DNA of 64,000 nucleotides from Pseudoalteromonas sp. MM1 (lineage in GTDB: Bacteria > Pseudomonadota > Gammaproteobacteria > Enterobacterales > Alteromonadaceae), in NCBI RefSeq assembly GCF_030296835.1, contig NZ_AP027922.1:3596001-3660000 (forward strand), given 5' to 3'. Positions within the stretch are counted from its first letter, which is position 1. Each line of letters opens with the position of its first letter. Below, one piece after another: positions 1-64,000 of this stretch. The notes under the pieces were generated by a model, which saw only the letters and a program-made list of their open reading frames with translations, did no database searches and had not been told where the DNA came from. A program made the translations under genes and the position numbers.

Positions 1-1817
1 TGCAGCACTCTTTTGTTGCATTACCAAAAAACGACTATAAACCACGTAAAGATGACGCGCGCATAGGCTATTTCACTAATCAATTTGATCTAATGACCTC
101 GACCGACTGGGCGCCCTATGAGGATGTTATTAAGCGCTGGGATCTACAAAAGAAAAACCCCAATGCTGAACTTTCTGAGCCAGTAAAACCAATTACCTGG
201 TGGATAGAAAACACCACTCCGGTAGAGTGGCGCGACACGATTCGCGATGCCGTACTTACCTGGAATAGCGCTTTTGAAAAAGCCGGTTTTAAAAACGCAC
301 TAGAAGTTAAAATACAGCCCGACGATGCAACGTGGGATGCTGGCGATATTAACTACAACGTACTACGTTGGACATCATCGCCAAAACCGCCCTTTGGTGG
401 CTACGGGCCGGCTCTTGCTAACCCGTTAACAGGCGAAATACTTGGCTCAGACATTATGCTTGAGTTTGTGTTTATGAAAAACCGCTGGATTTACGATACG
501 CTTTACACACAAGGCACTATGAGCCACGGCGAACACTTACATACAAGTAGCGATTTAAATTGCTCACTAGGTCATGAAATTCAACAAAATCTATTACTTG
601 CTAAAGGCTTAGCAACAGGTGCCTCGATTGATGACAATGAAATGATTCGCCAAGGTTTAACTCAGCTAATTCTTCATGAAGTAGGCCACACACTAGGCTT
701 AAACCACAATATGAAATCGTCTATTTTGTGGGATGAAAAAGAGGTTCATGATAAAGCTAAAACCCAAGGCATAGTCACAGGCTCAGTGATGGATTATGCA
801 CCCGCTAACATCGCGCCAATAGGTGTGCAGCAAGGTGATATTTTTCAAACTAAGCCAGGCCCTTACGATGATTGGGCTATTAACTACGGTTACAGCACAG
901 CCCTTAAAGATGAAGCCGCAGAGCGCGCACGTCTTGATAAAATACTTGCCCGCTCGAGCGAACACGCGCTTGCCTTTGGTAACGATGCCGACGACATGCG
1001 CGCGCCAGGTCGCCATATAGACCCACGCGTAATGATAGGCGATTTATCATCAAACCCAGCAGCCTATGGTGCCGATCGCATGGCGCTCATTAATAAGTTA
1101 TTTACTGAGTTAAAAGATAAAGCCACAGTAAGAGGTGAGTCTTACCAACAGCTAGTTACCTCGGCAAATAGTTTATTTGGCCAGTACCGCTCACAAGCAG
1201 GCATTGTTTCTCGCCAAATTGGGGGCGTGTATGTTGAACGCGCCGTAGTCGGCGATACAAACGCCGAAAAACCCTTTACACCTGTGCCACTTGAGCGCCA
1301 AACACAAGCCATGGAAATACTTGCTAAATATGTATTTGCGCCAGACGTACTCACTAGTATGCAACCACTGTATAACTATTTACAGCAACAGCGCCGTGGC
1401 TTTAACCATTATGGTAAAAATGAAGACCCGAAAGCGCACAAAATGATTTTAGGCATGCAAAAAACAGTACTTGCGCAATTGCTGCACCCGGCTGTTATGC
1501 TGCGTATTTCAGATACCGCACTGTACGGTAATGAATATAGCTTAACGCAATTTATGGACGACCTAACTGCCAGTATTTTTGTTGATAGCAAAGAGAGCAC
1601 GTCTATTAGCCATAATCTACAAATAGAGTATGTAAATCAGCTTATTGCTATTGCAGGCCTGGGCAAAGCTAGTAAGCACGACAATTTGGCAAAAACTGCC
1701 GCGCTCTATCAGCTAACACAAATAGCTGATACAAGCGTAGGATGGGGAGCCGATACAGCAACTAAAGCGCATAAAAAGTATATTGATCACTTAATTGCTA
1801 AAGCGTTAGAAGCTTAA
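1..1817 (+). CDS. Zinc-dependent metallopeptidase, C-terminal part (5' end outside the window)
   Basis: The reading frame is open from the window edge through the first internal ATG at 93, so this is the C-terminal part of a longer protein and 93 is not the start. Codons before 93 read as a DDARIGYF-type stretch, as in large DUF5117/DUF4953 zinc peptidases of marine Bacteroidetes and Gammaproteobacteria. The gluzincin/metzincin signature HEVGHTLGLNHN is coded at about 674-709: two His bind zinc, Glu is catalytic, and the third His follows after the Gly. A GSVMDYAP segment about 30 residues later fits the methionine turn of metzincins. The remaining ~330 residues are helical and lack other motifs. 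In the family the full protein is about 800 residues and is secreted or periplasmic. Substrate unknown. Confidence 0.85.
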   Translation, partial: QHSFVALPKNDYKPRKDDARIGYFTNQFDLMTSTDWAPYEDVIKRWDLQKKNPNAELSEPVKPITWWIENTTPVEWRDTIRDAVLTWNSAFEKAGFKNALEVKIQPDDATWDAGDINYNVLRWTSSPKPPFGGYGPALANPLTGEILGSDIMLEFVFMKNRWIYDTLYTQGTMSHGEHLHTSSDLNCSLGHEIQQNLLLAKGLATGASIDDNEMIRQGLTQLILHEVGHTLGLNHNMKSSILWDEKEVHDKAKTQGIVTGSVMDYAPANIAPIGVQQGDIFQTKPGPYDDWAINYGYSTALKDEAAERARLDKILARSSEHALAFGNDADDMRAPGRHIDPRVMIGDLSSNPAAYGADRMALINKLFTELKDKATVRGESYQQLVTSANSLFGQYRSQAGIVSRQIGGVYVERAVVGDTNAEKPFTPVPLERQTQAMEILAKYVFAPDVLTSMQPLYNYLQQQRRGFNHYGKNEDPKAHKMILGMQKTVLAQLLHPAVMLRISDTALYGNEYSLTQFMDDLTASIFVDSKESTSISHNLQIEYVNQLIAIAGLGKASKHDNLAKTAALYQLTQIADTSVGWGADTATKAHKKYIDHLIAKALEA

Positions 1818-1833
1818 TTAACTAAATCAAACA

Positions 1834-1856
1834 GGCCACGTAATACGTGGCCTTCT
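1834..1856. terminator. Hairpin terminator between convergent genes
   Basis: GGCCACGT and ACGTGGCC form a perfect 8-bp stem with a 3-base loop, followed by a short T-rich run. It lies between the stop codons of the metallopeptidase (+) and the PhzF-like gene (-), so it may serve both. Confidence 0.6.
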
Positions 1857-1866
1857 TAATGCTTAT

Positions 1867-2655
1867 TTATAAATAAATTGTGCCTTTTAAATACCGCACA
1901 GCGTTACCGGTTAACGTGACTGTATCCTCGCCTACTTCACATTGTATAAAACCACCACGGCTTGAAGCCTGATACGCGTTTAATTTATTTTTACCTAATT
2001 GCTGCGCCCAGTAAGGGGCAAGGCCAGTGTGAATAGAACCCGTAACAAAATCTTCTTCGCCGCCACTTGCTGGCCAAAAATAACGAGACACAATATCGTA
2101 CTCAGCAGAACTCGCAGTAGCGACCACATCAAGTGGATATAAGGTTTTCAATAAATCAGACTGAGTAGTTAAATCATGAATTTGCTGTGCATTTTCGTAT
2201 ATAGCAAAATATGCTTGGCGATTTTTAAGTACCTTTACTGGTTGTATAGACAACCCTTTGAGCAGCGCTTCTGGTATAGCTTGCACTTCATCCGGCGCTT
2301 GCTTAGGAAAGGTCATAGTAAAACTACCATCGCTATTTTTATTAACCATAAGCTCCCCTACAGCCGCAGCGTTAAAGCGCACTTGGCTAAGATTGTGTTG
2401 TTCGCATAAAACATACGCAGCAGCGAGCGTAGCGTGGCCACAAAAATCTATTTCCATTAATGGCGAAAACCACCGTATTGCAAAACTGCCGTCTGCCTGA
2501 GGGCAAGTAAATGCAGTTTCAGACACATTATTTTCAGCGCCAATATTGAGCATTAACTCATCACTCAGCCATGACTCAAGCGGGATCACGGCCGCGTAAT
2601 TGCCTTTAAATAACTCGCTTGTAAATGCATCAATTTGATGAATGGTGAGTTGCAT
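1867..2655 (-). CDS. PhzF family isomerase/epimerase-like protein
   Basis: The 262-residue protein has the PhzF/DapF-like double hotdog-barrel layout. The N-terminus (IHQIDAFTSELFKGNYAAV) is the family opening. NNVSETAF carries the catalytic Glu at about residue 46, DFCGHATLAAAYVL is the conserved substrate-binding loop, and GSIHTGLAPYW is the second conserved loop near residue 210. PhzF in phenazine producers isomerises dihydro-hydroxyanthranilate. Stand-alone homologues like E. coli YddE have no settled substrate, and no phenazine genes are nearby, so a phenazine role is not implied. It is cytoplasmic by sequence. The gene stands alone between convergent and same-strand neighbours. Confidence 0.88.
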   Translation of the reverse strand: MQLTIHQIDAFTSELFKGNYAAVIPLESWLSDELMLNIGAENNVSETAFTCPQADGSFAIRWFSPLMEIDFCGHATLAAAYVLCEQHNLSQVRFNAAAVGELMVNKNSDGSFTMTFPKQAPDEVQAIPEALLKGLSIQPVKVLKNRQAYFAIYENAQQIHDLTTQSDLLKTLYPLDVVATASSAEYDIVSRYFWPASGGEEDFVTGSIHTGLAPYWAQQLGKNKLNAYQASSRGGFIQCEVGEDTVTLTGNAVRYLKGTIYL

Positions 2656-2675
2656 AGGTTAACCCCCTAAATTAG

Positions 2676-3149
2676 TTATAAACAGGCCGAAGGTAATACA
2701 TCTTTAGGTACGCTTGTTTTGTTTTCGCCAACCGCTTGCATCCCTACAACGGGTTCATCAAAACCGCACAACCATGCAATAGGGCTTGTGGGACTATTAG
2801 TAACGACTGCTGGCCTAAATGTTAAAACTGTATTTTGCAAAAGCTGCGAGGCCTTATTCCCCAAGCTAATGTTAATTGCACCGTTTTCTATAGAAATACC
2901 TGTCACTCGATTTCCTATTAAATATTTACTTTCAGGCACATTTGCTTGTTTATTATTCTTAGGAAACTCTCTGTTTTCAATGTAATACGTAGTTACGTCT
3001 TCTCTAATTACTGCGGCCATAGCAAGCGGATCAACAAGTTCAGCTTTTTGCATATATTTACTGTATTGCGGTAAAGCAACGGCCGCCAAAATACCAATAA
3101 TAGAAATCACCACCATCAATTCAATTAGCGTAAATCCTTTTGCCTTCAT
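2676..3149 (-). CDS. Type IV pilin-like protein
   Basis: The protein starts MKAKG, then [20 protein letters not shown]: a short basic leader, prepilin peptidase cleavage after Gly5, Phe+1, and Glu+5 in the hydrophobic helix. The mature length of about 150 residues and a conserved Tyr-rich stretch after the helix ([11 protein letters not shown]) match type IVa pilins. Two Cys near the C-terminus (WLCGF and the SACL end) could form the usual D-region disulfide loop. Its ATG overlaps the stop of the upstream GspF-like gene, so the two are translationally coupled. It could be a minor pilin or a specialised pilin rather than the main PilA, since no pilB, pilD or other pil gene is in view. Confidence 0.85.
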
Positions 3150-3970
3150 AACACTTCCCCTAGCATAAAAATTGGTTGATAAGCCGCTTTAACAAATAAG
3201 TAAATAGACACAATAATGACTAAACCATACAGAATAACCAGCTTATTAATAAAGCCTTTAGCCTGCAAATTAAATTGTTGGAACTGCTGCAGAAGTAACA
3301 CTTTAAACTCTTCATGAGTTTCTAAACCTAACGCATCACACTTAGCCAAGTGCTTAGTTTCGGCTATTGAAGCGTTTTCATCCTCTTTGAAATTTACCGC
3401 AAAGTTAAGCGCTATCATTAGTCGATCGTATTTCTTAATTAAACTGCGGGGAAGTAAAGCTTTTGATAAACCAGTAAAAGGCTGCGAGTCGGTTAAAGCG
3501 CATGCATTTTTAATTTTAAAAATTACTATAAAAATAATGCTTTGCAGTAAAACCAATAGAATAATTGGCACATACCAATAAGAAAAGTAATTACCTAAAG
3601 TATGCGCAGAAGAAGCCATATGATTGCTATATATCTCTACAAATGTAGGAACTACAAAAGACTGATATAAAAGCGAAGAAAAAACATAAATAAGAAAAAC
3701 AGCAGTTAAATAGCTAAAAATGCCTTTTTGCTCAAATTTATACCCGCTAACTAGCTGCGGTACACATTGATAATGCATGGCTTGTTTTTGCAAAAAATCA
3801 GCATCTTGCAGAGCAAATTTTGCTGCAAGGATATTGGCTAATTTACTGTCTGCATATTTATTAGCATAAACGGTTAAATACGATTGTGTGGTTAACTCTT
3901 CTTTTTGTGCGCCACTTAATGTTTTAGAACTATAGACACGGCAAATGTAGCCAAACTGATTCCAATTCAT
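3146..3970 (-). CDS. Half-size PilC/GspF-like inner-membrane protein
   Basis: The product has 274 residues, against about 400 for PilC or GspF. It shows three strong membrane segments: about 85-105 ([16 protein letters not shown]), about 130-150 ([20 protein letters not shown]) and about 240-265. The segment VVPTFVEIY before a loop and second helix resembles the PilC/GspF pattern (V-P-x-F-V-x-x-F). The C-terminus, a hydrophobic helix then [11 protein letters not shown], resembles the PilC end. It therefore looks like a GspF-domain platform protein reduced to one repeat. A good Shine-Dalgarno (AAGGA) precedes the ATG. It overlaps the pilin gene by 4 bp (ATGA), suggesting a pilin-platform pair. 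Remote homology only; confidence is moderate. Confidence 0.6.
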
Positions 3971-4041
3971 ACTTTATCCTTTTATTTGATAAAGTAACTT
4001 GCCACATATTTAGCACAATATAAATAGAAGACGATTGTTTT

Positions 4042-4656
4042 TTAAGCCATTGCTGGGCGCATTTTATAATATTGCATACACGCAAATTGCACGGCATTTG
4101 TAAGTAGCAACATAACAAACATTAAAATATGCGAGGTGCTAGGCATAACACTGCTTAGCTCTACAAATAAACCACACATGCCTGCTACAAACTGCAAACT
4201 AAAGTAACGGGCGCTTAAATTGCTAATATTGCCACTGCGCAAGGTTTTATATGTTTGCGGCATAACCCGCAATGAGCTCATTACCAGCCCCACGTATGTA
4301 AGTGCATTGAGTACCGATGAGGTTTCTAGGCTTTTATTTAGCAGCAATAAAAAAGGCAATAACGAAAAGCCAAGCATAGCTACAAGCTGTATACGTTCAG
4401 CTTTTGCGGCGTTATAGCGTGCAAAGTAATATAAAATTAAGCCACTTAATGCCCCGGTTACAAAAAATGGTAGAGCAATAAAGTAGCGTTCAAAATAAAT
4501 ATTGTAAGTAATAAAGTAGAGGCTTTGCGCTAAACCAAAAGTCATCATTAATAGTGATAACCCCGACACACTGCGATTCTTTCTAATTTTGCTCAATAGC
4601 GGTAAAAAGCTAAAAACTAAAATAAAAGCCGACAAAATAGGTAGATAGTGCGCCAA
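4042..4656 (-). CDS. PQ-loop repeat (SWEET/SemiSWEET-like) membrane protein
   Basis: The protein has about 204 residues and seven predicted membrane segments. Two PQ-loop-like motifs are visible: LLSKIRKNRSVSGLSLLMM near residue 25 and PQTYKTLRSGNISNLSARY near residue 133. This two-repeat layout is that of SWEET/PQ-loop transporters. Bacterial members are proposed sugar or small-solute carriers, but the substrate cannot be read here. The start is a TTG preceded by a GAGG Shine-Dalgarno, and no better in-frame ATG exists. It stands alone behind the pilin pair. Confidence 0.75.
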   Translation of the reverse strand: MAHYLPILSAFILVFSFLPLLSKIRKNRSVSGLSLLMMTFGLAQSLYFITYNIYFERYFIALPFFVTGALSGLILYYFARYNAAKAERIQLVAMLGFSLLPFLLLLNKSLETSSVLNALTYVGLVMSSLRVMPQTYKTLRSGNISNLSARYFSLQFVAGMCGLFVELSSVMPSTSHILMFVMLLLTNAVQFACMQYYKMRPAMA

Positions 4657-4891
4657 AACAACCTCGCTCGTTACTTAAATGTTAATATAAAACCCGCCTG
4701 AAACAATAAATAAACATATGTTTTTAAAAGGGTTTTAAAGTGAGCGCGCATTGTAATGATGAATATATTTTACTCAACAAATTAGCGTAAACCTATATTA
4801 GGCACTGGCAAGATAGCTGTACAAAAACCGTTACTTTAATTGAACACTAAAGCAATTATTGTGTATTCATCGCACAACTATGAAATAAAAC

Positions 4892-4906
4892 TGATAATTG
4901 TTATCA
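4892..4906 (+). promoter_or_regulatory. Fur box upstream of PepSY gene
   Basis: TGATAATTGTTATCA is a near-perfect 7-1-7 inverted repeat matching the Fur consensus. It lies about 37 bp upstream of the PepSY gene start, so iron repression is likely. Confidence 0.75.
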
Positions 4907-4942
4907 TACGCAGGTCTGTGGCAATTACACAAAAAATAAACT

Positions 4943-6076
4943 ATGAGAAAAACACTTTTTAAAATTCACAGCTGGGTAGCCCTTATAGCGCTTATTCCGC
5001 TGCTTGTTATCAGTATAACTGGTAGCGTTTTGGTATTTAAAAGCGAGATTGACGGCTTATTAATGCCAGACAGTCACTTTGTTGTACAACAACAAGCCAA
5101 CCGCTTACCTATTGATACACTTATAGAAAAAACGCAAAAAGCCTACCCTGAGTACGTGGTAGGTAGCTGGGAAATATTTAACGATGATACGGCTGATCGG
5201 GTTTATTTAATTAAACGCGGTACAGAGGACTGGTATAAATTCCATTTAGATCAATACACAGGCAATATTCTTTCGGAGCCAGTAGGCACCAGCCATTACT
5301 TTACCGACTGGTTTTTAGACTTACATTACACCTTTTTACTTAACGATTTAAAAAGCTTACCAGGGCAAACTGGCACTGTTTTAGGGTTCTTTTTTGCGGT
5401 GTTTTTTTTAGTACTTGGGATTACAGGTCTTATTATTTATCGTAAGTTTTGGCAGCGGTTATTTAGTGTACGCTGGCGTGCCACACTGCAAATAGTGCTT
5501 AGCGACATTCATAAAATGACCGGTGTAATTGGCTCGCCAATTATTATAATTTTAGCCATCACTGGCGGCTACTTTAACGGCGCTGTGTGGTATCACGAAG
5601 TAATAGAACACGCAGAAGAAGAGCACTTTGTATTAACTAAAAATTTATACAATGAAGAGATTTCTTTTCAGCACGTACTTGATGACAGCCAAAAGCAAAT
5701 ACCCACCTTTAATGGTACGTTTTTAGTCATGCCGCTTGAGCCAGACGAAAACATAACGCTATTTGGTGAAGTTGATACCAGCAACCCGCTTGCCAGTGAA
5801 TATGCCAATACCGTTACTTACAACAAGCTAACGGGCGAGCATATGGCTAACTGGGACATTCGCGAAGTGGGTGTAGGTTGGCAAGTAATTGATAGCTTTA
5901 GAAAACTACACTTTGGTTATTTTGCAGGGCTCATTAGTAAAATAATTTGGTGTGTTATTGGTTTAAGCCCTGTTTGGCTAGGCGGTACTGGCTTTTATTT
6001 ATGGTTTACTCGCCGTAAGCGTAAAAAACAGTCTCAAAAAAACCGCTTAAGTAAACATCGCACTGCAAGTGCTTGA
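4943..6076 (+). CDS. PepSY-associated transmembrane protein, Fur-controlled
   Basis: This 377-residue PepSY_TM family protein begins with the typical KIHSWVALIALIPLLVISITG helix containing a His. It has a large periplasmic PepSY region with a DWFLDLHYTFLL segment, then helices near 150, 195 and 345. Conserved His residues lie at helix ends (LHYTF, DIHKMTG, KLHFGYFAG), as in family members thought to handle haem or reduce ferric siderophores at the inner membrane. The C-terminal tail is strongly basic (RRKRKKQSQK). The Fur box just upstream supports a role in iron uptake. It is monocistronic by spacing, and the following gene begins behind a hairpin. No biochemical function is established for this subgroup. 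Confidence 0.85.
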   Translation: MRKTLFKIHSWVALIALIPLLVISITGSVLVFKSEIDGLLMPDSHFVVQQQANRLPIDTLIEKTQKAYPEYVVGSWEIFNDDTADRVYLIKRGTEDWYKFHLDQYTGNILSEPVGTSHYFTDWFLDLHYTFLLNDLKSLPGQTGTVLGFFFAVFFLVLGITGLIIYRKFWQRLFSVRWRATLQIVLSDIHKMTGVIGSPIIIILAITGGYFNGAVWYHEVIEHAEEEHFVLTKNLYNEEISFQHVLDDSQKQIPTFNGTFLVMPLEPDENITLFGEVDTSNPLASEYANTVTYNKLTGEHMANWDIREVGVGWQVIDSFRKLHFGYFAGLISKIIWCVIGLSPVWLGGTGFYLWFTRRKRKKQSQKNRLSKHRTASA

Positions 6077-6083
6077 TTAAAAA

Positions 6084-6122
6084 ATCACCTCACTGTAATG
6101 TTAAAAATCACAGTGAGGTGAT
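6084..6122 (+). promoter_or_regulatory. Perfect 13-bp hairpin that buries the ribosome binding site of the next gene
   Basis: ATCACCTCACTGT (6084-6096) and ACAGTGAGGTGAT (6110-6122) are exact reverse complements with a 13-base loop. The right arm contains the GAGG Shine-Dalgarno of the lipoprotein whose ATG is at 6125. No T tract follows, so it is a poor terminator and may instead regulate translation of read-through mRNA. Confidence 0.6.
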
Positions 6123-6124
6123 AT

Positions 6125-7270
6125 ATGAAATATCTAGTTTTTACACTTAGCCTTTTTTTAGCTGCCTGTAATAGCACGCCGCCTGCAGCACCAATTAAAA
6201 AGGTGCAGCTAACACACGTAATTAACCACTCTCTTTTTGAGCAGGTTAAAACACCTAACGAGCACAGCATTTTTGAGCTCCCAAAGCCCGAAAAAGAAAA
6301 GTTTTTAGCATACGCGCATAAACGCTTAAATGAAGTTCGCGCTGATGAGATTATTTTTAACTACCTAGAAAACCAACTTACCAACTTTAAGTACCACGGC
6401 GATACACTAACATCAAAACAAGTTATTGAACGCGCACAAGGCAACTGTATTAGTTTAGCTGTATTAACACAAAGCTACGCCACGCTTTTAGGCCTCGATA
6501 CCAGCTTTCAAGAAATGACCAGCGAACCTGTGTATGCCAAAGAAGGTAATTTAGTCTACATCGCCAATCACTTTAGAACCAAAGTTTATGCGCCAAAAGA
6601 AGAAACAGATGATAACTATATTGTATTTATCCGCCCTGGCACGTTAATAGACTACTTTCCCACACGTGGCAGCTTTTATTCAGGTAGTGCGACGTATAAC
6701 GATTTACTCAGTAAGTTTTATAGTAACTTAGCCGCAGCGGCATTAGCCAAAAACAATCTCAATAAGGCTTACTCTTTAATTATGCAAGCTAACCGCTTTA
6801 CCCCAAACGATACAGAGCTTTTTAATATAGCCGGCGTGTTGCACCGCCGTGCAGGCGATTTAAAAAGCGCTCACATAATTTACCAAACCGCGCTTGATAG
6901 AAACGATATAAGTATAAATTTAATTAATAATTATCGAATATTAGCAAAAGAGTTGGGGGATAAAACACTAGAAAATCGCCTAACAAGCCAGCTTGTTGAT
7001 AAAGAAAAAGACCCCTACGAGCTACTCGTTATTGCTAAAAATAACGTACATCAGGGCAAAATAACTCAAGCTAAAAAACAACTTGAACTCGCTATTGCAA
7101 AAGCCCCTTATATATCGGAGCTTTATTTAGAGCTGGCTAAAATTCGCTACCAACAAGGTAACACAGCGCAAACACAAAGCTTGCTTGAAAAAGCCATTCA
7201 GTATGAGCGCAATAAAGAAAGGCTAAACGTATATCAAGCTAAGCTTGCGTCGCTAAACAAGCACAATTAA
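6125..7270 (+). CDS. TPR lipoprotein with transglutaminase-like N-terminal domain
   Basis: A signal peptide ends in the lipobox LAAC with Cys15, so the protein is probably membrane-anchored in the periplasm. Residues about 60-190 resemble transglutaminase-like folds: [20 protein letters not shown] has the Cys of the family and [11 protein letters not shown] supplies a candidate His. A clear Asp is less certain, so catalysis is unproven. From about residue 205 TPR motifs follow ([74 protein letters not shown]). The Shine-Dalgarno lies inside a hairpin (see 6084-6122). Proteins of this shape occur in marine gammaproteobacteria without assigned function. Confidence 0.75.
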
Positions 7271-7337
7271 CCACCAACACTTTAAATTAGTTTAAACACA
7301 GCTTTTACTAATGCACTTATTACATAAAGCAATTTAC

Positions 7338-10157
7338 TTAAAGCGAGTAGTAAAAGCTAAACCAGCCGCGCATTTCATCCTCAAAGCTATCGCCCTCTAC
7401 GCGCGATAACCCCATATTGAAGGTTAAATCGTTCACACCGGCTGGGCCTAAACCAAAGCTAAAATTGCCTTGATACTTTAAGCCATAACTTTGTGCGTAT
7501 ACCGCATCATCTACTTGGTGCTGTTTGTAATAAAGCCACGGCATGCCTTCTTTAAAGCTAAAACCGCCGCCATAACCCATGTAGCGTTCAGCAGTGGTGC
7601 TATAAAATGGCAGCTCTGATGAAAGCACAAACTCACTATTTTGATGCTCGCTAATTAGGCTTGAGCTAAATCCGCCTAGCGCTAAGCTGCTATTGTCGCG
7701 CTGCTTTTGAGTAAAATTAATATAAAGCGGCACATCAAACGCTTTACCAAATACGTTGGCCGCTAAATCGTAGCCATGCCAATTATTGTTTTTACTGCTG
7801 CCATCGTAATACAGGGCATTAACACTTTGCCCTATCGCAAATGCTTGGCGGTCGTACTGCCAGCTTTGGGTAATGCCTATACGCGCCCATTTATTATAGT
7901 CTTGCTTATAATCGGTATAGTTAAAGGCAAGCTCTGGCGTTAGGCTAAACGCCGCGTATTTAATAGGGTAACTTAAGGCTGCAAAACCACCTCGTGCAGA
8001 TAGATCTGCATTTTCGCTCGCTTGGTATTGCTTTGCGGTATTTAAATCATAATCAAATACACTCAATTTAAGCTTAACTGGCAATGCATTGTATTTTGCC
8101 TGGGCGTACCCACCGTACAAAGCATCATCATTTAAATCAACACTGTAGCCCGCTTGAAGGTCTAACTGCTTTAGTAAGTCACTGCTTTTAATATTGATAT
8201 TTAAAGCACTTGTAGCGGCTGAGTTATACTGTGCGCCTAGCGCTAAACTTCCATGCTGATCAAGCACATCGTAGCTGCTTTGTTTACCTACATTTTCGCT
8301 ATATATTTTTGCTTTAGGCAACGTGTACTGATCCACCAAAAGCAGTGGCGCACTATTATCCAGTGCTAAATCAGTAATTATTTCGCCCTCTGCTGTACTC
8401 GGTAACTGCTTTACATTAGGCCCATCAGCAGTAATAGATAAATAAAGTAATGCCCCGTCGCTTGTTTCTAGCGGGTGAGCAACGGCTTCTTGGCCCTGGG
8501 TAAGTTTAGTTAATGTGCTACTAGCAATATGGTAGCTATAAATATCAGTTGATCCTTTTAAGCCGGCTACAAAGTAAATTTTTTCACCGTTTTTGCTAAA
8601 GCTGGGTTGGCTTAGGTATTGATACCCGTTTGGCATAGGCACGGCTTGGCGAGTATTATTGGTAATATCTTGTATATACAATTGCCAATTCTCATTTAAA
8701 TTGGCTGATACATAAGCTAATTGGGTTTCATCAGGGCTTAAAGTTGGGTAGTCGTAGGCTGTTTTTAAGCTTTTTGTAAATAAAGGGGTCATGGTTTGCG
8801 TGGTTAAATCTACTTTTACTAACTCTGAGTAACCACCGCGTACTTGCTCGGCGTAAAGGGTTTCGCCATTACTTGTAACAGTAAAACGACGTAAGCCAGC
8901 AAGTTTAGTTAACTGCTCAACGTTTCCGGTTTCGGTGTTATAACTAAAAATATCAGACACCTTGTTATAAATACCCGTCTCTTCACGTGTATAAGCATTA
9001 AAATAAAGCGTGTTGTTATTTACCCATTGTGGATTAGCAATACCTGCTCGGTTAATTTGATTTAAAACGTGTTTTTGCTCACGCTTAAATACGCTCGGGG
9101 CGTTATCGGGTATATCCAATGCATCGTTTTCTAATAGCGCTTTTTGTGCTTTTGTAAATTCATCTTCAGCTTTAGTATTATCCTGCGTGCTATAAATAAT
9201 AAGCTTGGTTTTTTTATCTTTATCGCGCTCAACAATCGCAAGCTTACTGCCATCTTTTGAAAGTGCAGGGTTGCTTGCATATAAGTTAAGCTTTAACCAC
9301 AGCTCGCTGTTAAGCGCAGGTTCTGACTGCTCTTTTGCCATTGCTTTATAGGTATATTGCGCAATAAAGCGGCCATATAACTTAGCCGCACTTTGGCCAA
9401 ATATCCCAGTAAAGGCCTCGTTAAAATCGCGCTTTTTAACTGCCTGCATACGTGTCCAAACGGCATCAAGCATTTGCGCTGAATACGTTTGCTCTAGCCA
9501 ATATAAAAACCGGCTGCCCATTAAATACGCCATAGAGCCTGCCATAAAACCGCCCTCTGTGGCGCTTAGTTGGCTATAGCTAGGCAGTGCCCCTTGCTGA
9601 GCAAACTCAATTAGCATAGCTTCGGTGTAATTATCAAATAGCCGCCCTCGGCCCGTCATTTTTGACTCAAGTAAGGTTGCATAACCTTCGGCTACCCAGC
9701 GCGGCATATCACTGTAAGTTAAGTCGTAAATATCCCACACACTGCGTATTTTTTGCTGCCACGTATTGCGCGTTGGCTGCGCTAAATGCACTAAGTGAAT
9801 ATATTCGTGTAATATGAGTAATTGCTGCCAACCACTAATATTAGAAATAACCGTATCTGATTGCGGGGGCGTGGTAAAAAGCGCCATTAAAGGATTATTA
9901 GAAGTAGGTAAAGCAAAGCCGTTAGGCGCATTTAGGGGATCAAACACCACTACATCAACTATTTTATCGAGCGCTCGGTTTTGCTGCTCAAGCACTTTAC
10001 TGCGCACTATTTCTAGCTCGGCCGCTGTCGATTTAGCATAATCGGCATTTTCGATGCTGTAATGCACATTAAAGTGCTCGGTATGAATAGTTTGCCAATC
10101 AGCAGCTAAGGTCGGTGTGGCTAATAGCAAAGAGGCAGCAATGAGTGATCTTTTCAT
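7338..10157 (-). CDS. Secreted MA-clan metallopeptidase with TolB-like propeller and C-terminal barrel-like region
   Basis: The 939-residue protein has a signal peptide cleaved after about TLA18. The peptidase part carries HEYIH (His117, Glu118, His121) and WVAEGYA with the third-ligand Glu near 157, the gluzincin pattern. Residues about 290-600 contain TolB/WD40-like propeller repeats such as ASNPALSKDGSKLAIV, YDYPTLSPDETQLAYVS and LSQPSFSKNGEKIYFVA. The last ~300 residues are amphipathic strands (LDLQAGYSVDLNDDALYGGY) ending in an aromatic-rich GWFSFYYSL, as in outer-membrane barrels. It is probably an outer-membrane surface protease. It is monocistronic, convergent with the upstream lipoprotein gene. 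Confidence 0.75.
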   Translation of the reverse strand: MKRSLIAASLLLATPTLAADWQTIHTEHFNVHYSIENADYAKSTAAELEIVRSKVLEQQNRALDKIVDVVVFDPLNAPNGFALPTSNNPLMALFTTPPQSDTVISNISGWQQLLILHEYIHLVHLAQPTRNTWQQKIRSVWDIYDLTYSDMPRWVAEGYATLLESKMTGRGRLFDNYTEAMLIEFAQQGALPSYSQLSATEGGFMAGSMAYLMGSRFLYWLEQTYSAQMLDAVWTRMQAVKKRDFNEAFTGIFGQSAAKLYGRFIAQYTYKAMAKEQSEPALNSELWLKLNLYASNPALSKDGSKLAIVERDKDKKTKLIIYSTQDNTKAEDEFTKAQKALLENDALDIPDNAPSVFKREQKHVLNQINRAGIANPQWVNNNTLYFNAYTREETGIYNKVSDIFSYNTETGNVEQLTKLAGLRRFTVTSNGETLYAEQVRGGYSELVKVDLTTQTMTPLFTKSLKTAYDYPTLSPDETQLAYVSANLNENWQLYIQDITNNTRQAVPMPNGYQYLSQPSFSKNGEKIYFVAGLKGSTDIYSYHIASSTLTKLTQGQEAVAHPLETSDGALLYLSITADGPNVKQLPSTAEGEIITDLALDNSAPLLLVDQYTLPKAKIYSENVGKQSSYDVLDQHGSLALGAQYNSAATSALNINIKSSDLLKQLDLQAGYSVDLNDDALYGGYAQAKYNALPVKLKLSVFDYDLNTAKQYQASENADLSARGGFAALSYPIKYAAFSLTPELAFNYTDYKQDYNKWARIGITQSWQYDRQAFAIGQSVNALYYDGSSKNNNWHGYDLAANVFGKAFDVPLYINFTQKQRDNSSLALGGFSSSLISEHQNSEFVLSSELPFYSTTAERYMGYGGGFSFKEGMPWLYYKQHQVDDAVYAQSYGLKYQGNFSFGLGPAGVNDLTFNMGLSRVEGDSFEDEMRGWFSFYYSL

Positions 10158-10346
10158 AATAATCCTTTAAATGGTTGATACCACTTAGAGTATTATTAAA
10201 CCAGCTAATGTTGCAGTAAAAAAATGTAACAAAGCTTATGAAAGTGTATATTTTATAAGCTTTAAATTAAGCAACACCTTGATTATATGAGGTATTTATA
10301 ACGCCGTTAACGCTTTACTTGGCAACCTGAAAAGGCTAAATATTTA

Positions 10347-10555
10347 ATACCAATCCGCAATAATATTTAATCATTTTCAGGGGCTAAACGTGTCGCTATC
10401 TGCGTTAAAAATGCTCATTTACGACTGCATGGATGCAGAAGGTAGAGCAATGCAGGAGCCATTGCCGAGAACAGCTAAATAGCGAATTTTTTGCCTGGCT
10501 ATCAACACGTTTATCCACCCTCAAAATAGATCACTTAATTGTGCAAGTTGGTATA
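10347..10555. mobile_element. MITE-like element of about 209 bp
   Basis: The start (TAATACCAATCCGCAATAAT) and the reverse complement of the end (TATACCAACTTGCACAATTA) are imperfect inverted repeats. The match continues inward (TTTTCAGGGGCTAAACGTG against TTTTGAGGGTGGATAAACGTG). No coding potential is seen. A second end-like ATTGGTATA at 10561-10569 suggests a nested or re-inserted edge. It fills most of the 413-bp gap between the peptidase start and the PH-domain gene stop. Confidence 0.6.
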
Positions 10556-10570
10556 AATCGATTGGTATAA

Positions 10571-12115
10571 CTACATCCAGCTACGCTCAGTTGACTCTGC
10601 CTGATAAAGCGCAAAATCAATTATATAATCAGCATCTTGCTGCTTTATATAGGGCATAAAGGCAAACCCTGATGCAAGTTGTATATACAGGCTTTTAAGC
10701 CCTGCGCGGCGCATAAAGTAGGTACTAATACTGCGTGCACTTTGTGCTTTATACAACTCAAACACACGGTAATGCACACCTATCAGGCCTTTGCGTACTA
10801 CCATGTAAAAACGGCCGTTGTCTTCATGCAAATAATAACCATAACGCTGATAAGCAAGTGTTACTAATCCCGCTAAAATCAGCAATACCCCCAAGCTAAA
10901 CCAAAGATTAAAGCTACCTAAATAGCACCCTAGCAACACAAAAGCGCTTGGAATTAACGCATAAAAACTCAAATTTTTATAAAGTAGAGCACGCTCTGCG
11001 CCGTTAAACTGCAGTTTTTTGCTATTAAACCACGGATAAATCCATTGGCATACGCTATCTACCTGATCGCTATTTAAAACGGGTAATACTAAGGTTTGTT
11101 TATTTTTTTTAGCAGCCACGCCCGCCGCTATACCGCCGCTACTTGCTTGCAAGCACTCAACGGTAAAACGCTTTAGTAACCGCCCCATTAGGTTTTGTTT
11201 TATAACTATAGATTGCACCTTATCCATACTCATAGAAAGCTGATGGCGCTCTAATAAGCCAGCAATACGTTTAAATTTTTGGCCTTTAAAGTAAAGCTCA
11301 AAGTTATAAAAACGAATAAGCGACATGCCTACCGACAACATCACCGCCAATAAAACGAGTAAGGCAATAAGCGTGATCATGGCAAAGGTTGCAGCACTGG
11401 CCAGTAGGCCAAGCTCTTGCTGATAAAAACCCTCTACCTTAGCAATAATTTGCTGCTCTAAAAAATCAACTAATACATTTATAAAAGGCGCAATAGCAGC
11501 CATTGCTAATATAGCCATGTTCGACATTAAGCCAAATTTAGCAATTTCTTTATTACTGATTCGTAGGCTATTTTCCGCTTCAAAATGCTCGCTTGAGGTG
11601 GTTTGCTCGTCAGGTTGCTGCTGCGCTTTAAAGGCAAAAATTTGTTTACGCATTTGCTGTGCATAGGCTTTGGTAACACCTGGCAATACCGCCTCTTGAG
11701 TTACGCTGCCTGCGGCATCAAAAATACAATTAACCAAATTAACGGGGGTAAAATAAAAGGGCTCAGCAATATTTACGTTTTGCACGCGCGAAAATTTTAA
11801 CGTTAGCCGCTCTTTTTTAAACACTCCTTTGTTAAGCAAAATTTCGTGATCGTCGCTAATGCAAAATTTAAAATTTATGTAATATAAAATTGAATATATT
11901 AGCAGTACCACTAACGCAATAGCACCTGCTACTTGCGCCCAAAACAACTTGTTTTCTACTTGTGTAACAAACACCACAAGCATGGGTAGTAGGTTTAAAA
12001 GCCCGTCTTTTACAAAGCGCACGCTAAAATACACCACAAAATACAACACCGCCCAAGGCGACACTTTTTGCCAATGTAGTGAGCTACTTTGCTCCTCGCT
12101 AATGCTATTATTCAT
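10571..12115 (-). CDS. PH-domain membrane protein (YdbT-like)
   Basis: This 514-residue inner-membrane protein has pairs of hydrophobic helices near residues 25-70, 190-260 and 380-425. They alternate with bacterial PH (DUF304/bPH2) segments: KERLTLKFSRVQNVNIAEPF, RHQLSMSMDKVQSIVIKQN and RVFELYKAQSARSISTYFM. It overlaps the upstream YdbS-like gene by 8 bp, so the two form a translationally coupled pair. Bacillus YdbS/YdbT homologues protect against a bacteriocin, and in Gram-negative bacteria the role is unknown. The stop codon is directly next to a MITE-like element. Confidence 0.82.
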   Translation of the reverse strand: MNNSISEEQSSSLHWQKVSPWAVLYFVVYFSVRFVKDGLLNLLPMLVVFVTQVENKLFWAQVAGAIALVVLLIYSILYYINFKFCISDDHEILLNKGVFKKERLTLKFSRVQNVNIAEPFYFTPVNLVNCIFDAAGSVTQEAVLPGVTKAYAQQMRKQIFAFKAQQQPDEQTTSSEHFEAENSLRISNKEIAKFGLMSNMAILAMAAIAPFINVLVDFLEQQIIAKVEGFYQQELGLLASAATFAMITLIALLVLLAVMLSVGMSLIRFYNFELYFKGQKFKRIAGLLERHQLSMSMDKVQSIVIKQNLMGRLLKRFTVECLQASSGGIAAGVAAKKNKQTLVLPVLNSDQVDSVCQWIYPWFNSKKLQFNGAERALLYKNLSFYALIPSAFVLLGCYLGSFNLWFSLGVLLILAGLVTLAYQRYGYYLHEDNGRFYMVVRKGLIGVHYRVFELYKAQSARSISTYFMRRAGLKSLYIQLASGFAFMPYIKQQDADYIIDFALYQAESTERSWM

Positions 12116-12641
12116 TGGCTAATTCAACCTGCGCGGGTATGCCGTCTTGACGATAATTTTGCACAAATTGGCGTATATTTTTACACTGCTCGTGAGTTAA
12201 GCCACTTATTTGTAAATCAGCACTGACCCCGCCGGCACTAAATAACTTTAAACTGGCTAACTTTAGTTTTCGCTCAATGGGGCCTTGGTGAATTTCCATA
12301 TGCTGGACACGCGCGAGGGGTAAAATAGTTATTTGCTGCCAAATAACCCCTTTTTTAAACGCAATATCGTGATTGCGCAGCGCAAAGCCCTGCAGCTTAA
12401 TACTCACGGCGTTATAAAGCATTGAAAACAATATTAAAATAGGCACGCCTATCAGCAAGTAAGTTTGTGCTTTGTTAGCAAACGCTTCGTTAAAGTAACA
12501 AACAGCAAACAGTACCGCGCAAAAAGGAATGTAAAACGCCAGCCAATTAAGTTGCACGTGTAGTAACGCTTTATCGGCCAAGGGGTTGAGCTGTATTTCG
12601 CTATGTTTTGGTAAATCCATTACTTGCTGATTATTAAACAC
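12108..12641 (-). CDS. PH-domain membrane protein (YdbS-like)
   Basis: The product has 177 residues with two hydrophobic helices near residues 33-50 and 58-78, followed by one bPH2/DUF304 domain (GVIWQQITILPLARVQHMEI, then RKLKLASLKLFSAGGVSADL). This is the usual YdbS layout, small partner first in the operon. It overlaps the larger YdbT-like gene by 8 bp. The two probably form a membrane complex. A role in membrane stress or bacteriocin tolerance would be by analogy only. Confidence 0.82.
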   Translation of the reverse strand: MFNNQQVMDLPKHSEIQLNPLADKALLHVQLNWLAFYIPFCAVLFAVCYFNEAFANKAQTYLLIGVPILILFSMLYNAVSIKLQGFALRNHDIAFKKGVIWQQITILPLARVQHMEIHQGPIERKLKLASLKLFSAGGVSADLQISGLTHEQCKNIRQFVQNYRQDGIPAQVELANE

Positions 12642-12672
12642 GATTTTAAGTACCTTTCCTATTTACTGGCTG

Positions 12673-13524
12673 TTAAGCCCAGCTGATCGTAGTAACTAAC
12701 GTATGGCTTTGTTTAGGCTCTAATGTCACGTTATCTTCTAACACATTGGCGGCTTCTAAACACACCATGCTTAGGTATTCTTCGTCAGCAAAATTAGATA
12801 AACGCTTAGATTTTTCTATCCATGGGTTCCACAGCACACACGAGCTTGAGTTCTCACGGCTCACATTAATAATGCCTTCAGGGGTATGAATGTGCTGCAG
12901 TAACGCGGCCTGTGTGTACACCATATCGGTTTCGCGGGTAAAGTTAACTAGTTCGTTTTGAGCAAAAGGCCCTTCGCCAAATTCAATATATTGCGCGCCT
13001 TGCAAACCATCAACAACCGTATTTTTAATATCAGAGGTAGGAAAGTAAGTATGCAGCGCTTGAGTATAACTAAATGTAGTGTTACTTAAATTAGTGGTTG
13101 TTAATCGCACTTGTAGTTTATCAGTTAAAACAAACTCAACCTTTACAGCCGATTGATGTGGCCAGTACGTGGTATTTACCAACTTCATTGGTAACTTTAA
13201 GCTAATTGTTATTTGTTCGTCACTTTCGTGCACTTCGTCAGCTTGCCATAAACTAGTACGTGCAATGCCATGTGCTGGCCAATTTGGGTTTTCATGGTTA
13301 CCAAACCAAGGCCAACAAATAGGAATACCACCGCGAATGCTCACCCCCTCTTGAAACGTCTCGTTTTTAGACACCCAAATAAGTGGTTTGTTATTTTTTG
13401 GAATAAACTCGGTAATTTGCCCGCCTTGCAAAAATATTTTTGCATCACACTTTGAGCTCGCTACATTTATAAACTCTAGGCCGGTTTCGCTTTGTTCAAT
13501 GCTAACTGATGGCGATAATTTCAT
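12673..13524 (-). CDS. D-hexose-6-phosphate mutarotase (aldose 1-epimerase-like, YeaD-type)
   Basis: The protein belongs to the galactose-mutarotase fold. GGIPICWPWFGNHENPNWPAHGIAR contains the family WPWFG and HG(I/F)AR motifs with a catalytic His. LHTYFPTSDI holds the second His and LWNPWIEKS is the C-terminal signature, with the acidic residue at CLEAANV. I place the start at 13524, where AGGG lies 7 bp upstream. An ATG at 13569 would add 15 residues not needed by the family and has no ribosome site. The enzyme interconverts alpha and beta glucose-6-phosphate in the cytoplasm. It lies 31 bp downstream of the PH-domain pair's start on the same strand, but the order means it is a separate upstream gene, possibly cotranscribed with the pair. 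Confidence 0.87.
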   Translation of the reverse strand: MKLSPSVSIEQSETGLEFINVASSKCDAKIFLQGGQITEFIPKNNKPLIWVSKNETFQEGVSIRGGIPICWPWFGNHENPNWPAHGIARTSLWQADEVHESDEQITISLKLPMKLVNTTYWPHQSAVKVEFVLTDKLQVRLTTTNLSNTTFSYTQALHTYFPTSDIKNTVVDGLQGAQYIEFGEGPFAQNELVNFTRETDMVYTQAALLQHIHTPEGIINVSRENSSSCVLWNPWIEKSKRLSNFADEEYLSMVCLEAANVLEDNVTLEPKQSHTLVTTISWA

Positions 13525-13922
13525 GTTTTTCCCTACAATACTGATATTAAAGATTTTTAACATGTGCATATAAACAATAATGCATGTGTAAAGTATACGC
13601 TATACTCTTTTCAGGGTGCATAATTTGTTCATTGGCGATTAATACATACACAGCTAACTTACAAACAATTACTAATTAGCAACAGCTGTTATGAATAATA
13701 CTAAAGTCTACACCATAAGACTTGCCAATTATTCTCAACATACGTAGTGTGCGCACCACAATGCAAACAATATGCTAATAACATTTAATAAATTCTAAAC
13801 AAAATTAAACTATTTTAGTTTCTGCTCAAACTAATAAAAACCAATGAGCATGGGCTAAAGCTTAATTTATTATTTGAATTCAATTTATTTGATGTGTAAC
13901 ATTTCGCGATTACGGCACACCT
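13525..13922. other. 398-bp AT-rich divergent intergenic region
   Basis: This gap separates the divergent mutarotase and MarR genes and must hold both promoters. A 10-bp palindrome AACAGCTGTT lies at 13681-13690. I see no convincing ORF, RNA or repeat. Confidence 0.5.
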
Positions 13923-13946
13923 TTGGCCCATCGACGAGATAAGCAA

Positions 13947-14429
13947 ATGCAAAAATATGACGAATTATTAGTTTCTTTACGTAAAGTAATCCGCGCGATT
14001 GACTTACATTCTAAGCAGCTAAATAAAACATCAGGTTTAACAGGCCCACAATTGCTTATAATGCAAGAAGTAGCGCACACCGATGGAATAACGGCAAGCC
14101 GTATAGCTCAGAATGTTAACTTAAGCCCGGCTACTGTTACTAATATTCTTGATAGAATAGAAAGCAGAAACCTTGTAACACGCGTTCGTAGTCAAATGGA
14201 TAAACGCCGAGTGAGCTTATACCTCACCGAGCAAGGGAAAGAGTTACTAGAAAAAGCACCTCAGCCACTGCAAGAACACTTTATTGAAAAGTTTTCTGCA
14301 CTTGCAGAGTGGGAGCAAAGTTTGTTGCTTTCATCTATGCAGCGCGTTGCAGCAATGATGGATGCTGATAAGTTAGACGCATCACCTCTGTTAGAGGTAG
14401 GCGCGTTAACTCAAACACCAAATAAATAA
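13947..14429 (+). CDS. MarR-family transcriptional regulator
   Basis: The winged helix is clear. GLTGPQLLIMQEVAHTDGIT is followed by the recognition region ASRIAQNVNLSPATVTNILD, then the wing VRSQMDKRRVSLYLTEQGKE with the family D-K-R-R motif. The N- and C-terminal helices form the dimerisation arms. A TTG at 13923 opens the same frame 8 codons earlier, but the ATG at 13947 is preferred because family N-termini start near here. The porin gene follows 101 bp downstream on the same strand and could be a target, which is inference from proximity. Confidence 0.85.
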   Translation: MQKYDELLVSLRKVIRAIDLHSKQLNKTSGLTGPQLLIMQEVAHTDGITASRIAQNVNLSPATVTNILDRIESRNLVTRVRSQMDKRRVSLYLTEQGKELLEKAPQPLQEHFIEKFSALAEWEQSLLLSSMQRVAAMMDADKLDASPLLEVGALTQTPNK

Positions 14430-14530
14430 AAAATAAAAAAAATAAATTTAAATTAGTTCTTACATCATTCGTAAGGGGCTTTTGAGCACCTTGAATTTTT
14501 TATTTTTTAATCAAAATCTGAGCATCAACA

Positions 14531-15850
14531 ATGACTAAACTCTCAAAATTAACGCTAGCACTTATGCTTGGCGGTGCAGCAAGCACAGCTCACGCAGCCG
14601 ATCTCGACACACTACAAAGCCAATTAAAGCAACTAAAGCAACAAATGCAATTGCTTGAGCAACAGCTTGCTGATGAAAAGTCAAAGCAAAGCCAAATCAA
14701 CAAGCAACACGAGCAACAAGTTGCCGAAATCAGTAAAAAGGCCGACAACAAAGAAGTTGTTGTTGCACAAGCTGCGCCTGAACAAGAAGACGAAGGCATT
14801 AAAATTGGCGGTGCCGTACGCTTTAACTACAGTACTAATTCATACGATGAAGACACGCAAGACCGTGGCGGCGATTTAGACTTTGAAGTATTTCGCCTTA
14901 ATCTATCGGGCGAAATTAGCGATATTTCTGTAAATGGTGATTTTCGTTTTTACGATTACATGACCATTGTTAAGTATGCATACTTAGGTTACGAGTTTAC
15001 AGATGGCTGGGAAGCGCAAGCCGGTATTGCACCTGTACCGTTTGGTAACGGCCCATACAACTCACACAGCTATTTTTTTAGCACTAACTACTATGTTGGC
15101 CTAGAAGACGACTTTGATTTAGGTGTAACAGTAAACCGCAAACTTAAAGACAACTGGAAACTAGATCTGGGCTTTTTCAAAAATGATGAAGTAGGTGGTG
15201 TTGATGGCAGCTCAGAAGTTAACGAACGTTACTCTTTCGATATTGTAGGCAGCCGTGCAACAACCGAAGGCACATACGACGCCCCAGGTTCTCGCCTTGG
15301 TGAATACAACACCTTTGCTGGTCGTACAGTGTATCAAATTGAGCATGGCGAAAACGCTAAAACCGATATTGGCGTATCACTACTAAGCGGTGGTTTGCAC
15401 GACGGTAACGACCGTGCGGGTAACTACGGCGCGTGGGCGTTTCATGTAAATAGCCAAATTAATAACTGGAATATTCAATTTCAGCACGGCGAATACGACT
15501 ACGACCTAGACGACAACAGCAACCGCTTTGTAGTTGGCGCATTTGATTACTACGATACCGTATCAAGCGAAGCCACAATGACTAACTTTAACGTAGCATA
15601 CGACCTATCGGTTGATTTAGGCCCAGTAACAGACGTGCAGTTTTACAACGATTACGGCATTATTTACGACAAGTCTGACGACAGTGCAGATACATGGATG
15701 AACGTAACCGGCATGAGCGTATCGGCCGGTGCATTATTTACGTACTTTGACTTTATTCAAGCGCGTAACCAACCATTTATTGGCGGAACAATTATTGGTG
15801 ATGGCGACACAGAACGTCGCTTTAACATCAACGTAGGTTACTACTTCTAA
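14531..15850 (+). CDS. Outer-membrane porin with N-terminal coiled coil
   Basis: A signal peptide ends about AHA22. Residues about 24-70 are a Gln/Lys-rich coiled coil (LDTLQSQLKQLKQQMQLLEQ) that probably reaches the peptidoglycan. The rest is an amphipathic beta barrel with acidic turns, ending in FNINVGYYF, the C-terminal aromatic signal for outer-membrane insertion. Length (439) and layout resemble phosphate-selective porin O/P and related trimeric porins. The periplasmic coiled coil is common in marine gammaproteobacterial porins. Substrate cannot be read. It has its own terminator at 15877-15906. Confidence 0.82.
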   Translation: MTKLSKLTLALMLGGAASTAHAADLDTLQSQLKQLKQQMQLLEQQLADEKSKQSQINKQHEQQVAEISKKADNKEVVVAQAAPEQEDEGIKIGGAVRFNYSTNSYDEDTQDRGGDLDFEVFRLNLSGEISDISVNGDFRFYDYMTIVKYAYLGYEFTDGWEAQAGIAPVPFGNGPYNSHSYFFSTNYYVGLEDDFDLGVTVNRKLKDNWKLDLGFFKNDEVGGVDGSSEVNERYSFDIVGSRATTEGTYDAPGSRLGEYNTFAGRTVYQIEHGENAKTDIGVSLLSGGLHDGNDRAGNYGAWAFHVNSQINNWNIQFQHGEYDYDLDDNSNRFVVGAFDYYDTVSSEATMTNFNVAYDLSVDLGPVTDVQFYNDYGIIYDKSDDSADTWMNVTGMSVSAGALFTYFDFIQARNQPFIGGTIIGDGDTERRFNINVGYYF

Positions 15851-15876
15851 ATAACTAAAGCATAATTAGTATTTTA

Positions 15877-15906
15877 AAAGGGCAAACTAAGTTTGCCCTT
15901 TTTTGC
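15877..15906 (+). terminator. Rho-independent terminator after the porin
   Basis: AAAAGGGCAAAC and GTTTGCCCTTTT pair with a 3-base loop and a run of Ts, 26 bp after the porin stop codon. Confidence 0.9.
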
Positions 15907-15978
15907 ATTTATAGGGTTCGATTTTATAATTATTTGGCCTACAATCCTAACTAACAACCATTACTTAAAAGAGCCTAA

Positions 15979-16377
15979 GTGAATATAAAAGCAGTATTTA
16001 TTTGTTATAAAAACTTATGGCTTAAAGCACTGGGGTTACTGTTAGTGGCCCTTGGCATTATTGGTATTGTGCTGCCCGTTATGCCTACCACCATTTTTTT
16101 TATTTTAGCGCTTACCTGCTTTACTCGCTCTTCCCCTGCACTTGAACACTGGCTACTTAACCACCCTCGCTACGGCGTTACCTTACAACAATGGCAAGCG
16201 CATAAAGTGGTGCCTGTAAAAGCAAAATGCTACGCCGCGATTGGTATGTTAATTGGCTTTGTGTTTTTGCTTTACTCGAGCGCCCCTGTTTGGGTAATTT
16301 ACCTTGTTGGTGTAATTGAAATAGCCGTTATGATTTACCTAATTTTAAGGCCCTCACACCCGCCTAGCGCTAAATAA
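15979..16377 (+). CDS. DUF454 (YbaN-type) inner-membrane protein
   Basis: The 132-residue protein carries the DUF454 pattern: GLLLVALGIIGIVLPVMPTT, then CFTRSSPALEHWLLNHPRYG, and two C-terminal helices. The GxxLPxxPTTPF-like motif and the W-L-x-x-H-x-x-(Y/F)-G segment are the family marks. It starts at a GTG (15979) with AAAAGAG upstream. Family function is unknown. In some gammaproteobacteria it lies beside haem or iron genes and here it precedes a Fur-box iron module. The Fur box lies after this gene, so it is not part of that operon. Confidence 0.85.
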   Translation: MNIKAVFICYKNLWLKALGLLLVALGIIGIVLPVMPTTIFFILALTCFTRSSPALEHWLLNHPRYGVTLQQWQAHKVVPVKAKCYAAIGMLIGFVFLLYSSAPVWVIYLVGVIEIAVMIYLILRPSHPPSAK

Positions 16378-16461
16378 CCGCGCTTTTTGCGTACACTCAC
16401 TATTTTGCCAATAACTTTTTAATGTAAAGTTAAGTAAGTAAATTTGTAATAGTTAATGCAA

Positions 16462-16472
16462 ATGATTATCAT
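16462..16472 (+). promoter_or_regulatory. Fur box core upstream of the iron module
   Basis: ATGATTATCAT is an 11-bp palindrome inside AATGCAAATGATTATCATAT, matching the Fur core. It lies about 30 bp before the first gene of the PepSY-DUF2271-DUF4198 operon. Confidence 0.7.
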
Positions 16473-16501
16473 ATTGTAACTTTAACTTAATTACTGTTTT
16501 T

Positions 16502-17134
16502 ATGGCGTTTATTAATAAGCGGGCTTTGTACAGCACAAGCCGCGCGCTCCATATTTATATTTCTACAGCTTTGTTTTTTTTGCTTATTTTATTTTGTGTT
16601 AGCGGCATTGTTCTCAACCATGTTGACTGGCTTAAAAATGATAAAAATAATGGGCAAATAACTGCGGCTATACCAGCAGAATTAGTTACTAAAGCTAATA
16701 CCCAACTAGATACATTACCCACCCTCTATCCAGACATAGAAGCCTTTCTTGCTGAGCAATATGCGTTAACTAAAGTTAAAAGTATTGAGTGGGAAAAAGA
16801 AGACGCGCTGGTAATGCTGGACTACCCCCTACCCGCCGGCTTTGCTTACGCAGAGCTTGATTTTACAACCGGCGAGCTAAATTTAGATTACCAAACCGGT
16901 GGTTTTTTAAGCCTGATTGGCGATTTACACAAGGGCCGTCACAGCGGTGAAGTATGGAGCTGGGTAATTGATATTTCAGCGGTGTTGATGATTATTTTTT
17001 CCATCACCGGCATGATAATTTTATTTCAAAACAGAAAAAAACGTAACCTTGGCGTATGGATAACACTACTCGGCGTAGCCACGCCTTTGGTTATTTACCT
17101 ATGTTGGGTGCCACAAATTAAAGGAGTGTCTTAA
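16502..17134 (+). CDS. Short PepSY-associated transmembrane protein, first gene of iron operon
   Basis: The protein has 210 residues, with helix 1 near residues 15-40 (ALHIYISTALFFLLILFCVS), a periplasmic PepSY-like segment, and helices near 160-180 and 190-205. A conserved DLHKGRHSGEVWSWVIDISA segment with two His precedes helix 2, as in the short PepSY_TM subfamily. The stop overlaps the ATG of the next gene (TAATG), so the two are coupled. The Fur box upstream and the TonB receptor downstream point to iron uptake, perhaps ferric reduction. That biochemical role is inference. Confidence 0.82.
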   Translation: MAFINKRALYSTSRALHIYISTALFFLLILFCVSGIVLNHVDWLKNDKNNGQITAAIPAELVTKANTQLDTLPTLYPDIEAFLAEQYALTKVKSIEWEKEDALVMLDYPLPAGFAYAELDFTTGELNLDYQTGGFLSLIGDLHKGRHSGEVWSWVIDISAVLMIIFSITGMIILFQNRKKRNLGVWITLLGVATPLVIYLCWVPQIKGVS

Positions 17135-17643
17135 TGTTAAAAGTAAGTACGGTACTAAGTGCAGCACTATTAATGGTTGCCGCATTATTTCAAACAACGG
17201 CGCAGGCACAAACGCCACAGCTAGAGATTGAATTAACCCTACCCGATCTAGACGTACAACCTTACCACCGCCCATACGTAGCTGTTTGGCTAGAAACGCC
17301 AAAGCGTAAACACGTAACGACGCTTGCGCTATGGGTTCAAAAAGCAGAATGGTTTAAAGATTTGCGCCAATGGTGGCGTAAAGCGGGTAAAACCGACATT
17401 AACTTTGACGGCATAAGCGGTGCAACTAAGCGTGCGGGTACTTACACCATAGATTGGCAAGGTAAAGATTTAGACGGCAATGCCGTAAAACCTGGCAAAT
17501 ACCTTTTAAACATTGAGGTTGTCCGTGAAGAAGGCGGCCGTGATTACAGCCGCGTAGAGCTTGATTTATCGCAAGCAGGAAAAGTGACCATTGAAGGTAA
17601 AAAAGAATTTTCAACCAGTTTTGTCACCGTAAGCACTAAGTAG
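17134..17643 (+). CDS. DUF2271 periplasmic protein
   Basis: This 169-residue protein has a signal peptide (cleavage about AQA24). The mature part fits DUF2271: PYVAVWLETPKRKHVTTLAL, then WFKDLRQWWRKAGKTDINFD, then SGATKRAGTYTIDWQGKDLD, which looks like an Ig-like fold of the FlgD type. DUF2271 genes often stand next to PepSY and DUF4198 genes. It is coupled to the preceding gene by a TAATG overlap. Function is not established. Predicted periplasmic partner of the iron module. Confidence 0.83.
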   Translation: MLKVSTVLSAALLMVAALFQTTAQAQTPQLEIELTLPDLDVQPYHRPYVAVWLETPKRKHVTTLALWVQKAEWFKDLRQWWRKAGKTDINFDGISGATKRAGTYTIDWQGKDLDGNAVKPGKYLLNIEVVREEGGRDYSRVELDLSQAGKVTIEGKKEFSTSFVTVSTK

Positions 17644-17677
17644 CTGCTACTTAATCATTTGAATTTAAGGAAATACA

Positions 17678-18523
17678 ATGAAAATTAATTTATTAAAAAC
17701 GGCTCTAATTGGCGCTCTTAGCTTATCGGCGCTGGTATCTACATCGGCAAGTGCACATGGGCGTTGGCTATTACCTTCGCACACGTCATTATCTGGTGAC
17801 AAAGCGCACTACGTAATGATTGACGCGAGTATTTCTAACGAAATATTTGCACCCGACAAAGCCTTTAAACCAAAAGAAAAAGGCGCAGAGTACGACGACA
17901 CACTATTAATGGCCCTTGCACCAAACGGTGAAGAAGTACCTGAGACCATTCGTGCTTATTACCTAAAGCGTAAAAGCTCTGCGGCGGTGAGCCTAAAAGA
18001 AGAAGGTACTTACCACATTGCCATGACGCAAAAGCCAATGTACATGACCTTCTACAAAAACGAAGAAGGCAAGCGCAAACGCGTATTTGGTAAAAAGTCA
18101 GAAGCTAAATTACCAAGCAATGCCAAAGATGTAACCACAACTAAGGTTATTTCTACAGTAGATACATTTGTAAGCCGTAACGGTACTTCTAAGCCTGCAC
18201 AACTTGGTTTAGGCCTTGAGCTTAGCGGCCCAACGCATCCAAACGATTTATTTGTTGGCGAGCAAGCGCGTTTTCAATTACTACAAGATGGCAAGCCAGC
18301 AGGCGAAGGCATTGAAGTAAGCATTTTAAAAGGCGATACACGCTACCGTAACGAACGTGGCGAAGTAAAAGTAACAACCGACAAAAACGGCATGTTTAGC
18401 ACAACCTGGAAAGAGCCAGGCCTATACCTAATCGAAACCTCTAACAAAGTTAAAGTAAACGAAGAAGGCGTAGATGCCGGTCGTTATGCTTTATTCACAA
18501 CGTTAGAAGTAGCGCCTGAATAA
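17678..18523 (+). CDS. DUF4198 periplasmic protein
   Basis: The protein has 281 residues and a signal peptide ending SASA26, followed directly by HGRWLLPSHT. Mature DUF4198 proteins begin with such a His-containing HxxWLxP motif. The C-terminal half (about residues 170-275) is an Ig-like domain with NDLFVGEQARFQLLQDGKPA and TDKNGMFSTTWKEPGLYLIE. The family resembles the periplasmic component NikM/CbiK of metal importers, so an N-terminal metal site using the amino group and His is plausible. It is 34 bp downstream of the DUF2271 gene with AAGGAA as ribosome site. A terminator follows. Confidence 0.83.
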   Translation: MKINLLKTALIGALSLSALVSTSASAHGRWLLPSHTSLSGDKAHYVMIDASISNEIFAPDKAFKPKEKGAEYDDTLLMALAPNGEEVPETIRAYYLKRKSSAAVSLKEEGTYHIAMTQKPMYMTFYKNEEGKRKRVFGKKSEAKLPSNAKDVTTTKVISTVDTFVSRNGTSKPAQLGLGLELSGPTHPNDLFVGEQARFQLLQDGKPAGEGIEVSILKGDTRYRNERGEVKVTTDKNGMFSTTWKEPGLYLIETSNKVKVNEEGVDAGRYALFTTLEVAPE

Positions 18524-18551
18524 TTTTTTCACGCAATTTACACAATAAATT

Positions 18552-18577
18552 AAGGCCAAGTTTTTAACTTGGCCTTT
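18552..18577 (+). terminator. Rho-independent terminator after the DUF4198 gene
   Basis: AAGGCCAAGTT and ACTTGGCCTT pair with a small loop, followed by TTTTTG. It ends the PepSY-DUF2271-DUF4198 operon, so the TonB receptor needs its own promoter. Confidence 0.9.
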
Positions 18578-18671
18578 TTGTTTTTTCAAAAAAACCTACA
18601 ACTTACCTTGAATTCGTAACCATTCGACACAAGATTGCAACTCGAGCGATCTAAACGTCTATAGCGGGCGT

Positions 18672-18718
18672 AAACTGTCACTTTAGTTGTTAACAACTTA
18701 GAATAACTTAGACAGTTT
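18672..18718. promoter_or_regulatory. Nested palindromes upstream of the TonB receptor
   Basis: A perfect 14-bp palindrome AGTTGTTAACAACT (18685-18698) sits between outer arms AAACTGTC (18672-18679) and GACAGTTT (18711-18718), also exact complements. It ends 85 bp before the receptor start. It is a candidate operator or cruciform; no matching known site was recognised. Confidence 0.45.
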
Positions 18719-18803
18719 TTATCTTTGCACACAGGTAGTGCCTTCTATATTATGCGCTCCTTTGAAAAATCAATAGTTAGCAGCCCTTAAGGGAATCAAC
18801 ATC

Positions 18804-21332
18804 ATGTTAAAGCAATTATCAGCCAAAAAAGTAGCACTTAGCCTGGCCGTTACCTCTGCGCTTGGCGCGTCTTATTCTCCTGCATTTGCTGCAGAACAAG
18901 ACACTCAAGCACAAGAAAGTATTGAAGTGATTTCGGTTACCGGTACCCGCAGAAGCCTGCGCAGTATTGCCGAAAGTACCGTACCTGTAGATATTATTAC
19001 CAGTGGTGATATGCAAAGCACAGGTCAGCTAGAAATTAGCCAAATACTGGCCAACCAAGTACCTAGCTTTAACTACCCAAGCGCCACCATGGGTGATGGT
19101 ACAGACCACGCTAAACCTGCTGTATTACGTGGTTTAGCACCCGATCACACCCTAGTGCTTATTAATGGCAAACGTCGCCACGCTGGCGCGCTATTAAACT
19201 TAGCGGGTGTTGTTGGCCGTGGTTCTACCGCTGTTGACTTAAACATGATCCCAACCTCAGCCATTAAACGCGTAGAAGTACTACGTGATGGCGCAGCAGC
19301 GCAGTACGGCTCAGACGCCATTGCCGGTGTAATTAACATTGTACTTAAAGATGCCTCAGAAGGCGGCAGTGTAAGCGTAACCTACGGCGAGTACGACACC
19401 CAAATGGCAGGTGTACCACAGCTAGAAAGCACCTACGCAGATGCCGATGGCAACCTTGCCTTTAATACCGGCGCCGACCGCGAAGTAAACGACGGCGCAA
19501 GTCGTACAATTAGCGCAAACTCAGGATTTGAGCTTTTAGATAACGGCTTTGTAAACGTATCTATTGAGTACCGCGATAACGACTCTACACAGCGCTCAGG
19601 CTTTGACCCGCGCGAGCAATACGACCGCCTAGAAGATGGCAGCCTAGACCCACGCGAATTTACCATCGACCGTTATAACCACCGTTTTGGTAAAGCAGAA
19701 CTTGAAGACTACGCACTGTTTTACAACATGGGTTACGATTTTGATAACGGCTACAACCTTTACTCGTTTGGTAGCTACTCAAAACGCGAAGGTAACTCAG
19801 GTGGTTTTTACCGCCGTGCAAAAGATAGCCGCAACGTGTTAGAAGTGTACCCTGACGGCTTTTTACCGCAAATTGAAACCGACGTACAAGATTACTCATT
19901 TGCCCTAGGCCTACAAGGCGAAACTGGCCAGTGGACATGGGATGTAAGTACCAACTACGGCCGAAACGACTTTGGCTTTGGCGTTGTAAATAGTATTAAT
20001 ACATCACTAGGTGCCGACAGCCCAACCGAATTTGACAACGGTGCATTGGTTTATGATCAATTTTTAGTTAACGCCACAGCAAATACCACCCTTGATTTTG
20101 GCTTACCTGATGACGTATTTTTCACTGTAGGTGCAGAGTACCGCCACGAAAGCTACAAAATTGAGCAAGGCGAAGAAGCCTCTTACATTACTGCCCTTGA
20201 TAGCGACGGTAACCCAATTGCAGCCGGTGGCGCACAAGTATTAGCGGGTTTTGGCCCTGAAAGCGTAACCGATGAGAGCCGCCATAACGTAGCCGTGTTT
20301 GTTGAGTTTGATACTTACCTAACAGAAGATTGGAACTTAGTTTTAGCGGGTCGATACGAAGATTACACCGACTTTGGCGATACGTTTACATCTAAACTTG
20401 CCTCGCGTTACAGCATTAACGAAAACCTATCGCTACGTGGTGCAATTAGCACAGGTTTCCGTGCGCCATCACTTGCGCAAAGCTCGTACCGTCAAATTTC
20501 TACCGTACTTGAGAACAACCAACCGTTTGAAGTAGGTTTATTCCCTACCGATTCAGCAGCAGCGCAAGCCCTTGGTGCAGAGCAACTTGATGCAGAAGAA
20601 TCTGTAAACGTAACAGCGGGCTTTATGTACACACAAGGCAGCTTTAGCCTAACTGTAGATGCCTACCGCATTGATATTGATGACCGTATTGTATTGTCTG
20701 AAAACCTTGAGGGCGATGCCGTAGTAGAAATACTGCAAAATGCCGGCGAGCTAAATACAGAAAGCGTACGTTACTTTACTAACGCTATCGACTCGCGCAC
20801 ACAAGGTGTTGATATTGTTGCTACCTATAACTTAGATTTAAGCGATTTAGGTGACTTACGCTTAAACGTAGCGGCTAACTTTAACGATACCGAAGTAACG
20901 CACGTAGACGACAACCCAAGCGAGTTAAACTCACTAGGCGATGACTACGTGGTATTTGCACGCCGCGAAGTAGGCCGATTTGAAGAAGGCACGCCAGATA
21001 GCAAATGGAACCTATCAGCAGTGTGGAACTTTAACGAATGGCAAACCACTCTTCGTGCAACACGCTACGGTGAAGTGGCTGATATTTCAACCACAGCCGA
21101 TCGCGATGAGTACATAGACCCTAAATGGATCACCGACCTAGAAGTTGCCTACCGCCCAGACGAATACTGGAAATTTGCAGTAGGTGCAAACAACTTGTTC
21201 GATCAGTACCCACAAGCAACGGTAGATAACATTGGTTACTCTGACTTTGGCCAAATATTCCCGTACACGCCATATGCACCGTACGGATTAGACGGGCGTT
21301 TCCTATACGGTAACATTACTTACAGCTTTTAA
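18804..21332 (+). CDS. TonB-dependent outer-membrane receptor of the iron module
   Basis: The protein has 842 residues. A signal peptide ends AFA29, followed by a TonB box-like segment (IEVISVTGTR, residues about 39-48) and a plug domain with the family patterns (RGLAPDHTLVLINGKR, RVEVLRDGAAAQYGSDAIAG). The remaining ~600 residues are a 22-strand-type barrel ending GRFLYGNITYSF with terminal Phe. The plug and the invaginated sequence are typical of TonB receptors with unclear ligand. Position after the Fur-box module suggests a ferric-siderophore or haem ligand, which is inference. It has its own promoter region with a nested palindrome and its own terminator. Confidence 0.92.
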   Translation: MLKQLSAKKVALSLAVTSALGASYSPAFAAEQDTQAQESIEVISVTGTRRSLRSIAESTVPVDIITSGDMQSTGQLEISQILANQVPSFNYPSATMGDGTDHAKPAVLRGLAPDHTLVLINGKRRHAGALLNLAGVVGRGSTAVDLNMIPTSAIKRVEVLRDGAAAQYGSDAIAGVINIVLKDASEGGSVSVTYGEYDTQMAGVPQLESTYADADGNLAFNTGADREVNDGASRTISANSGFELLDNGFVNVSIEYRDNDSTQRSGFDPREQYDRLEDGSLDPREFTIDRYNHRFGKAELEDYALFYNMGYDFDNGYNLYSFGSYSKREGNSGGFYRRAKDSRNVLEVYPDGFLPQIETDVQDYSFALGLQGETGQWTWDVSTNYGRNDFGFGVVNSINTSLGADSPTEFDNGALVYDQFLVNATANTTLDFGLPDDVFFTVGAEYRHESYKIEQGEEASYITALDSDGNPIAAGGAQVLAGFGPESVTDESRHNVAVFVEFDTYLTEDWNLVLAGRYEDYTDFGDTFTSKLASRYSINENLSLRGAISTGFRAPSLAQSSYRQISTVLENNQPFEVGLFPTDSAAAQALGAEQLDAEESVNVTAGFMYTQGSFSLTVDAYRIDIDDRIVLSENLEGDAVVEILQNAGELNTESVRYFTNAIDSRTQGVDIVATYNLDLSDLGDLRLNVAANFNDTEVTHVDDNPSELNSLGDDYVVFARREVGRFEEGTPDSKWNLSAVWNFNEWQTTLRATRYGEVADISTTADRDEYIDPKWITDLEVAYRPDEYWKFAVGANNLFDQYPQATVDNIGYSDFGQIFPYTPYAPYGLDGRFLYGNITYSF

Positions 21333-21356
21333 TAATTAACCTAAAAGCAAATACTT

Positions 21357-21383
21357 AAAAAGGATGCCATGTGCATCCTTTTT
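21357..21383 (+). terminator. Rho-independent terminator after the TonB receptor
   Basis: AAAAAGGATGC and GCATCCTTTTT pair with a short loop (CATGT), 25 bp after the receptor stop codon. Confidence 0.88.
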
Positions 21384-21536
21384 GCTAATTTTTAGTGTTT
21401 TTAACCAATCATTAGTAAACCAGCGTTTTAAACATACCTATCACCTTAATAAAATCAATAACTTATAGTTGGTCTCGTTTTTGCTCTACTATGCTTATAC
21501 AAAACAAGCATAAATAACAAACACAAAGGACTAAGC

Positions 21537-22430
21537 ATGAGCTCATCAACTGTATCTAACATTACAAAACCACTTTCACTTATTGGTGGCATTTTATTAT
21601 TAAGCGGCTGTGTATTTCATATATCGCCAAGCGTTGCGTCAGTAAAACAAACTCAGCAGCTTTCACTGCCCAGCAATAATCTAGAATACTTAAATGTGTT
21701 GAGCGGTGCAGGCTCACTTGAAATTAAAGGCTCGCCTAATGCCACCAGCATAAGTGTAGATGCCACAATTTACACAGCCGACATTGCAGACGAATACACA
21801 CTCACCCTTGAGCAAAACGGAAAACAGGCAAACCTTGTTGCCCAAAATAAAAGCCAAAATGGCATTAACTTTTACAGCGGCCAATCTCCACATATAGATG
21901 TAGTTGTAACCGTGCCAAGCAATCTAAATTTAGATATTGATGATGGCTCTGGCGACATTGTTATAAGCGCAATGCAAAATAATATTAATGTAGAAGACGG
22001 CTCAGGTAGCTTATCTATAAACAGCGCTAAAAACCTCACCATTGAAGATGGCTCTGGCGATATAACCCTTGAAAACATCACGGGTAACTTAGCACTTACC
22101 GATGGCTCAGGCAGCGTAAATATTAATAATGTGAACGGTAATGCGGTTATTGATGATGGCTCGGGCGATATGCGCATTAGCAATGTGCGCGGCACCTTAA
22201 CTGTTGAAGACGGTTCAGGCAGCATTGCCATTAATAACATTAATGGCGCGGTTGATGTTGACGATAACTCTGGCGATTTAGTTATCGAGCACGTGCAAGC
22301 AAGCGTAACCATTGAAGATGGCTCGGGCAATATTCGTGTAAATCATGCTAAAGGGCTTACCATTACCGAATCGGGCTCAGGCGATGTAAGCATTGATAAT
22401 ATTAGCGGCCCAGTAAAAGTAGCCGATTAA
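21537..22430 (+). CDS. DUF4097-like beta-helix lipoprotein with nine 18-residue repeats
   Basis: A lipobox LLSGC (Cys25) predicts a lipoprotein. Residues 40-130 form a DUF4097-like N-terminal region (LSGAGSLEIKGSPNATSISV). From residue 136 the protein is nine copies of about 18 residues, each starting D-G/N-S-G and running like DGSGDITLENITGNLALT. The seventh is DNSG and the ninth SGSG. After SG the next residue is D, S or N, mostly alternating, with hydrophobic residues at positions matching two strands of a beta-helix rung. A solvent ladder of Asp/Ser at the turns could bind cations. It has its own ribosome site (AAGGA). Function unknown; a periplasmic surface-sensing or binding role is only a guess. 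Confidence 0.8.
   Translation: MSSSTVSNITKPLSLIGGILLLSGCVFHISPSVASVKQTQQLSLPSNNLEYLNVLSGAGSLEIKGSPNATSISVDATIYTADIADEYTLTLEQNGKQANLVAQNKSQNGINFYSGQSPHIDVVVTVPSNLNLDIDDGSGDIVISAMQNNINVEDGSGSLSINSAKNLTIEDGSGDITLENITGNLALTDGSGSVNINNVNGNAVIDDGSGDMRISNVRGTLTVEDGSGSIAINNINGAVDVDDNSGDLVIEHVQASVTIEDGSGNIRVNHAKGLTITESGSGDVSIDNISGPVKVAD
21942..22427 (+). repeat. Nine tandem 54-bp coding repeats
   Basis: Nine units of about 54 bp, each opening with GATGGCTC(T/A)GGC-like bases (D-G-S-G). They code for the 18-residue rungs described for the lipoprotein. They also create a long antisense ORF. Confidence 0.85.
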
Positions 22431-22525
22431 TTATGACTAAATGATCCATTTTCAGCCACATGACCCATTGTATTTTTAAAGCCACTAAGCCATGCTAAAA
22501 GCCTTGATGTTATTAGGATATACGC

Positions 22526-24415
22526 GTGTTAGAAATAGCTTTAATTTACTTAGCGGCGGCCATAGTGGCTGTACCTATTGCCAAGCGAGTCGGCCTTGGC
22601 TCGGTACTTGGTTATTTAATTGCAGGCATACTTATTGGCCCTTACGCCTTAGGTATTGTGGGCGATCAAACTGATGTAATGCACTTTGCCGAGTTTGGCG
22701 TAGTAATGATGCTATTTTTGGTGGGCCTTGAGCTACAACCCGCCCGTTTATGGAAGCTACGCCATTCAATATTAGGGCTTGGCGGCTTGCAGGTCGTACT
22801 TACCGCCGCGGCTATTTTTGCGTTTTGTTACTGGTTTTTTGCCATGCACTGGCAAACCGCCCTCGCGATTGGCTTAATGCTGGCGCTTTCATCAACCGCT
22901 ATTGTGCTGCAAAGCCTTGAAGAAAAAGGCTGGCTAAAACAAGAAGCCGGGCAAAATGCGTTTTCGGTTTTACTGTTTCAAGATATCGCCATTATTCCTA
23001 TTTTAGCGCTACTGCCGCTACTGGCATTTGCACCGCAAAGTAGCTCAAAAGGCATTAGCGACTCCATTATTGCAAGCTGGCCGGTATGGCAACAAGTGGG
23101 TGTATCAATCGCGGTTATCGCCGCCATTATTGCTGGCGGTAAGTATGTGTCGGCACCGTTATTTAGATATATAGCGCAAACGCACATGCGCGAAATATTT
23201 ACTATTTTTGCACTGTTTTTAGTGGTGGCCATAGCGCTAGTGATGCAAAGTATTGGTTTATCTCCGGCACTCGGTACATTTTTAGCCGGTGTAGTGCTTG
23301 CCGAAAGCGAATTTAGACACGAACTAGAAGCCGATATAGAACCCTTTAAAGGGCTACTGTTAGGGCTATTTTTTATAACCGTAGGCGCATCAATCAACTT
23401 TGAATTATTGGCTGATGAGTTTACTACTGTGATTGCACTCGTTGCCCTACTAATTGTTATAAAAGCCTGTATTTTATTTGCCCTTGCCGTTACCTTTAAT
23501 ATTAGTAAAAAGCAGCGTTTACTGTTTGCTTTAGCGCTTGCCCAAGGTGGTGAGTTTGCCTTTGTACTATTAAGCGTAACCACTACATTAAGCATTTTAA
23601 CGCCAGAGCAAACAAGCCTAGTGACATTAGTGGTTGCTGTTTCTATGCTGGTTGCCCCACTGTTATTAATGGTTTACGAGCAAATACAAAAACGCAGTAA
23701 CAGCACCGCACCTGAGTTTGATAAGCCCGAGCAAATTAGTAGCGCAAAACACGTAATTATTGCGGGCTACGGACGCTTTGGGCAAATTATGGGGCGTTTA
23801 CTGCACGCGCAAGGCTACGACATTACTGTACTTGATCACAGCCCAAGCCAAATAGAACTCCTACGCCGCTTTGGTAATACCGTATTTTATGGTGATGCCG
23901 CACGCCAAGAACTGCTTGAAGCCGCAGGCGCACACACGGCACAAATGTTGGTAGTCGCAATAGACGATGCAGATAAAACCCTCGAGATTATTAAACTTGC
24001 GCATAAAAACTACCCACACCTTAAAATTGTTGCCCGCGCAATCGACCGTCGCCATGCGTATCAAATGCTTAACTTAAAAGTAGATGCCTTTAACCGTGAA
24101 ACAGTCGACTCAGCTATTAACTTAGCGGTAGATGCGTTAGAGCTGTTAGGTAACAATAAACAAGATGCCCAGCGCGCCGGTAAACTATTTAGAGACCACG
24201 ACCGCGCTGCTGTATTGCAACTTGCCGAGCTGTGGGGCGACGACGCAAGCTACGGCGTAGCCGTGCGCCAACGCATGGAAGATTTAAAACAAGTACTGCA
24301 GCAAGATAAACAGGCACAAAGTGATTTAAATACCTGCGAACACGGCGACTGTGAAGACGGCCTAACAGAGCTAGCTGATAGGCCTAAGAAGGCTGATGAT
24401 TCTCATTTGGAGTAG
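22526..24415 (+). CDS. Kef-type potassium/proton antiporter with C-terminal RCK domain
   Basis: This 629-residue CPA2-family protein starts at a GTG (22526) with AGGAT upstream. The first ~380 residues contain about 12-13 helices with the family marks LGSVLGYLIAGILIGPYALG, ALSSTAIVLQSLEEKG and FQDIAIIPILALLPLL, where the QD(I/L) motif carries the ion-exchange Asp. Residues about 408-530 are a TrkA-N/RCK domain: HVIIAGYGRFGQIMGRLL is a GxGxxG nucleotide site and VLDHSPSQIELLR holds the Asp that selects NAD(H). Related KefB/KefC proteins are gated by glutathione adducts. The tail is acidic with CEHGDCEDG. It acts in the inner membrane in ion and electrophile homeostasis. No kefF/kefG subunit is adjacent. 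Confidence 0.9.
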   Translation: MLEIALIYLAAAIVAVPIAKRVGLGSVLGYLIAGILIGPYALGIVGDQTDVMHFAEFGVVMMLFLVGLELQPARLWKLRHSILGLGGLQVVLTAAAIFAFCYWFFAMHWQTALAIGLMLALSSTAIVLQSLEEKGWLKQEAGQNAFSVLLFQDIAIIPILALLPLLAFAPQSSSKGISDSIIASWPVWQQVGVSIAVIAAIIAGGKYVSAPLFRYIAQTHMREIFTIFALFLVVAIALVMQSIGLSPALGTFLAGVVLAESEFRHELEADIEPFKGLLLGLFFITVGASINFELLADEFTTVIALVALLIVIKACILFALAVTFNISKKQRLLFALALAQGGEFAFVLLSVTTTLSILTPEQTSLVTLVVAVSMLVAPLLLMVYEQIQKRSNSTAPEFDKPEQISSAKHVIIAGYGRFGQIMGRLLHAQGYDITVLDHSPSQIELLRRFGNTVFYGDAARQELLEAAGAHTAQMLVVAIDDADKTLEIIKLAHKNYPHLKIVARAIDRRHAYQMLNLKVDAFNRETVDSAINLAVDALELLGNNKQDAQRAGKLFRDHDRAAVLQLAELWGDDASYGVAVRQRMEDLKQVLQQDKQAQSDLNTCEHGDCEDGLTELADRPKKADDSHLE

Positions 24416-24512
24416 TGTCTAAAAATTGATATGTGCTATTAGTATGAGTTAATAGCACTTTAAATAAATACCGCACTCAAATAAGTTACCTAAAAACATA
24501 GCCGTACTTTAG

Positions 24513-24896
24513 CTAGTGTTCAAAACGCTTATATATTCCTCGCCAATCTGAGTGTTCAGGATATTTAATCTTATAAGCATTTATTTCAACCTTAGAGGCA
24601 TGCTGAAAATAGGTAGAGAAATAGTCATTAATGTAGCTTTCTCCTTCACCCATTCTCCAAAAAATTTCGCTTGGGTGGTAATCTGGAAATTTAATCCAAG
24701 GGGGTTTTGGTGGGTTGTGCTTTAACTCATTTTCATAGCGCTCTTTTAGCAGCTTCTCCCAAGCAGCTCTATGCTCTAGGTACTTATCTCGTTGTTCATC
24801 GGTACTGTTAGCATGATTTTCACTTCCCATTGATGAAATAGGTATAAGCATTAAAATAAGCGCTAAAGCTTTGTAAATATTCATAAAGTAACGCAT
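24513..24896 (-). CDS. Small secreted protein of unknown function
   Basis: The protein has 127 residues with a signal peptide (IYKALALILMLIPISSMGSE, cleavage about residue 24). The mature part is charged with many Trp and Pro (HNPPKPPWIKFPDYHPSEIF) and no recognised motif. It starts 2 bp downstream of the stop codon of the YcxB-like gene, so the two form an operon. The start may be the second Met (NIYKA follows MRYFM). Function unknown. Confidence 0.6.
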   Translation of the reverse strand: MRYFMNIYKALALILMLIPISSMGSENHANSTDEQRDKYLEHRAAWEKLLKERYENELKHNPPKPPWIKFPDYHPSEIFWRMGEGESYINDYFSTYFQHASKVEINAYKIKYPEHSDWRGIYKRFEH

Positions 24897-24898
24897 TA

Positions 24899-25420
24899 CT
24901 AGATATGAGCTTTAATTAAATCTTTTAGGTCTTCTTTTTCGGCTTCGCTTGTAAAAGCGCTCGCGGGGATTATTAAAGCCAATAGCTTATCTACAAATAT
25001 ATATAAGTCGCCTTTATTTTCTTCTATTGCTTCAACGGCTTGCCATTTATAAAAGTAACTTCCTAGGTGATTAGTTTCGCAAATGCCATCAGCTTGAAAC
25101 TCAATTGTTTTATTGCCAATCATTACGCCATTTTCATTGGGGATTGATTGCTTTTTTAACTTCTGATTATTGTATAAAAATACAATAATTAATATTAAAA
25201 AAGGCACTGCTACGATTAACCCACTTTGCCAATGAAAGTCAGAAAGGCGAATAGACTCAGCCTGAAAAAAAGTCATTAAAACAAAGGCTAACACAAACCA
25301 TACAATCATATTTTTTATAAACCCTAAGCCTTTATTATCTTTAGGCGCACACAACTTTTTTATTATAAATTCAGCATAGTCGGTATAATTCTTTTTAGTA
25401 ACAGTAATAGATTTGAGCAT
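24899..25420 (-). CDS. YcxB-like membrane protein
   Basis: Two helices lie near residues 38-56 and 68-86. The C-terminal cytoplasmic domain, with NHLGSYFYKWQAVEAIEENK and LYIFVDKLLALIIPASAFTS, matches the YcxB-like C-terminal pattern (W-x-x-(I/V)-x-x-(I/V)-x-E then A-x-I-I-P-x-x-A-F). I choose the start at 25420, where GGA lies 7-8 bp upstream, over the upstream ATG at 25432, which lacks a ribosome site. The next gene follows after 2 bp. Family function is unknown. Confidence 0.72.
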   Translation of the reverse strand: MLKSITVTKKNYTDYAEFIIKKLCAPKDNKGLGFIKNMIVWFVLAFVLMTFFQAESIRLSDFHWQSGLIVAVPFLILIIVFLYNNQKLKKQSIPNENGVMIGNKTIEFQADGICETNHLGSYFYKWQAVEAIEENKGDLYIFVDKLLALIIPASAFTSEAEKEDLKDLIKAHI

Positions 25421-25550
25421 TGTTATGTCCATATAGAACGCTTTTTAGCGCACAATTAAGTCTTGTGTTTAAGTAAATAGCTAACGATAACATTCATAAT
25501 ACGTGTTCTCAACGCAAACTCCTTATAGGTAATTGTTGTAACTTTGGTAA

Positions 25551-25906
25551 TTAATTTTTTACCCATTTTATATTGGTTTCTTTAATACCTAGACCTTGCT
25601 TGAGCCTCACAGGAAACTCTAATGAGGGCTTACCAGCCCAGTCTCTTTCAATGTATAAATTGTAACCGTCATCATTTTTCATATTTAACAGCGGACAACT
25701 AAATACCATCCCAATCATCTAAAAACCCAGTTCAGCTAAAGTGTTTGGGTATACCCCATTGCGGGTTTTATGTAGTTCAATGAGAGAAATAGCAGATACA
25801 AAGTTTTGTGTACCAAATATCTCATCAGCTCCAAGTACTTCAAAATCACACCCAGATAGTAATAAAACAAATAAAATACTAAATATAAATATTATGCGGC
25901 TGATGG
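25551..25906 (-). pseudogene. Decayed small lipoprotein gene
   Basis: Reading the minus strand from about 25906 gives a hydrophobic leader and lipobox (IFSILFVLLLSGC, Cys codon at 25849-25851). It continues through FVSAISLIELHKTRNGVYPN to an in-frame TAG at 25719-25721. The same frame then continues with MVFSCPLLNMKNDDGYNLYI and IKETNIKWVKN to a TAA at 25551-25553. No ATG, GTG or TTG precedes the leader in frame. The +1 frame at the stop reads LGFLDDWDGI, so local frameshifts are as likely as a nonsense change. The gene looks recently broken. It fills most of the 25433-26054 gap, and the rest shows nothing. Confidence 0.7.
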
Positions 25907-26054
25907 TGTGTGTTTTATAAAAATAGGAAAGTGTTTGCAGTATTACTTGGGCGGGAATGGCTTAAATTAACCTACTTTTTAATACCTACTTGTAGCTCAT
26001 AGCCGCCTGTCATTCTTCCAACTATGAGCTACTACGTTTAAAAAACACTAAAAC

Positions 26055-26768
26055 CTAGTGGTGGTGTCCGCCTTGAATCGCTTTACCTTGCTGGTTATAA
26101 AACCCCGTTGCGCTGTGCTCTATAAAACCTAGGTTTATCATTTTTGCTAAAAACGGGTCGTTTTCGTTATCACCTATGTCGGCGTAGTCGGTGGTTTGAA
26201 ATCGATCCCACTTGGCAAACTGTGCGGTTATTTCTGCTTTATTGCTGCTTACATCATTTAGGTTAAGCGCAGTGTGAGTGTGGCTTTTTTTATTGGTTAC
26301 GCTAAAGCTTTTAACCAAATTCGATTGGGTAAATAAAGCGAGTTTAAATTGGTTGTCGCCCTCGGTAAGTGCGTAGTTTTTTACTTCATCGCAGCCTGTG
26401 CCTTGGGTGTTTAAAAGGGTCATTTTTTCGATTAAATGCGCATCCACCAGCTGATTTTTAGCGCTCCAACTTTGTACACCGCGTACCTCAGATGGCTGAT
26501 ACTCAATACCGCGTTGCTGAGCATTAAAATAACGAATTGGGCGAATTTGTTTGTTAGCTAAGTGCTGCCAAAGCTCAGTAATTACCTCACGCTGATGCGC
26601 AACTTGCGAGTTATTGCGCCAAAGCGTTAGTGACTGTGTACTTTGCTCATGGTTGTGAGTATTAGTAATTTTATAGTCGGCTTTTAAATGCGCGCTATCA
26701 ATTTTACATTGCTGGGCTAGGGTGCTGGTACTGGCAAGGGTTGCCATTAAAAATAATGCGAGTTTCAT
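26055..26768 (-). CDS. Secreted protein with C-terminal GGHHH tail, next to alkaline phosphatases
   Basis: The protein has 237 residues with a signal peptide ending TLA18, so the mature protein is periplasmic or secreted. Two Cys (about residues 21 and 124) may form a disulfide. The C-terminus is GKAIQGGHHH, a potential metal ligand cluster. No family was recognised. It lies downstream of the phosphatase pair on the same strand but behind a strong terminator (26844-26876), so it has its own promoter. A link to phosphate metabolism rests only on position. Confidence 0.65.
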   Translation of the reverse strand: MKLALFLMATLASTSTLAQQCKIDSAHLKADYKITNTHNHEQSTQSLTLWRNNSQVAHQREVITELWQHLANKQIRPIRYFNAQQRGIEYQPSEVRGVQSWSAKNQLVDAHLIEKMTLLNTQGTGCDEVKNYALTEGDNQFKLALFTQSNLVKSFSVTNKKSHTHTALNLNDVSSNKAEITAQFAKWDRFQTTDYADIGDNENDPFLAKMINLGFIEHSATGFYNQQGKAIQGGHHH

Positions 26769-26843
26769 TAAATTATCTCTTATTTAAACGTCACTGTAAT
26801 AAGCATTACCATACCCATTTACAGTGGCATTTTTATGACATAA

Positions 26844-26876
26844 AAAAACAACTCGCACTGAGTACGAGTTGTTTTT
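26844..26876 (-). terminator. Rho-independent terminator after the phosphatase operon
   Basis: AAAAACAACTCG and CGAGTTGTTTTT pair around a 9-base loop. On the minus strand it ends in a T run after the second alkaline phosphatase gene. Confidence 0.88.
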
Positions 26877-26930
26877 AAATACTCGATTTTTTATACGTAC
26901 TTTATATGCTGAGCGTACGTATTAAATGAC

Positions 26931-28730
26931 TTACGGCGTTACTTTTTCATCAGCGGTAGTTACTAAGTCTGCCGCAAAGTCCATTACATGAAATAAAAAG
27001 CTTTGCTCATTTGTGCCTGTTACTAAATGAGCGCCTGGGCCCATGGCGTATACGCCAACATCTTCACCTGCGTGAGTTTCTGAGCCAAGTGGTACAAGTG
27101 CCTCTTGGTGAAAGCCCGGTGCAGTTGTTTCAACATCGGTTAAATCTACACGCCCTGTAACAGGTGCAAATGCATAACCTGCATCGGCATCGGTTTCATC
27201 GCCTAAATCTCTAAAGCCGCCACCGTTGGTGTAGCCAACTGTGGTGTACGGCATATCGTCGGCAGCTAGGCTTGGCTCGGTTTCCCCTACGGCAACAACT
27301 TTACCTAGTATTGGGTTACCACGTTTAGGGTAGCCTGCAATAGTAAATACGTGGCTGTGATCGGCAGTAACCACTATGAGCGTTTCTTCTGGGTTGGTGT
27401 TTTCCATTGCCACTTGCACAGCTTTTGCAAACTCTACGGTGTCGTTTAGGGCATTGTAGGCATTACCCGCATGGTGCGCATGGTCAATACGCCCCGCTTC
27501 TACCGATAAGAAAAAGCCATTGTCGTTGTTATCAAGCACGTTGATTGCTTTTTCGGTCATTTCGCTAAGTGAAGGCTCGCCCGCTACATCGTTTGCGCGG
27601 TCGGCTTCGTATTGCATGTGCGATTCGTTAAACAAGCCAAATACTTTAGTGGCATCGTCACTGATTGCATCAAAACCGGTTTGGTCCATAACGTATGTAC
27701 CGCTTGGGTAAGCTGTTTGCCACTCGGTTATTAGGTTGCGGCCATCAGTACGGTCGCCTTCTACTGCGCTTACTGCATCGGCTGAGTTTGCTGCTTCATC
27801 TTTTGGTAAAAAGTGACGACGTCCGCCGCCCATTACAACATCAATGCCATCTACATCAATACCCGTATAACGCGACTCTAAGTTGGCTTCAAAGTTTACT
27901 AGTTGCGATGCAATATCTTCACAGGCTTCTGTGCCCTCTGGCATATCTGAGTTATCTTCCCAGTTACGGTCAGCCGATTTAGCATACGTTGCTGCAGGTG
28001 TTGCATGGGTAATACGTGCGGTTGAAATAAGGCCGGTTGCTTTACCCGCTATTTCAGCAAGCTCTAACGAGGTAACGAGTTCGTTGCCTGCTACCGTTGA
28101 GCAGTTACCGCGTTCAATGTCTTCATCTACACCAATTACGCCCACATCAGTTTTAACACCTGATACCATTGCCGTCATTGTCCCTGCTGAATCCGGCGTT
28201 TGTGCATCTACGTTGTAGGTTTTAACAAAACCTGAGTAAGGCATTTTTTCAAAGCTTAACTGGTAGTCTTCACCTAACCCGCCTTCAAGCTGGCCTGCTA
28301 AAATTCGCGCAGCTGTTACGGTAGAAATACCCATGCCATCGCCCACAAATAATATTACGTTTTTTGCTTTGCCCGACTCGGTAACTATATTTTCACTGGC
28401 TTGCTGCGCTTGTGCAAGTTGCTCTTGTGCCCCGCTAAACCATGCGTTGCTTGTTAGAGATGCAAGTTGTTCGCTGGTAAGTGATGTAGCAGGTGCATTA
28501 CATACTAAATTAGAAGAGGTAACTTCGTCGCTATCTAGCACGCCGTTGCCGTTTGTATCTACGCCGGTTTGAGTTTCTACACCGCCATTAACACATTGCT
28601 CTGAGCCTACTGCAATGGTGTTATCTACCGCGAGAATATTATTTTCGTCTTTGTCGTCGTCACTGCAACCTGCTAGCGCGACCATTACTGCTAAAGAAAG
28701 TACTGTTAATTTGTTCATGTTAGCCGCCAT
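26931..28730 (-). CDS. Alkaline phosphatase, lipoprotein form
   Basis: The protein has 599 residues. A lipobox ALAGC gives lipid anchor at Cys22 (start at the ATG that overlaps the upstream stop as TAATG; Met5 is a weaker alternative). Residues about 40-85 form a small Cys-containing module with CVNGG and DTNGNGVLDSDEV, a calcium-loop-like DUF7151-type domain common in marine lipoproteins. The phosphatase domain begins at KNVILFVGDGMGISTVTAAR. PDSAGTMTAMVSG holds the nucleophile Ser. GRIDHAHHAGNAYNAL and TADHSHVFTIAGYPKRGNP carry the metal-binding Asp/His. It is the second of two tandem paralogues and probably faces outward or the periplasm. Confidence 0.92.
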   Translation of the reverse strand: MAANMNKLTVLSLAVMVALAGCSDDDKDENNILAVDNTIAVGSEQCVNGGVETQTGVDTNGNGVLDSDEVTSSNLVCNAPATSLTSEQLASLTSNAWFSGAQEQLAQAQQASENIVTESGKAKNVILFVGDGMGISTVTAARILAGQLEGGLGEDYQLSFEKMPYSGFVKTYNVDAQTPDSAGTMTAMVSGVKTDVGVIGVDEDIERGNCSTVAGNELVTSLELAEIAGKATGLISTARITHATPAATYAKSADRNWEDNSDMPEGTEACEDIASQLVNFEANLESRYTGIDVDGIDVVMGGGRRHFLPKDEAANSADAVSAVEGDRTDGRNLITEWQTAYPSGTYVMDQTGFDAISDDATKVFGLFNESHMQYEADRANDVAGEPSLSEMTEKAINVLDNNDNGFFLSVEAGRIDHAHHAGNAYNALNDTVEFAKAVQVAMENTNPEETLIVVTADHSHVFTIAGYPKRGNPILGKVVAVGETEPSLAADDMPYTTVGYTNGGGFRDLGDETDADAGYAFAPVTGRVDLTDVETTAPGFHQEALVPLGSETHAGEDVGVYAMGPGAHLVTGTNEQSFLFHVMDFAADLVTTADEKVTP

Positions 28731-30313
28731 TATTGCTGAGTTAGTTCAAGAGCTTGATTAATTAAATGAAATACTACGTTTTGCTCAATTACGCCTTGAG
28801 CTAGCTGAGCGCCTGGGCCTTTTGCATGCAGCGAAATATCTTCACCAGCATGCGTTTCTGAGCCAAGCGGGATAGTGGCTTCTTGGTGAAAGCCAACATT
28901 GGTAGTATCAACGCCTGTAAGCTCTACACGTCCAGCAACTGGGCCAGTTGTATATGCTGCATCGGCATCTGTTTCATCAACTAAATTTCTAAACCCTAAG
29001 CCATTTGCATAGCCTACTGTGGTGTAAGGCATATCGTCGGCAGCAAGGCTTGGTGTGGTTTCACCTACGGCAACTACTTGACCTAAAATTGGGTTACCGC
29101 GTTTAGGGTAGCCAGCAATCGTAAATACGTGGCTGTGATCGGCGGTGACTAAAATAAGGGTTTCTTCTGGGTTGGTATTATCTACTGCAGCTTGTACGGC
29201 TTTAGCAAATTCTATGGTGTCGTTAAGTGCGTTGTAGGCATTGCCCGCGTGGTGTGCGTGGTCAATACGGCCCGACTCAACCGTTAAGAAAAAGCCGTTT
29301 TCGTTTTTACCTAATACGTCAATTGCTTTGCTGGTCATTTCGCTAAGTGATGGCTCGCCGGCAATATCGTTTGCGCGGTCTGCTTCGTATTGCATGTGCG
29401 ATTCGTTAAATAAACCAAATACTTTAGTAGCGTCGTCAGCAATGGCATCAAAGCCTGCTTGGTCCATTACATAAGTACCTTGTGGGTATTGAGTTTGCCA
29501 TTCAGTAACTAGGTTACGTTCATCAGTACGATCGCCTTCTACCGCGCTAAGTGCATCAGCTGAGTTAGCTGCTTCATCTTTTGGTAAAAAGTGACGACGT
29601 CCGCCACCCATAACAAAATCAAGGCCGTCTACGTCGGTACCTACAAAACGTGCTTCTAGGTTTTTTTCAAAATTAACTAATTGCGAGGCAATGTCTTCAC
29701 AGGCGGTTTCGGTTTCTGGCATGTCTGAGATATCTTCCCAGTTACGGTCTGCCGATTTAGCATAGGTTGCCGCTGGCGTTGCATGGGTAATACGCGCTGT
29801 TGAAATAACACCGGTTGCTAGGCCTTTAATCTCGGCAAGCTCTGTGGCTGTTAACAGCTCATTACCCGAGACAGTTGAACACACACCGCGCTCTATGTCT
29901 TCGTCTACACCAATAACACCTACATCGGTTTTAACCCCTGAGATCATCGCGGTCATGGTGCCTGCAGAATCCGGTGTTTGTGCATCTACGTTGTATGTTT
30001 TTACTTGTGCTGAGTACGGGAACTCTTCAAAGCTTAAATAACCTTCTTCACCTAAGTTGCCCGCTCTTTGCCCTTGTAAAATACGTGCTGCGGTAAGGGT
30101 AGATACACCCATACCGTCGCCTACAAACAAAATAACGTTTTTAGCTTTTGTTGCTTGTTCACTTTGTGCAAGCGCAGTTTTTGTGGCGAGTGTGGTTTGG
30201 GCATTTGTATACCAGTCATTGTCTGTTTGGCTTTGTGGTAATACATTGGCATGGCTTGCAGTACTTAACATAAACGTTAAGCCAACTGCCGCAGCAACTT
30301 GTTTAATTTTCAT
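28730..30313 (-). CDS. Alkaline phosphatase, soluble form
   Basis: The protein has 527 residues with a signal peptide ending SHA22 and no lipobox. The alkaline-phosphatase fold is shown by KNVILFVGDGMGVSTLTAAR, PDSAGTMTAMISGVKTDVGV with the nucleophile Ser, GGGRRHFLPKDEAANSAD, ESGRIDHAHHAGNAYNAL and TADHSHVFTIAGYPKRG. It is closely similar along its length to the downstream gene, differing mainly at the N-terminus. It releases phosphate from monoesters in the periplasm. The downstream gene's start overlaps its stop (TAATG). A Pho-box-like repeat lies about 120 bp upstream. Confidence 0.92.
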   Translation of the reverse strand: MKIKQVAAAVGLTFMLSTASHANVLPQSQTDNDWYTNAQTTLATKTALAQSEQATKAKNVILFVGDGMGVSTLTAARILQGQRAGNLGEEGYLSFEEFPYSAQVKTYNVDAQTPDSAGTMTAMISGVKTDVGVIGVDEDIERGVCSTVSGNELLTATELAEIKGLATGVISTARITHATPAATYAKSADRNWEDISDMPETETACEDIASQLVNFEKNLEARFVGTDVDGLDFVMGGGRRHFLPKDEAANSADALSAVEGDRTDERNLVTEWQTQYPQGTYVMDQAGFDAIADDATKVFGLFNESHMQYEADRANDIAGEPSLSEMTSKAIDVLGKNENGFFLTVESGRIDHAHHAGNAYNALNDTIEFAKAVQAAVDNTNPEETLILVTADHSHVFTIAGYPKRGNPILGQVVAVGETTPSLAADDMPYTTVGYANGLGFRNLVDETDADAAYTTGPVAGRVELTGVDTTNVGFHQEATIPLGSETHAGEDISLHAKGPGAQLAQGVIEQNVVFHLINQALELTQQ

Positions 30314-30432
30314 CCTTTATTATTCCCATAGTGTAGTGGTTGTTGTTTTTGCTTGAAGCGTGAACCTCAAATAAGTAACCGCAGCACTATAGAAAACAGA
30401 TGTGACCTCTAAGCGTACTTTTAATTAAAAAA

Positions 30433-30452
30433 CAATGACTAAACCATGACAA
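30433..30452 (-). promoter_or_regulatory. Pho-box-like direct repeat upstream of the alkaline phosphatases
   Basis: On the minus strand, TTGTCATGGTTTAGTCATTG holds two (T/A)GTCAT repeats 11 bp apart, matching the PhoB half-site layout. A TTTAAT -10-like element follows about 8 bp downstream. It is about 120 bp before the phosphatase start. Confidence 0.6.
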
Positions 30453-30469
30453 AATTAAGACACAAAAAA

Positions 30470-30495
30470 AAGCGCAGCGGTTAACCGCTGCGCTT
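30470..30495 (-). terminator. Rho-independent terminator after the TonB receptor gene
   Basis: AAGCGCAGCGG and CCGCTGCGCTT pair around TTAA and, on the minus strand, run into eight Ts. It ends the TonB receptor transcript. Confidence 0.9.
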
Positions 30496-30527
30496 AGCAC
30501 AATTTTCACAGGGATAAATTTATAACA

Positions 30528-32954
30528 TTAAAAACGCGCCTTAAACGATACGCCAAAGTAGCGCTCGGCATCACGCGGAATTTGGTAACGGAAGTTATCG
30601 CCACTGTAGGTTGTTGCATAGCTTTCATCGGTTAAGTTTTTAGCAATAAGCGACACTCTAAATGCATCATCTTTAAACGATAAACCTACACTGGCATTTA
30701 AAATACCGTAATCTGGTAATAATGCCGCTGGGTTAAACTCGCCTACATTATTTGGTAGGTCTGAGTATTGCTCGTCGGTGTAAATGTAAGAGCCGTTAAT
30801 ATGAATATTAAAATCGTGCTCTGTTTCAATAAAGTAATCGGCGCTTAGTGAGTATTTTAAATCTGGCGAAAAAGGCACATCTAAGCCAGAGCGGTCAGTA
30901 CATGAGCCTGCTTCTACTTCTGCCGGACAATTAAACTCGTCAATTTCAGCTTTAATATACGCAATGCCACCGGTTAAAGTGAGTGAATCGGTAGCCGCCC
31001 ACATAAAGTCAACCTCAGCACCTTGCGTGCTTACATCACCCGCGTTTGTTAAGCGAGTAATACAGGTACCGTCTGAACAGTCAAAGTTATTGGCTTGAAA
31101 ACCTTCAATTTCGGTTCTAAATACAGCAAAGTTAAATACAAACTCGCGGCTTGCGTATTTATAGCCTAACTCGTACGCGTCTGACTCTTCTGGAGCAATT
31201 TCGCGGCTGTCGTTATCAGGGTTAAAGTTGTAGTACACGTTAAAACCAGGGCCTTTGTAGCCTTGTGAGTAAGTACCATATACCATTTGGCCATCGCCTA
31301 AATCGTATTGCATACCTAAACGACCCGACACGTTGGTTTCTTCTGCACTGCCTGATTCGTCAGTATTTAGTGCTGCTGAGCGTACACCTACACCGGTGCG
31401 GCCAAACTCATCATTGCTGATACGGCGGTGTGTGTACGACACTTCATCGTCGGTATAACGAATACCAAACAGTACACGTAAGTCTTCAGATAAATCGTAA
31501 GTACCATCGGCAAAGGCTGCCCAGTTGTTAAACTCGGTGCTCATGTATGCGGTTGCCGAAACAATATCGTTAGCATTACAGCTTACACCTAGGCTTTGCG
31601 TGTAAGTGTCTAAATCGGCCAATGCTGCATCAAGCTCTGCACCGGTTAAGTTATTTTGCGCGTAATACGCCATGGCAGCGTCTAGCTGGCCTGCATTATT
31701 TTGACAACTCGCGTCACGGGTAAAGTTACGTTGCGAGTCCATGTTCCAGTAAAATAAACCAGCCACATAGTTAAACGGACCTGCTAGGTTTGAGGTCACT
31801 CTAAATTCTTGCGAAAACTGATCCCACTGCTGGGCACCTAAATCGTGTAATTGAAAAGGCACGCCAAATACAGGTTGGTTACTGTCGCCAGCAATCGAGG
31901 TAAAGTCGCCTTCGCGGTATTCGGTGTTATCCCACGAGCGCTGCGCTGTAATTGAGGTATAGGTGTAGTCGCCAATAGTTTTATCAACCTGTACCGAAAA
32001 CGCACTGTGTTCATCAATTGTGCGCGACTCATAGTCGTGATCCACTTTACGTTGGTCTAGGTCTATATCGGCTACGCCATCAACAATGCCGTTACTGTCT
32101 GGCGCGGCTTGCGAATCTGGGTTACGGCCGCTTGGTAGGGCTTCTAAATCGGCACAACAGTCGTCGTCGGCGTTATAAAATTCGGCAATAAATTTAACGT
32201 TTAAGTCATCGCTTGGCTCGTATTTAAATACAGCACGTGCCCCTTCGCGGTCATAGCCGTTTACTTTTTCGTTGTTGTAAACGTTATCAATGTAGCCATC
32301 AAACTTACCTTTAAATACGGTTAAGCTTGCTGCTAAATCGTCGGTTAAACCACCGCTTACAACGCCTTTAAAGCGGTATTCGTTATCTTGATAAAACGAA
32401 GTTTCTACGCTGCCGGTGGTATCGTACGAAGGATCTTTGGTTGTAATGTTTACTACACCTGCAGAGGCATTTTTACCAAATAAGGTACCTTGTGGGCCGC
32501 GCAGTACTTCAATGCGAGACACATCGTATAAATCGGCAAAGGCTTGACCAGAGCGGCCAAGTACCACGCCATCAACTACGGTTGCCACACTTGGCTCAGC
32601 TGCAATACTAAACGAAATAGTACCAATACCACGTACCGTTAGCGCTGAGTTACGAGTTGTGGTGCCTTTTCTAAAGCTCACCGAAGGCACAAGTGACTGT
32701 AAGCCTTCCATGTTATTAGCAAATGCCGAATCAATCTGATCGCTATTAAGTACAGACACCGCAAGCGGTACTTCGTTTAGGCTTTGCGTTCGTTTTTGTG
32801 AGGTAACAACAATTTTTTCAAACTTATCGTTATCGTTTTGCTCTGCTTGTTGCTCTGTTTGCTCTTGCTGCGCATGTGCTTGCGTGCTTAGTGCTAAACC
32901 CGTTGTTATTGCTAACGTGACTGCCAAGCTTAAGACGGACTTTTTAGCTCTCAT
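30528..32954 (-). CDS. TonB-dependent receptor of the sulfonate-glycoside locus
   Basis: The start at 32954 is chosen because GGAG lies 6 bp upstream; the TTG at 32966 overlaps that ribosome site. The product is about 808 residues. A signal peptide ends about AHA, followed by a Gln/Glu-rich linker and a TonB box-like KIVVTSQKR. The plug shows LTVRGIGTISFSIAAEPSVA, SRIEVLRGPQGTLFGKNASA and a long barrel ending YFGVSFKARF. Six Cys lie in extracellular-type loops (DDCCADLE, NNFDCSDGTCITR), which may be disulfides. It has its own terminator and a GntR-operator-like palindrome upstream, and the neighbours suggest a sulfonated sugar glycoside ligand (inference). Confidence 0.9.
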   Translation of the reverse strand: MRAKKSVLSLAVTLAITTGLALSTQAHAQQEQTEQQAEQNDNDKFEKIVVTSQKRTQSLNEVPLAVSVLNSDQIDSAFANNMEGLQSLVPSVSFRKGTTTRNSALTVRGIGTISFSIAAEPSVATVVDGVVLGRSGQAFADLYDVSRIEVLRGPQGTLFGKNASAGVVNITTKDPSYDTTGSVETSFYQDNEYRFKGVVSGGLTDDLAASLTVFKGKFDGYIDNVYNNEKVNGYDREGARAVFKYEPSDDLNVKFIAEFYNADDDCCADLEALPSGRNPDSQAAPDSNGIVDGVADIDLDQRKVDHDYESRTIDEHSAFSVQVDKTIGDYTYTSITAQRSWDNTEYREGDFTSIAGDSNQPVFGVPFQLHDLGAQQWDQFSQEFRVTSNLAGPFNYVAGLFYWNMDSQRNFTRDASCQNNAGQLDAAMAYYAQNNLTGAELDAALADLDTYTQSLGVSCNANDIVSATAYMSTEFNNWAAFADGTYDLSEDLRVLFGIRYTDDEVSYTHRRISNDEFGRTGVGVRSAALNTDESGSAEETNVSGRLGMQYDLGDGQMVYGTYSQGYKGPGFNVYYNFNPDNDSREIAPEESDAYELGYKYASREFVFNFAVFRTEIEGFQANNFDCSDGTCITRLTNAGDVSTQGAEVDFMWAATDSLTLTGGIAYIKAEIDEFNCPAEVEAGSCTDRSGLDVPFSPDLKYSLSADYFIETEHDFNIHINGSYIYTDEQYSDLPNNVGEFNPAALLPDYGILNASVGLSFKDDAFRVSLIAKNLTDESYATTYSGDNFRYQIPRDAERYFGVSFKARF

Positions 32955-33053
32955 GTCATTCTCCAAATTGTGCGTGTGTGCTGTTAAATTACCGCGTTAG
33001 CAAGTGTGTGGGTTGCTAAAAAGCGGTGCCAGAGTGTTGTAGGTATTTTCCTT

Positions 33054-33082
33054 ATATCTCTTATGTCTTATATAAGAGATAT
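33054..33082. promoter_or_regulatory. Operator-like inverted repeat upstream of the TonB receptor (site A)
   Basis: Core TCTTATATAAGA (33066-33077) is a perfect palindrome. Wider arms ATATCTCTTAT and ATAAGAGATAT are also exact complements. The core resembles the GTCTT-TA-AAGAC sites upstream of the GH31 and the reductase genes. Confidence 0.6.
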
Positions 33083-33166
33083 AAACTTAAACAAACTTAT
33101 CTTCTATTGCAAACATTATGTGAATAAAATGTGATTTAAAATTTGTATGTAGAATATAAAGCCGCG

Positions 33167-34903
33167 TTATGCTCTCTCTAAGCCAATATGCGCCAAGCTG
33201 CTTGTGTAGCGTTTATGCCATCGGCGTACGCTCCACCAGCTAAGCACAAAGGCGCTAGTCCAAACGGCAACTAAGCTCGGTACAAAGTACACGCTAATAC
33301 CACCAACAAGCCCAAGAGGAGAAAACAGTATGTACAGGCTTACAATTAAGCTCACTAATACAATGGCGCAAGGCAGGGCGTACTTCCACGGACTTAAGTT
33401 TACCTCGGCTTTGCGGGTAAATTTCCATGGTGTGGCAAGGGGTTTGTAATAACCAATACCTAACATAATGGCCAGCTCAATAAAGAACAAAATGGCGTAA
33501 ATATGGATAAAGTTAATATCTACATCCCACACAAATTTAAGCAAAGTGTAGGCAATAACATGAAAAACAATAGCCACTTTAGCGCCCAGTGCAGGCACTT
33601 TGCGAGTAAATAAACCCACTAACACAATTGTGATGACCGGAATGTTGTAAAATCCGGTAAATACACGAATTATGTGCCATAAGCCTTCTGGCGCAAACAT
33701 CAGTAATGGCGCAGTAATAAATGACAATATAGCAATTACAATGCTGGTTGTTTTGGCGACCTTAATTAGCTTTTCATCGCTTACTTTGTCTTTTTTCATT
33801 GGTTTGTAAACATCTAAACAAAACAATGTAGCGGCACTATTTAACAATGAATTAAACGAGCTAAATACCGCACCTAGTAGCACCGCTAAAAAGAACCCAG
33901 ATAAGTACTGAGGCAGTACATCTTTTACTAAATGCGGGTAAGCTAAATCTATGGTTTGTAAGCTTTCGTGCTTATAAAGGTGATACGCAATAACGCCTGG
34001 GATCATCATCATAAAGGGTACTAGCACTTTAAAGTACCCTGAAAACAACACGCCCTTTTGGCCTTCGACTAAGTTTTTAGCGCCCAATGTACGCTGGATC
34101 ACGTACTGATTTGTGCCCCAGTAAAATAAATTAGCGAGGATCATACCGGTAAAAATGGTGCCAAATGGCACGGGATCGTCACTGCTACCAATAGCGTTGA
34201 GCTTTTCGGTATCGGTGTTTACCAATGTACTTAAGCCATCGGCAAAGTTGCCATCGCCAAGGGCAATAAGGCCAAGTGTTGGCACTAAAATACCAATAAT
34301 TAATAGCCCAACCCCGTTAATGGTATCTGATACCGCAACCGCCTTTAAACCGCCAAATACCGCGTAAATAGCCCCCACGGAGCCCACAATAATAATGGTG
34401 ACAATTAAGCTTGCTTGGTAACTTAAATTTAATAGGGTAGGTACATCAAACAGCCTAAGAACGGCGATTGATCCTGAATACAAAACAGAAGGGATCGTTA
34501 TAAAACAATACCCTACCATAAATAAGATCACCGTCATGCGGCGTACGGTATCGTCAAAACGATCCCGTAAAAATTCAGGTAAGGTAGAAAACGCGCCGGC
34601 TAAATAGCGCGGTAAAAAGATCAGCGCCATTATAATGGTTGATACCCCAGCTGTTACTTCCCATGCCATTGAGCTTAGGTTGTAACCATACGCTGAGCCA
34701 TTAAGGCCAATAAGTTGCTCGGCCGATAAGTTAGTGAGGATCATTGACCCCGCTATAAATGTACCTGTTAAACCACGTCCTGCTAAAAAGTAGCCGTCTT
34801 GGGTGTTAACTTCCCCTTTGGTTTTTTGGTACGAGATATATCCTACTAGCGCCATAAACGCCAAGCACGATAGCAGTGTCATGGTAATGTTCATACCTTC
34901 CAT
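33167..34903 (-). CDS. Sodium/solute symporter of the SSS (SGLT) family
   Basis: The protein has 578 residues and 13-14 predicted helices. GRGLTGTFIAGSMILTNLSA and a FLPRYLAGAFSTLPEFLRDR segment are SSS features; the latter is the conserved R-Y-x-x-x-T-x-P-E-(F/Y)-L loop. FSSFNSLLNSAATLFCLDVY is the conserved TM8-type sodium-site region with Ser-rich residues. SGLT-type members carry sugars. It lies 92 bp downstream of the GH31 gene, separated by a hairpin at 34916-34948, and is probably cotranscribed with it at reduced level. It likely brings the periplasmic sugar product or glycoside into the cell. The start at 34903 has AGGGG at 6 bp. Confidence 0.9.
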   Translation of the reverse strand: MEGMNITMTLLSCLAFMALVGYISYQKTKGEVNTQDGYFLAGRGLTGTFIAGSMILTNLSAEQLIGLNGSAYGYNLSSMAWEVTAGVSTIIMALIFLPRYLAGAFSTLPEFLRDRFDDTVRRMTVILFMVGYCFITIPSVLYSGSIAVLRLFDVPTLLNLSYQASLIVTIIIVGSVGAIYAVFGGLKAVAVSDTINGVGLLIIGILVPTLGLIALGDGNFADGLSTLVNTDTEKLNAIGSSDDPVPFGTIFTGMILANLFYWGTNQYVIQRTLGAKNLVEGQKGVLFSGYFKVLVPFMMMIPGVIAYHLYKHESLQTIDLAYPHLVKDVLPQYLSGFFLAVLLGAVFSSFNSLLNSAATLFCLDVYKPMKKDKVSDEKLIKVAKTTSIVIAILSFITAPLLMFAPEGLWHIIRVFTGFYNIPVITIVLVGLFTRKVPALGAKVAIVFHVIAYTLLKFVWDVDINFIHIYAILFFIELAIMLGIGYYKPLATPWKFTRKAEVNLSPWKYALPCAIVLVSLIVSLYILFSPLGLVGGISVYFVPSLVAVWTSAFVLSWWSVRRWHKRYTSSLAHIGLERA

Positions 34904-34915
34904 CTTGCGCCCCTT

Positions 34916-34948
34916 TTAGCTTACTTTACTCGGTAAAAAGTAAGCTAA
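34916..34948 (-). terminator. 12-bp hairpin between GH31 and symporter genes
   Basis: TTAGCTTACTTT and AAAGTAAGCTAA are exact complements around a 9-base loop, with only a short A/T tail. It may attenuate transcription or act as an mRNA boundary, not a strong terminator. Confidence 0.55.
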
Positions 34949-34995
34949 TATCTTTATTATTGTGTGTGTTGTGTGTGTTTGCTATTTACCGAGTT

Positions 34996-37056
34996 TTATT
35001 TTGGCCATGCTGTTAGCTGGCTCATGTCTTGTTCTGTGTGTTGAACCTCTGGACCTAGCATGAGCGTATCGCCTTTACGAACAAATACGGCCATTTGTGT
35101 AAGCGCTAGTGTTTCTTCGTAATATTTTCCGCCTTGGTACGTTTGTGCATCTGGGAAGCGTACCCACTCGCCTTGCGGTAAATAAAATTTAATCTTACCG
35201 TTTGGTACTACACATGGCACCACAAGGAGTTTTTCGCCGCACATAAATTGCTGATCAAAACTATGTGCCAATACATCATCAGGAAATGCCAGTGCCATAG
35301 CACGCTGAATAGGCAACCCTGTTTGCTTTGATTGCTCTGCACATTCTTGTAAGTACGGAATTAACTGATAGCGTAATTTAAGCGCTGCAAATACCGCGTC
35401 ACTTGCTTGCTCGGTATATGACCACGGTTCGCGAGGGCCAATACCATGTAAACGCATGTGTGCACTAAATACCGACGCTTGCGCCCAGCGAACATAAAGC
35501 TCTGCATCGCGCGTATCTTTGTAAAAACCGCCAATGTCGGTTGCAAAAAATGGCCCGCCCGACATGCCCCACGCTAAGCTGCCGCGAATGCTCGCTGCTA
35601 AACCTTGCCAATCGGCCTGTGGGTCGCCGCCCCATTGTGCAGGGAAACGTTGGCTGCCAGTCCACGCTGAGCGGCTAAACAAAAATGGCCCCGTTTTACA
35701 GTATTTTTCGGCGGCTTCATAAACGCAGCGGTTGTATAACATGCTATAAACGTTGTGCAGTCTAATGCCGCTGTCGCCACTGTGCGATACCATGTTTTCG
35801 TCTTCTAGCTGTTCGCCAAAGTCTGCTTTTATCATATCTACACCAAGCTCAAATAATGGCTTGTGCGATTCGAGCCAGTATTCGTAAGCATCGGGATGAG
35901 TAAAATCTAAAATACCTGACTCTGGTAATGGCGTAAGTACTTCGCCAAATGGGCTTAAATCCCACTCGTATTGATACGCTTTACCTGTGCGTTTGTCTTT
36001 TATTAGCCAACCATTTTCGGCCGCTTTAGCAAATAATGGGTTGTTTACCGAGATCATTGGGTATTCCCACACGCAAATTTTAAAATCCATGGCTTTTAGT
36101 TCATCAAGCACAGGTTTTGGGTCGGCGTAACGTGTTGGGTCCCATTCAAAGGCAAAGCGGGTGTCGGTGTCTTGCCATGCGCGGCCATCAAGGGTAATTA
36201 CATCGCACGGCATGTTTTTAGCGCGTACTTCGCGGGCGACACTTAATAGCTCGTCGGCATCTTTGTAGTATGCTTTTGATAAAATAACACCAAAGCTCCA
36301 CTGCGGTGGTACCGGTGCAAAACCAGTTAGTTCGCAGTAGCGATTAATACTTTGTGCAGGCGTTTGCTCTTGGTATAAAAATACATCTAGCGCGTCGTCT
36401 TCTACTAAGCACACGTAAGCACGTTGCGACCAAAGCGCGTAACCTACGCCATGTGTAACGGGCGCTGGCGTGTGTACAAATAAGTTCCAGCCCTCTGGGC
36501 TCCACGCGTATGGTGTATTTTTATATGATTTTTCGGCGTTTACGCCCAGTGCATCGTGGTTGTATGAGCGAATAAGTTGGCCGCGTTTATCAAGCTTGCC
36601 CCACTTTTCGCCAAGGCCGTAAACGGCTTCGTCGTAATTAAGTTCTAGGCTTAAAACCCAGCCGTTATCGGTTTTAGCTAATGGCGGTAAGCGATGCTGG
36701 CGCACAAAGTGGCCATCGGTTGCTGATTGCTGTACTAATTTATCGTTTTTAAAAAGCTTAAAGTAAAACGGGTCGCTGTAAAATTCTAAGCGGTACTCAC
36801 CGGCTGTGGCTTCAAAGCCTTGGTCTAATTTATTGAGTGATAGCGGTAAGTTAGAAGGGGTGGTGGTTAATATTTTAAACGTCTCGTCATGCGTGGAGCC
36901 TGCATTTAAACGTAAACCAAACTGGCTTATGGTAACGCTAACCTCGCCAAATTGAGTCGGTAAAACTAGCACATGGCCTTGTAATTTAGGCTCTGCAGTT
37001 AAGCGTGCTGGCTCTATTGCGTTCCAGTCTGGCTCACGTAATTCAAATGCATTCAT
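34996..37056 (-). CDS. Glycoside hydrolase family 31 alpha-glycosidase
   Basis: This 686-residue protein has an N-terminal beta-sandwich and a TIM barrel of the GH31 family. DMIKADFGEQ gives the nucleophile Asp412, and WGGDPQADW the acid/base Asp478. FEWDPTRYADP, FKICVWEYPMISVNNPLF, WGMSGGPFFATDIGGFY and LRYQLIPYLQE are family motifs of the YicI-like group. No signal peptide is seen, so it is cytoplasmic. In characterised sulfoquinovosidases, the sulfonate is bound by Gln-Gln-Arg-Trp residues. Here the only clear counterpart is Arg300 in TRFAFEWDP, with Phe303 or Leu289 where Trp or Gln would be. Substrate is therefore open: a sulfonated glycoside is favoured by neighbours, an alpha-xyloside or glucoside by sequence. 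Ribosome site AAGGA lies 8 bp upstream. Confidence 0.9.
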   Translation of the reverse strand: MNAFELREPDWNAIEPARLTAEPKLQGHVLVLPTQFGEVSVTISQFGLRLNAGSTHDETFKILTTTPSNLPLSLNKLDQGFEATAGEYRLEFYSDPFYFKLFKNDKLVQQSATDGHFVRQHRLPPLAKTDNGWVLSLELNYDEAVYGLGEKWGKLDKRGQLIRSYNHDALGVNAEKSYKNTPYAWSPEGWNLFVHTPAPVTHGVGYALWSQRAYVCLVEDDALDVFLYQEQTPAQSINRYCELTGFAPVPPQWSFGVILSKAYYKDADELLSVAREVRAKNMPCDVITLDGRAWQDTDTRFAFEWDPTRYADPKPVLDELKAMDFKICVWEYPMISVNNPLFAKAAENGWLIKDKRTGKAYQYEWDLSPFGEVLTPLPESGILDFTHPDAYEYWLESHKPLFELGVDMIKADFGEQLEDENMVSHSGDSGIRLHNVYSMLYNRCVYEAAEKYCKTGPFLFSRSAWTGSQRFPAQWGGDPQADWQGLAASIRGSLAWGMSGGPFFATDIGGFYKDTRDAELYVRWAQASVFSAHMRLHGIGPREPWSYTEQASDAVFAALKLRYQLIPYLQECAEQSKQTGLPIQRAMALAFPDDVLAHSFDQQFMCGEKLLVVPCVVPNGKIKFYLPQGEWVRFPDAQTYQGGKYYEETLALTQMAVFVRKGDTLMLGPEVQHTEQDMSQLTAWPK

Positions 37057-37079
37057 GGGAGTTCCTTAACCAATTATTA

Positions 37080-37093
37080 GTCTTGTATAAGAC
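37080..37093. promoter_or_regulatory. Operator-like palindrome upstream of the GH31 gene (site B)
   Basis: GTCTTGTATAAGAC lies 24 bp upstream of the GH31 start. Its reverse complement GTCTTATACAAGAC is identical to site C at 39006. It sits where a repressor would block transcription or initiation. Confidence 0.75.
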
Positions 37094-37151
37094 ACAAGTT
37101 AAATAATTGTAATCCCCATGTCAACGTAAATAAACTCAAGTAAGTTTAAAT

Positions 37152-37919
37152 TTAAAATATGCTTGGTGCTGATGTTGCCACCAGCGAAACCCCACTTAAG
37201 CCCAGCAAGGTAATTGCTATTATACGAATCCATTTTGCATCAACATAAGGTGTTAACTTACGGGCAAATTGCGTTACCACTAACACCAGCGGTATGGCCG
37301 CTGCAATTAAAAACATAATATCGAGCTCAGGTAAGGTGCCAAATAGCGCAATGCCTACTCGCACTATGCCACCAATGGTAAATACCGCAAGTAACGTACT
37401 GCGTATGGCTTCAATAGACCAAGCTTGTTTATAGCACTGAAACACCAGCGGCGGTCCCGAGGTTGAAAATAGCCCACCTAGTAAGCCACTTACCCCGCCG
37501 GCAATTAAAAACGAGCCACGCCCGCTTTGCGTATTGGCTCTGTCACGACCAATTAGCATTAAGCCACAACATAGCAAAATACTAATACCTAAAATAAAGT
37601 TTAAAAATTGCGTTAAATGCGCCGACATATACTCAAGCAATATAAAACCTAACAGCATTAACGGAATACCGGTATACAACATAAGTTTAAGCTCGGGCAC
37701 TTTTACCGAGCTGCGGTTTTTTACTACTACAGTGGTTGAGTTAACCAAACCCAATAAGCTCACTAAAAAAGTAGTCGCGGTGAGCGGTAAAACATCTAGC
37801 AAGGTAAAGCTGGCAACCACCAACAACCCAAAACCAAACCCGCTAAGCGTTTGCATTATGGTGGCAAGGCTTAGGCACAGCGCCATAAGCAAGATGAGTT
37901 CTAACGAAATACTGAGCAC
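37152..37919 (-). CDS. TauE/SafE family sulfite/organosulfonate exporter
   Basis: The protein has 255 residues and eight predicted helices. The paired family motifs are TLSGFGFGLLVVASF in the first half and AGGVSGLLGGLFSTSGPPLV in the second, the G-G-x-x-G-x-x-x-x-S-G-P-P-L/x core of TauE/SafE. Family members export sulfite, sulfoacetate or related sulfur anions. Next to an Fe(II)/2-oxoglutarate dioxygenase it suggests that sulfite is made in the cell and removed. It is divergent from the GntR gene, and its own promoter lies in the 37920-38089 gap. Site B sits between it and GH31, so it is not transcribed with GH31 by read-through under repression. Confidence 0.85.
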   Translation of the reverse strand: MLSISLELILLMALCLSLATIMQTLSGFGFGLLVVASFTLLDVLPLTATTFLVSLLGLVNSTTVVVKNRSSVKVPELKLMLYTGIPLMLLGFILLEYMSAHLTQFLNFILGISILLCCGLMLIGRDRANTQSGRGSFLIAGGVSGLLGGLFSTSGPPLVFQCYKQAWSIEAIRSTLLAVFTIGGIVRVGIALFGTLPELDIMFLIAAAIPLVLVVTQFARKLTPYVDAKWIRIIAITLLGLSGVSLVATSAPSIF

Positions 37920-38017
37920 TTTAAATTTCCTAGATGTGCGCTATTGTAGTGTAACGATTTGTTTTTAGGCATAATGTAAAAACAAACTGTATTGCAATAG
38001 TTCACAATTAATTGAGC

Positions 38018-38035
38018 TTGCGCAAAGCTGCGCAA
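38018..38035. promoter_or_regulatory. Imperfect palindrome in the divergent TauE/GntR promoter region
   Basis: TTGCGCAAAGCTGCGCAA has two TGCGCAA half sites in inverted orientation, 55 bp before the GntR gene. It may be an autoregulatory or cross-regulatory site; no match to the A/B/C operator family. Confidence 0.4.
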
Positions 38036-38089
38036 AAGTTTTCACCTATGATATAAATACAGGTGGATTAAATTTAATGGTAAATAACA

Positions 38090-38839
38090 ATGAGTAACTC
38101 TATGTTTGATCACAAATTAAGTGGCCCAAGCTTGGCTTTTCAACCGCTTTACTTACAAGTGGCTGATTATATTAAACAGCTCATTGTTGAAAGACGCTGG
38201 GTGCCTGGTGAAGTACTACCAAGCGAATTTCGCCTTGCTGAAGAATTTAACGTAAGCCAAGGCACTGTTCGTAAAGCACTTAATTTATTAACTGACGATA
38301 AAATAGTTACTCGCCGCCAAGGTGTTGGTACGTTTGTATCTGAGCATACTGCGCAAGACGCCCTGTTTAGGTTTTTTCCGCTACAGGCCGATGGCAAAGG
38401 TGCCGACCTACCTAAAGCCGAGCTATTATCAGTTGAGCTTTGCCCTGCACCACAAGATGTTATAAACGCCTTACAACTTAATAAAAAAGACAAAGTTACT
38501 AAGCTTGTACGCAGACGTATTCTCGATAACGAATTTTGTATGAGCGAAACTATATACTTACCGCAAAGTTTCTTTCCTGATATACATCAAAGTAGTGATA
38601 TTCCGCATACATTGTACCATTACTACCAAACCAAATTTAACCAAACCGTACATAAAACCCAAGACAGTATTAAAGCGGTATTAGCGGATGAAACCGATGC
38701 TAAAATGCTGGCTATAAAAACCGGCGACCCACTGTTATTGGTATCGCGCATTACCGAATCAATCGAAGGTAAACGTATTGAATACCGTTTAAGTAAATGC
38801 CGTAGCGATCATTACCACTACCAAATTGAACTTGATTGA
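38090..38839 (+). CDS. GntR-family (HutC/UTRA) transcriptional regulator of the locus
   Basis: The protein has 249 residues. The N-terminal GntR winged helix is clear: YLQVADYIKQLIVERRWVPG, EVLPSEFRLAEEFNVSQGTV and RKALNLLTDDKIVTRRQGVG. The C-terminal UTRA effector domain (VTKLVRRRILDNEFCMSETI, DAKMLAIKTGDPLLLVSRIT) binds small sugars or acids in this subfamily. A tiny upstream ORF, ATG at 38077, overlaps its start and may couple translation. Three palindromes of one type flank this gene's neighbours and are the likely operators. It is probably a repressor released by a sugar or sulfonate ligand, which is inference. A strong terminator follows. Confidence 0.9.
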   Translation: MSNSMFDHKLSGPSLAFQPLYLQVADYIKQLIVERRWVPGEVLPSEFRLAEEFNVSQGTVRKALNLLTDDKIVTRRQGVGTFVSEHTAQDALFRFFPLQADGKGADLPKAELLSVELCPAPQDVINALQLNKKDKVTKLVRRRILDNEFCMSETIYLPQSFFPDIHQSSDIPHTLYHYYQTKFNQTVHKTQDSIKAVLADETDAKMLAIKTGDPLLLVSRITESIEGKRIEYRLSKCRSDHYHYQIELD

Positions 38840-38896
38840 TTCACCGCGTTGAAACGCTGATTATTTATATTAGCGCACACTTATTAAATATTTTTT

Positions 38897-38920
38897 AAAG
38901 GCAGCAAACGCTGCCTTTTT
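38897..38920 (+). terminator. Rho-independent terminator after the GntR gene
   Basis: AAAGGCAGC and GCTGCCTTT pair around AAAC with a T run. It separates the regulator from the reductase-dioxygenase operon. Confidence 0.9.
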
Positions 38921-39005
38921 GCTGCCTGCAGGTTTTTTAACCTAACCATTTACTACTTAAGCGTTAACACAGTGTTGACACTGTTAGATTCGTATAATAA
39001 CTTAT

Positions 39006-39019
39006 GTCTTATACAAGAC
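39006..39019. promoter_or_regulatory. Operator-like palindrome upstream of the reductase operon (site C)
   Basis: GTCTTATACAAGAC lies 35 bp upstream of the aldo/keto reductase start, directly after a TATAAT -10 at 38993-38998, so binding would block initiation. It is the exact reverse complement of site B. Confidence 0.75.
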
Positions 39020-39053
39020 CTAAGTCATTATGCAATTTTAACAGGAATTCCCA

Positions 39054-40016
39054 ATGAGTTCATTAAATAACATCCCGCCAGTCGGGTTCGGTTTATGGAA
39101 AGTAGCACAAGAAGACTGTGCACAAACGGTGTACCAAGCCATTAAAGCAGGCTACCGCCACCTTGATTGCGCATCAGACTACGGCAACGAAGAACAAGTT
39201 GGCGATGGCATAGCCCAAGCAATTAAAGACGGCCTTTGTACTCGCGAAGAATTATGGGTTACGTCAAAACTATGGAATACGTTTCATGCGCCAGAGCATG
39301 TAGAGCTAGCCATTGATAAAACCTTGAGCGATTTAAAGCTCGATTACCTCGACTTATACTTAATTCACTTTCCGATTGCGCAAACGTTTGTACCAATCGA
39401 AACTCGCTACCCACCAGAATGGTTTGTAGACCCAGATGCACAAAACCCACAAATGGAGCTGGCAAAAGTGCCGCTACACTTAACGTGGCAAGCAATGGAA
39501 GAGCAAGTACACAATAACAAAACAAAGCGCATTGGTGTGTGTAACTACTCAAGCGCATTACTTCACGATTTAATGACCTACGCCACAATTAAACCCGCCA
39601 TGCTGCAAATTGAATCGCACCCATATTTAACGCAAGAGCGCCTAGTAAGGCTTGCCAAACAGTATGACATTCCGGTTACGGCGTTTTCACCGCTTGGTGC
39701 GCTTTCGTACCTTGAACTTGAAATGGCCGATCAAACTGAGTCGGTACTTGAGCAAAGCGTAGTAAAAGCTGCGGCGCAAAACCATGGCAAAACACCCGCA
39801 CAAGTTGTGCTGCGCTGGGGCGTGCAACGAGGTACGGCCATTATTCCAAAAACCTCTAAATTTGAACGCATGAAAGAAAACCTCGCGCTGTTCGACTTTG
39901 AACTAACAGAACATGAAATGGCGCAAATTTCTGCGCTTAATAGCAACCGCCGTTTTAACGACCCTGGGCACTTTTGTGAAGCTGCCTTTAACCGTTTTCA
40001 CCCTATTTACGATTAG
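39054..40016 (+). CDS. Aldo/keto reductase
   Basis: The protein has 320 residues. The AKR tetrad is present: Asp38, Tyr43 (ASDYGNEEQ), Lys72 (VTSKLWN) and His105 (YLIHFP). The C-terminal NADPH-binding AIIPKTSKFERMKENL (Lys/Ser/Arg region) is also present. RFNDPGHFC near the end is a xylose-reductase-like feature. It catalyses NAD(P)H-linked aldehyde/sugar reduction in the cytoplasm. In the known oxidative sulfoquinovose pathway an AKR reduces 6-dehydroglucose to glucose, and this gene sits 9 bp before an oxygenase gene. That assignment is by analogy. An alternative is a general sugar aldehyde reductase. First gene of an operon with the dioxygenase and YeiH-type exporter. Confidence 0.88.
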   Translation: MSSLNNIPPVGFGLWKVAQEDCAQTVYQAIKAGYRHLDCASDYGNEEQVGDGIAQAIKDGLCTREELWVTSKLWNTFHAPEHVELAIDKTLSDLKLDYLDLYLIHFPIAQTFVPIETRYPPEWFVDPDAQNPQMELAKVPLHLTWQAMEEQVHNNKTKRIGVCNYSSALLHDLMTYATIKPAMLQIESHPYLTQERLVRLAKQYDIPVTAFSPLGALSYLELEMADQTESVLEQSVVKAAAQNHGKTPAQVVLRWGVQRGTAIIPKTSKFERMKENLALFDFELTEHEMAQISALNSNRRFNDPGHFCEAAFNRFHPIYD

Positions 40017-40025
40017 GATAATAAA

Positions 40026-41021
40026 ATGTCAGCTACCGAACTTAACTATGCCCAAGTGCCTACACAATTAACGTTTGATGACTCGGTTTTTCCGTGCATT
40101 GTGGTTAATAACAATAACGCCAGCACCGTTGAAGAAGCGGTAGCTTTTATTCGCGCTCACAAAAGTGAGCTGGCTAAAAAACTTCGCAGCTCAGGCGCTG
40201 TATTGTTTAGAGGCTTTCCTATTAATAGCGCCGAGACGTTTGATACGTTTTCAGCAGGGTTTGATTACGACAACTTTACGTACCAAGAGTCGCTATCTAA
40301 TGCGGTACGTATTAACTTTACTGAGCGTGTATTTACCGCTAACGAAGCCCCAAAAGATGTAGAAATTTACCTTCATCACGAAATGGCACAAACACCTATT
40401 TCGCCAAGTAAGCTGTTCTTTTTTTGTAAATCGGCAGCTGAAGAAGGCGGCGCAACGCCACTTTGTCGCTCAGATAAATTATTTAGCGCTTTAAAGCAGT
40501 TTGATAGCCAATTAGCCGATGATTTTGAGCAAAAAGGCTTAAAGTACACCACTTATATGCCCGCAGCCGACGATGCTACATCGGGCCAAGGCCGCAGCTG
40601 GAAAAGCACCCTAAGTGTTGAAACCAAAGACGAAGCGCACAGCAAACTTACCGAGCTAGGTTACGAGTGGGAATGGCTAGAAGATGGTTCTTTAAAAGCA
40701 ATTACCCCAGTTTTACCGGCTGTACTTACCCTTGAAAACGGCGTACAGGTTTTTTATAACCAACTTATTGCCGCTTATATGGGCTGGAAAGGCGTACGCG
40801 AAAACCCATCGGTTGCTATTACCTTTGGCGATGGCTGTGCCATTCCTAAACAAGGGCTTGAAAAAATTGTTGAGCTATCAAAAGACTATACCTTTGATTT
40901 AGCCTGGCAAGATGGCGATGTAGCCTTAGTAGATAACGAAATGGCGATGCATGGCCGCCGCCCATTTACAGGCGAGCGTAAACGCCAAGTGCTTGTTGCC
41001 CTTACGGCAGCTAACGCCTAA
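40026..41021 (+). CDS. TauD/TfdA-type Fe(II)/2-oxoglutarate-dependent dioxygenase
   Basis: The protein has 331 residues. The facial triad is His117, Glu119 (LHHEMAQ) and His309 (EMAMHGRRPF); Arg318 or Arg320 (GERKRQV) would bind 2-oxoglutarate. AAEEGGATPLCRS and GQGRSWKSTLS are features of the clavaminate-synthase-like/TauD group, close in motif to the plant protein At3g21360. Family members hydroxylate a carbon next to sulfonate or another leaving group, which for sulfonates releases sulfite. Next to an AKR, a sulfite-exporter type protein and a GH31, the most economical role is oxygenolytic desulfonation of a sugar sulfonate. The stop overlaps the next start (TAATG). A different substrate, such as an amino acid, is not excluded. 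Confidence 0.85.
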   Translation: MSATELNYAQVPTQLTFDDSVFPCIVVNNNNASTVEEAVAFIRAHKSELAKKLRSSGAVLFRGFPINSAETFDTFSAGFDYDNFTYQESLSNAVRINFTERVFTANEAPKDVEIYLHHEMAQTPISPSKLFFFCKSAAEEGGATPLCRSDKLFSALKQFDSQLADDFEQKGLKYTTYMPAADDATSGQGRSWKSTLSVETKDEAHSKLTELGYEWEWLEDGSLKAITPVLPAVLTLENGVQVFYNQLIAAYMGWKGVRENPSVAITFGDGCAIPKQGLEKIVELSKDYTFDLAWQDGDVALVDNEMAMHGRRPFTGERKRQVLVALTAANA

Positions 41022-42025
41022 TGCAAAGCTTAACCAGTACACTAAAAGTAAAAATTTCCCCATTATGGCAAGGGGCTAGCATTGCTGCAATGACGGGCCT
41101 TGCCGCTTTATTTTTAAGTGAACACTATGGCGCACCCGCTATGCTATTTGCTTTATTATTAGGCATGGCGGTGTCGTTTTTATATCAAAGCGACAGCCCA
41201 TGCGCTAAAGGCATAGACTTTACCGGCACCACGATTTTACGCGTAGGCATTGTTTTACTGGGCACACGTATTGCTTTAGGTGATTTAATTACATTGGGCT
41301 GGCAAACCGCTTTAATGCTAGCTGGCGCTATATTTACCACCATTATTTTAGGGGTTGTACTTGCCCGAGTATTTGGTTTACAAAAGCGCTTTGGCGCACT
41401 CACCGGAGGTTCAGTCGCTATTTGTGGTGCATCGGCAGCACTGGCTATTTCATCTATTATGCCTAATAGCGAGCATAAAGAGCGCGATACGTTACTGACT
41501 GTAATTGGCGTAACGGCTATGTCGACCATTGCAATGATTTTATACCCTATTGTGGTTAACTACCTTGAATTTGACGCCCACAACGCCGGGGTATTTTTAG
41601 GTGGCACCATACACGATGTTGCCCAAGTAGTCGGTGCGGGTTATTCGGTATCACCCGAGGCAGGCGATATAGCAACACTTACCAAGCTAGTACGAGTAGC
41701 CATGCTACTGCCAGTAGTACTTATTATGATGGTAGTGATTAACCGCTCAAATAAAGGTAACCATGGCGAGTTGCCAAAAGTACCCGGGTTTTTAATTGGC
41801 TTTGTTATTTTAATGCTTATTAACAGCACCTTTAACCTACCAGCTATCGTGCTCGAAACCGCTAACGAGCTTTCTCGATTCTTTTTAATAGCCGCCATAG
41901 CCGCCATTGGTATGAAAACAAACCTAGGCAAACTCACCGAGGTGGGCTTAAAGCCAATAATAATGATTGTTGCTGAAACAATTTGGATAGCACTGTTAAT
42001 ACTTGGCTTTGTATTGTGTAGTTAA
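41021..42025 (+). CDS. YeiH-type putative sulfate exporter family membrane protein
   Basis: The protein has 334 residues and about 10 predicted helices. TTILRVGIVLLGTRIALGD and the TIHDVAQVVGAGYSVS motif are marks of the YeiH/PF03601 family. GGSVAICGASAALAIS lies between them. YeiH members are annotated putative sulfate exporters, often with sulfur or sulfonate genes. The ATG overlaps the dioxygenase stop codon, so they are translationally coupled. With the TauE/SafE gene this locus has two candidate anion exporters, plausibly for sulfite or sulfate. Substrate not tested in this family to my knowledge. Confidence 0.82.
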   Translation: MQSLTSTLKVKISPLWQGASIAAMTGLAALFLSEHYGAPAMLFALLLGMAVSFLYQSDSPCAKGIDFTGTTILRVGIVLLGTRIALGDLITLGWQTALMLAGAIFTTIILGVVLARVFGLQKRFGALTGGSVAICGASAALAISSIMPNSEHKERDTLLTVIGVTAMSTIAMILYPIVVNYLEFDAHNAGVFLGGTIHDVAQVVGAGYSVSPEAGDIATLTKLVRVAMLLPVVLIMMVVINRSNKGNHGELPKVPGFLIGFVILMLINSTFNLPAIVLETANELSRFFLIAAIAAIGMKTNLGKLTEVGLKPIIMIVAETIWIALLILGFVLCS

Positions 42026-42088
42026 ACCTTGAGCGTATTGAGTGGATTGCCTACAATAGCGCATCACTTTTTAATAAAGATTAAAACC

Positions 42089-42334
42089 ATGACCGATTCA
42101 ACAAAACCAGCATTACCTGATCAGCTTTCTATTAATCCACGCAGCAAGCATTACGTAGAAGAAGTGTTTGAACACGAAATTGGCGTAAAGTTAAACGGTA
42201 AAGAGCGCTTTGATGTAGAAGAATACTGCATTAGCGAAGGCTGGATTAAAATTGCCGCACCTAAAGCGCTAGACCGCCGCGGCCAACCTTTACTTATGAA
42301 AGTAAAAGGCACGGTAGAGGTATTTTATAAGTAA
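42089..42334 (+). CDS. DUF3297 family small protein
   Basis: The protein has 81 residues from the ATG at 42089. DQLSINPRSKHYVEEVFEHE and GVKLNGKERFDVEEYCISEG and GWIKIAA are typical of the DUF3297 family, which is about this size. An upstream in-frame ATG at 42029 would add 20 residues with no family support. It begins 64 bp after the YeiH-type gene. The family is broadly conserved in gammaproteobacteria and unrelated to sulfur metabolism as far as known. Function unknown. Confidence 0.85.
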   Translation: MTDSTKPALPDQLSINPRSKHYVEEVFEHEIGVKLNGKERFDVEEYCISEGWIKIAAPKALDRRGQPLLMKVKGTVEVFYK

Positions 42335-42640
42335 AATAAATATATTGCTTATAAAGTAAACTGAGTAAAAATTATTTAAATACCCAATATTTCTAGGTAA
42401 ATTACTTAAGTAAATGTGGGTATTTATTTACCCTCTAATACCATATTAATACGCCTCTCTTAATAGAGTCATATTGACGCTCGCTATTAAAAAACGAGTC
42501 TTCTACGATTAGAAGTTGCTTTATCTAACAGCGCATTTTTGTACTTTTACTACATTATTGCTTATTTATGTAGCACCCACACAAATTTGCCTACCTAGCA
42601 AAGATACAACAGGCGATTCAGCCTCTAAGATAAGCCATCT
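42335..42640. other. 306-bp intergenic region with nested inverted repeats
   Basis: TAAATACCC (42377-42385) and GGGTATTTA (42418-42426) are complementary arms. Inside lies the perfect palindrome TTACTTAAGTAA (42402-42413). It may terminate the DUF3297 transcript. No ORF or RNA gene recognised. Confidence 0.5.
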
Positions 42641-43681
42641 CTAGCCTTTTTTACCCTTATTAGCTATTGCTTTAAGTGCAGAAATATTTGCATTTTCCCC
42701 TTCAGCTTCTTTCAAACGGCGGCGTCTCTTTGCAAAATTATCAAACTCCAATTTTGCTTTATCATCTGCCGCTTTTTTAGAGATTGCCCCTGCGCCGCTT
42801 AAAACTTCACGATCATTAAAGCTCAAAAACTGATCAAGCTTATCAGCCCAGTCTTGTAAGAATACTTGCTTGCGCCGTAACGCTTGGTCTTCTGCAAAAT
42901 CAAGCCACATATTTACAATTCGATTCAGCTCTTTAATTTCATCTTCCCGCAGATAATTTTTAGCAACAGTGACGTCTGTTTTACGCACTTCATCACCTTT
43001 ATAACTGGTTAAGCCCATATCTGGCTTATTAGCATCTACACGGTTAGAAATAAGCTCAGCAGCCGTCATCTGCGTACAAGCATAGTGCAGCTTGTTCTGT
43101 ATAGTTTGAAAGAATCGATTAGTCTCTTGATTAGAGGGCTCATAGTCGGCAGCCATTGTAAAAATTTCTTTAGCCCGTAAATATACACGTCGCTCACTAG
43201 CTCGAATATCGCGAATGCGTTCAAGCATTTCATCAAAGTAATCAGGAACGGTAGAGTGTCCCACGGGAGGGTTTTTCAAACGCTCATCATCCATGGCAAA
43301 CCCTTTAACTAAATATTCTTTTAATATCCTAGTTGCCCATTGTCTAAATTGTGTACCTCGTTGCGAGCGAACCCTGTAGCCTACGGCTAAAATCGCATCA
43401 AGATTATAGTGATCGATTTCGCGAGATACCTGGCGAGTACCTTCTAACCGAACTATCCGGAATTTCCGGATGGTTGCGTTTTGTACAAGCTCACCTTCTT
43501 TGTATATATTGATCAAATGCTCATTTATAGTACGAACATCTTTGTCGTAAAGCTCCGCCATTACAGCTTGAGATAACCATAGGGTATCTAACTCAAAGCG
43601 ACATTCAACACGCGTCTGACCATCTGCGCTAGTAAAAAGAACAAACTCTCCTTGTGGAGCTTGAGGGATATGCTCTGCCAT
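42641..43681 (-). CDS. RhuM family protein
   Basis: The protein has 346 residues. The N-terminal part shows the RhuM pattern: LDTLWLSQAVMAELYDKDVR, then TINEHLINIYKEGEL, NYLDAILAVGYRVRSQRGTQ-type residues and FRQWATRILKEYLVKGFAMD. These resemble Bro-N/KilA-N-like DNA-binding modules. The C-terminal half is helical and Lys-rich. RhuM was named in Salmonella pathogenicity island 3 and occurs in mobile and defence regions. Function is unsettled. AAGG lies 8 bp before the ATG. It opens an accessory segment together with a HTH regulator and a KAP NTPase. Confidence 0.85.
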   Translation of the reverse strand: MAEHIPQAPQGEFVLFTSADGQTRVECRFELDTLWLSQAVMAELYDKDVRTINEHLINIYKEGELVQNATIRKFRIVRLEGTRQVSREIDHYNLDAILAVGYRVRSQRGTQFRQWATRILKEYLVKGFAMDDERLKNPPVGHSTVPDYFDEMLERIRDIRASERRVYLRAKEIFTMAADYEPSNQETNRFFQTIQNKLHYACTQMTAAELISNRVDANKPDMGLTSYKGDEVRKTDVTVAKNYLREDEIKELNRIVNMWLDFAEDQALRRKQVFLQDWADKLDQFLSFNDREVLSGAGAISKKAADDKAKLEFDNFAKRRRRLKEAEGENANISALKAIANKGKKG

Positions 43682-43930
43682 TCACTTAACCTTCTACATA
43701 ATTAATATAACTAGGCCTTTCACGCCATGACGGTTTCGAACACTTTTTTAAACTCACCAATAAGTTATACACCAACAAATACGCCACTATTGTTAGGTGT
43801 TTTACCAAATAGGACTTAAATCTTTGTAAAGCTCTAAATTACCCTTATAGCTTCAACGGCGCTCTCTTGCGGTACATGTTGAAGTGCTAAGGGTTTAATA
43901 AGCACTTCTGCTTGTAAAAGGACATTACTT

Positions 43931-44263
43931 TTATTGTTCATTATTGACTACTACTATAAATTCTTGATGGATGACACTAGGGCGAAGCATGGTTTTTGTA
44001 CTTTGCATTTCAACTAAATTGTATTTGCCCAAGGTTTTTAGTGTTCTTGAAACATTACTAACTGCCCGCCCAGTAAGCGATGCCAACTCGGTCACCGATT
44101 GCGGCTGTTGCTCAGTAATCACTTTTAATAATTGCTTGTTCTCTTTCGACAGCACACTAGCGACCGATTTAAGTGAGTCGAACCAAATATCAACGGGGTA
44201 ATCGGGATCGGGCACTTGACCTTTAATGCCAATCACGCAACGAGACTGCTTAACGTTTTTCAT
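43931..44263 (-). CDS. Winged-helix regulator, antitoxin-like (HVO_A0114/TumA type)
   Basis: The protein has 110 residues. The N-terminus (GIKGQVPDPDYPVDIWFDSL) and the helix-turn-helix PQSVTELASLTGRAVSNVSR with LKTLGKYNLVEMQ match the HVO_A0114-type DNA-binding family, whose members include the TumA antitoxin paired with the DUF6516 toxin TumE. No toxin ORF is found on either side: the 5' side is in 44264-44627 and the 3' side in 43682-43930. It may be an orphan antitoxin or a regulator of another gene. It is close to RhuM and KAP genes in an accessory region. Confidence 0.7.
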   Translation of the reverse strand: MKNVKQSRCVIGIKGQVPDPDYPVDIWFDSLKSVASVLSKENKQLLKVITEQQPQSVTELASLTGRAVSNVSRTLKTLGKYNLVEMQSTKTMLRPSVIHQEFIVVVNNEQ

Positions 44264-44627
44264 TTACTTACTCGCACAGCTTGCTCAAATTATTCCTAAG
44301 CTTAAGCGGGTGCATAAAACGGCGCTTAGCCAATCAGAAAACTGTATGCTTATACATGTATTACGCATATTATCAATTACTGATAATAGCGCAAGGGCAC
44401 TTTATTTTTTATAAGCTTAAGACGTTGATATATATGATTTACTTTTTTATTCTTGCAGCTATGGCAATATATATTTTAATGCGTATAACCTGAGTGATAA
44501 ATATGTCTTTATATTTGCATTAAAAGCATTGAGCTTTTTTCATGTAAATAGTGACTAAGTTTCATTATGATTTTATAAAAAACATGGTTGAATAGCACCA
44601 TATTGCACAAAGACACAAAGACTTGTT
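44264..44627. other. 364-bp divergent gap with no clear gene
   Basis: The gap lies between the antitoxin-like gene (-) and the homocysteine methyltransferase (+). A 19-codon hydrophobic ORF (44434-44493) lacks a ribosome site. I found no intact toxin gene or RNA. It probably holds both promoters. Confidence 0.45.
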
Positions 44628-45530
44628 ATGAATAAACTCACTATTTTAGATGGCGGCATGGGCCGTGAACTTAAGCGCATTGGCGCGCCGTTTACACAGC
44701 CACTGTGGAGTGCACAAGCATTAATAGAAGCTCCGCACTTTGTAACGCAGGCTCACCAAGGTTTTATAGACGCTGGCGCTGAAATTATTACCGTTAATAG
44801 TTATGCCTGTGTGCCCTTTCATTTAGGTGAAGCGCTATATCAAGCTCAAGGCGCAGCCCTAGCACAGCAAGCGGCCGTTATAGCAAAAGAAGTCACTCAA
44901 AGTGCTAAACAAAATGTATTAGTAGCAGGTTCATTACCACCCGCCTTTGGCTCTTACCGCCCTGAACTATTTGAAAGCGAGCGCGCATTTACTATTTTAG
45001 ATACGCTATACAAAGCGCAAGACGAGTATGTAGATTTATGGATTGGTGAAACCATATCGAGCATTGAAGAAGCGCACGTTATGGCAAGCGTACTTAAAGA
45101 CTCAAACAAACCATGTTATTACGCATTTACCTTAAATGATGTGGTGAGTGAGCAAGCTAAACTTCGCTCTGGTGAGCTGGTAAGTGACGCAGTAGCCGCT
45201 TTGCTTGAACAAAATGTTGCGGGTATTTTCTTTAACTGCTCAATTCCTGAGGTTATAGAGCAAGCCTTTAGCGATACTAACGCAGTATTAGCCAAGCAAA
45301 ATAAAAGCGTTGTTTTAGGCGCGTTTGCTAATGGCTTTACACCCATTGCACACGATTACAAAGCCAACGAAGGCTCGCAAGCGTATCGTGATATTTCACC
45401 TGTAGAATATTTAGATTTTGCAAAAACGTGGTACAGCCAGGGCGCAAGTATTATTGGTGGCTGCTGTGGCATAGGCCCAGAGTTTATTGAAGTGCTAGCA
45501 AACTGGAAACAAGCACTTAAAAGCGCTTAA
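44628..45530 (+). CDS. Homocysteine S-methyltransferase family protein
   Basis: This 300-residue zinc methyltransferase starts with ILDGGMGRELKRIGAPF, the family D-G-(A/G)-x-(G/A)-(T/R)-x-L signature. Zinc ligands are the Cys in FFNCSIPE (near residue 203) and the pair Cys279-Cys280 (IIGGCCGIGPE). It transfers a methyl group from S-methylmethionine or a related donor to homocysteine in the cytoplasm (MmuM-type). It has no mmuP-like transporter next to it. Stand-alone. Other thiol methyl acceptors are possible. Confidence 0.88.
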   Translation: MNKLTILDGGMGRELKRIGAPFTQPLWSAQALIEAPHFVTQAHQGFIDAGAEIITVNSYACVPFHLGEALYQAQGAALAQQAAVIAKEVTQSAKQNVLVAGSLPPAFGSYRPELFESERAFTILDTLYKAQDEYVDLWIGETISSIEEAHVMASVLKDSNKPCYYAFTLNDVVSEQAKLRSGELVSDAVAALLEQNVAGIFFNCSIPEVIEQAFSDTNAVLAKQNKSVVLGAFANGFTPIAHDYKANEGSQAYRDISPVEYLDFAKTWYSQGASIIGGCCGIGPEFIEVLANWKQALKSA

Positions 45531-45656
45531 GGCTGTCAATAAAACAGAAGACTGCTTATTAAAATAATGCCTCAACATTAGTAATCTATTACCGTGTGAA
45601 AAGTTGAGCCACTAAAGAGTAATAACTAGGTGGCACAGCTGACTGCCTTTCAATAA

Positions 45657-47132
45657 TTATAATAGTTGCCCAGCCTGCTCAACTATTTGTATATAAGTTG
45701 AAAAGTTCTTTTCCATTTTAAAGTTGCGAACGCGGTTAGCTTCAAACATTTCATCTTTGATAAAGTCTTTAAGATCCTTTTTAGTCTCACTTCGAAGACT
45801 GTGGCTCGGATCAACCTTTGTAAGCTCAATATGTGGATCACAAATTATATGCATTGACTCCTTAATTTTATAAGCTGTGTTCCCAGCAAAAGCCATGTCA
45901 TATTCAAATTCATCTCTTATCAACTTAGCATGCTGCTCATCGCTTAAAGCCGATTTAGCACTCCTATTCCATACATTTTTAAAGTGAGAATAATCTTGAG
46001 GGTGCCTGATTTTTAAAGTAATGATATAAAACAAGGGTAATGAAAATAGATAATCAGTTTTTTCTTGCGTTAATTGAATTGAATATAAAAGCTTAACGGT
46101 TTGTTCAATATCCCTTAAACCAGCCCGCATATACTCAGCAACCTTACTGAGTATGCCAATATTTATTATATCTTCTGATTTATTACCTGCTTGGAAAACC
46201 GGAACGAAAACTGTTTCCTTAGGTAAATACTTTGACCAAATAAAGTTACAATATTCTTCTTTGTCAGGACTTTTTAACGAGTACTCTTGATCAAAAAAAC
46301 GATTTAAATAACGTTTAGATTCAAATTTTTCTCCGTATACAGCATTGATAGAGTGACTTAGCTGTTCTGATGCAGTAGCAACAATAAAGTAGACGCCTTC
46401 AACATTAAATAAATGCTTAATAGTTTCTAATAGTTGAATACTATAAGAAGGTTTACAACGATCTAATTCATCAATCAAAATAAATAAAGGAGCTTTAAAT
46501 GGAGTTTCACCCTCTAACTCTTCCACTAATAGCCTTAAATTTTCCCTAAAATGGCCTATAGCATTTTTTGTTGTTTGATACTCTTTTATTGCTAATTCAG
46601 CAGCCTTTGTAGAGACCGAAGAAGCTAAGGTTGTAATATCTTTTGACAAATCAGACTGTTCAGTCGCTTTAGCAGATACAGTCTCACTTTCTTGCTCCTT
46701 TTCACATAAAGCTTCGACGCCATCAAGAGACATACCAAAAAGCTGTTTAGTAAAAAAGCCGCCCAGCAAAGGGAGCGCTGCATTTTTCATTGACTTTGCA
46801 ATACCAGCTAATTTACCATCCGTAGCACTAAGTAAGCCTTGATTAGTTAACTCTTCGTTTATTTCTGCAATAAAACTGAGCAAAGCATTTTCAGAAAAAT
46901 CATTTTTCCATGCATCAAAACACACAACCACATGCTGCTTCGTTTTTAGTTCTTCTGCAAGATTACGGAGAAAATAAGTCTTACCAAATCCCCACTCTGC
47001 ATTGACATTTAATACATAGTTTTTACTATGCTCTGCTTCAGGTACTGCGTACTTGCTCGTTAAAAACTGAACAAGCCATTGTCCTTCTTGTTTTCGATTC
47101 AACCTATCATCTAACCATAATTCAACTGACAT
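45657..47132 (-). CDS. KAP family P-loop NTPase
   Basis: The protein has 491 residues. Walker A is AEWGFGKT (45-52) and Walker B is LFILIDELDR near 215, with the CKPSYSIQLLETIKHLFNVE helix that follows in KAP proteins. The insertion between them contains a hydrophobic patch near residues 115-135 (KNAALPLLGGFFTKQLFGMS), perhaps membrane-associated as in many KAP members. Family members include phage-exclusion PifA and QatA of the Qat defence system. Alone, without partner genes, it may be a single-gene defence protein, which is inference. AGGAA ribosome site is 7 bp upstream. It sits in the accessory segment with RhuM and the antitoxin-like gene. Confidence 0.85.
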   Translation of the reverse strand: MSVELWLDDRLNRKQEGQWLVQFLTSKYAVPEAEHSKNYVLNVNAEWGFGKTYFLRNLAEELKTKQHVVVCFDAWKNDFSENALLSFIAEINEELTNQGLLSATDGKLAGIAKSMKNAALPLLGGFFTKQLFGMSLDGVEALCEKEQESETVSAKATEQSDLSKDITTLASSVSTKAAELAIKEYQTTKNAIGHFRENLRLLVEELEGETPFKAPLFILIDELDRCKPSYSIQLLETIKHLFNVEGVYFIVATASEQLSHSINAVYGEKFESKRYLNRFFDQEYSLKSPDKEEYCNFIWSKYLPKETVFVPVFQAGNKSEDIINIGILSKVAEYMRAGLRDIEQTVKLLYSIQLTQEKTDYLFSLPLFYIITLKIRHPQDYSHFKNVWNRSAKSALSDEQHAKLIRDEFEYDMAFAGNTAYKIKESMHIICDPHIELTKVDPSHSLRSETKKDLKDFIKDEMFEANRVRNFKMEKNFSTYIQIVEQAGQLL

Positions 47133-47197
47133 ATAATTTCCTTATTAACTATCTAAAACAACATATTGGTATTAAACTATATAAAAATAATACTTCA

Positions 47198-48031
47198 TTA
47201 TTCTACTCCCAACACCCAATCAAGCCCTTGTATCGCTGTAGTAGGAAATGCGGTTGCATGGCTCGCCCCTTCAATAATAACGCTTTTTAGTTCAATATTG
47301 TCACTGCTAAGTGCATTAATTTTTTGCGTTAATTGCTTTGCCCCTTCCACCATATTTTGCCCTTCACCAAAACTTGGCGTTTCCCTTGCCCCCACCGATA
47401 TATAAACCTTTGTAGGCACTTTAGGTTTTTTTGCCTGTAGCGCTAAAATTGCATTGTTATTAAACCAAACTGATGGGCTGCCAATAATATAATTGTTAAA
47501 TAAATCGGGCATGGTAAATAAAATAGTGGCACCAAATAAGCCACCTAAAGAGTTACCTATATAGGTTTTTTGTGTGCTACTTGCCCTGTAATTTTGTTGT
47601 ATAAACGGCAGTACAGTATTTTTTAAAAACAGCGCATGGTTTTGAGCGTTACCGGTTTGTTTTTTCCAGCTTTGAGCCTTATTTGGGGTGTAGTCCCTAA
47701 TTCGGCTATTAGACCCTCTAGAGCCTTTTTCGTAACTAATGGCCACAATAATAGCCTGCTGCATTTTTCCGCTATTCATAGGAAACCGCGTAGCTCCCGC
47801 CACAATAGGAAACGTATACGGAGCATCGGTTAAATAAATAACCGGATATATTTTTTCAGGGTACTTTTTATATGACTTAGGCAGCTGAATAAAAACAGGA
47901 TATACCCGATTGGTTACGGGCTCAGTAAGTTCTATAACGCTGCTTCTAGGGATTTGGTAGGGGGTATTTGCGCTTAATTTAAAACACATTAAAGCGCAAA
48001 GTAACAGCAGGGATTTTAAAGCAGTATTCAT
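47198..48031 (-). CDS. Alpha/beta-hydrolase esterase (putative esterase, Fes/EstD-like)
   Basis: The protein has 277 residues with a signal peptide ending LSA21-N. VFIQLPKSYKKYPEKIYPVI opens the esterase fold and GNSLGGLFGATILF holds the nucleophile elbow G-x-S-x-G. Asp and His are probably near PDLFNN and GASHATAFP (His262-type). The family hydrolyses acyl or siderophore esters in the periplasm. Its ATG is directly next to a 264-bp MITE (48034-48297), so native promoter and ribosome site are replaced or displaced. It resembles the esterase-TPR protein at 58018-59208. Confidence 0.82.
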   Translation of the reverse strand: MNTALKSLLLLCALMCFKLSANTPYQIPRSSVIELTEPVTNRVYPVFIQLPKSYKKYPEKIYPVIYLTDAPYTFPIVAGATRFPMNSGKMQQAIIVAISYEKGSRGSNSRIRDYTPNKAQSWKKQTGNAQNHALFLKNTVLPFIQQNYRASSTQKTYIGNSLGGLFGATILFTMPDLFNNYIIGSPSVWFNNNAILALQAKKPKVPTKVYISVGARETPSFGEGQNMVEGAKQLTQKINALSSDNIELKSVIIEGASHATAFPTTAIQGLDWVLGVE

Positions 48032-48033
48032 TA

Positions 48034-48297
48034 GGGCGTGTTGATCCTTGATGGTTGAATTTGCAGCAGCATGTTTGGTTTTTAGGCAAGGCAGAGCTTA
48101 TGAAGTGTGGTTACTCCCCATAAATAGGCGATAACGCAGCATAAATGCCAAACATGCGCTGCCCTTCGGGTTCTGCCTAGGGGCGATAAACTCTTTGTTA
48201 CTCGGTTTTTACTTAGCCCACTAGGTTACAAACCTCGCGCCGCGATTTAATCGCCCCTAGATTGAACAAATTTCAATCCGCAAAGATCAGCACGCCC
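48034..48297. mobile_element. MITE copy 1 (264 bp)
   Basis: Terminal inverted repeats GGGCGTGTTGATC and GATCAGCACGCCC (one mismatch) are flanked by TA on both sides, the target pattern of Tc1/mariner-IS630-like elements. The sequence is about 90% or more identical by eye to the copy at 56228-56491 and of equal length. An internal CTAGGGGCGAT/ATCGCCCCTAG inverted repeat gives it secondary structure. No ORF. It ends 1-2 bp before the esterase start codon. Confidence 0.88.
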
Positions 48298-48429
48298 TAA
48301 CCTAAGCCAAGTGTAATAAACTAATATTTAATGACTACTTTAACTCACTTTTAACTTTAGGCTATTAAAAAACAAAGTTAAATATTAAAAGGCAGTGCTA
48401 CATGTTAGCTGTTTGTAGCACTGATAGCG

Positions 48430-48846
48430 CTAAGCTGCCTGATCAGATTCAGTGCCTGAACACGGGCAGTTATCGTCATTCTGTTTAAGGCATTGTTGAT
48501 AATTAAACCAATGAGCTACAGCTATAAAAGCCGATCCTATTAAAGTAAGCGCTTTTTCGGCCACCTCATGCCCTAGTAATATTGCAAATATCATAAAGGC
48601 TAGCCCAATTACGCCGCAGGCCATATAACGTAAACGTTTATGCTTTTTACAGCCTAAGCTTAATGCCAATAAACTGGTTGGCAATACCGCTGCAAGAATC
48701 CATAAATGAAATTGTTCGCTATCTATTTGCAGTACAGCAAAGCTTGGCAATAGCGCTAAAATAACCGGGGTTGCAAAACAATGTACTGTGCACATTAACG
48801 ATAACCCAATCGCCATACGATCCATAACACTCTGACTCGACTTCAT
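48430..48846 (-). CDS. MerC-domain membrane protein of zinc module
   Basis: The start at 48846 has GAGGAAATA directly upstream; the ORF extends to 48879 but lacks support. The product has 138 residues and four helices. MCTVHCFATPVILALLP holds the paired Cys of MerC (C-x-x-H-C) in helix 1, and CPCSG is a second Cys pair near the C-terminus. MerC is a mercury importer, but MerC-domain proteins also occur in zinc-responsive gene groups. Here it is divergent from a His-rich TonB receptor with two Zur-like boxes in between. It may transport zinc or another metal over the inner membrane. Confidence 0.8.
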   Translation of the reverse strand: MKSSQSVMDRMAIGLSLMCTVHCFATPVILALLPSFAVLQIDSEQFHLWILAAVLPTSLLALSLGCKKHKRLRYMACGVIGLAFMIFAILLGHEVAEKALTLIGSAFIAVAHWFNYQQCLKQNDDNCPCSGTESDQAA

Positions 48847-48928
48847 TATTTCCTCTACTAAATTAGTGCCTCTACTCAAAAGCGTTACTTTTAAGGAGAC
48901 ATTTTAGTAACAACAGTTAATTACTATT

Positions 48929-48946
48929 GATACATTATAACATTTC
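48929..48946. promoter_or_regulatory. Zur-like box 1
   Basis: GATACATTATAACATTTC resembles the Zur consensus (GAAATGTTATANTATAACATTTC), with a good right half. It lies between the divergent MerC and TonB receptor genes. Confidence 0.65.
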
Positions 48947-48956
48947 TCGCATAATT

Positions 48957-48972
48957 GATATAATATAACATC
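48957..48972. promoter_or_regulatory. Zur-like box 2 overlapping the receptor promoter
   Basis: GATATAATATAACATC is a second Zur-type palindrome. It overlaps the TATAAT -10 (48959-48964) and is followed by the AAGG ribosome site of the receptor gene, so binding would repress it. Confidence 0.65.
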
Positions 48973-48987
48973 CAACAAGGTAGTCAA

Positions 48988-51393
48988 ATGAAACGTAGAT
49001 CTCAATTAGCTGTGCTCATTACAGCTTTATTACCTGCAAGTGTGCTTGCATCAACAATTGAAGGCGTAGTTTTAAATAATCAAGGTAAAGCGGTTAATAA
49101 TGCAACGGTAGAAGTTGAAGGCTCAGACCTTAAAGTAACCACCGACGAAAACGGTAAATTTGTACTAACCGAGCTAAACAATGGCTTAAAAGAGCTTCAT
49201 ATTGTAGCCCCTGGTTATGCCCACCTTCATCGCGATATAACAATAACAAACGATGAAAACCAGTCGGTTACTTTTAATTTAAAGCGCTCGCCTATTGAAG
49301 TTATTGATATTGAAGCAACCCCTATTCATATGTCGGCGATGGAATCTGCCTCACCTGTTAGTGTTTTATCTGGCGAACAACTAAGACGCCAACAAGCTGC
49401 AACCCTTGGCGACAGCCTTGAAAAACTCCCAGGTGTTAATACCAACTTTCACGGTAAAGTAGCCAGTACACCTATTATTCGTGGTTTAAGCGGCCCGCGT
49501 GTACTTATTACTCAAAATGGCCTTGATGTAAGTGATGTGTCGCGCGTTGGCCCCGATCACTCTGTTGCATCAGAAGCGTCTACCGCTCAACAAATTGAAG
49601 TATTACGCGGCCCTGCAACATTGTTTTATGGCAGTGGCGCCATTGGTGGCGTAGTAAATGTGGTAGATAACCGCGTACCAACCGACAGCACAACACGCGG
49701 CGAGTGGAACCTAGAACATAACTCTGCTGATAATCAAAAAGTGGCCTCGTTTAATGCCACCACAGGCACAGACTCGGTAGCTTTTTATGCCGATGCGTTT
49801 TGGCGCGAAGCCGATGACTACGAGGTGCCTGTAGCTGCAGATATAGATAGCAACGGTGAAGGCCATAGTGGCGATTACAAAGTTGAAAACAGTAATGAAG
49901 AGTCTGACGGTTTTACTGTTGGCGCTAGCTATTTAATGGATAACGGCTTTATTGGCTTAGCAATAGAGCAATTTAATCGTCAATACGGTATTCCGGGCCA
50001 TACGCACGGCGAGGAAGAAGAGCACAGCGACGAAGAAGAAAGCGTATTTGCTGATTTAGAGCAAACTAAAGTGCAATTATTAGGTGAGTACAACCTAGAT
50101 AATAAATGGCTAAACAAAGTAAACCTGCGCGTTGGCCACACCGACTACGAACACGCTGAAATTGAAGGTGGCGCTGTAGGCACCACATTTAAAAACGAAA
50201 CAAACGAATTTCGTATAGACCTACTACATAACCAATTTAACGAGTGGAATGGCGGCATTAGCTTTCATTACAAACAAAGCGATGTTGAAGCACAAGGTGA
50301 AGAGGCCTTTACGCCTCCATCAGAAACCGAAAGCTTTGCTGTAGCGCTAATGGAAGAAAGGCACTTTGGTGATTTTTTAGTGCAGCTAGGTGGGCGTATT
50401 GAGCGTGTAACCATTGAAGCAGGCGACGTATTACTGCCAAATATTGACGCTCACGCACATGATGAAGCGCAAGAAGCCGACGAGCATGATCACGACCACG
50501 AAGAAAGCGCAGAAACCACTCGTGTATTTGACGTAGACCATGAATTTACACCAATCAGTTTATCGGCAGGTGTAGTGTGGGATTTTACCCCTAACTATAA
50601 TTTAGGGCTGTCGGTATCGCGCTCTGAACGTGCGCCTTCTGCCTCTGAGTTGTTATCGTTTGGGCCGCATATTGGTACTGGCACTTACGAAGTAGGCGCA
50701 CTGTTTGATTTAGATGAAGATGGCCATTTAGGTTTATCTAGTCAAACAATTGACCTAGAAACAGCCAATAATATCGATTTAACCCTGCGTAAAACCCAAG
50801 GTAATGTTGGCTTTATTTTAAATGCCTTTTACAACCAAGTAGATAATTACTATTACCAAATAGACACCGGTTTATTTGCTGAAAGTGGCCACGACCATGG
50901 CGATGAAGAAGAAGGCGCTGACGAACACGACCATTCATCAGAACTACCTGTTTATTTATTTAAAACAGACGATGTAATTTTACACGGGTTTGAAGCGCAA
51001 ATTGCGTGGCAATTAACCGATGAGTTTAAAGTAGATTTATTCTCAGATTACGTGCGTGCACGCCTTAAAGACGGCGGCGATTTACCCCGTACTCCACCAC
51101 TTCGTTTTGGTAGCGAGTTAAGCTATCAAACAGATAAACTCAGTGCGCATATTCACGTTACTCGCTATCAAAAGCAAGACCGCACAGCCCCACAAGAAAC
51201 AGCAACAGACGGCTACACATTGGTTGATGCAAGCATCTCTTACGACCTTTCAGTATTAAACCAAGATATGTCTGTTTACCTGCGTGGTACCAACTTAACA
51301 GATACAGAAGCACGCGTGCACAGCTCGTTTGTAAAAGATATAGCACCACGTCCAGGACGTAGCTTTGCGCTAGGCATTCGCGGTTATTTTTAA
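48988..51393 (+). CDS. TonB-dependent receptor with His-rich loops, zinc-type (ZnuD-like)
   Basis: This 801-residue protein has a signal peptide (ends VLA22) and an N-terminal carboxypeptidase-like domain (GVVLNNQGKAVNNATVEVEG), then the plug (IIRGLSGPRVLITQNGLDVS, IEVLRGPATLFYGSGAIGGV) and barrel ending FALGIRGYF. Extracellular loops contain metal-binding tracts: HTHGEEEEHSDEEE, HAHDEAQEADEHDHDH and HDHGDEEEGADEHDH. Such loops are known in zinc receptors like ZnuD. With Zur-like boxes upstream and an AztD-like lipoprotein 32 bp downstream, zinc uptake is the best call. Zinc specificity is inferred. Confidence 0.88.
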   Translation: MKRRSQLAVLITALLPASVLASTIEGVVLNNQGKAVNNATVEVEGSDLKVTTDENGKFVLTELNNGLKELHIVAPGYAHLHRDITITNDENQSVTFNLKRSPIEVIDIEATPIHMSAMESASPVSVLSGEQLRRQQAATLGDSLEKLPGVNTNFHGKVASTPIIRGLSGPRVLITQNGLDVSDVSRVGPDHSVASEASTAQQIEVLRGPATLFYGSGAIGGVVNVVDNRVPTDSTTRGEWNLEHNSADNQKVASFNATTGTDSVAFYADAFWREADDYEVPVAADIDSNGEGHSGDYKVENSNEESDGFTVGASYLMDNGFIGLAIEQFNRQYGIPGHTHGEEEEHSDEEESVFADLEQTKVQLLGEYNLDNKWLNKVNLRVGHTDYEHAEIEGGAVGTTFKNETNEFRIDLLHNQFNEWNGGISFHYKQSDVEAQGEEAFTPPSETESFAVALMEERHFGDFLVQLGGRIERVTIEAGDVLLPNIDAHAHDEAQEADEHDHDHEESAETTRVFDVDHEFTPISLSAGVVWDFTPNYNLGLSVSRSERAPSASELLSFGPHIGTGTYEVGALFDLDEDGHLGLSSQTIDLETANNIDLTLRKTQGNVGFILNAFYNQVDNYYYQIDTGLFAESGHDHGDEEEGADEHDHSSELPVYLFKTDDVILHGFEAQIAWQLTDEFKVDLFSDYVRARLKDGGDLPRTPPLRFGSELSYQTDKLSAHIHVTRYQKQDRTAPQETATDGYTLVDASISYDLSVLNQDMSVYLRGTNLTDTEARVHSSFVKDIAPRPGRSFALGIRGYF

Positions 51394-51425
51394 GCATTAA
51401 AAAATTATAATTAAAGGAAATAAAC

Positions 51426-52826
51426 ATGAAAAAACTATACAAATTAAAGCTTATTGCACTGGCTATTAGCACTACATTTATTACAGCCTGTGGCGATGCC
51501 CAGACCAATATTGTAGAAAAAGACCCGATTGTTGTAGAAGACGAGCACGATCATGACGATGATGATCACGACCATGATGATGGCTACACAATTGATTCAT
51601 TAGGCAGATTAGCTGTGCTTGCAGGCGATAGCAACGAAGCCAGCTTTTATGACCTAGATGACAACGCTTTACTTGAAACATTTACCCTGACGAATGATTC
51701 AAACACGCTATCGTCATCACCTGATTTTCGTTATGCCGTTATTGCAAGCCGCGCACAAGATTACTTAGGTTTTATTGATGGTGGTTTATGGCGTGAAGAC
51801 CATGGCGAGCATTTACACGACTATGAGCAAAGCCCAGCGGCTAGTAGCTATGAGATAACAAGCGGTAGCCGCCCTACTCACCTTGTAAAACAAGACGGCC
51901 AATTAGCTGTTTTTTATGATGGTGATGCAGACTCAGGTACGGTTGCCTCTGTTGAAGTATTAACAGATAACGACATAACAAGCGTAACAGCAACGCTACC
52001 GGGTATTAGCTACGATATTAATATGCACGGCGTAGCAGAGCCTCGCGGTGAGCATTTATTATCAACACTTCGCCGTGATGACAGCGAAAGCACATCGGTT
52101 GCTAAAGTACTGCCAGACCAAGTAGGTGTTTATCATTTTCATGATGGTGAATATGAGCTAGAACAAACCTTAGACGTTACGTGCCCTGATTTACACGGCG
52201 CGGCACAAAACCACGACTACGTAGTATTTGGCTGCAGCGATGGTGTGTTATTAGCCCACCAGCACGATGATGAATACGAAGCTGAAAAAATAGCGAACAT
52301 TGCAGCCGTTGGCGATTTACGTATTGGTAGTATTTATGGCCACGAAGATAGCGAGACCTTTATTGGCGTAGCATCTGGCCATGGTGGCGGCGAAGCCGTA
52401 ATTGTCACTATTAACCCAGCAACAGCACAAATGGAAGAACTAGAGTGGCAACTAGCCGATGGCGCAAGTGCTGTGTCGTACTCTTTTTCTGCCCATGGCG
52501 AGCACTTTTTAATATTAGACAGCTTAGGCTTTTTAAATGTATTTAGCGCACACGACCATGATGGTGAAATGCATTGGGAGCTTGAAGGCCAAGTAGATAT
52601 TACCGAGCAAGATGTATCAACCATGCCAGAGGGTATGAGCTTTAGCATGACAGTGGCACAAAATGGTCAGTTTGCTTATGTAGCAGACCCTATCGCTCAG
52701 CACGTTGTGCAAGTACACCTTGAAGACTTAGAAATTGAAAGTGAGGTTGAGCTTACTTTTGCTCCTAGTGCAATTACTTGGCTTGGTATTGCGCAAGAGG
52801 AAGAAGAAGACGATCACGACCACTAA
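51426..52826 (+). CDS. AztD-like beta-propeller lipoprotein, zinc metallochaperone candidate
   Basis: The 466-residue lipoprotein has a lipobox FITAC (Cys22) and then an acidic His-rich tract EDEHDHDDDDHDHDD (about residues 38-52). The body is a propeller with segments such as GRLAVLAGDSNEASFYDLDD and RYAVIASRAQDYLGFIDGG and HGVAEPRGEHLLSTLRRDDS. The C-terminus EEEEDDHDH repeats the metal motif. AztD, the zinc chaperone of the aztABCD locus of Paracoccus, is a propeller protein with His-rich ends, and this looks like a lipid-anchored relative. Cotranscribed with the zinc receptor, probably taking zinc on the periplasmic side. AAAGGA ribosome site. Confidence 0.75.
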   Translation: MKKLYKLKLIALAISTTFITACGDAQTNIVEKDPIVVEDEHDHDDDDHDHDDGYTIDSLGRLAVLAGDSNEASFYDLDDNALLETFTLTNDSNTLSSSPDFRYAVIASRAQDYLGFIDGGLWREDHGEHLHDYEQSPAASSYEITSGSRPTHLVKQDGQLAVFYDGDADSGTVASVEVLTDNDITSVTATLPGISYDINMHGVAEPRGEHLLSTLRRDDSESTSVAKVLPDQVGVYHFHDGEYELEQTLDVTCPDLHGAAQNHDYVVFGCSDGVLLAHQHDDEYEAEKIANIAAVGDLRIGSIYGHEDSETFIGVASGHGGGEAVIVTINPATAQMEELEWQLADGASAVSYSFSAHGEHFLILDSLGFLNVFSAHDHDGEMHWELEGQVDITEQDVSTMPEGMSFSMTVAQNGQFAYVADPIAQHVVQVHLEDLEIESEVELTFAPSAITWLGIAQEEEEDDHDH

Positions 52827-52855
52827 TTTCACTTTTTAAAAAGAGTACTCCCTTG

Positions 52856-52887
52856 AAGGTTGGTGTTTTAATGCCAACCTTTTTTTA
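52856..52887 (+). terminator. Rho-independent terminator after the zinc operon
   Basis: AAGGTTGG and CCAACCTT pair around a 10-base loop and end in seven Ts, 30 bp after the lipoprotein stop codon. Confidence 0.9.
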
Positions 52888-52981
52888 TTCACATTTTGTA
52901 ACAGACCTTTTATCGCAAGTGCATCGCTATTTATAACCTTATTGTTATGATGTAACCGCTATTAATATAGGATGTAATCCC

Positions 52982-55900
52982 ATGAAAAAATTAACAACAT
53001 TGGCGCTTGCCTTGGCTGCAGTTATTGCACCGAGTGTATCGGCCTATGAAACTAAAGACACACGCTTACTTCGCTTTCCTGATATTCATAACCAAAACGT
53101 GACCTTTGTTTACAGCGGCGATATTTATATTGCCAATACACAAACCGGCGAAAGCAAACGTTTAACCGACCACATTGGTTTTGAAACATTTCCTAAATTT
53201 TCTCCTGATGGTAAGCGCATTGCGTTTTCGGCTGAGTATAACGGCAGCCGCCAAGTTTATGTGATCAACAGCGATGGCTCAGGCCTTAAGCAGCTAACCT
53301 ACTACAACGATGTTGGCCCAATGCCGCCGCGTGGTGGTTTTGATTACCGCGTTTTAGATTGGACCGCCGATGGCAAAAATGTAGTGTTTAGAGCTAACCG
53401 CACACCATGGGGTAAACGTATGGGCCGCCCTTATATGGTCCCTGCCGACGGTGGCCTTGAGCAACCTTTAGCTATTCCAGAAACTGGCGGCGGTATGCTA
53501 TCGCCAGATGGCAGTAAGTATGTTTATACGCCCATTGACCGTGAGTTTCGTACCTGGAAACGCACCCGCGGTGGCCGTGCGCAAGACATATGGATTTACG
53601 ATTTAGAAAATAACACCTCAGAGCAGCTTACTACTAACCGTGCAACCGACCAGCAACCTACCTGGGTTGGCGACAACATTTATTTTGTATCTGACCGTGA
53701 TTACACACTAAACCTTTACCAATACCGCAAAGGCAATGAGCCTAAAAAGCTTACCAACTTTAAAGACTTTGACGTACTTTGGCCTTCAGCAGGCCCTAAT
53801 GCGGTAGTTTACGAAAACGGCGGTTACTTATATCGTTTTGACGCAAAAACACAAAAAAGCACTAAGCTGAGCATTAACATTGCTGGAGTGCGCCAATACG
53901 CTATGCCGTACAGCAAAAATGTAAGTGACTTTATTGATTCTATGTCGATTTCTCACGATGGCAAACGTGCTGTATTTACAGCTCGTGGCGAGCTATTTAG
54001 TGTACCCGTTAAACAAGGGCCTACGCGTAACTTATCGTACACAGGTAAGAGCCGTGAAATAGACGCAAGCTGGTCGCCAAATGGACGTTACATTGCTTAC
54101 ATGAGCGATGAAAGCGGCGAGTACGAAATTTACTTAAAAGATCGCAGTAAAAATAATGCCATTAAACAACTCACTAGTAATGGCACTATTTGGCGCTTTA
54201 CGCCTATTTGGTCACCCGATAGCACTAAGTTATTGTTTGCAGATAAAAACCACACACTGTGGTGGTTAGATGCAAAATCGGGCAAGCAACACAAAATTGA
54301 TACCGGCATTTACGACGAAGACGGCATTACTCAATATACGTGGTCGCCTAATAGCCAAGACATTGTGTATGTTAAAAATAACAAAAACCGTTATGCCTCA
54401 CTGTGGCACTACAACCTTAAAAAGAAAAAGGTAACGCGCCTAACAGACGAAATGAGTAACGAGCAAAACCCAACCTTTTCGCCAGATGGCCAATACCTTT
54501 ACTTTAGCTCTGAGCGCGACTTTAACCTTGCCTTTAGCAGCTACGAGTTTGACTACATGTTTAACCGTGCCACCCGCATTTATGCGGCTGCAGTAAACGA
54601 CAGCGTTAAACCGCTTATTGCCTTACAAAGTGACGAAACCACGATTGTAAAAGATAAAAAAGACGAAAAAGAAGACGACAAAAAAGTTAAAAACGCACTG
54701 CAAAGCAGCAACTTTATGCAGCGTGTTACCGCGCTCAATGCACCAGCGGGCGATTACCGTGGTTTAACCGCAGTAAAAGACGGCGTACTGACACTTGCCA
54801 ATGGCGGTTTACAACTTATTGGCACCGAGCACAATAGCGAGCTTGAAACCGTTGCTAAAGGTGTTAGCCATTACACTATTTCGAGCAACAGCGAGCATCT
54901 GCTTGTACATACAAGTGGCGGTTACAGCTTAATTGAGCCGAAACCAAAGCAAGACCTAAACGCCAATAAGCTAGATTTAAGCAAAATGACGCTTAAAATT
55001 AACCCGCAAGCGGAGTGGCAACAAATGTACGTAGAAGGCTGGCGCACACTGCGTGACTGGTTCTACGACGAAAACCACCACGGCCAAGATTGGGATGCTA
55101 TTTTAGCTAAATACCAACCTATGGCTGATGCCATTAGCCATCGTAGCGACCTTGATTACATACTGAGTGAAATTGCCGGCGAAATTAACTCAGGCCACAT
55201 TTACGTGCAATCGGGTGATATGCCAAAAGCCGAGCGTAAAAACCACGGTTTATTAGGCGCTAAGCTTGCAAGCGATCCATCGGGTTACGTAAAAATAGAG
55301 CAAATCTTCAAAGGTGAAAACTGGCATGACGATTTCCGCTCACCACTGGGGACTACAGGCGTAAAAGCACATAACGGCGATTACATAATTGCGGTAAATG
55401 GCCGCTCGGTTAAAGACGTGGCTAACTTTTACGAACTCCTTGAAAACACTCAAGGCGAGCAGGTAGAGCTGGTGCTAAACAACAAACCCCGTAGCAAAGG
55501 CGCGTGGCAAGTAACTGTAAAACCGGTCGCCAGTGAGCAAGGCCTGCGTTATTTAGACTGGGTTAACTCGCGTGCAGCCTACGTTAATAAGCTATCAAAT
55601 GGGCGTATTGGCTACGTACACCTGCCAAATACCGCGTATGAAGGTAACCGCGCCATGTTCAAAAACTACATGCCGCAAACCACCAAAGACGCCATGATTA
55701 TTGATGACCGTTACAATGGCGGTGGCTATATTCCTGAACACATGATCACCTGGCTTGCACGTAAACCACTTAACTATTGGAAACGCCGAGGCACTGAGCC
55801 GACTAAAACGCCACAGTTTGCACACGACGGCCCTAAAGCCATGCTAATAAACGGCTATTCAAGCTCAGGCGGTGACGCAATTCCTTATTACTTCCGCCAA

Positions 55901-56203
55901 GCGGGTTTAGGTAAGCTAATTGGTACGCGTACCTGGGGTGGCTTAATTGGTATTTCTGGTAACCCAAGCCTGGTAGATGGCGGGCAAGTCATTGCTGCTA
56001 CATTCCGTATTTTAGACAACAATGGCAACTGGATTATAGAAAACGAGGGCGTTGCACCTGATATTAAAGTGGTTGACCGCCCAGAGCTTATTTATAAAGG
56101 CCAAGATCCATCAATAGAACGTGCTGTACAAGAGTTATTAAAGGAGCTTAAAGCAAACCCTAAGCAACCTTTAGTGGTGCCACCAGCTCCGTCTAAGTTT
56201 TAA
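52982..56203 (+). CDS. Tricorn protease homologue (S41 family)
   Basis: This 1073-residue protein has a signal peptide ending VSA21. The N-terminal half is propeller-type repeats (IAFSAEYNGSRQVYVINSDG; PTFSPDGQYLYFSSERD; APDSTKLLF-like). The PDZ-like domain lies near residues 760-850 (GLLGAKLASDPSGYVKIEQI, HNGDYIIAVNGRSVKDVANF), and the S41 catalytic domain near 870-1050. YSSSGGDAIPYYFRQAG carries the nucleophile Ser and the next Asp, and GVAPDIKV precedes the conserved Glu region. Signal peptide puts it in the periplasm. It probably degrades peptides and is a common exoenzyme in marine gammaproteobacteria. Confidence 0.9.
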   Translation: MKKLTTLALALAAVIAPSVSAYETKDTRLLRFPDIHNQNVTFVYSGDIYIANTQTGESKRLTDHIGFETFPKFSPDGKRIAFSAEYNGSRQVYVINSDGSGLKQLTYYNDVGPMPPRGGFDYRVLDWTADGKNVVFRANRTPWGKRMGRPYMVPADGGLEQPLAIPETGGGMLSPDGSKYVYTPIDREFRTWKRTRGGRAQDIWIYDLENNTSEQLTTNRATDQQPTWVGDNIYFVSDRDYTLNLYQYRKGNEPKKLTNFKDFDVLWPSAGPNAVVYENGGYLYRFDAKTQKSTKLSINIAGVRQYAMPYSKNVSDFIDSMSISHDGKRAVFTARGELFSVPVKQGPTRNLSYTGKSREIDASWSPNGRYIAYMSDESGEYEIYLKDRSKNNAIKQLTSNGTIWRFTPIWSPDSTKLLFADKNHTLWWLDAKSGKQHKIDTGIYDEDGITQYTWSPNSQDIVYVKNNKNRYASLWHYNLKKKKVTRLTDEMSNEQNPTFSPDGQYLYFSSERDFNLAFSSYEFDYMFNRATRIYAAAVNDSVKPLIALQSDETTIVKDKKDEKEDDKKVKNALQSSNFMQRVTALNAPAGDYRGLTAVKDGVLTLANGGLQLIGTEHNSELETVAKGVSHYTISSNSEHLLVHTSGGYSLIEPKPKQDLNANKLDLSKMTLKINPQAEWQQMYVEGWRTLRDWFYDENHHGQDWDAILAKYQPMADAISHRSDLDYILSEIAGEINSGHIYVQSGDMPKAERKNHGLLGAKLASDPSGYVKIEQIFKGENWHDDFRSPLGTTGVKAHNGDYIIAVNGRSVKDVANFYELLENTQGEQVELVLNNKPRSKGAWQVTVKPVASEQGLRYLDWVNSRAAYVNKLSNGRIGYVHLPNTAYEGNRAMFKNYMPQTTKDAMIIDDRYNGGGYIPEHMITWLARKPLNYWKRRGTEPTKTPQFAHDGPKAMLINGYSSSGGDAIPYYFRQAGLGKLIGTRTWGGLIGISGNPSLVDGGQVIAATFRILDNNGNWIIENEGVAPDIKVVDRPELIYKGQDPSIERAVQELLKELKANPKQPLVVPPAPSKF

Positions 56204-56227
56204 TTTGCTGTATAGCAATATTAGCTA

Positions 56228-56491
56228 GGGCGTGTTGATCTTTGATGGTTGAATTTGCAGCAGCATGTTTGGTTTTTAGGCAAGGCAGAGCCTATGTAGT
56301 GTGGTTATTCCCCATAAATAGGCGATAACGCAGCATAAATGCCAAACATGCGCTGCCCTCTGGGTTCTTTCTAGGGACGATTAACTCTTTGTTGCTCGGT
56401 TTTTACTTAGCCCACTAGGTTACAAACCTCGCGCCGCGATTTAATCGCCCCTAGATTGAACAAATTTCAATCCGCAAAGGTCAACACGCCC
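56228..56491. mobile_element. MITE copy 2 (264 bp)
   Basis: Same element as 48034-48297: 264 bp, terminal repeats GGGCGTGTTGATC and GGTCAACACGCCC, flanking TA on both sides. It sits downstream of the tricorn gene, and the two copies differ at scattered positions, so the insertions are not recent. No ORF. Confidence 0.9.
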
Positions 56492-56495
56492 TAAT

Positions 56496-56523
56496 AAAAA
56501 CCCTGCAAATTTGCAGGGTTTTT
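56496..56523. terminator. Bidirectional terminator next to the MITE
   Basis: AAAAACCCTGCAAA and TTTGCAGGGTTTTT are exact complements with no loop bases between them. It lies between the convergent tricorn and helicase genes; probably works in both directions. Confidence 0.88.
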
Positions 56524-56559
56524 AATAACTCGAGTTTAATGATTTATATGTATTAAGGC

Positions 56560-57858
56560 TTATCTTTTTCTCCAGCCGCTCCATACATCATCTTCTTGGT
56601 TGGCTTTTTTCTTCTTTTTCTTACCTGTGCCTTCAGGCTTTGCCATTGGCTTTTCGTTTTTAAGCGCTTGTGCTGCATCACGGTTTGCTTGGTTTACCGC
56701 AAAACCGGTTACTTCCTCACGCTCTAAACGTAGTTTGTTTTTCTTCTCGATTATTTTAAAGTGATGAAAGTCTTCATAATCAATTAACGATAACGCTAAA
56801 CCCACTTCACCGGCACGGCCGCTTCGGCCAATACGGTGCATGTAATCAGCGGGGCTGCGCGGTAAGTTAAAGTTAATAACAACAGGCAGTTTGGCAATAT
56901 CTAAACCACGGGCTGCAATATCGGTGGCAATAAGTACTTCTATTTCGCCCGCTTTAAATTTTTCTATTACGCGAGTACGCTCACTTTGGCCTTTATCACC
57001 GTGGAAAACTTGTGCGTTAATACCACGCTTTTCAAGCTTACCCGCTAAGTGCTCACAGTCTTTTTTAGCGTTTACAAAAATAAGTGCTTGGCGCCATTTA
57101 TGTGCTTTTATTAAATGCGCTAAAACCGTGGTTTTTTCGCCTTTATTAACCGTAAATACACGCTGTACTAAGGTGCTTTCGTCTTTACTTTGAACTTGTA
57201 TTTCAACTGGGTTGGTTAACAGCTCTTGCGTTAATTGTGTAACTTGCTCTGGGAAGGTTGCTGAAAACAACATAGTTTGTTTTTTAGCAGGCATAAGCGC
57301 TAATAGCTCGGCAAGCTCTTCGGTAAAGCCAAGGCTTAGCATGCGGTCGGCTTCATCAAGCACTAGGGTTGCTACTTTATCGAGCTTAATCGCATTGCTT
57401 GAGATTAAATCGAGCAAACGCCCTGGCGTTGCAACAATAATATCGGCGCCGCCGCGCAGTGCCTGCATTTGTGTATTAACCGACACACCACCAAACACCG
57501 CAACCGTTTTAATTGCGCCATTAAAATTAGCAGAATACGATTTAACGCTATCGGCCACCTGCGTTGCAAGCTCACGGGTAGGTACCAAAATAAGCCCCGT
57601 TACAAAGTTACCTTTGCTCGCTGTTTTTTTAGCGCCTTGCTCTACAAATAACTTTTGTAGCATAGGCAAAGCAAACGTTGCTGTTTTACCTGAGCCAGTA
57701 TTAGCCCCCGCAATTAAATCGCTACCAGCAAGTACACTTGGAATCGCCTTAGCTTGAATTGGCGTAGGTTGGTTATATTCCAAATCGGTTAAACGAGCTT
57801 GTAGCTCTGGAATAAGGCCAAGATCGTTAAAGGTACTAGGGCTTGTTGCTGAGGTCAT
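56560..57858 (-). CDS. DEAD-box RNA helicase
   Basis: This 432-residue protein shows Q motif (YNQPTPIQAKAIP), motif I AGANTGSGKT, Ia PTRELATQV, II DEAD in VLDEADRMLSLGF, III SAT (LFSATFPEQV), IV/V HGDKGQ and IATDIAARGLDIAKL, and VI HRIGRSGRAGE. The C-terminal tail is basic (GKKKKKKANQEDDVWSGWRK). It is of RhlE-like size and unwinds RNA, probably in ribosome assembly or cold response. The subfamily name cannot be fixed without a tree. Confidence 0.93.
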   Translation of the reverse strand: MTSATSPSTFNDLGLIPELQARLTDLEYNQPTPIQAKAIPSVLAGSDLIAGANTGSGKTATFALPMLQKLFVEQGAKKTASKGNFVTGLILVPTRELATQVADSVKSYSANFNGAIKTVAVFGGVSVNTQMQALRGGADIIVATPGRLLDLISSNAIKLDKVATLVLDEADRMLSLGFTEELAELLALMPAKKQTMLFSATFPEQVTQLTQELLTNPVEIQVQSKDESTLVQRVFTVNKGEKTTVLAHLIKAHKWRQALIFVNAKKDCEHLAGKLEKRGINAQVFHGDKGQSERTRVIEKFKAGEIEVLIATDIAARGLDIAKLPVVINFNLPRSPADYMHRIGRSGRAGEVGLALSLIDYEDFHHFKIIEKKNKLRLEREEVTGFAVNQANRDAAQALKNEKPMAKPEGTGKKKKKKANQEDDVWSGWRKR

Positions 57859-58017
57859 GAATATTACGGGCTCATTGCTAAAAATGTAGCCTGTAATTTT
57901 AGCGTATTTAGCGCTTATTAAGTAGGGATTAGTGATTTTAATGTTTTTATAGGTAACAGCTGCGTGTTGTAAAGGTAACTGTAAGCGCAGGCTACCCCTG
58001 CGCTTTATCCATTTACA

Positions 58018-59208
58018 TTACTGCGTTTTATTTAACTGTGTTTGTAATCTACTTTTAGTCTCTTTTAAGGCATCTAAATAGGGGTATGTGGTATCTACAA
58101 CATTTAAAGCCGCTTCTATTTCAATAAGAGCCTGTTTTATATTACCTTGTACCTCATAGCTATAACCTAACCCCCATAGTGCATCAACAGATTGTGGGTG
58201 ATGCTTAACATTATGCTTAAATACTGCCACAGCACGCTCATATTGCTGCCTATTTACTAGGTTGTAACCAAGTTGCCTAACCGCACTCTCTGGGGGGGTT
58301 ATTTGCTCCCCCCATTGCTGAGATAATGTTTGATAATAAACATTAATAGATTCTATATCATCGCTTAAAGCACTCATGGGCATTTGTTTAGGTAAAAACA
58401 AATTATGGTAGGCATTAAAAGCCCCTGCAGCCGATGTTAAGTTATGCGATACATTTTCAAATGCATCATTGTAAAAACGTAAATTTGGCAAGTTATTAGA
58501 TTGCAAAGCTTGCTGCAGCTCATTGTATCGCTCACGCATTAAGCCAGCTTCTTCGCCAATATTTATATAAACATAGTTATTCAGATCTTTTGATTTATTG
58601 ATAAACGACTTAGTCGCTTTTACCGGTGCGCCATAGTTCCACCAAACGGCAGGGCTGTAAGCAATGTGTGCTTGAAAAAGCTCAGGGTTAGCTTGCATAG
58701 TATAAAGTGCAAACACGCCTGCTGCTGAGCCCCCAGCAATTACATTGAAGTGATGCGTGCGATAGTTTTTATTAATCAAGGGCATAAGTTCTTGCTCAAT
58801 AAATGCTAAAAATTTTGCTGCACCACCCCCTTCACCAACAGGGCCTTGTGGTTCTTTATTAACTGTGGGGTATAAATCTCTTAAGCGATTGGTACTTTCA
58901 ATAGCGACAATAATAACCTCTGGCGCACGATTATCATTTTGTAAACGCTCCATCACTGCACTTATAAGCGGTATGTTACCCGCGCCATCAAGGCGATAAA
59001 TGACCGGATAAACTTTGTTTGGATTAGCTTGATAGCTCTTTGGAAGCTTGACTACAACTGTGCGTTCTTCATTTAAAACGGCTGATTTAATAGTATGTGT
59101 TTGTTGCGTATAACTAATGGTTTGCTGTTTTAAATCAGGCTCTGCAAGTGTGCCGCTAGAATAAAATATAAATAAACTACATATAAAAACAGCGGTTAAT
59201 AAACGCAT
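58018..59208 (-). CDS. Esterase fused to TPR repeats
   Basis: The protein has 396 residues with a signal peptide ending TLA22. An alpha/beta-hydrolase esterase part carries VVVKLPKSYQANPNKVYPVI, then the nucleophile region GGSAAGVFALYTM, Asp near FQAHIAY and His in FENVSHNLTSA. The C-terminal ~110 residues are TPR repeats (YERAVAVFKHNVKHHPQSVD, ALWGLGYSYEVQGNIKQALI). Related to the esterase at 47198-48031, which lacks TPRs. Periplasmic; may hydrolyse siderophore or acyl esters. AAAGGA ribosome site. Confidence 0.82.
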   Translation of the reverse strand: MRLLTAVFICSLFIFYSSGTLAEPDLKQQTISYTQQTHTIKSAVLNEERTVVVKLPKSYQANPNKVYPVIYRLDGAGNIPLISAVMERLQNDNRAPEVIIVAIESTNRLRDLYPTVNKEPQGPVGEGGGAAKFLAFIEQELMPLINKNYRTHHFNVIAGGSAAGVFALYTMQANPELFQAHIAYSPAVWWNYGAPVKATKSFINKSKDLNNYVYINIGEEAGLMRERYNELQQALQSNNLPNLRFYNDAFENVSHNLTSAAGAFNAYHNLFLPKQMPMSALSDDIESINVYYQTLSQQWGEQITPPESAVRQLGYNLVNRQQYERAVAVFKHNVKHHPQSVDALWGLGYSYEVQGNIKQALIEIEAALNVVDTTYPYLDALKETKSRLQTQLNKTQ

Positions 59209-59263
59209 GACTAATCCTTTAGAAAATAGTGTGTTATTTAATCTAACAGGCTTTGAAGTACAA

Positions 59264-59288
59264 AAAAAGGCGCATTAAGCGCCTTTTT
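59264..59288 (-). terminator. Rho-independent terminator after glmS
   Basis: AAGGCGC and GCGCCTT pair around ATTAA; on the minus strand it ends in seven Ts. It ends the regulator-glmS transcript. Confidence 0.9.
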
Positions 59289-59318
59289 ATCTTTAACAGG
59301 TGTCGCAACCTACTGATT

Positions 59319-61139
59319 TTACTCAACCGTAACCGATTTAGCTAAGTTACGTGGTTGGTCAACGTCAGTACCTTTAATTACTGCTACGTAGTACGACAGT
59401 AACTGTAATGGCAATGTGTAAACAATTGGCGCAATAATGTCGTCAGTGTGGTTTACGTTGATTACACGCATTGTGTCGTCTGACTCAAAGTGTGAATCTT
59501 TATCTGCGAATACGTAAATAATGCCGCCACGTGCGCGTACTTCTTCTACGTTTGATTTAAGCTTTTCTAATAGCTCATTGTTTGGTGCTACAACAATAAT
59601 TGGCATGTCGGCATCAATAAGTGCAAGTGGCCCATGTTTTAGCTCGCCCGCTGCGTAAGCTTCTGCGTGAATGTACGAAATTTCTTTAAGTTTAAGCGCA
59701 CCTTCCATTGCAATTGGGTATTGCGAACCACGGCCTAAAAACAGTGAGTGGTGTTTATCGGCAAATTCTTCTGCAAGGTCTGCAATGCCATCAGCTAGTA
59801 GTAATGTTTCTTCAAGCTTAGCGGGTAGTACTTTTATAGCATTTACAATAGCACTTTGATCAAGCTGTTTTTCTTGCGCTATAGACGCAGTAAGCATTAA
59901 CAAACCAACTAATTGTGTGGTAAATGCTTTAGTAGAAGCAACGCCAATTTCAGCGCCGGCTTTAGTCATAAAGGCAAGGTCAGATTCGCGTACAAGCGAT
60001 GAGCCTGGTACATTACAAATGGTCATTGAGGCCATGTAACCTTGTTCTTTAGCTAAGCGTAATGCAGCTAGCGTATCGGCTGTTTCACCCGATTGTGAAA
60101 TAGTCACAAGTAGGCTGTTTTCGTGTACATACGATTGGCGGTAACGAAACTCAGAGGCAATCTCAACATTACAACTAACGCCTGCAAATTGCTCAAGCCA
60201 ATAACGGGCAACCATACCTGAGTGGTATGACGTACCACAGGCAATAATTTGTACGTGTTTTACGTCTTTAAATATTTGTTGAGCGCTGTCACCAAAGGCA
60301 TCAATTGCTACGCGGTCGTCGTTTAAACGTCCCTCAAGGGTATTACGTACCGCAAGTGGTTGCTCGTAAATTTCTTTTAGCATGTAGTGGCGGTAGTCAC
60401 CTTTGCCTGAAGCATCTTGCGTGATGTTTGATTCAATAACTTCACGCTCAACCGCGTTGCCATTTTCATCAAAAATTTCTACTGTGTCGCGGGTAATACG
60501 CGCTACGTCGCCTTCTTCTAAAAATATAAAGCTGCGAGTAACTGGCAATAGTGCTAACTGATCAGAAGCAATAAAGTTTTCGCCAAGGCCTAAACCTATA
60601 ACAAGTGGGCTACCTGAGCGCGCTACAATGATTTCATTATCGTTTGCTTTATCAAATACAACGGTACCAAATGCACCTTCAAATTGCTTAACCGCTGCTT
60701 GAACAGATGCAAGTAACGTAGTGTGTTGCTTACGAAGCTTATGAATTAAGTGCACCATTACTTCGGTATCGGTTTCAGATAGGAACTCGTAACCTTCTTC
60801 TTTAAGCGATGCGCGTAGACTTGCGTGGTTTTCAATAATACCGTTATGTACAAGTGCTAGCTGATTGTTTGATACATGCGGATGAGCGTTTTCTTCAGTA
60901 ACGCTACCGTGTGTTGCCCAGCGAGTGTGTGCAATACCTGTATGGCCGCTAACGCCGGCTTTTTCTAGTGCAGCTTCTACGTTTACTACTTTACCTACTG
61001 CTTTTACAGTATTTAGCGTAGAGCCTTCTAAAAGTGCTACACCGGCAGAGTCGTAGCCACGGTACTCAAGACGTTTAAGCCCTTCAACTAAAATTTTATT
61101 TACTGGACGTTCTGCAACTGCCCCAACTATTCCACACAT
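59319..61139 (-). CDS. glmS: Glutamine-fructose-6-phosphate aminotransferase
   Basis: The protein has 606 residues, usual length. It starts [20 protein letters not shown] with Cys2 as the glutaminase nucleophile, then YRGYDSAGV and [18 protein letters not shown]. The second half holds two SIS sugar-isomerase domains with [20 protein letters not shown] and [18 protein letters not shown], plus [11 protein letters not shown]. The C-terminus LAKSVTVE is the classic end. It makes glucosamine-6-phosphate for peptidoglycan and LPS. It lies 46 bp downstream of a DeoR-family regulator gene, and no glmS ribozyme is seen in the short leader. Confidence 0.98.
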
Positions 61140-61185
61140 AGTGTCTCCATTAATTTTTTAATTCTAGTAACTCACTTTGTAGCTA

Positions 61186-61950
61186 CTAATCAATAATCTC
61201 TGCACAAATTAGTTTTACACCACACGCCTCAATCGCTTTGCGTTTATCATCTGCTAAGCCAGTATCGGTTATTAAAGTGGTTACTATTTTCCACGGTAAT
61301 TCTAAATTTGGTATTTTTCGGCCAATCTTATCTGATTCAACCATAACGATTACTTCGCGGGCTGCTTTTGCCATTACTTGGCTTAAGCCGACTAACTCAT
61401 TAAAGGTAGTAGTACCGCGTTTTACGTCTATGCCGTCAGCACCAATAAATAGCTGATCAAAGTCATAAGAGCATAATACGTTTTCGGCAACTTGCCCCTG
61501 AAACGACTCAGAATGTGGATCCCACGTACCGCCGGTCATTAAAAGTGTTGGCTCGTTTTCAAGTGAAAGTAAACGGCTCGCCACTTTAATCGCATTAGTC
61601 ATTACAACTAACCCGCGTTTACTTGCAAGTTCTGGGATCATGGCCGCCGTAGTACGCCCGCTATCAATAATAATGCGGTTATGATCTTTTATAAGAGCAG
61701 CTGCAGCCTTAGCTATTGCTACTTTTCGCTTAGAGTCTATTTCGTCACTTACAATTTCTTTAGGCAGTGCAATAGCACCGCCGTAACGGCGCAGTAACAG
61801 GCCACTTTTTTCAAGCGCGGTTAAATCTTTACGAATGGTTACTTCAGATGTTTGAAACTGCTCAGCAAGCTTTTCTACAGCCACTTCACCTAGCTCATTT
61901 ACCTGAGTAAGTATTAAATAACGACGCTGCTGTGTGTTTCGTTTAGTCAT
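61186..61950 (-). CDS. DeoR-family regulator upstream of glmS
   Basis: This 254-residue protein has the DeoR helix-turn-helix VEKLAEQFQTSEVTIRKDLT and a sugar-phosphate-binding domain with IIIDSGRTTAAMIPELASKR and FIGADGIDVKRGTTTFNELV. It resembles GlpR/AgaR/GlmR-type repressors. Upstream inverted repeats of GTTTCGTTT, including one inside its first codons, are the likely operators, so it is probably autoregulated. It controls amino-sugar synthesis with glmS, by position. Start codon ATG at 61950, weak ribosome site. Confidence 0.9.
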   Translation of the reverse strand: MTKRNTQQRRYLILTQVNELGEVAVEKLAEQFQTSEVTIRKDLTALEKSGLLLRRYGGAIALPKEIVSDEIDSKRKVAIAKAAAALIKDHNRIIIDSGRTTAAMIPELASKRGLVVMTNAIKVASRLLSLENEPTLLMTGGTWDPHSESFQGQVAENVLCSYDFDQLFIGADGIDVKRGTTTFNELVGLSQVMAKAAREVIVMVESDKIGRKIPNLELPWKIVTTLITDTGLADDKRKAIEACGVKLICAEIID

Positions 61951-61965
61951 AAAGTAAGATATTAA

Positions 61966-62001
61966 GTTTCGTTTCGAAAGATGTGCAATTTTAAACGAAA
62001 C
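61966..62001. promoter_or_regulatory. Inverted GTTTCGTTT/AAACGAAAC operator of the DeoR regulator
   Basis: GTTTCGTTT (61966-61974) and AAACGAAAC (61993-62001) are exact complements. The left arm continues into TTTCGAAAG. A third half-site GTTTCGTTT lies at 61936-61944 inside the gene start. These match the DeoR-family TTTC-rich operator style. Confidence 0.65.
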
Positions 62002-62103
62002 AAGTTAAATGGCAAGTGAACGAGCAAAAATAAAGCAGCTTTCAACGAGTAATAATAAAGGTAAAATAGCTTTAGCATCTCTTAACTAAACAAAGAAACC
62101 ATA

Positions 62104-62631
62104 ATGCAGCCATTTAATAGCTTAAACAAAGAGCTTTTAGCCCTACGTAAACAAACAGGAGAGATATGCCGACTCTTTAATAAAAGCCCGAGTAAAGGTA
62201 ATTTAAAGCGTATTAAAGAACTATTCGCCCAATGCGGTGAAGGGGTAATTATAGAATCAGGTTTTCATTGCGATTATGGTAATCAAATAACGATTGGTGA
62301 TCGTAGCTTCATAAATATTAATTGTACTGTATTAGATGCCCCAATTAGTGAAGCTTCAATAACAATTGGTGATGACTGTTTAGTTGGGCCAAACGTTCAG
62401 TTGTTAGCGGTATCCCATGCTGTTAACCCTACACAGCGGCTCAATAAAGAAAATTTTGCATCACCCATCACAATAGGTAATAACGTGTGGATTGGCGCGG
62501 GAGTTATTGTGTTAGCGGGTGTTACCATTGGCGATAACGCAGTAGTTGGCGCGGGTTCTGTCGTTACCAAAAATGTAGAGGCAAATACAGTTGTTGCGGG
62601 TAATCCCGCCCGAGAAATAAGAACACTATAA
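62104..62631 (+). CDS. Hexapeptide-repeat sugar O-acetyltransferase
   Basis: The protein has 175 residues. The left-handed beta-helix hexapeptide pattern is clear from residue 50 (GNQITIGDRSFININCTVLD; ITIGDDCLVGPNVQLL; ITIGNNVWIGAGVIVLAGVT; GDNAVVGAGSVVTKNV). It ends with NTVVAGNPAREIRTL, like maltose/galactoside acetyltransferases of the MaaA/LacA/NodL type. A His of the AVSHAVNPTQR segment is the catalytic base. It acetylates a sugar or related acceptor with acetyl-CoA. It is divergent from the DeoR regulator, so its promoter may share the operator region. Confidence 0.88.
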   Translation: MQPFNSLNKELLALRKQTGEICRLFNKSPSKGNLKRIKELFAQCGEGVIIESGFHCDYGNQITIGDRSFININCTVLDAPISEASITIGDDCLVGPNVQLLAVSHAVNPTQRLNKENFASPITIGNNVWIGAGVIVLAGVTIGDNAVVGAGSVVTKNVEANTVVAGNPAREIRTL

Positions 62632-62833
62632 TTTTAATCAATATGTTTTTTTAGCGTTGGGAGTCACTAGATCGCCTGACCTAGATGGTAGGTGTTGGGT
62701 GGGTATGTATTACGTGTGCTTATTTTACTTTTATTCAGATAGCCAAAATACTATTCACAAAGAGGCGCTTCGCTTAGGAGACGCTACGCTTTAGAGAAGA
62801 AAATGCTGAATATTACTTTCCTTCAGACGCAAA

Positions 62834-62861
62834 AAAGCCGCTTCATTTCTGAAGCGGCTTT
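62834..62861 (-). terminator. rRNA terminator hairpin, copy 1
   Basis: AAAGCCGCTTC/ATTTCT/GAAGCGGCTTT; reading the minus strand, T run follows. Identical stem to the copies at 63104 and 63379. Confidence 0.85.
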
Positions 62862-63103
62862 CTCGTATTTGGATCCAGTGCGTTACGCAGTAGAATGTCG
62901 TGGTGCCCACAGAGGTAGCGAGCCACATAGCAAAGTACCCTTAATGTTTTTTAATGGGATTCAATGGGCACTGAGGTGGTCGTCGCGTTCTTTTACCCGT
63001 GGGTTTCGTGATACTCAACCCACGCTACGAAGTACAGGTTGACGCTGTGCAGCTGATAACTGACGGCTGATAGCTAATATTTTTACTTTCCTTCAGACGC
63101 AAA

Positions 63104-63131
63104 AAAGCCGCTTCATTTCTGAAGCGGCTTT
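63104..63131 (-). terminator. rRNA terminator hairpin, copy 2
   Basis: Same 11-bp stem as copies 1 and 3, 270 bp from copy 1. On the minus strand it ends in six Ts. Confidence 0.85.
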
Positions 63132-63378
63132 CTCGTATTTGGAGTCGGTGCGCTACGCAGTAGAATGTCGTGGTGCCCACAGCGGTAGTAGCCACATAGC
63201 AAAGTACTCTTAATGTTTTTAATGGGATTCACTGGGCACTGAGGTGGCCGTCGCGTTCTTTTACCCGTGGATTTCGTGATACTCAACCCACGCTACGAAG
63301 TACAGGTTGACGCTGTGCAGCTGATAACTGATGGCTGATAGCTAATAGCTAATATTTTTACTTTCCTTAAGACGCAAA

Positions 63379-63406
63379 AAAGCCGCTTCATTTCTGAAGC
63401 GGCTTT
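63379..63406 (-). terminator. rRNA terminator hairpin, copy 3, nearest to 5S
   Basis: Same stem, starting 13 bp after the 5S 3' end. It is the first terminator the rRNA transcript meets. Confidence 0.88.
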
Positions 63407-63418
63407 CTTTTATTTGAA

Positions 63419-63535
63419 GCCTGGTAATGTCCTACTTTCACATAGCAAATGCTACACTATCATCGGCGCTGTTTCGTTTCACTACTGAGTTCGGCATGGA
63501 GTCAGGTGGGTCCAAAACGCTATTGTCACCAAGCA
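63419..63535 (-). rRNA. rrf: 5S ribosomal RNA
   Basis: On the minus strand the molecule begins with TGCTTGGTGAC and ends with a complementary GGCTT-type 3' end. Inside are GGACCCACCTGACTCCATGC, CGAACTCAGTAGTGAAACG and GCGCCGATGATAGTGT. These are the usual 5S loop sequences. Length is about 117 nt; ends are fixed by pairing of the terminal arms. Confidence 0.93.
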
Positions 63536-63737
63536 AATTTGGTGCAAAGGATTAATGACAAGCACGTAGTGCTGCTTTTTCCTTTGCGCAAGGTGCCTCA
63601 ATGTTAACGCTACGCGCTAAGAGTCACCTCATAAATCTGGAAAATATCTGATAATATTTTTTAAGTCTTTCTAAGTAATATCTACTTTAGTCATTAACTT
63701 CTGTCTAAACTGTCGCATAAAACGCGTTTGGCGTTGT

Positions 63738-64000
<263 letters not shown>

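Follow-up and report, generated by a model that had tools for sequence, protein, structure and literature searches.

Gene content of the locus

Eight genes that lie together in the marine bacterium Pseudoalteromonas sp. MM1 raise the question of whether they serve the breakdown of a sulfonated sugar by oxygenolytic cleavage of its carbon-sulfur bond and, if so, whether they represent a new version of a known pathway or act on a new substrate. The original prediction, made from the window (the whole 64,000-nucleotide stretch of DNA analysed), assigned each gene to a family, and all eight open reading frames were recovered in place with Pfam families as named (Table 1). Only the glycosidase needed refinement, in that this GH31 protein is closest to YicI and is not YihQ-like. 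The His-x-Glu...His triad ascribed to the dioxygenase is present as H117, E119 and H309, and is invariant in an alignment of 20 sequences. The symporter scores 731 bits against NF007790, for which the cut-off is 401.

Table 1. Genes and operators of the MM1 locus, in positions of the window
Feature	Position	Strand	Basis
TonB-dependent receptor, predicted outer-membrane glycoside uptake	30528..32966	-	Pfam plug and barrel
Operator, TonB receptor promoter	33065..33078		GTCTTATATAAGAG, one mismatch; 99 bp upstream of receptor gene
SSS-family sodium symporter, predicted inner-membrane uptake	33167..34903	-	SSF
GH31 glycosidase, predicted alpha-sulfoquinovosidase	34996..37056	-	Pfam, profile and residues; catalytic D412/D478
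Operator, upstream of GH31-SSS	37080..37093		GTCTTGTATAAGAC
TauE/SafE, predicted sulfite exporter	37152..37919	-	PF01925
GntR/UTRA, predicted repressor	38090..38839	+	PF00392 and PF07702
Operator, upstream of AKR-dioxygenase-YeiH	39006..39019		GTCTTATACAAGAC
Aldo-keto reductase (AKR), xylose/aldose-reductase type, predicted 6-dehydroglucose reductase	39054..40016	+	PF00248 (Aldo_ket_red)
TauD/TfdA-family Fe(II)/2-oxoglutarate dioxygenase, predicted sulfoquinovose (SQ) dioxygenase, clade B	40026..41021	+	PF02668
YeiH-type exporter, predicted sulfite exit	41021..42025	+	PF03601

Conservation of the gene set and its operators

A search of other genomes showed that the set is conserved. The relatives comprise 77 loci, namely 80 minus the three without a recognised dioxygenase open reading frame (L099, L101 and L104), and larger regions were retrieved from 20 of 26 genomes in one sample. 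The AKR gene is present in 71 of the 77 loci and stands directly upstream of the dioxygenase gene in 70, and the YeiH-type gene directly adjoins the dioxygenase gene in 43. TonB receptor homologues are found in 37 relatives, the GntR/UTRA gene in 34, the SSS symporter in 31 and TauE/SafE in 14; a TRAP transporter is present in 15, and replaces the SSS symporter in some relatives. Across the order, 7 of 295 genomes encode this GH31, and in each of the seven the dioxygenase gene lies no more than 7 kb from it; two genomes (G414 and G445) carry the dioxygenase without the GH31.

The shared operators of the original prediction also proved to be real. Three GTCTTRTAYAAGAC-like sites lie in the locus, and the locus holds all three copies of the exact 12-base core TCTTRTAYAAGA that the 4.49 Mb genome contains; the reversed control gives 0. 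Counted in the window only, the operators exceed chance modestly, with 3 sites against 0.69 expected when up to 2 mismatches are allowed; 4 of 100 shuffles also reach 3 sites. Among GH31-bearing relative loci, 38 of 45 have an operator with at most one mismatch upstream of the AKR gene, and the core is kept across genera. This comparative evidence supports a single operator regulon, of which the GntR/UTRA protein is the likely reader. Chance clustering of the genes is ruled out by the operators together with the AKR-dioxygenase linkage.

Lineages of the dioxygenase and the reductase

The dioxygenase, which is encoded by a single copy in the MM1 genome, is 32-37% identical to a clade that includes the Marinomonas ushuaiensis enzyme P0176 (clade A), and falls outside it; clade A forms without the window dioxygenase with a UFBoot value of 100 (11 sequences) and a support of 1.000 (9 sequences). 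The two clades differ at sites that are fixed in each, and a plant protein, At3g21360, lies closer to the M. ushuaiensis dioxygenase (44%) than the window dioxygenase does. Rooting the tree with SyrP-like proteins of the same genus was tried and rejected. These outgroups are too distant and are scattered in the tree, and a tree without outgroups was therefore used; it places all 24 clade-B sequences on one side of a branch with a support of only 62. The dioxygenase model has a middling pLDDT of 73.9, with residues 85-125, including H117 and E119, under 50, and PDB entry 9yut is absent among the matches listed in the fold searches.

The reductase follows a separate lineage as well. The best PDB matches of the window AKR are 5zci and 1jez, which are xylose and aldose reductases, and it is only 21-23% identical to the AKRs of clade-A loci, one of which has as its best matches 7bbz and 7bby, which we take to be SmoB. 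By these matches and identities, the window AKR is not of the SmoB-like (SquF-type) subfamily.

Two glycosidases in the same position

Among 88 loci, 47 carry the GH31, 18 carry a GH188 SqgA-like protein beside a clade-B dioxygenase, and none carries both; the usual AKR is also present in 15 of these 18. GH188 SqgA is an NAD-dependent sulfoquinovosidase (PMC10755693). In 17 of the 18 GH188 proteins, the active site agrees with that of ArSqgA at each of the eight named residues, among them R166, L170 and K172, which contact the sulfonate. SqgA is the neighbour of this dioxygenase type in relatives with no GH31 in view, and was not found in the MM1 genome, where the best match has 22% identity. 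That a GH188 sulfoquinovosidase appears to occupy the place of the GH31 in other loci supports the use of SQ. The clade-B dioxygenases encoded next to SqgA share roughly 50-60% identity with that of the window, so the transfer of their substrate to the window enzyme is made by inference.

Neither glycosidase is in view in 23 of the 77 relatives. When 12 genomes picked from these were searched for the GH31, it was encoded in 10. A search for SqgA in seven genomes with such loci found none in six and, in one, a 28% match interrupted by a stop; in two Vibrio genomes neither GH31 nor SqgA was found.

The GH31 is nearer in sequence to YicI than to YihQ, and its closest solved relatives, by sequence and by model, are alpha-glucosidases and alpha-xylosidases; against the NCBIfam profile PRK10658 (YicI alpha-xylosidase), it scores 436 bits, under the cut-off of 606. 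No signal peptide was seen on inspection by eye. While the GH31 fold and both catalytic Asp residues, D412 and D478 (41 of 41 GH31 sequences), are common to YihQ, the signature that we take to bind sulfonate in that enzyme (Q288, R301, W304 and Y508) is retained at the Q288 equivalent in 41 of 41 sequences, at R301 in 1 of 41, and at W304 and Y508 in none. These residues, together with the profile, rule out a YihQ-type sulfoquinovosidase.

Relative to YicI, C307 has been replaced by a glycine that is followed by an inserted arginine, R292, while F277 has become Tyr, T275 Lys and W315 Arg. The pair G291-R292 and Y263 are found in all 41 sequences, R292 and R300 are invariant in the clade, and position 261 is always Lys or Arg. 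C307 and F277 close the C6 site of YicI, and R292, R300 and K261 are placed around the corresponding positions, which speaks in favour of the predicted sulfoquinovosidase role.

It might be argued that the same chemistry is directed at another sulfosugar, such as sulfofucose or another 6-sulfo-hexose, or at an unusual SQ glycoside. A divergent GH31 clade that lacks most of the YihQ signature would suit such a substrate, as would the TonB receptor, which suggests a larger or rarer ligand, and the sites fixed differently in clade A and clade B dioxygenases. However, 17 loci without a GH31 in view pair this type of dioxygenase with a GH188-type protein in which the eight SQ-pocket residues are complete, and we consider such a substrate to be improbable. 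The comparative evidence instead favours SQ: the substrates are likely SQ glycosides, with sulfoquinovosyl glycerol or a related fragment of a glycolipid as the foremost candidate. GlpD-like genes adjoin the locus in L088 and L164, and a GDSL lipase gene does so in L045, which hints at glycerol or lipid aglycones in loci too few (two and one) to say more.

Sulfite handling

A SorA-like molybdenum sulfite dehydrogenase is encoded in the operon of 23 of the 77 relatives, and a SorB-like cytochrome in that of 22, the genes following immediately on the one for YeiH. A PF00174 protein was not found in the MM1 genome, and for this reason the exporters are the likely route of sulfite exit. A luciferase-like gene beside SqgA and the dioxygenase in L089 and L090 was considered as an SQ monooxygenase and rejected, as none of its 12 PDB matches is named as an alkanesulfonate or SQ monooxygenase.

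The sulfite genes also bear on the idea that an alpha-xyloside or similar sugar is what the locus breaks down, with a dioxygenase that, like SyrP, AmbD or At3g21360, modifies something other than a sulfonate. The GH31 is nearest YicI by sequence and nearer glucosidases and xylosidases by model, the AKR resembles xylose reductases, and some solved relatives of the dioxygenase have no known sulfonate role. Yet TauE and YeiH are both in the locus, SorA-like genes and GH188-type proteins (the latter in 17 relatives) accompany its counterparts, and the YicI C307 and F277 positions are altered, such that we give this idea very little credence. The predicted course from import through glycoside cleavage, oxygenolytic desulfonation and aldehyde reduction to sulfite exit is favoured by the GH188 in the place of the GH31, the SorA-like genes and the operator regulon.

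Relation to published sulfosugar pathways

The characterised enzymes of the sulfo-ASDO (sulfo-SDO) pathway from Marinobacterium aestuarii are reportedly SqoD and SquF, of which SquF is presumably a SmoB-like AKR. Clade-A loci carry SqgA and a SmoB-like AKR, which fits the name SquF, and clade A is tied to sulfo-ASDO through M. ushuaiensis, not through M. aestuarii sequence. The MM1 locus has in common with this pathway an Fe/2-oxoglutarate dioxygenase with an intact triad next to an AKR, a glycosidase and a GntR regulator, a YeiH-type gene (found in 5 of 9 clade-A loci), and the same predicted chemistry, from SQ to sulfite and 6-dehydroglucose, and then to glucose. In contrast, clade-A loci have SqgA and TRAP, whereas that of MM1 has a GH31 of another lineage, an SSS symporter and a TonB receptor. 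Sulfo-SMO (SmoABC) likewise couples aerobic sulfite release to reduction by an oxidoreductase, but it employs a flavin monooxygenase rather than a dioxygenase, and an AKR of another subfamily.

The locus could nonetheless be the published pathway itself, with M. aestuarii SqoD and SquF belonging to the clades of the window enzymes and nothing new. Sulfo-SDO is described as characteristic of Oceanospirillaceae and Alteromonadaceae, and Vibrio ulleungensis is among the genomes listed for it (PMC13372026). The V. ulleungensis genome examined here has one single TauD-family gene, of clade B, without a SmoB-type AKR in its neighbourhood; the closest on that contig is 31% identical and lies ~72 kb away. 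The strain of PMC13372026, however, may differ from that genome. Furthermore, M. ushuaiensis, which is named for the SQ dioxygenase pathway (PMC13219744), has its dioxygenase in clade A, with the loci described above. We therefore regard full identity with the published pathway as rather doubtful, although part of the variant may already be in print.

We conclude that the locus is probably an SQ-glycoside utilisation regulon that works like sulfo-ASDO/sulfo-SDO, each reaction, substrate and direction of transport being predicted from the genes present. The TonB receptor and the SSS symporter would import the glycoside, and a cytoplasmic GH31 would release SQ from it. The dioxygenase would then hydroxylate SQ at C6, such that sulfite leaves and 6-dehydroglucose forms, after which the AKR would reduce the latter to glucose and TauE and YeiH would export the sulfite. 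The GntR protein would repress the three promoters via one palindrome until substrate arrives. Of the two possibilities raised at the outset, the evidence favours a new version, that is, a variant in which the mechanism is that of sulfo-ASDO and the parts, compared via the M. ushuaiensis clade, differ; its enzymes appear to form a second lineage, distinct from the set of Marinomonas-type dioxygenase, SmoB-like AKR and SqgA. Whether oxygenolytic SQ breakdown was assembled a second time in marine Alteromonadales and some other bacteria we judge to be evenly balanced. Such an assembly would comprise an SQ-dioxygenase lineage of its own, a 6-dehydroglucose reductase of the aldose-reductase type replacing SmoB/SquF, a new GH31 sulfoquinovosidase from the alpha-xylosidase side (its C6 pocket opened by the change of C307 to Gly and an inserted arginine), and one TonB-linked GntR regulon.

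SQ production is put at ~10 billion tons a year (PMC12890257). Where a survey relies on AKRs resembling SmoB and on glycosidases of the YihQ type, this gene set could be overlooked or wrongly assigned in Pseudoalteromonas, Alteromonas, Paraglaciecola, Glaciecola and Arenicella. If true, a sulfoquinovosidase from closer to the xylosidases within GH31 would be a second answer within the same fold to the recognition of a C6 sulfonate, and the reading of its pocket supplies clear residues for testing, namely R292, R300 and K261.

Conservation and distribution of the locus

All eight open reading frames of the original prediction, encoding a TonB receptor, an SSS symporter, a GH31 glycosidase, TauE, a GntR/UTRA protein, an aldo-keto reductase (AKR), a TauD-family dioxygenase and a YeiH-type exporter, were found where it had placed them, and Pfam confirmed their families. 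The dioxygenase gene is single copy in the host genome (4.49 Mb, two contigs). In a scan of named genomes, its four closest matches (93-98%) were all from Pseudoalteromonas, the next being from Alteromonas (78%), which makes Pseudoalteromonas the very probable host. The locus is an accessory trait, since just two of 35 other genomes of the genus (G008 and G015) hold a close dioxygenase orthologue (98-99%); the remainder gave weak matches (≤109 bits) or none.

Relative loci were drawn from the best 80 of 518 dioxygenase relatives in that scan, and the dioxygenase frame was recognised in 77. The neighbourhood is conserved, with the AKR directly upstream of the dioxygenase in 70 of the 77 loci and YeiH directly next to it in 43. 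The loci contain AKR (71), GH31 (45), YeiH (43), TonB receptor (37), GntR (34), SSS (31), SorA-like (23), SorB-like (22), TRAP (15), TauE (14) and SqgA-like (9) genes. The sulfite dehydrogenase genes immediately follow AKR-dioxygenase-YeiH, as would be expected of an operon that releases sulfite. The one SorA-like protein scanned possesses Oxidored_molyb and Mo-co_dimer domains, and its best NCBIfam match is SorA, at 236 bits and thus below the 600 cut-off; one SorB-like protein reached 26 bits against 93. A search of the host genome for PF00174 proteins gave none, so sulfite removal there would probably rest on export. In two relative loci where no YeiH was seen, L159 and L164, a SulP sulfate permease with a STAS domain is present, a possible alternative exit for sulfite or sulfate.

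A shared operator

The shared operators that had been proposed were recovered as palindromes upstream of three genes. At up to two mismatches, the three seen in the window compare with 0.69 expected, and 4 of 100 shuffles reach three, which is only mildly unusual. Genome-wide, the exact core TCTTRTAYAAGA is confined to three positions, namely these sites within the locus, and reversed TCTTRTAYAAGA, the whole-genome control, gave 0 matches. Among the 80 relative loci, with up to one mismatch allowed, at least one site precedes the AKR, GH31 or TonB receptor gene in 39/45 loci with GH31 and 9/35 without; by gene, sites in GH31 loci precede 38/45 AKR, 24/45 GH31 and 24/36 TonB receptor genes. The operator distribution in window, genome and relatives therefore indicates one regulon, of which we infer the GntR/UTRA protein to be the natural repressor.

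Positions of palindromes and accessory genes (window coordinates unless a relative locus is named)
Feature	Position	Context
Palindrome, GTCTTRTAYAAGAC form, one mismatch	33065-33078	upstream of TonB receptor
Palindrome, GTCTTRTAYAAGAC form	37080-37093	upstream of GH31
Palindrome, GTCTTRTAYAAGAC form	39006-39019	upstream of AKR
Tandem alkaline phosphatases	26931-30313	adjoin locus
RhuM-family and KAP-NTPase genes	42641-43681, 45657-47132	
SulP permeases	L159:5842-7635, L164:11340-13070	
Luciferase-like genes	L089:2100-3209, L090:4040-5140	adjoin SqgA and dioxygenase
FAD proteins	L088:3061-4587, L164:14068-15690	adjoin YeiH or GH31

Exchange of the glycosidase

Beside the dioxygenase in 9/77 loci lies a GFO/IDH/MocA protein. 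The only one compared, from L107, best matches PDB entries 8qc3 and 8qc2 (E ~1e-98), deposited, according to the data statement of PMC10755693, as the NAD-dependent sulfoquinovosidases ArSqgA and FlSqgA. Of 293 genomes surveyed in another order, 26 had a dioxygenase match (E ≤1e-40), and larger regions from 20 of these provided 11 further window-type loci (GH31 in 2, an SqgA-like gene in 9) and 9 of a second type, SqgA being in view in 7. The eight ArSqgA active-site residues named in that paper are kept in 17/18 SqgA-like proteins beside window-type dioxygenases (L098 being the exception) and in 7/7 from second-type loci.

Across 88 window-type loci, GH31 was seen in 47 and SqgA in 18, and no locus showed both; the usual AKR also accompanies SqgA in 15/18 (not in L089, L090 and L096). 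Of 23 loci showing neither glycosidase, 12 genomes were picked, and 10 had GH31 elsewhere or beyond the stretch; the two without it are both Vibrio, one being V. ulleungensis, reported to possess sulfo-EMP too. SqgA, sought in seven neither-glycosidase genomes, had no match at E ≤1e-20 in six, the seventh, a planctomycete, giving a 28% match with an internal stop. Within the host's order (295 genomes), GH31 occurs in 7 (E ≤1e-130) and the dioxygenase in 9 (E ≤1e-80), and all 7 GH31 genomes carry the dioxygenase as well, at most 7 kb away. The simplest reading of these patterns is that GH31 would fill the sulfoquinovosidase role.

In L089 and L090, which lack an AKR of the usual type, the luciferase-like genes directly adjoin those for SqgA and the window-type dioxygenase; none of their PDB matches is named alkanesulfonate monooxygenase. 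The FAD proteins of L088 and L164 resemble glycerol-3-phosphate oxidase, which may point to glycerol as the aglycone.

Two dioxygenase lineages

The second-type dioxygenases (clade A) form one group with full support (1.000 in one tree, 100 in another) that takes in the enzyme of Marinomonas ushuaiensis. The window dioxygenase is 32-37% identical to them over the alignment (33-39% by BLASTP). R95 and R148 are fixed in 38/38 window-type sequences; clade A has Q and H, respectively, in 9/9. Eight of the nine clade-A loci have TRAP genes in view, and five YeiH. The AKRs identified in 6/9 belong to a different subfamily, and one of them best matches PDB entries 7bbz and 7bby, which we take to be SmoB; the window AKR shares 21-23% identity with the clade-A AKRs and best matches xylose and aldose reductases. 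Given the divergence of both enzymes, the same chemistry appears, as judged from sequence, to be run by different parts in the two lineages. As for M. ushuaiensis itself, PMC13219744 names it for the sulfoquinovose (SQ) dioxygenase pathway, and a figure legend in PMC10755693 includes its SqgA among representative SQ clusters, pathway unspecified. Its dioxygenase is 68% identical to PDB 9yut, 44% to 1y0z (plant At3g21360) and 32% to the window's enzyme.

Relation to the published pathway

The mechanism predicted for the window locus is that of the sulfo-ASDO pathway, which a review (PMC12890257) describes for Marinobacterium aestuarii with the enzymes SqoD and SquF. PMC13372026 considers the pathway characteristic of Oceanospirillaceae and Alteromonadaceae and includes V. 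ulleungensis among sulfo-SDO genomes. The window type may already be counted in print as sulfo-SDO, an alternative name, or may even be the characterised one, because the one TauD-family protein of V. ulleungensis is window-type; the SmoB-like AKR homologues of that genome sit elsewhere than the dioxygenase. Titles and abstract openings of literature on sulfoquinovose with Pseudoalteromonas or Alteromonas gave no account of the locus. We hold with moderate confidence that it is a new variant. Alteromonas is named in passing in PMC13372026, citing Ma et al. 2025, the subject of which, according to a review, is GH188 in Roseobacteraceae and algae. The original reading stands as a prediction, with SQ glycosides the likely substrate. 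Candidate new elements, combined in one regulon, would be a divergent dioxygenase lineage, a non-orthologous reductase and a putative second GH31 sulfoquinovosidase lineage.

Flanking genes

The RhuM-family and KAP-NTPase genes match the PADLOC candidate defence families PDC-S05 and PDC-S20. They look strain-variable, because neither appears at the corresponding position among the genes listed for relative loci L033 and L034, and L031 has only a gene matching the KAP-NTPase gene in length. The longer of the two tandem alkaline phosphatases (PF00245) contains a DUF7151 segment.
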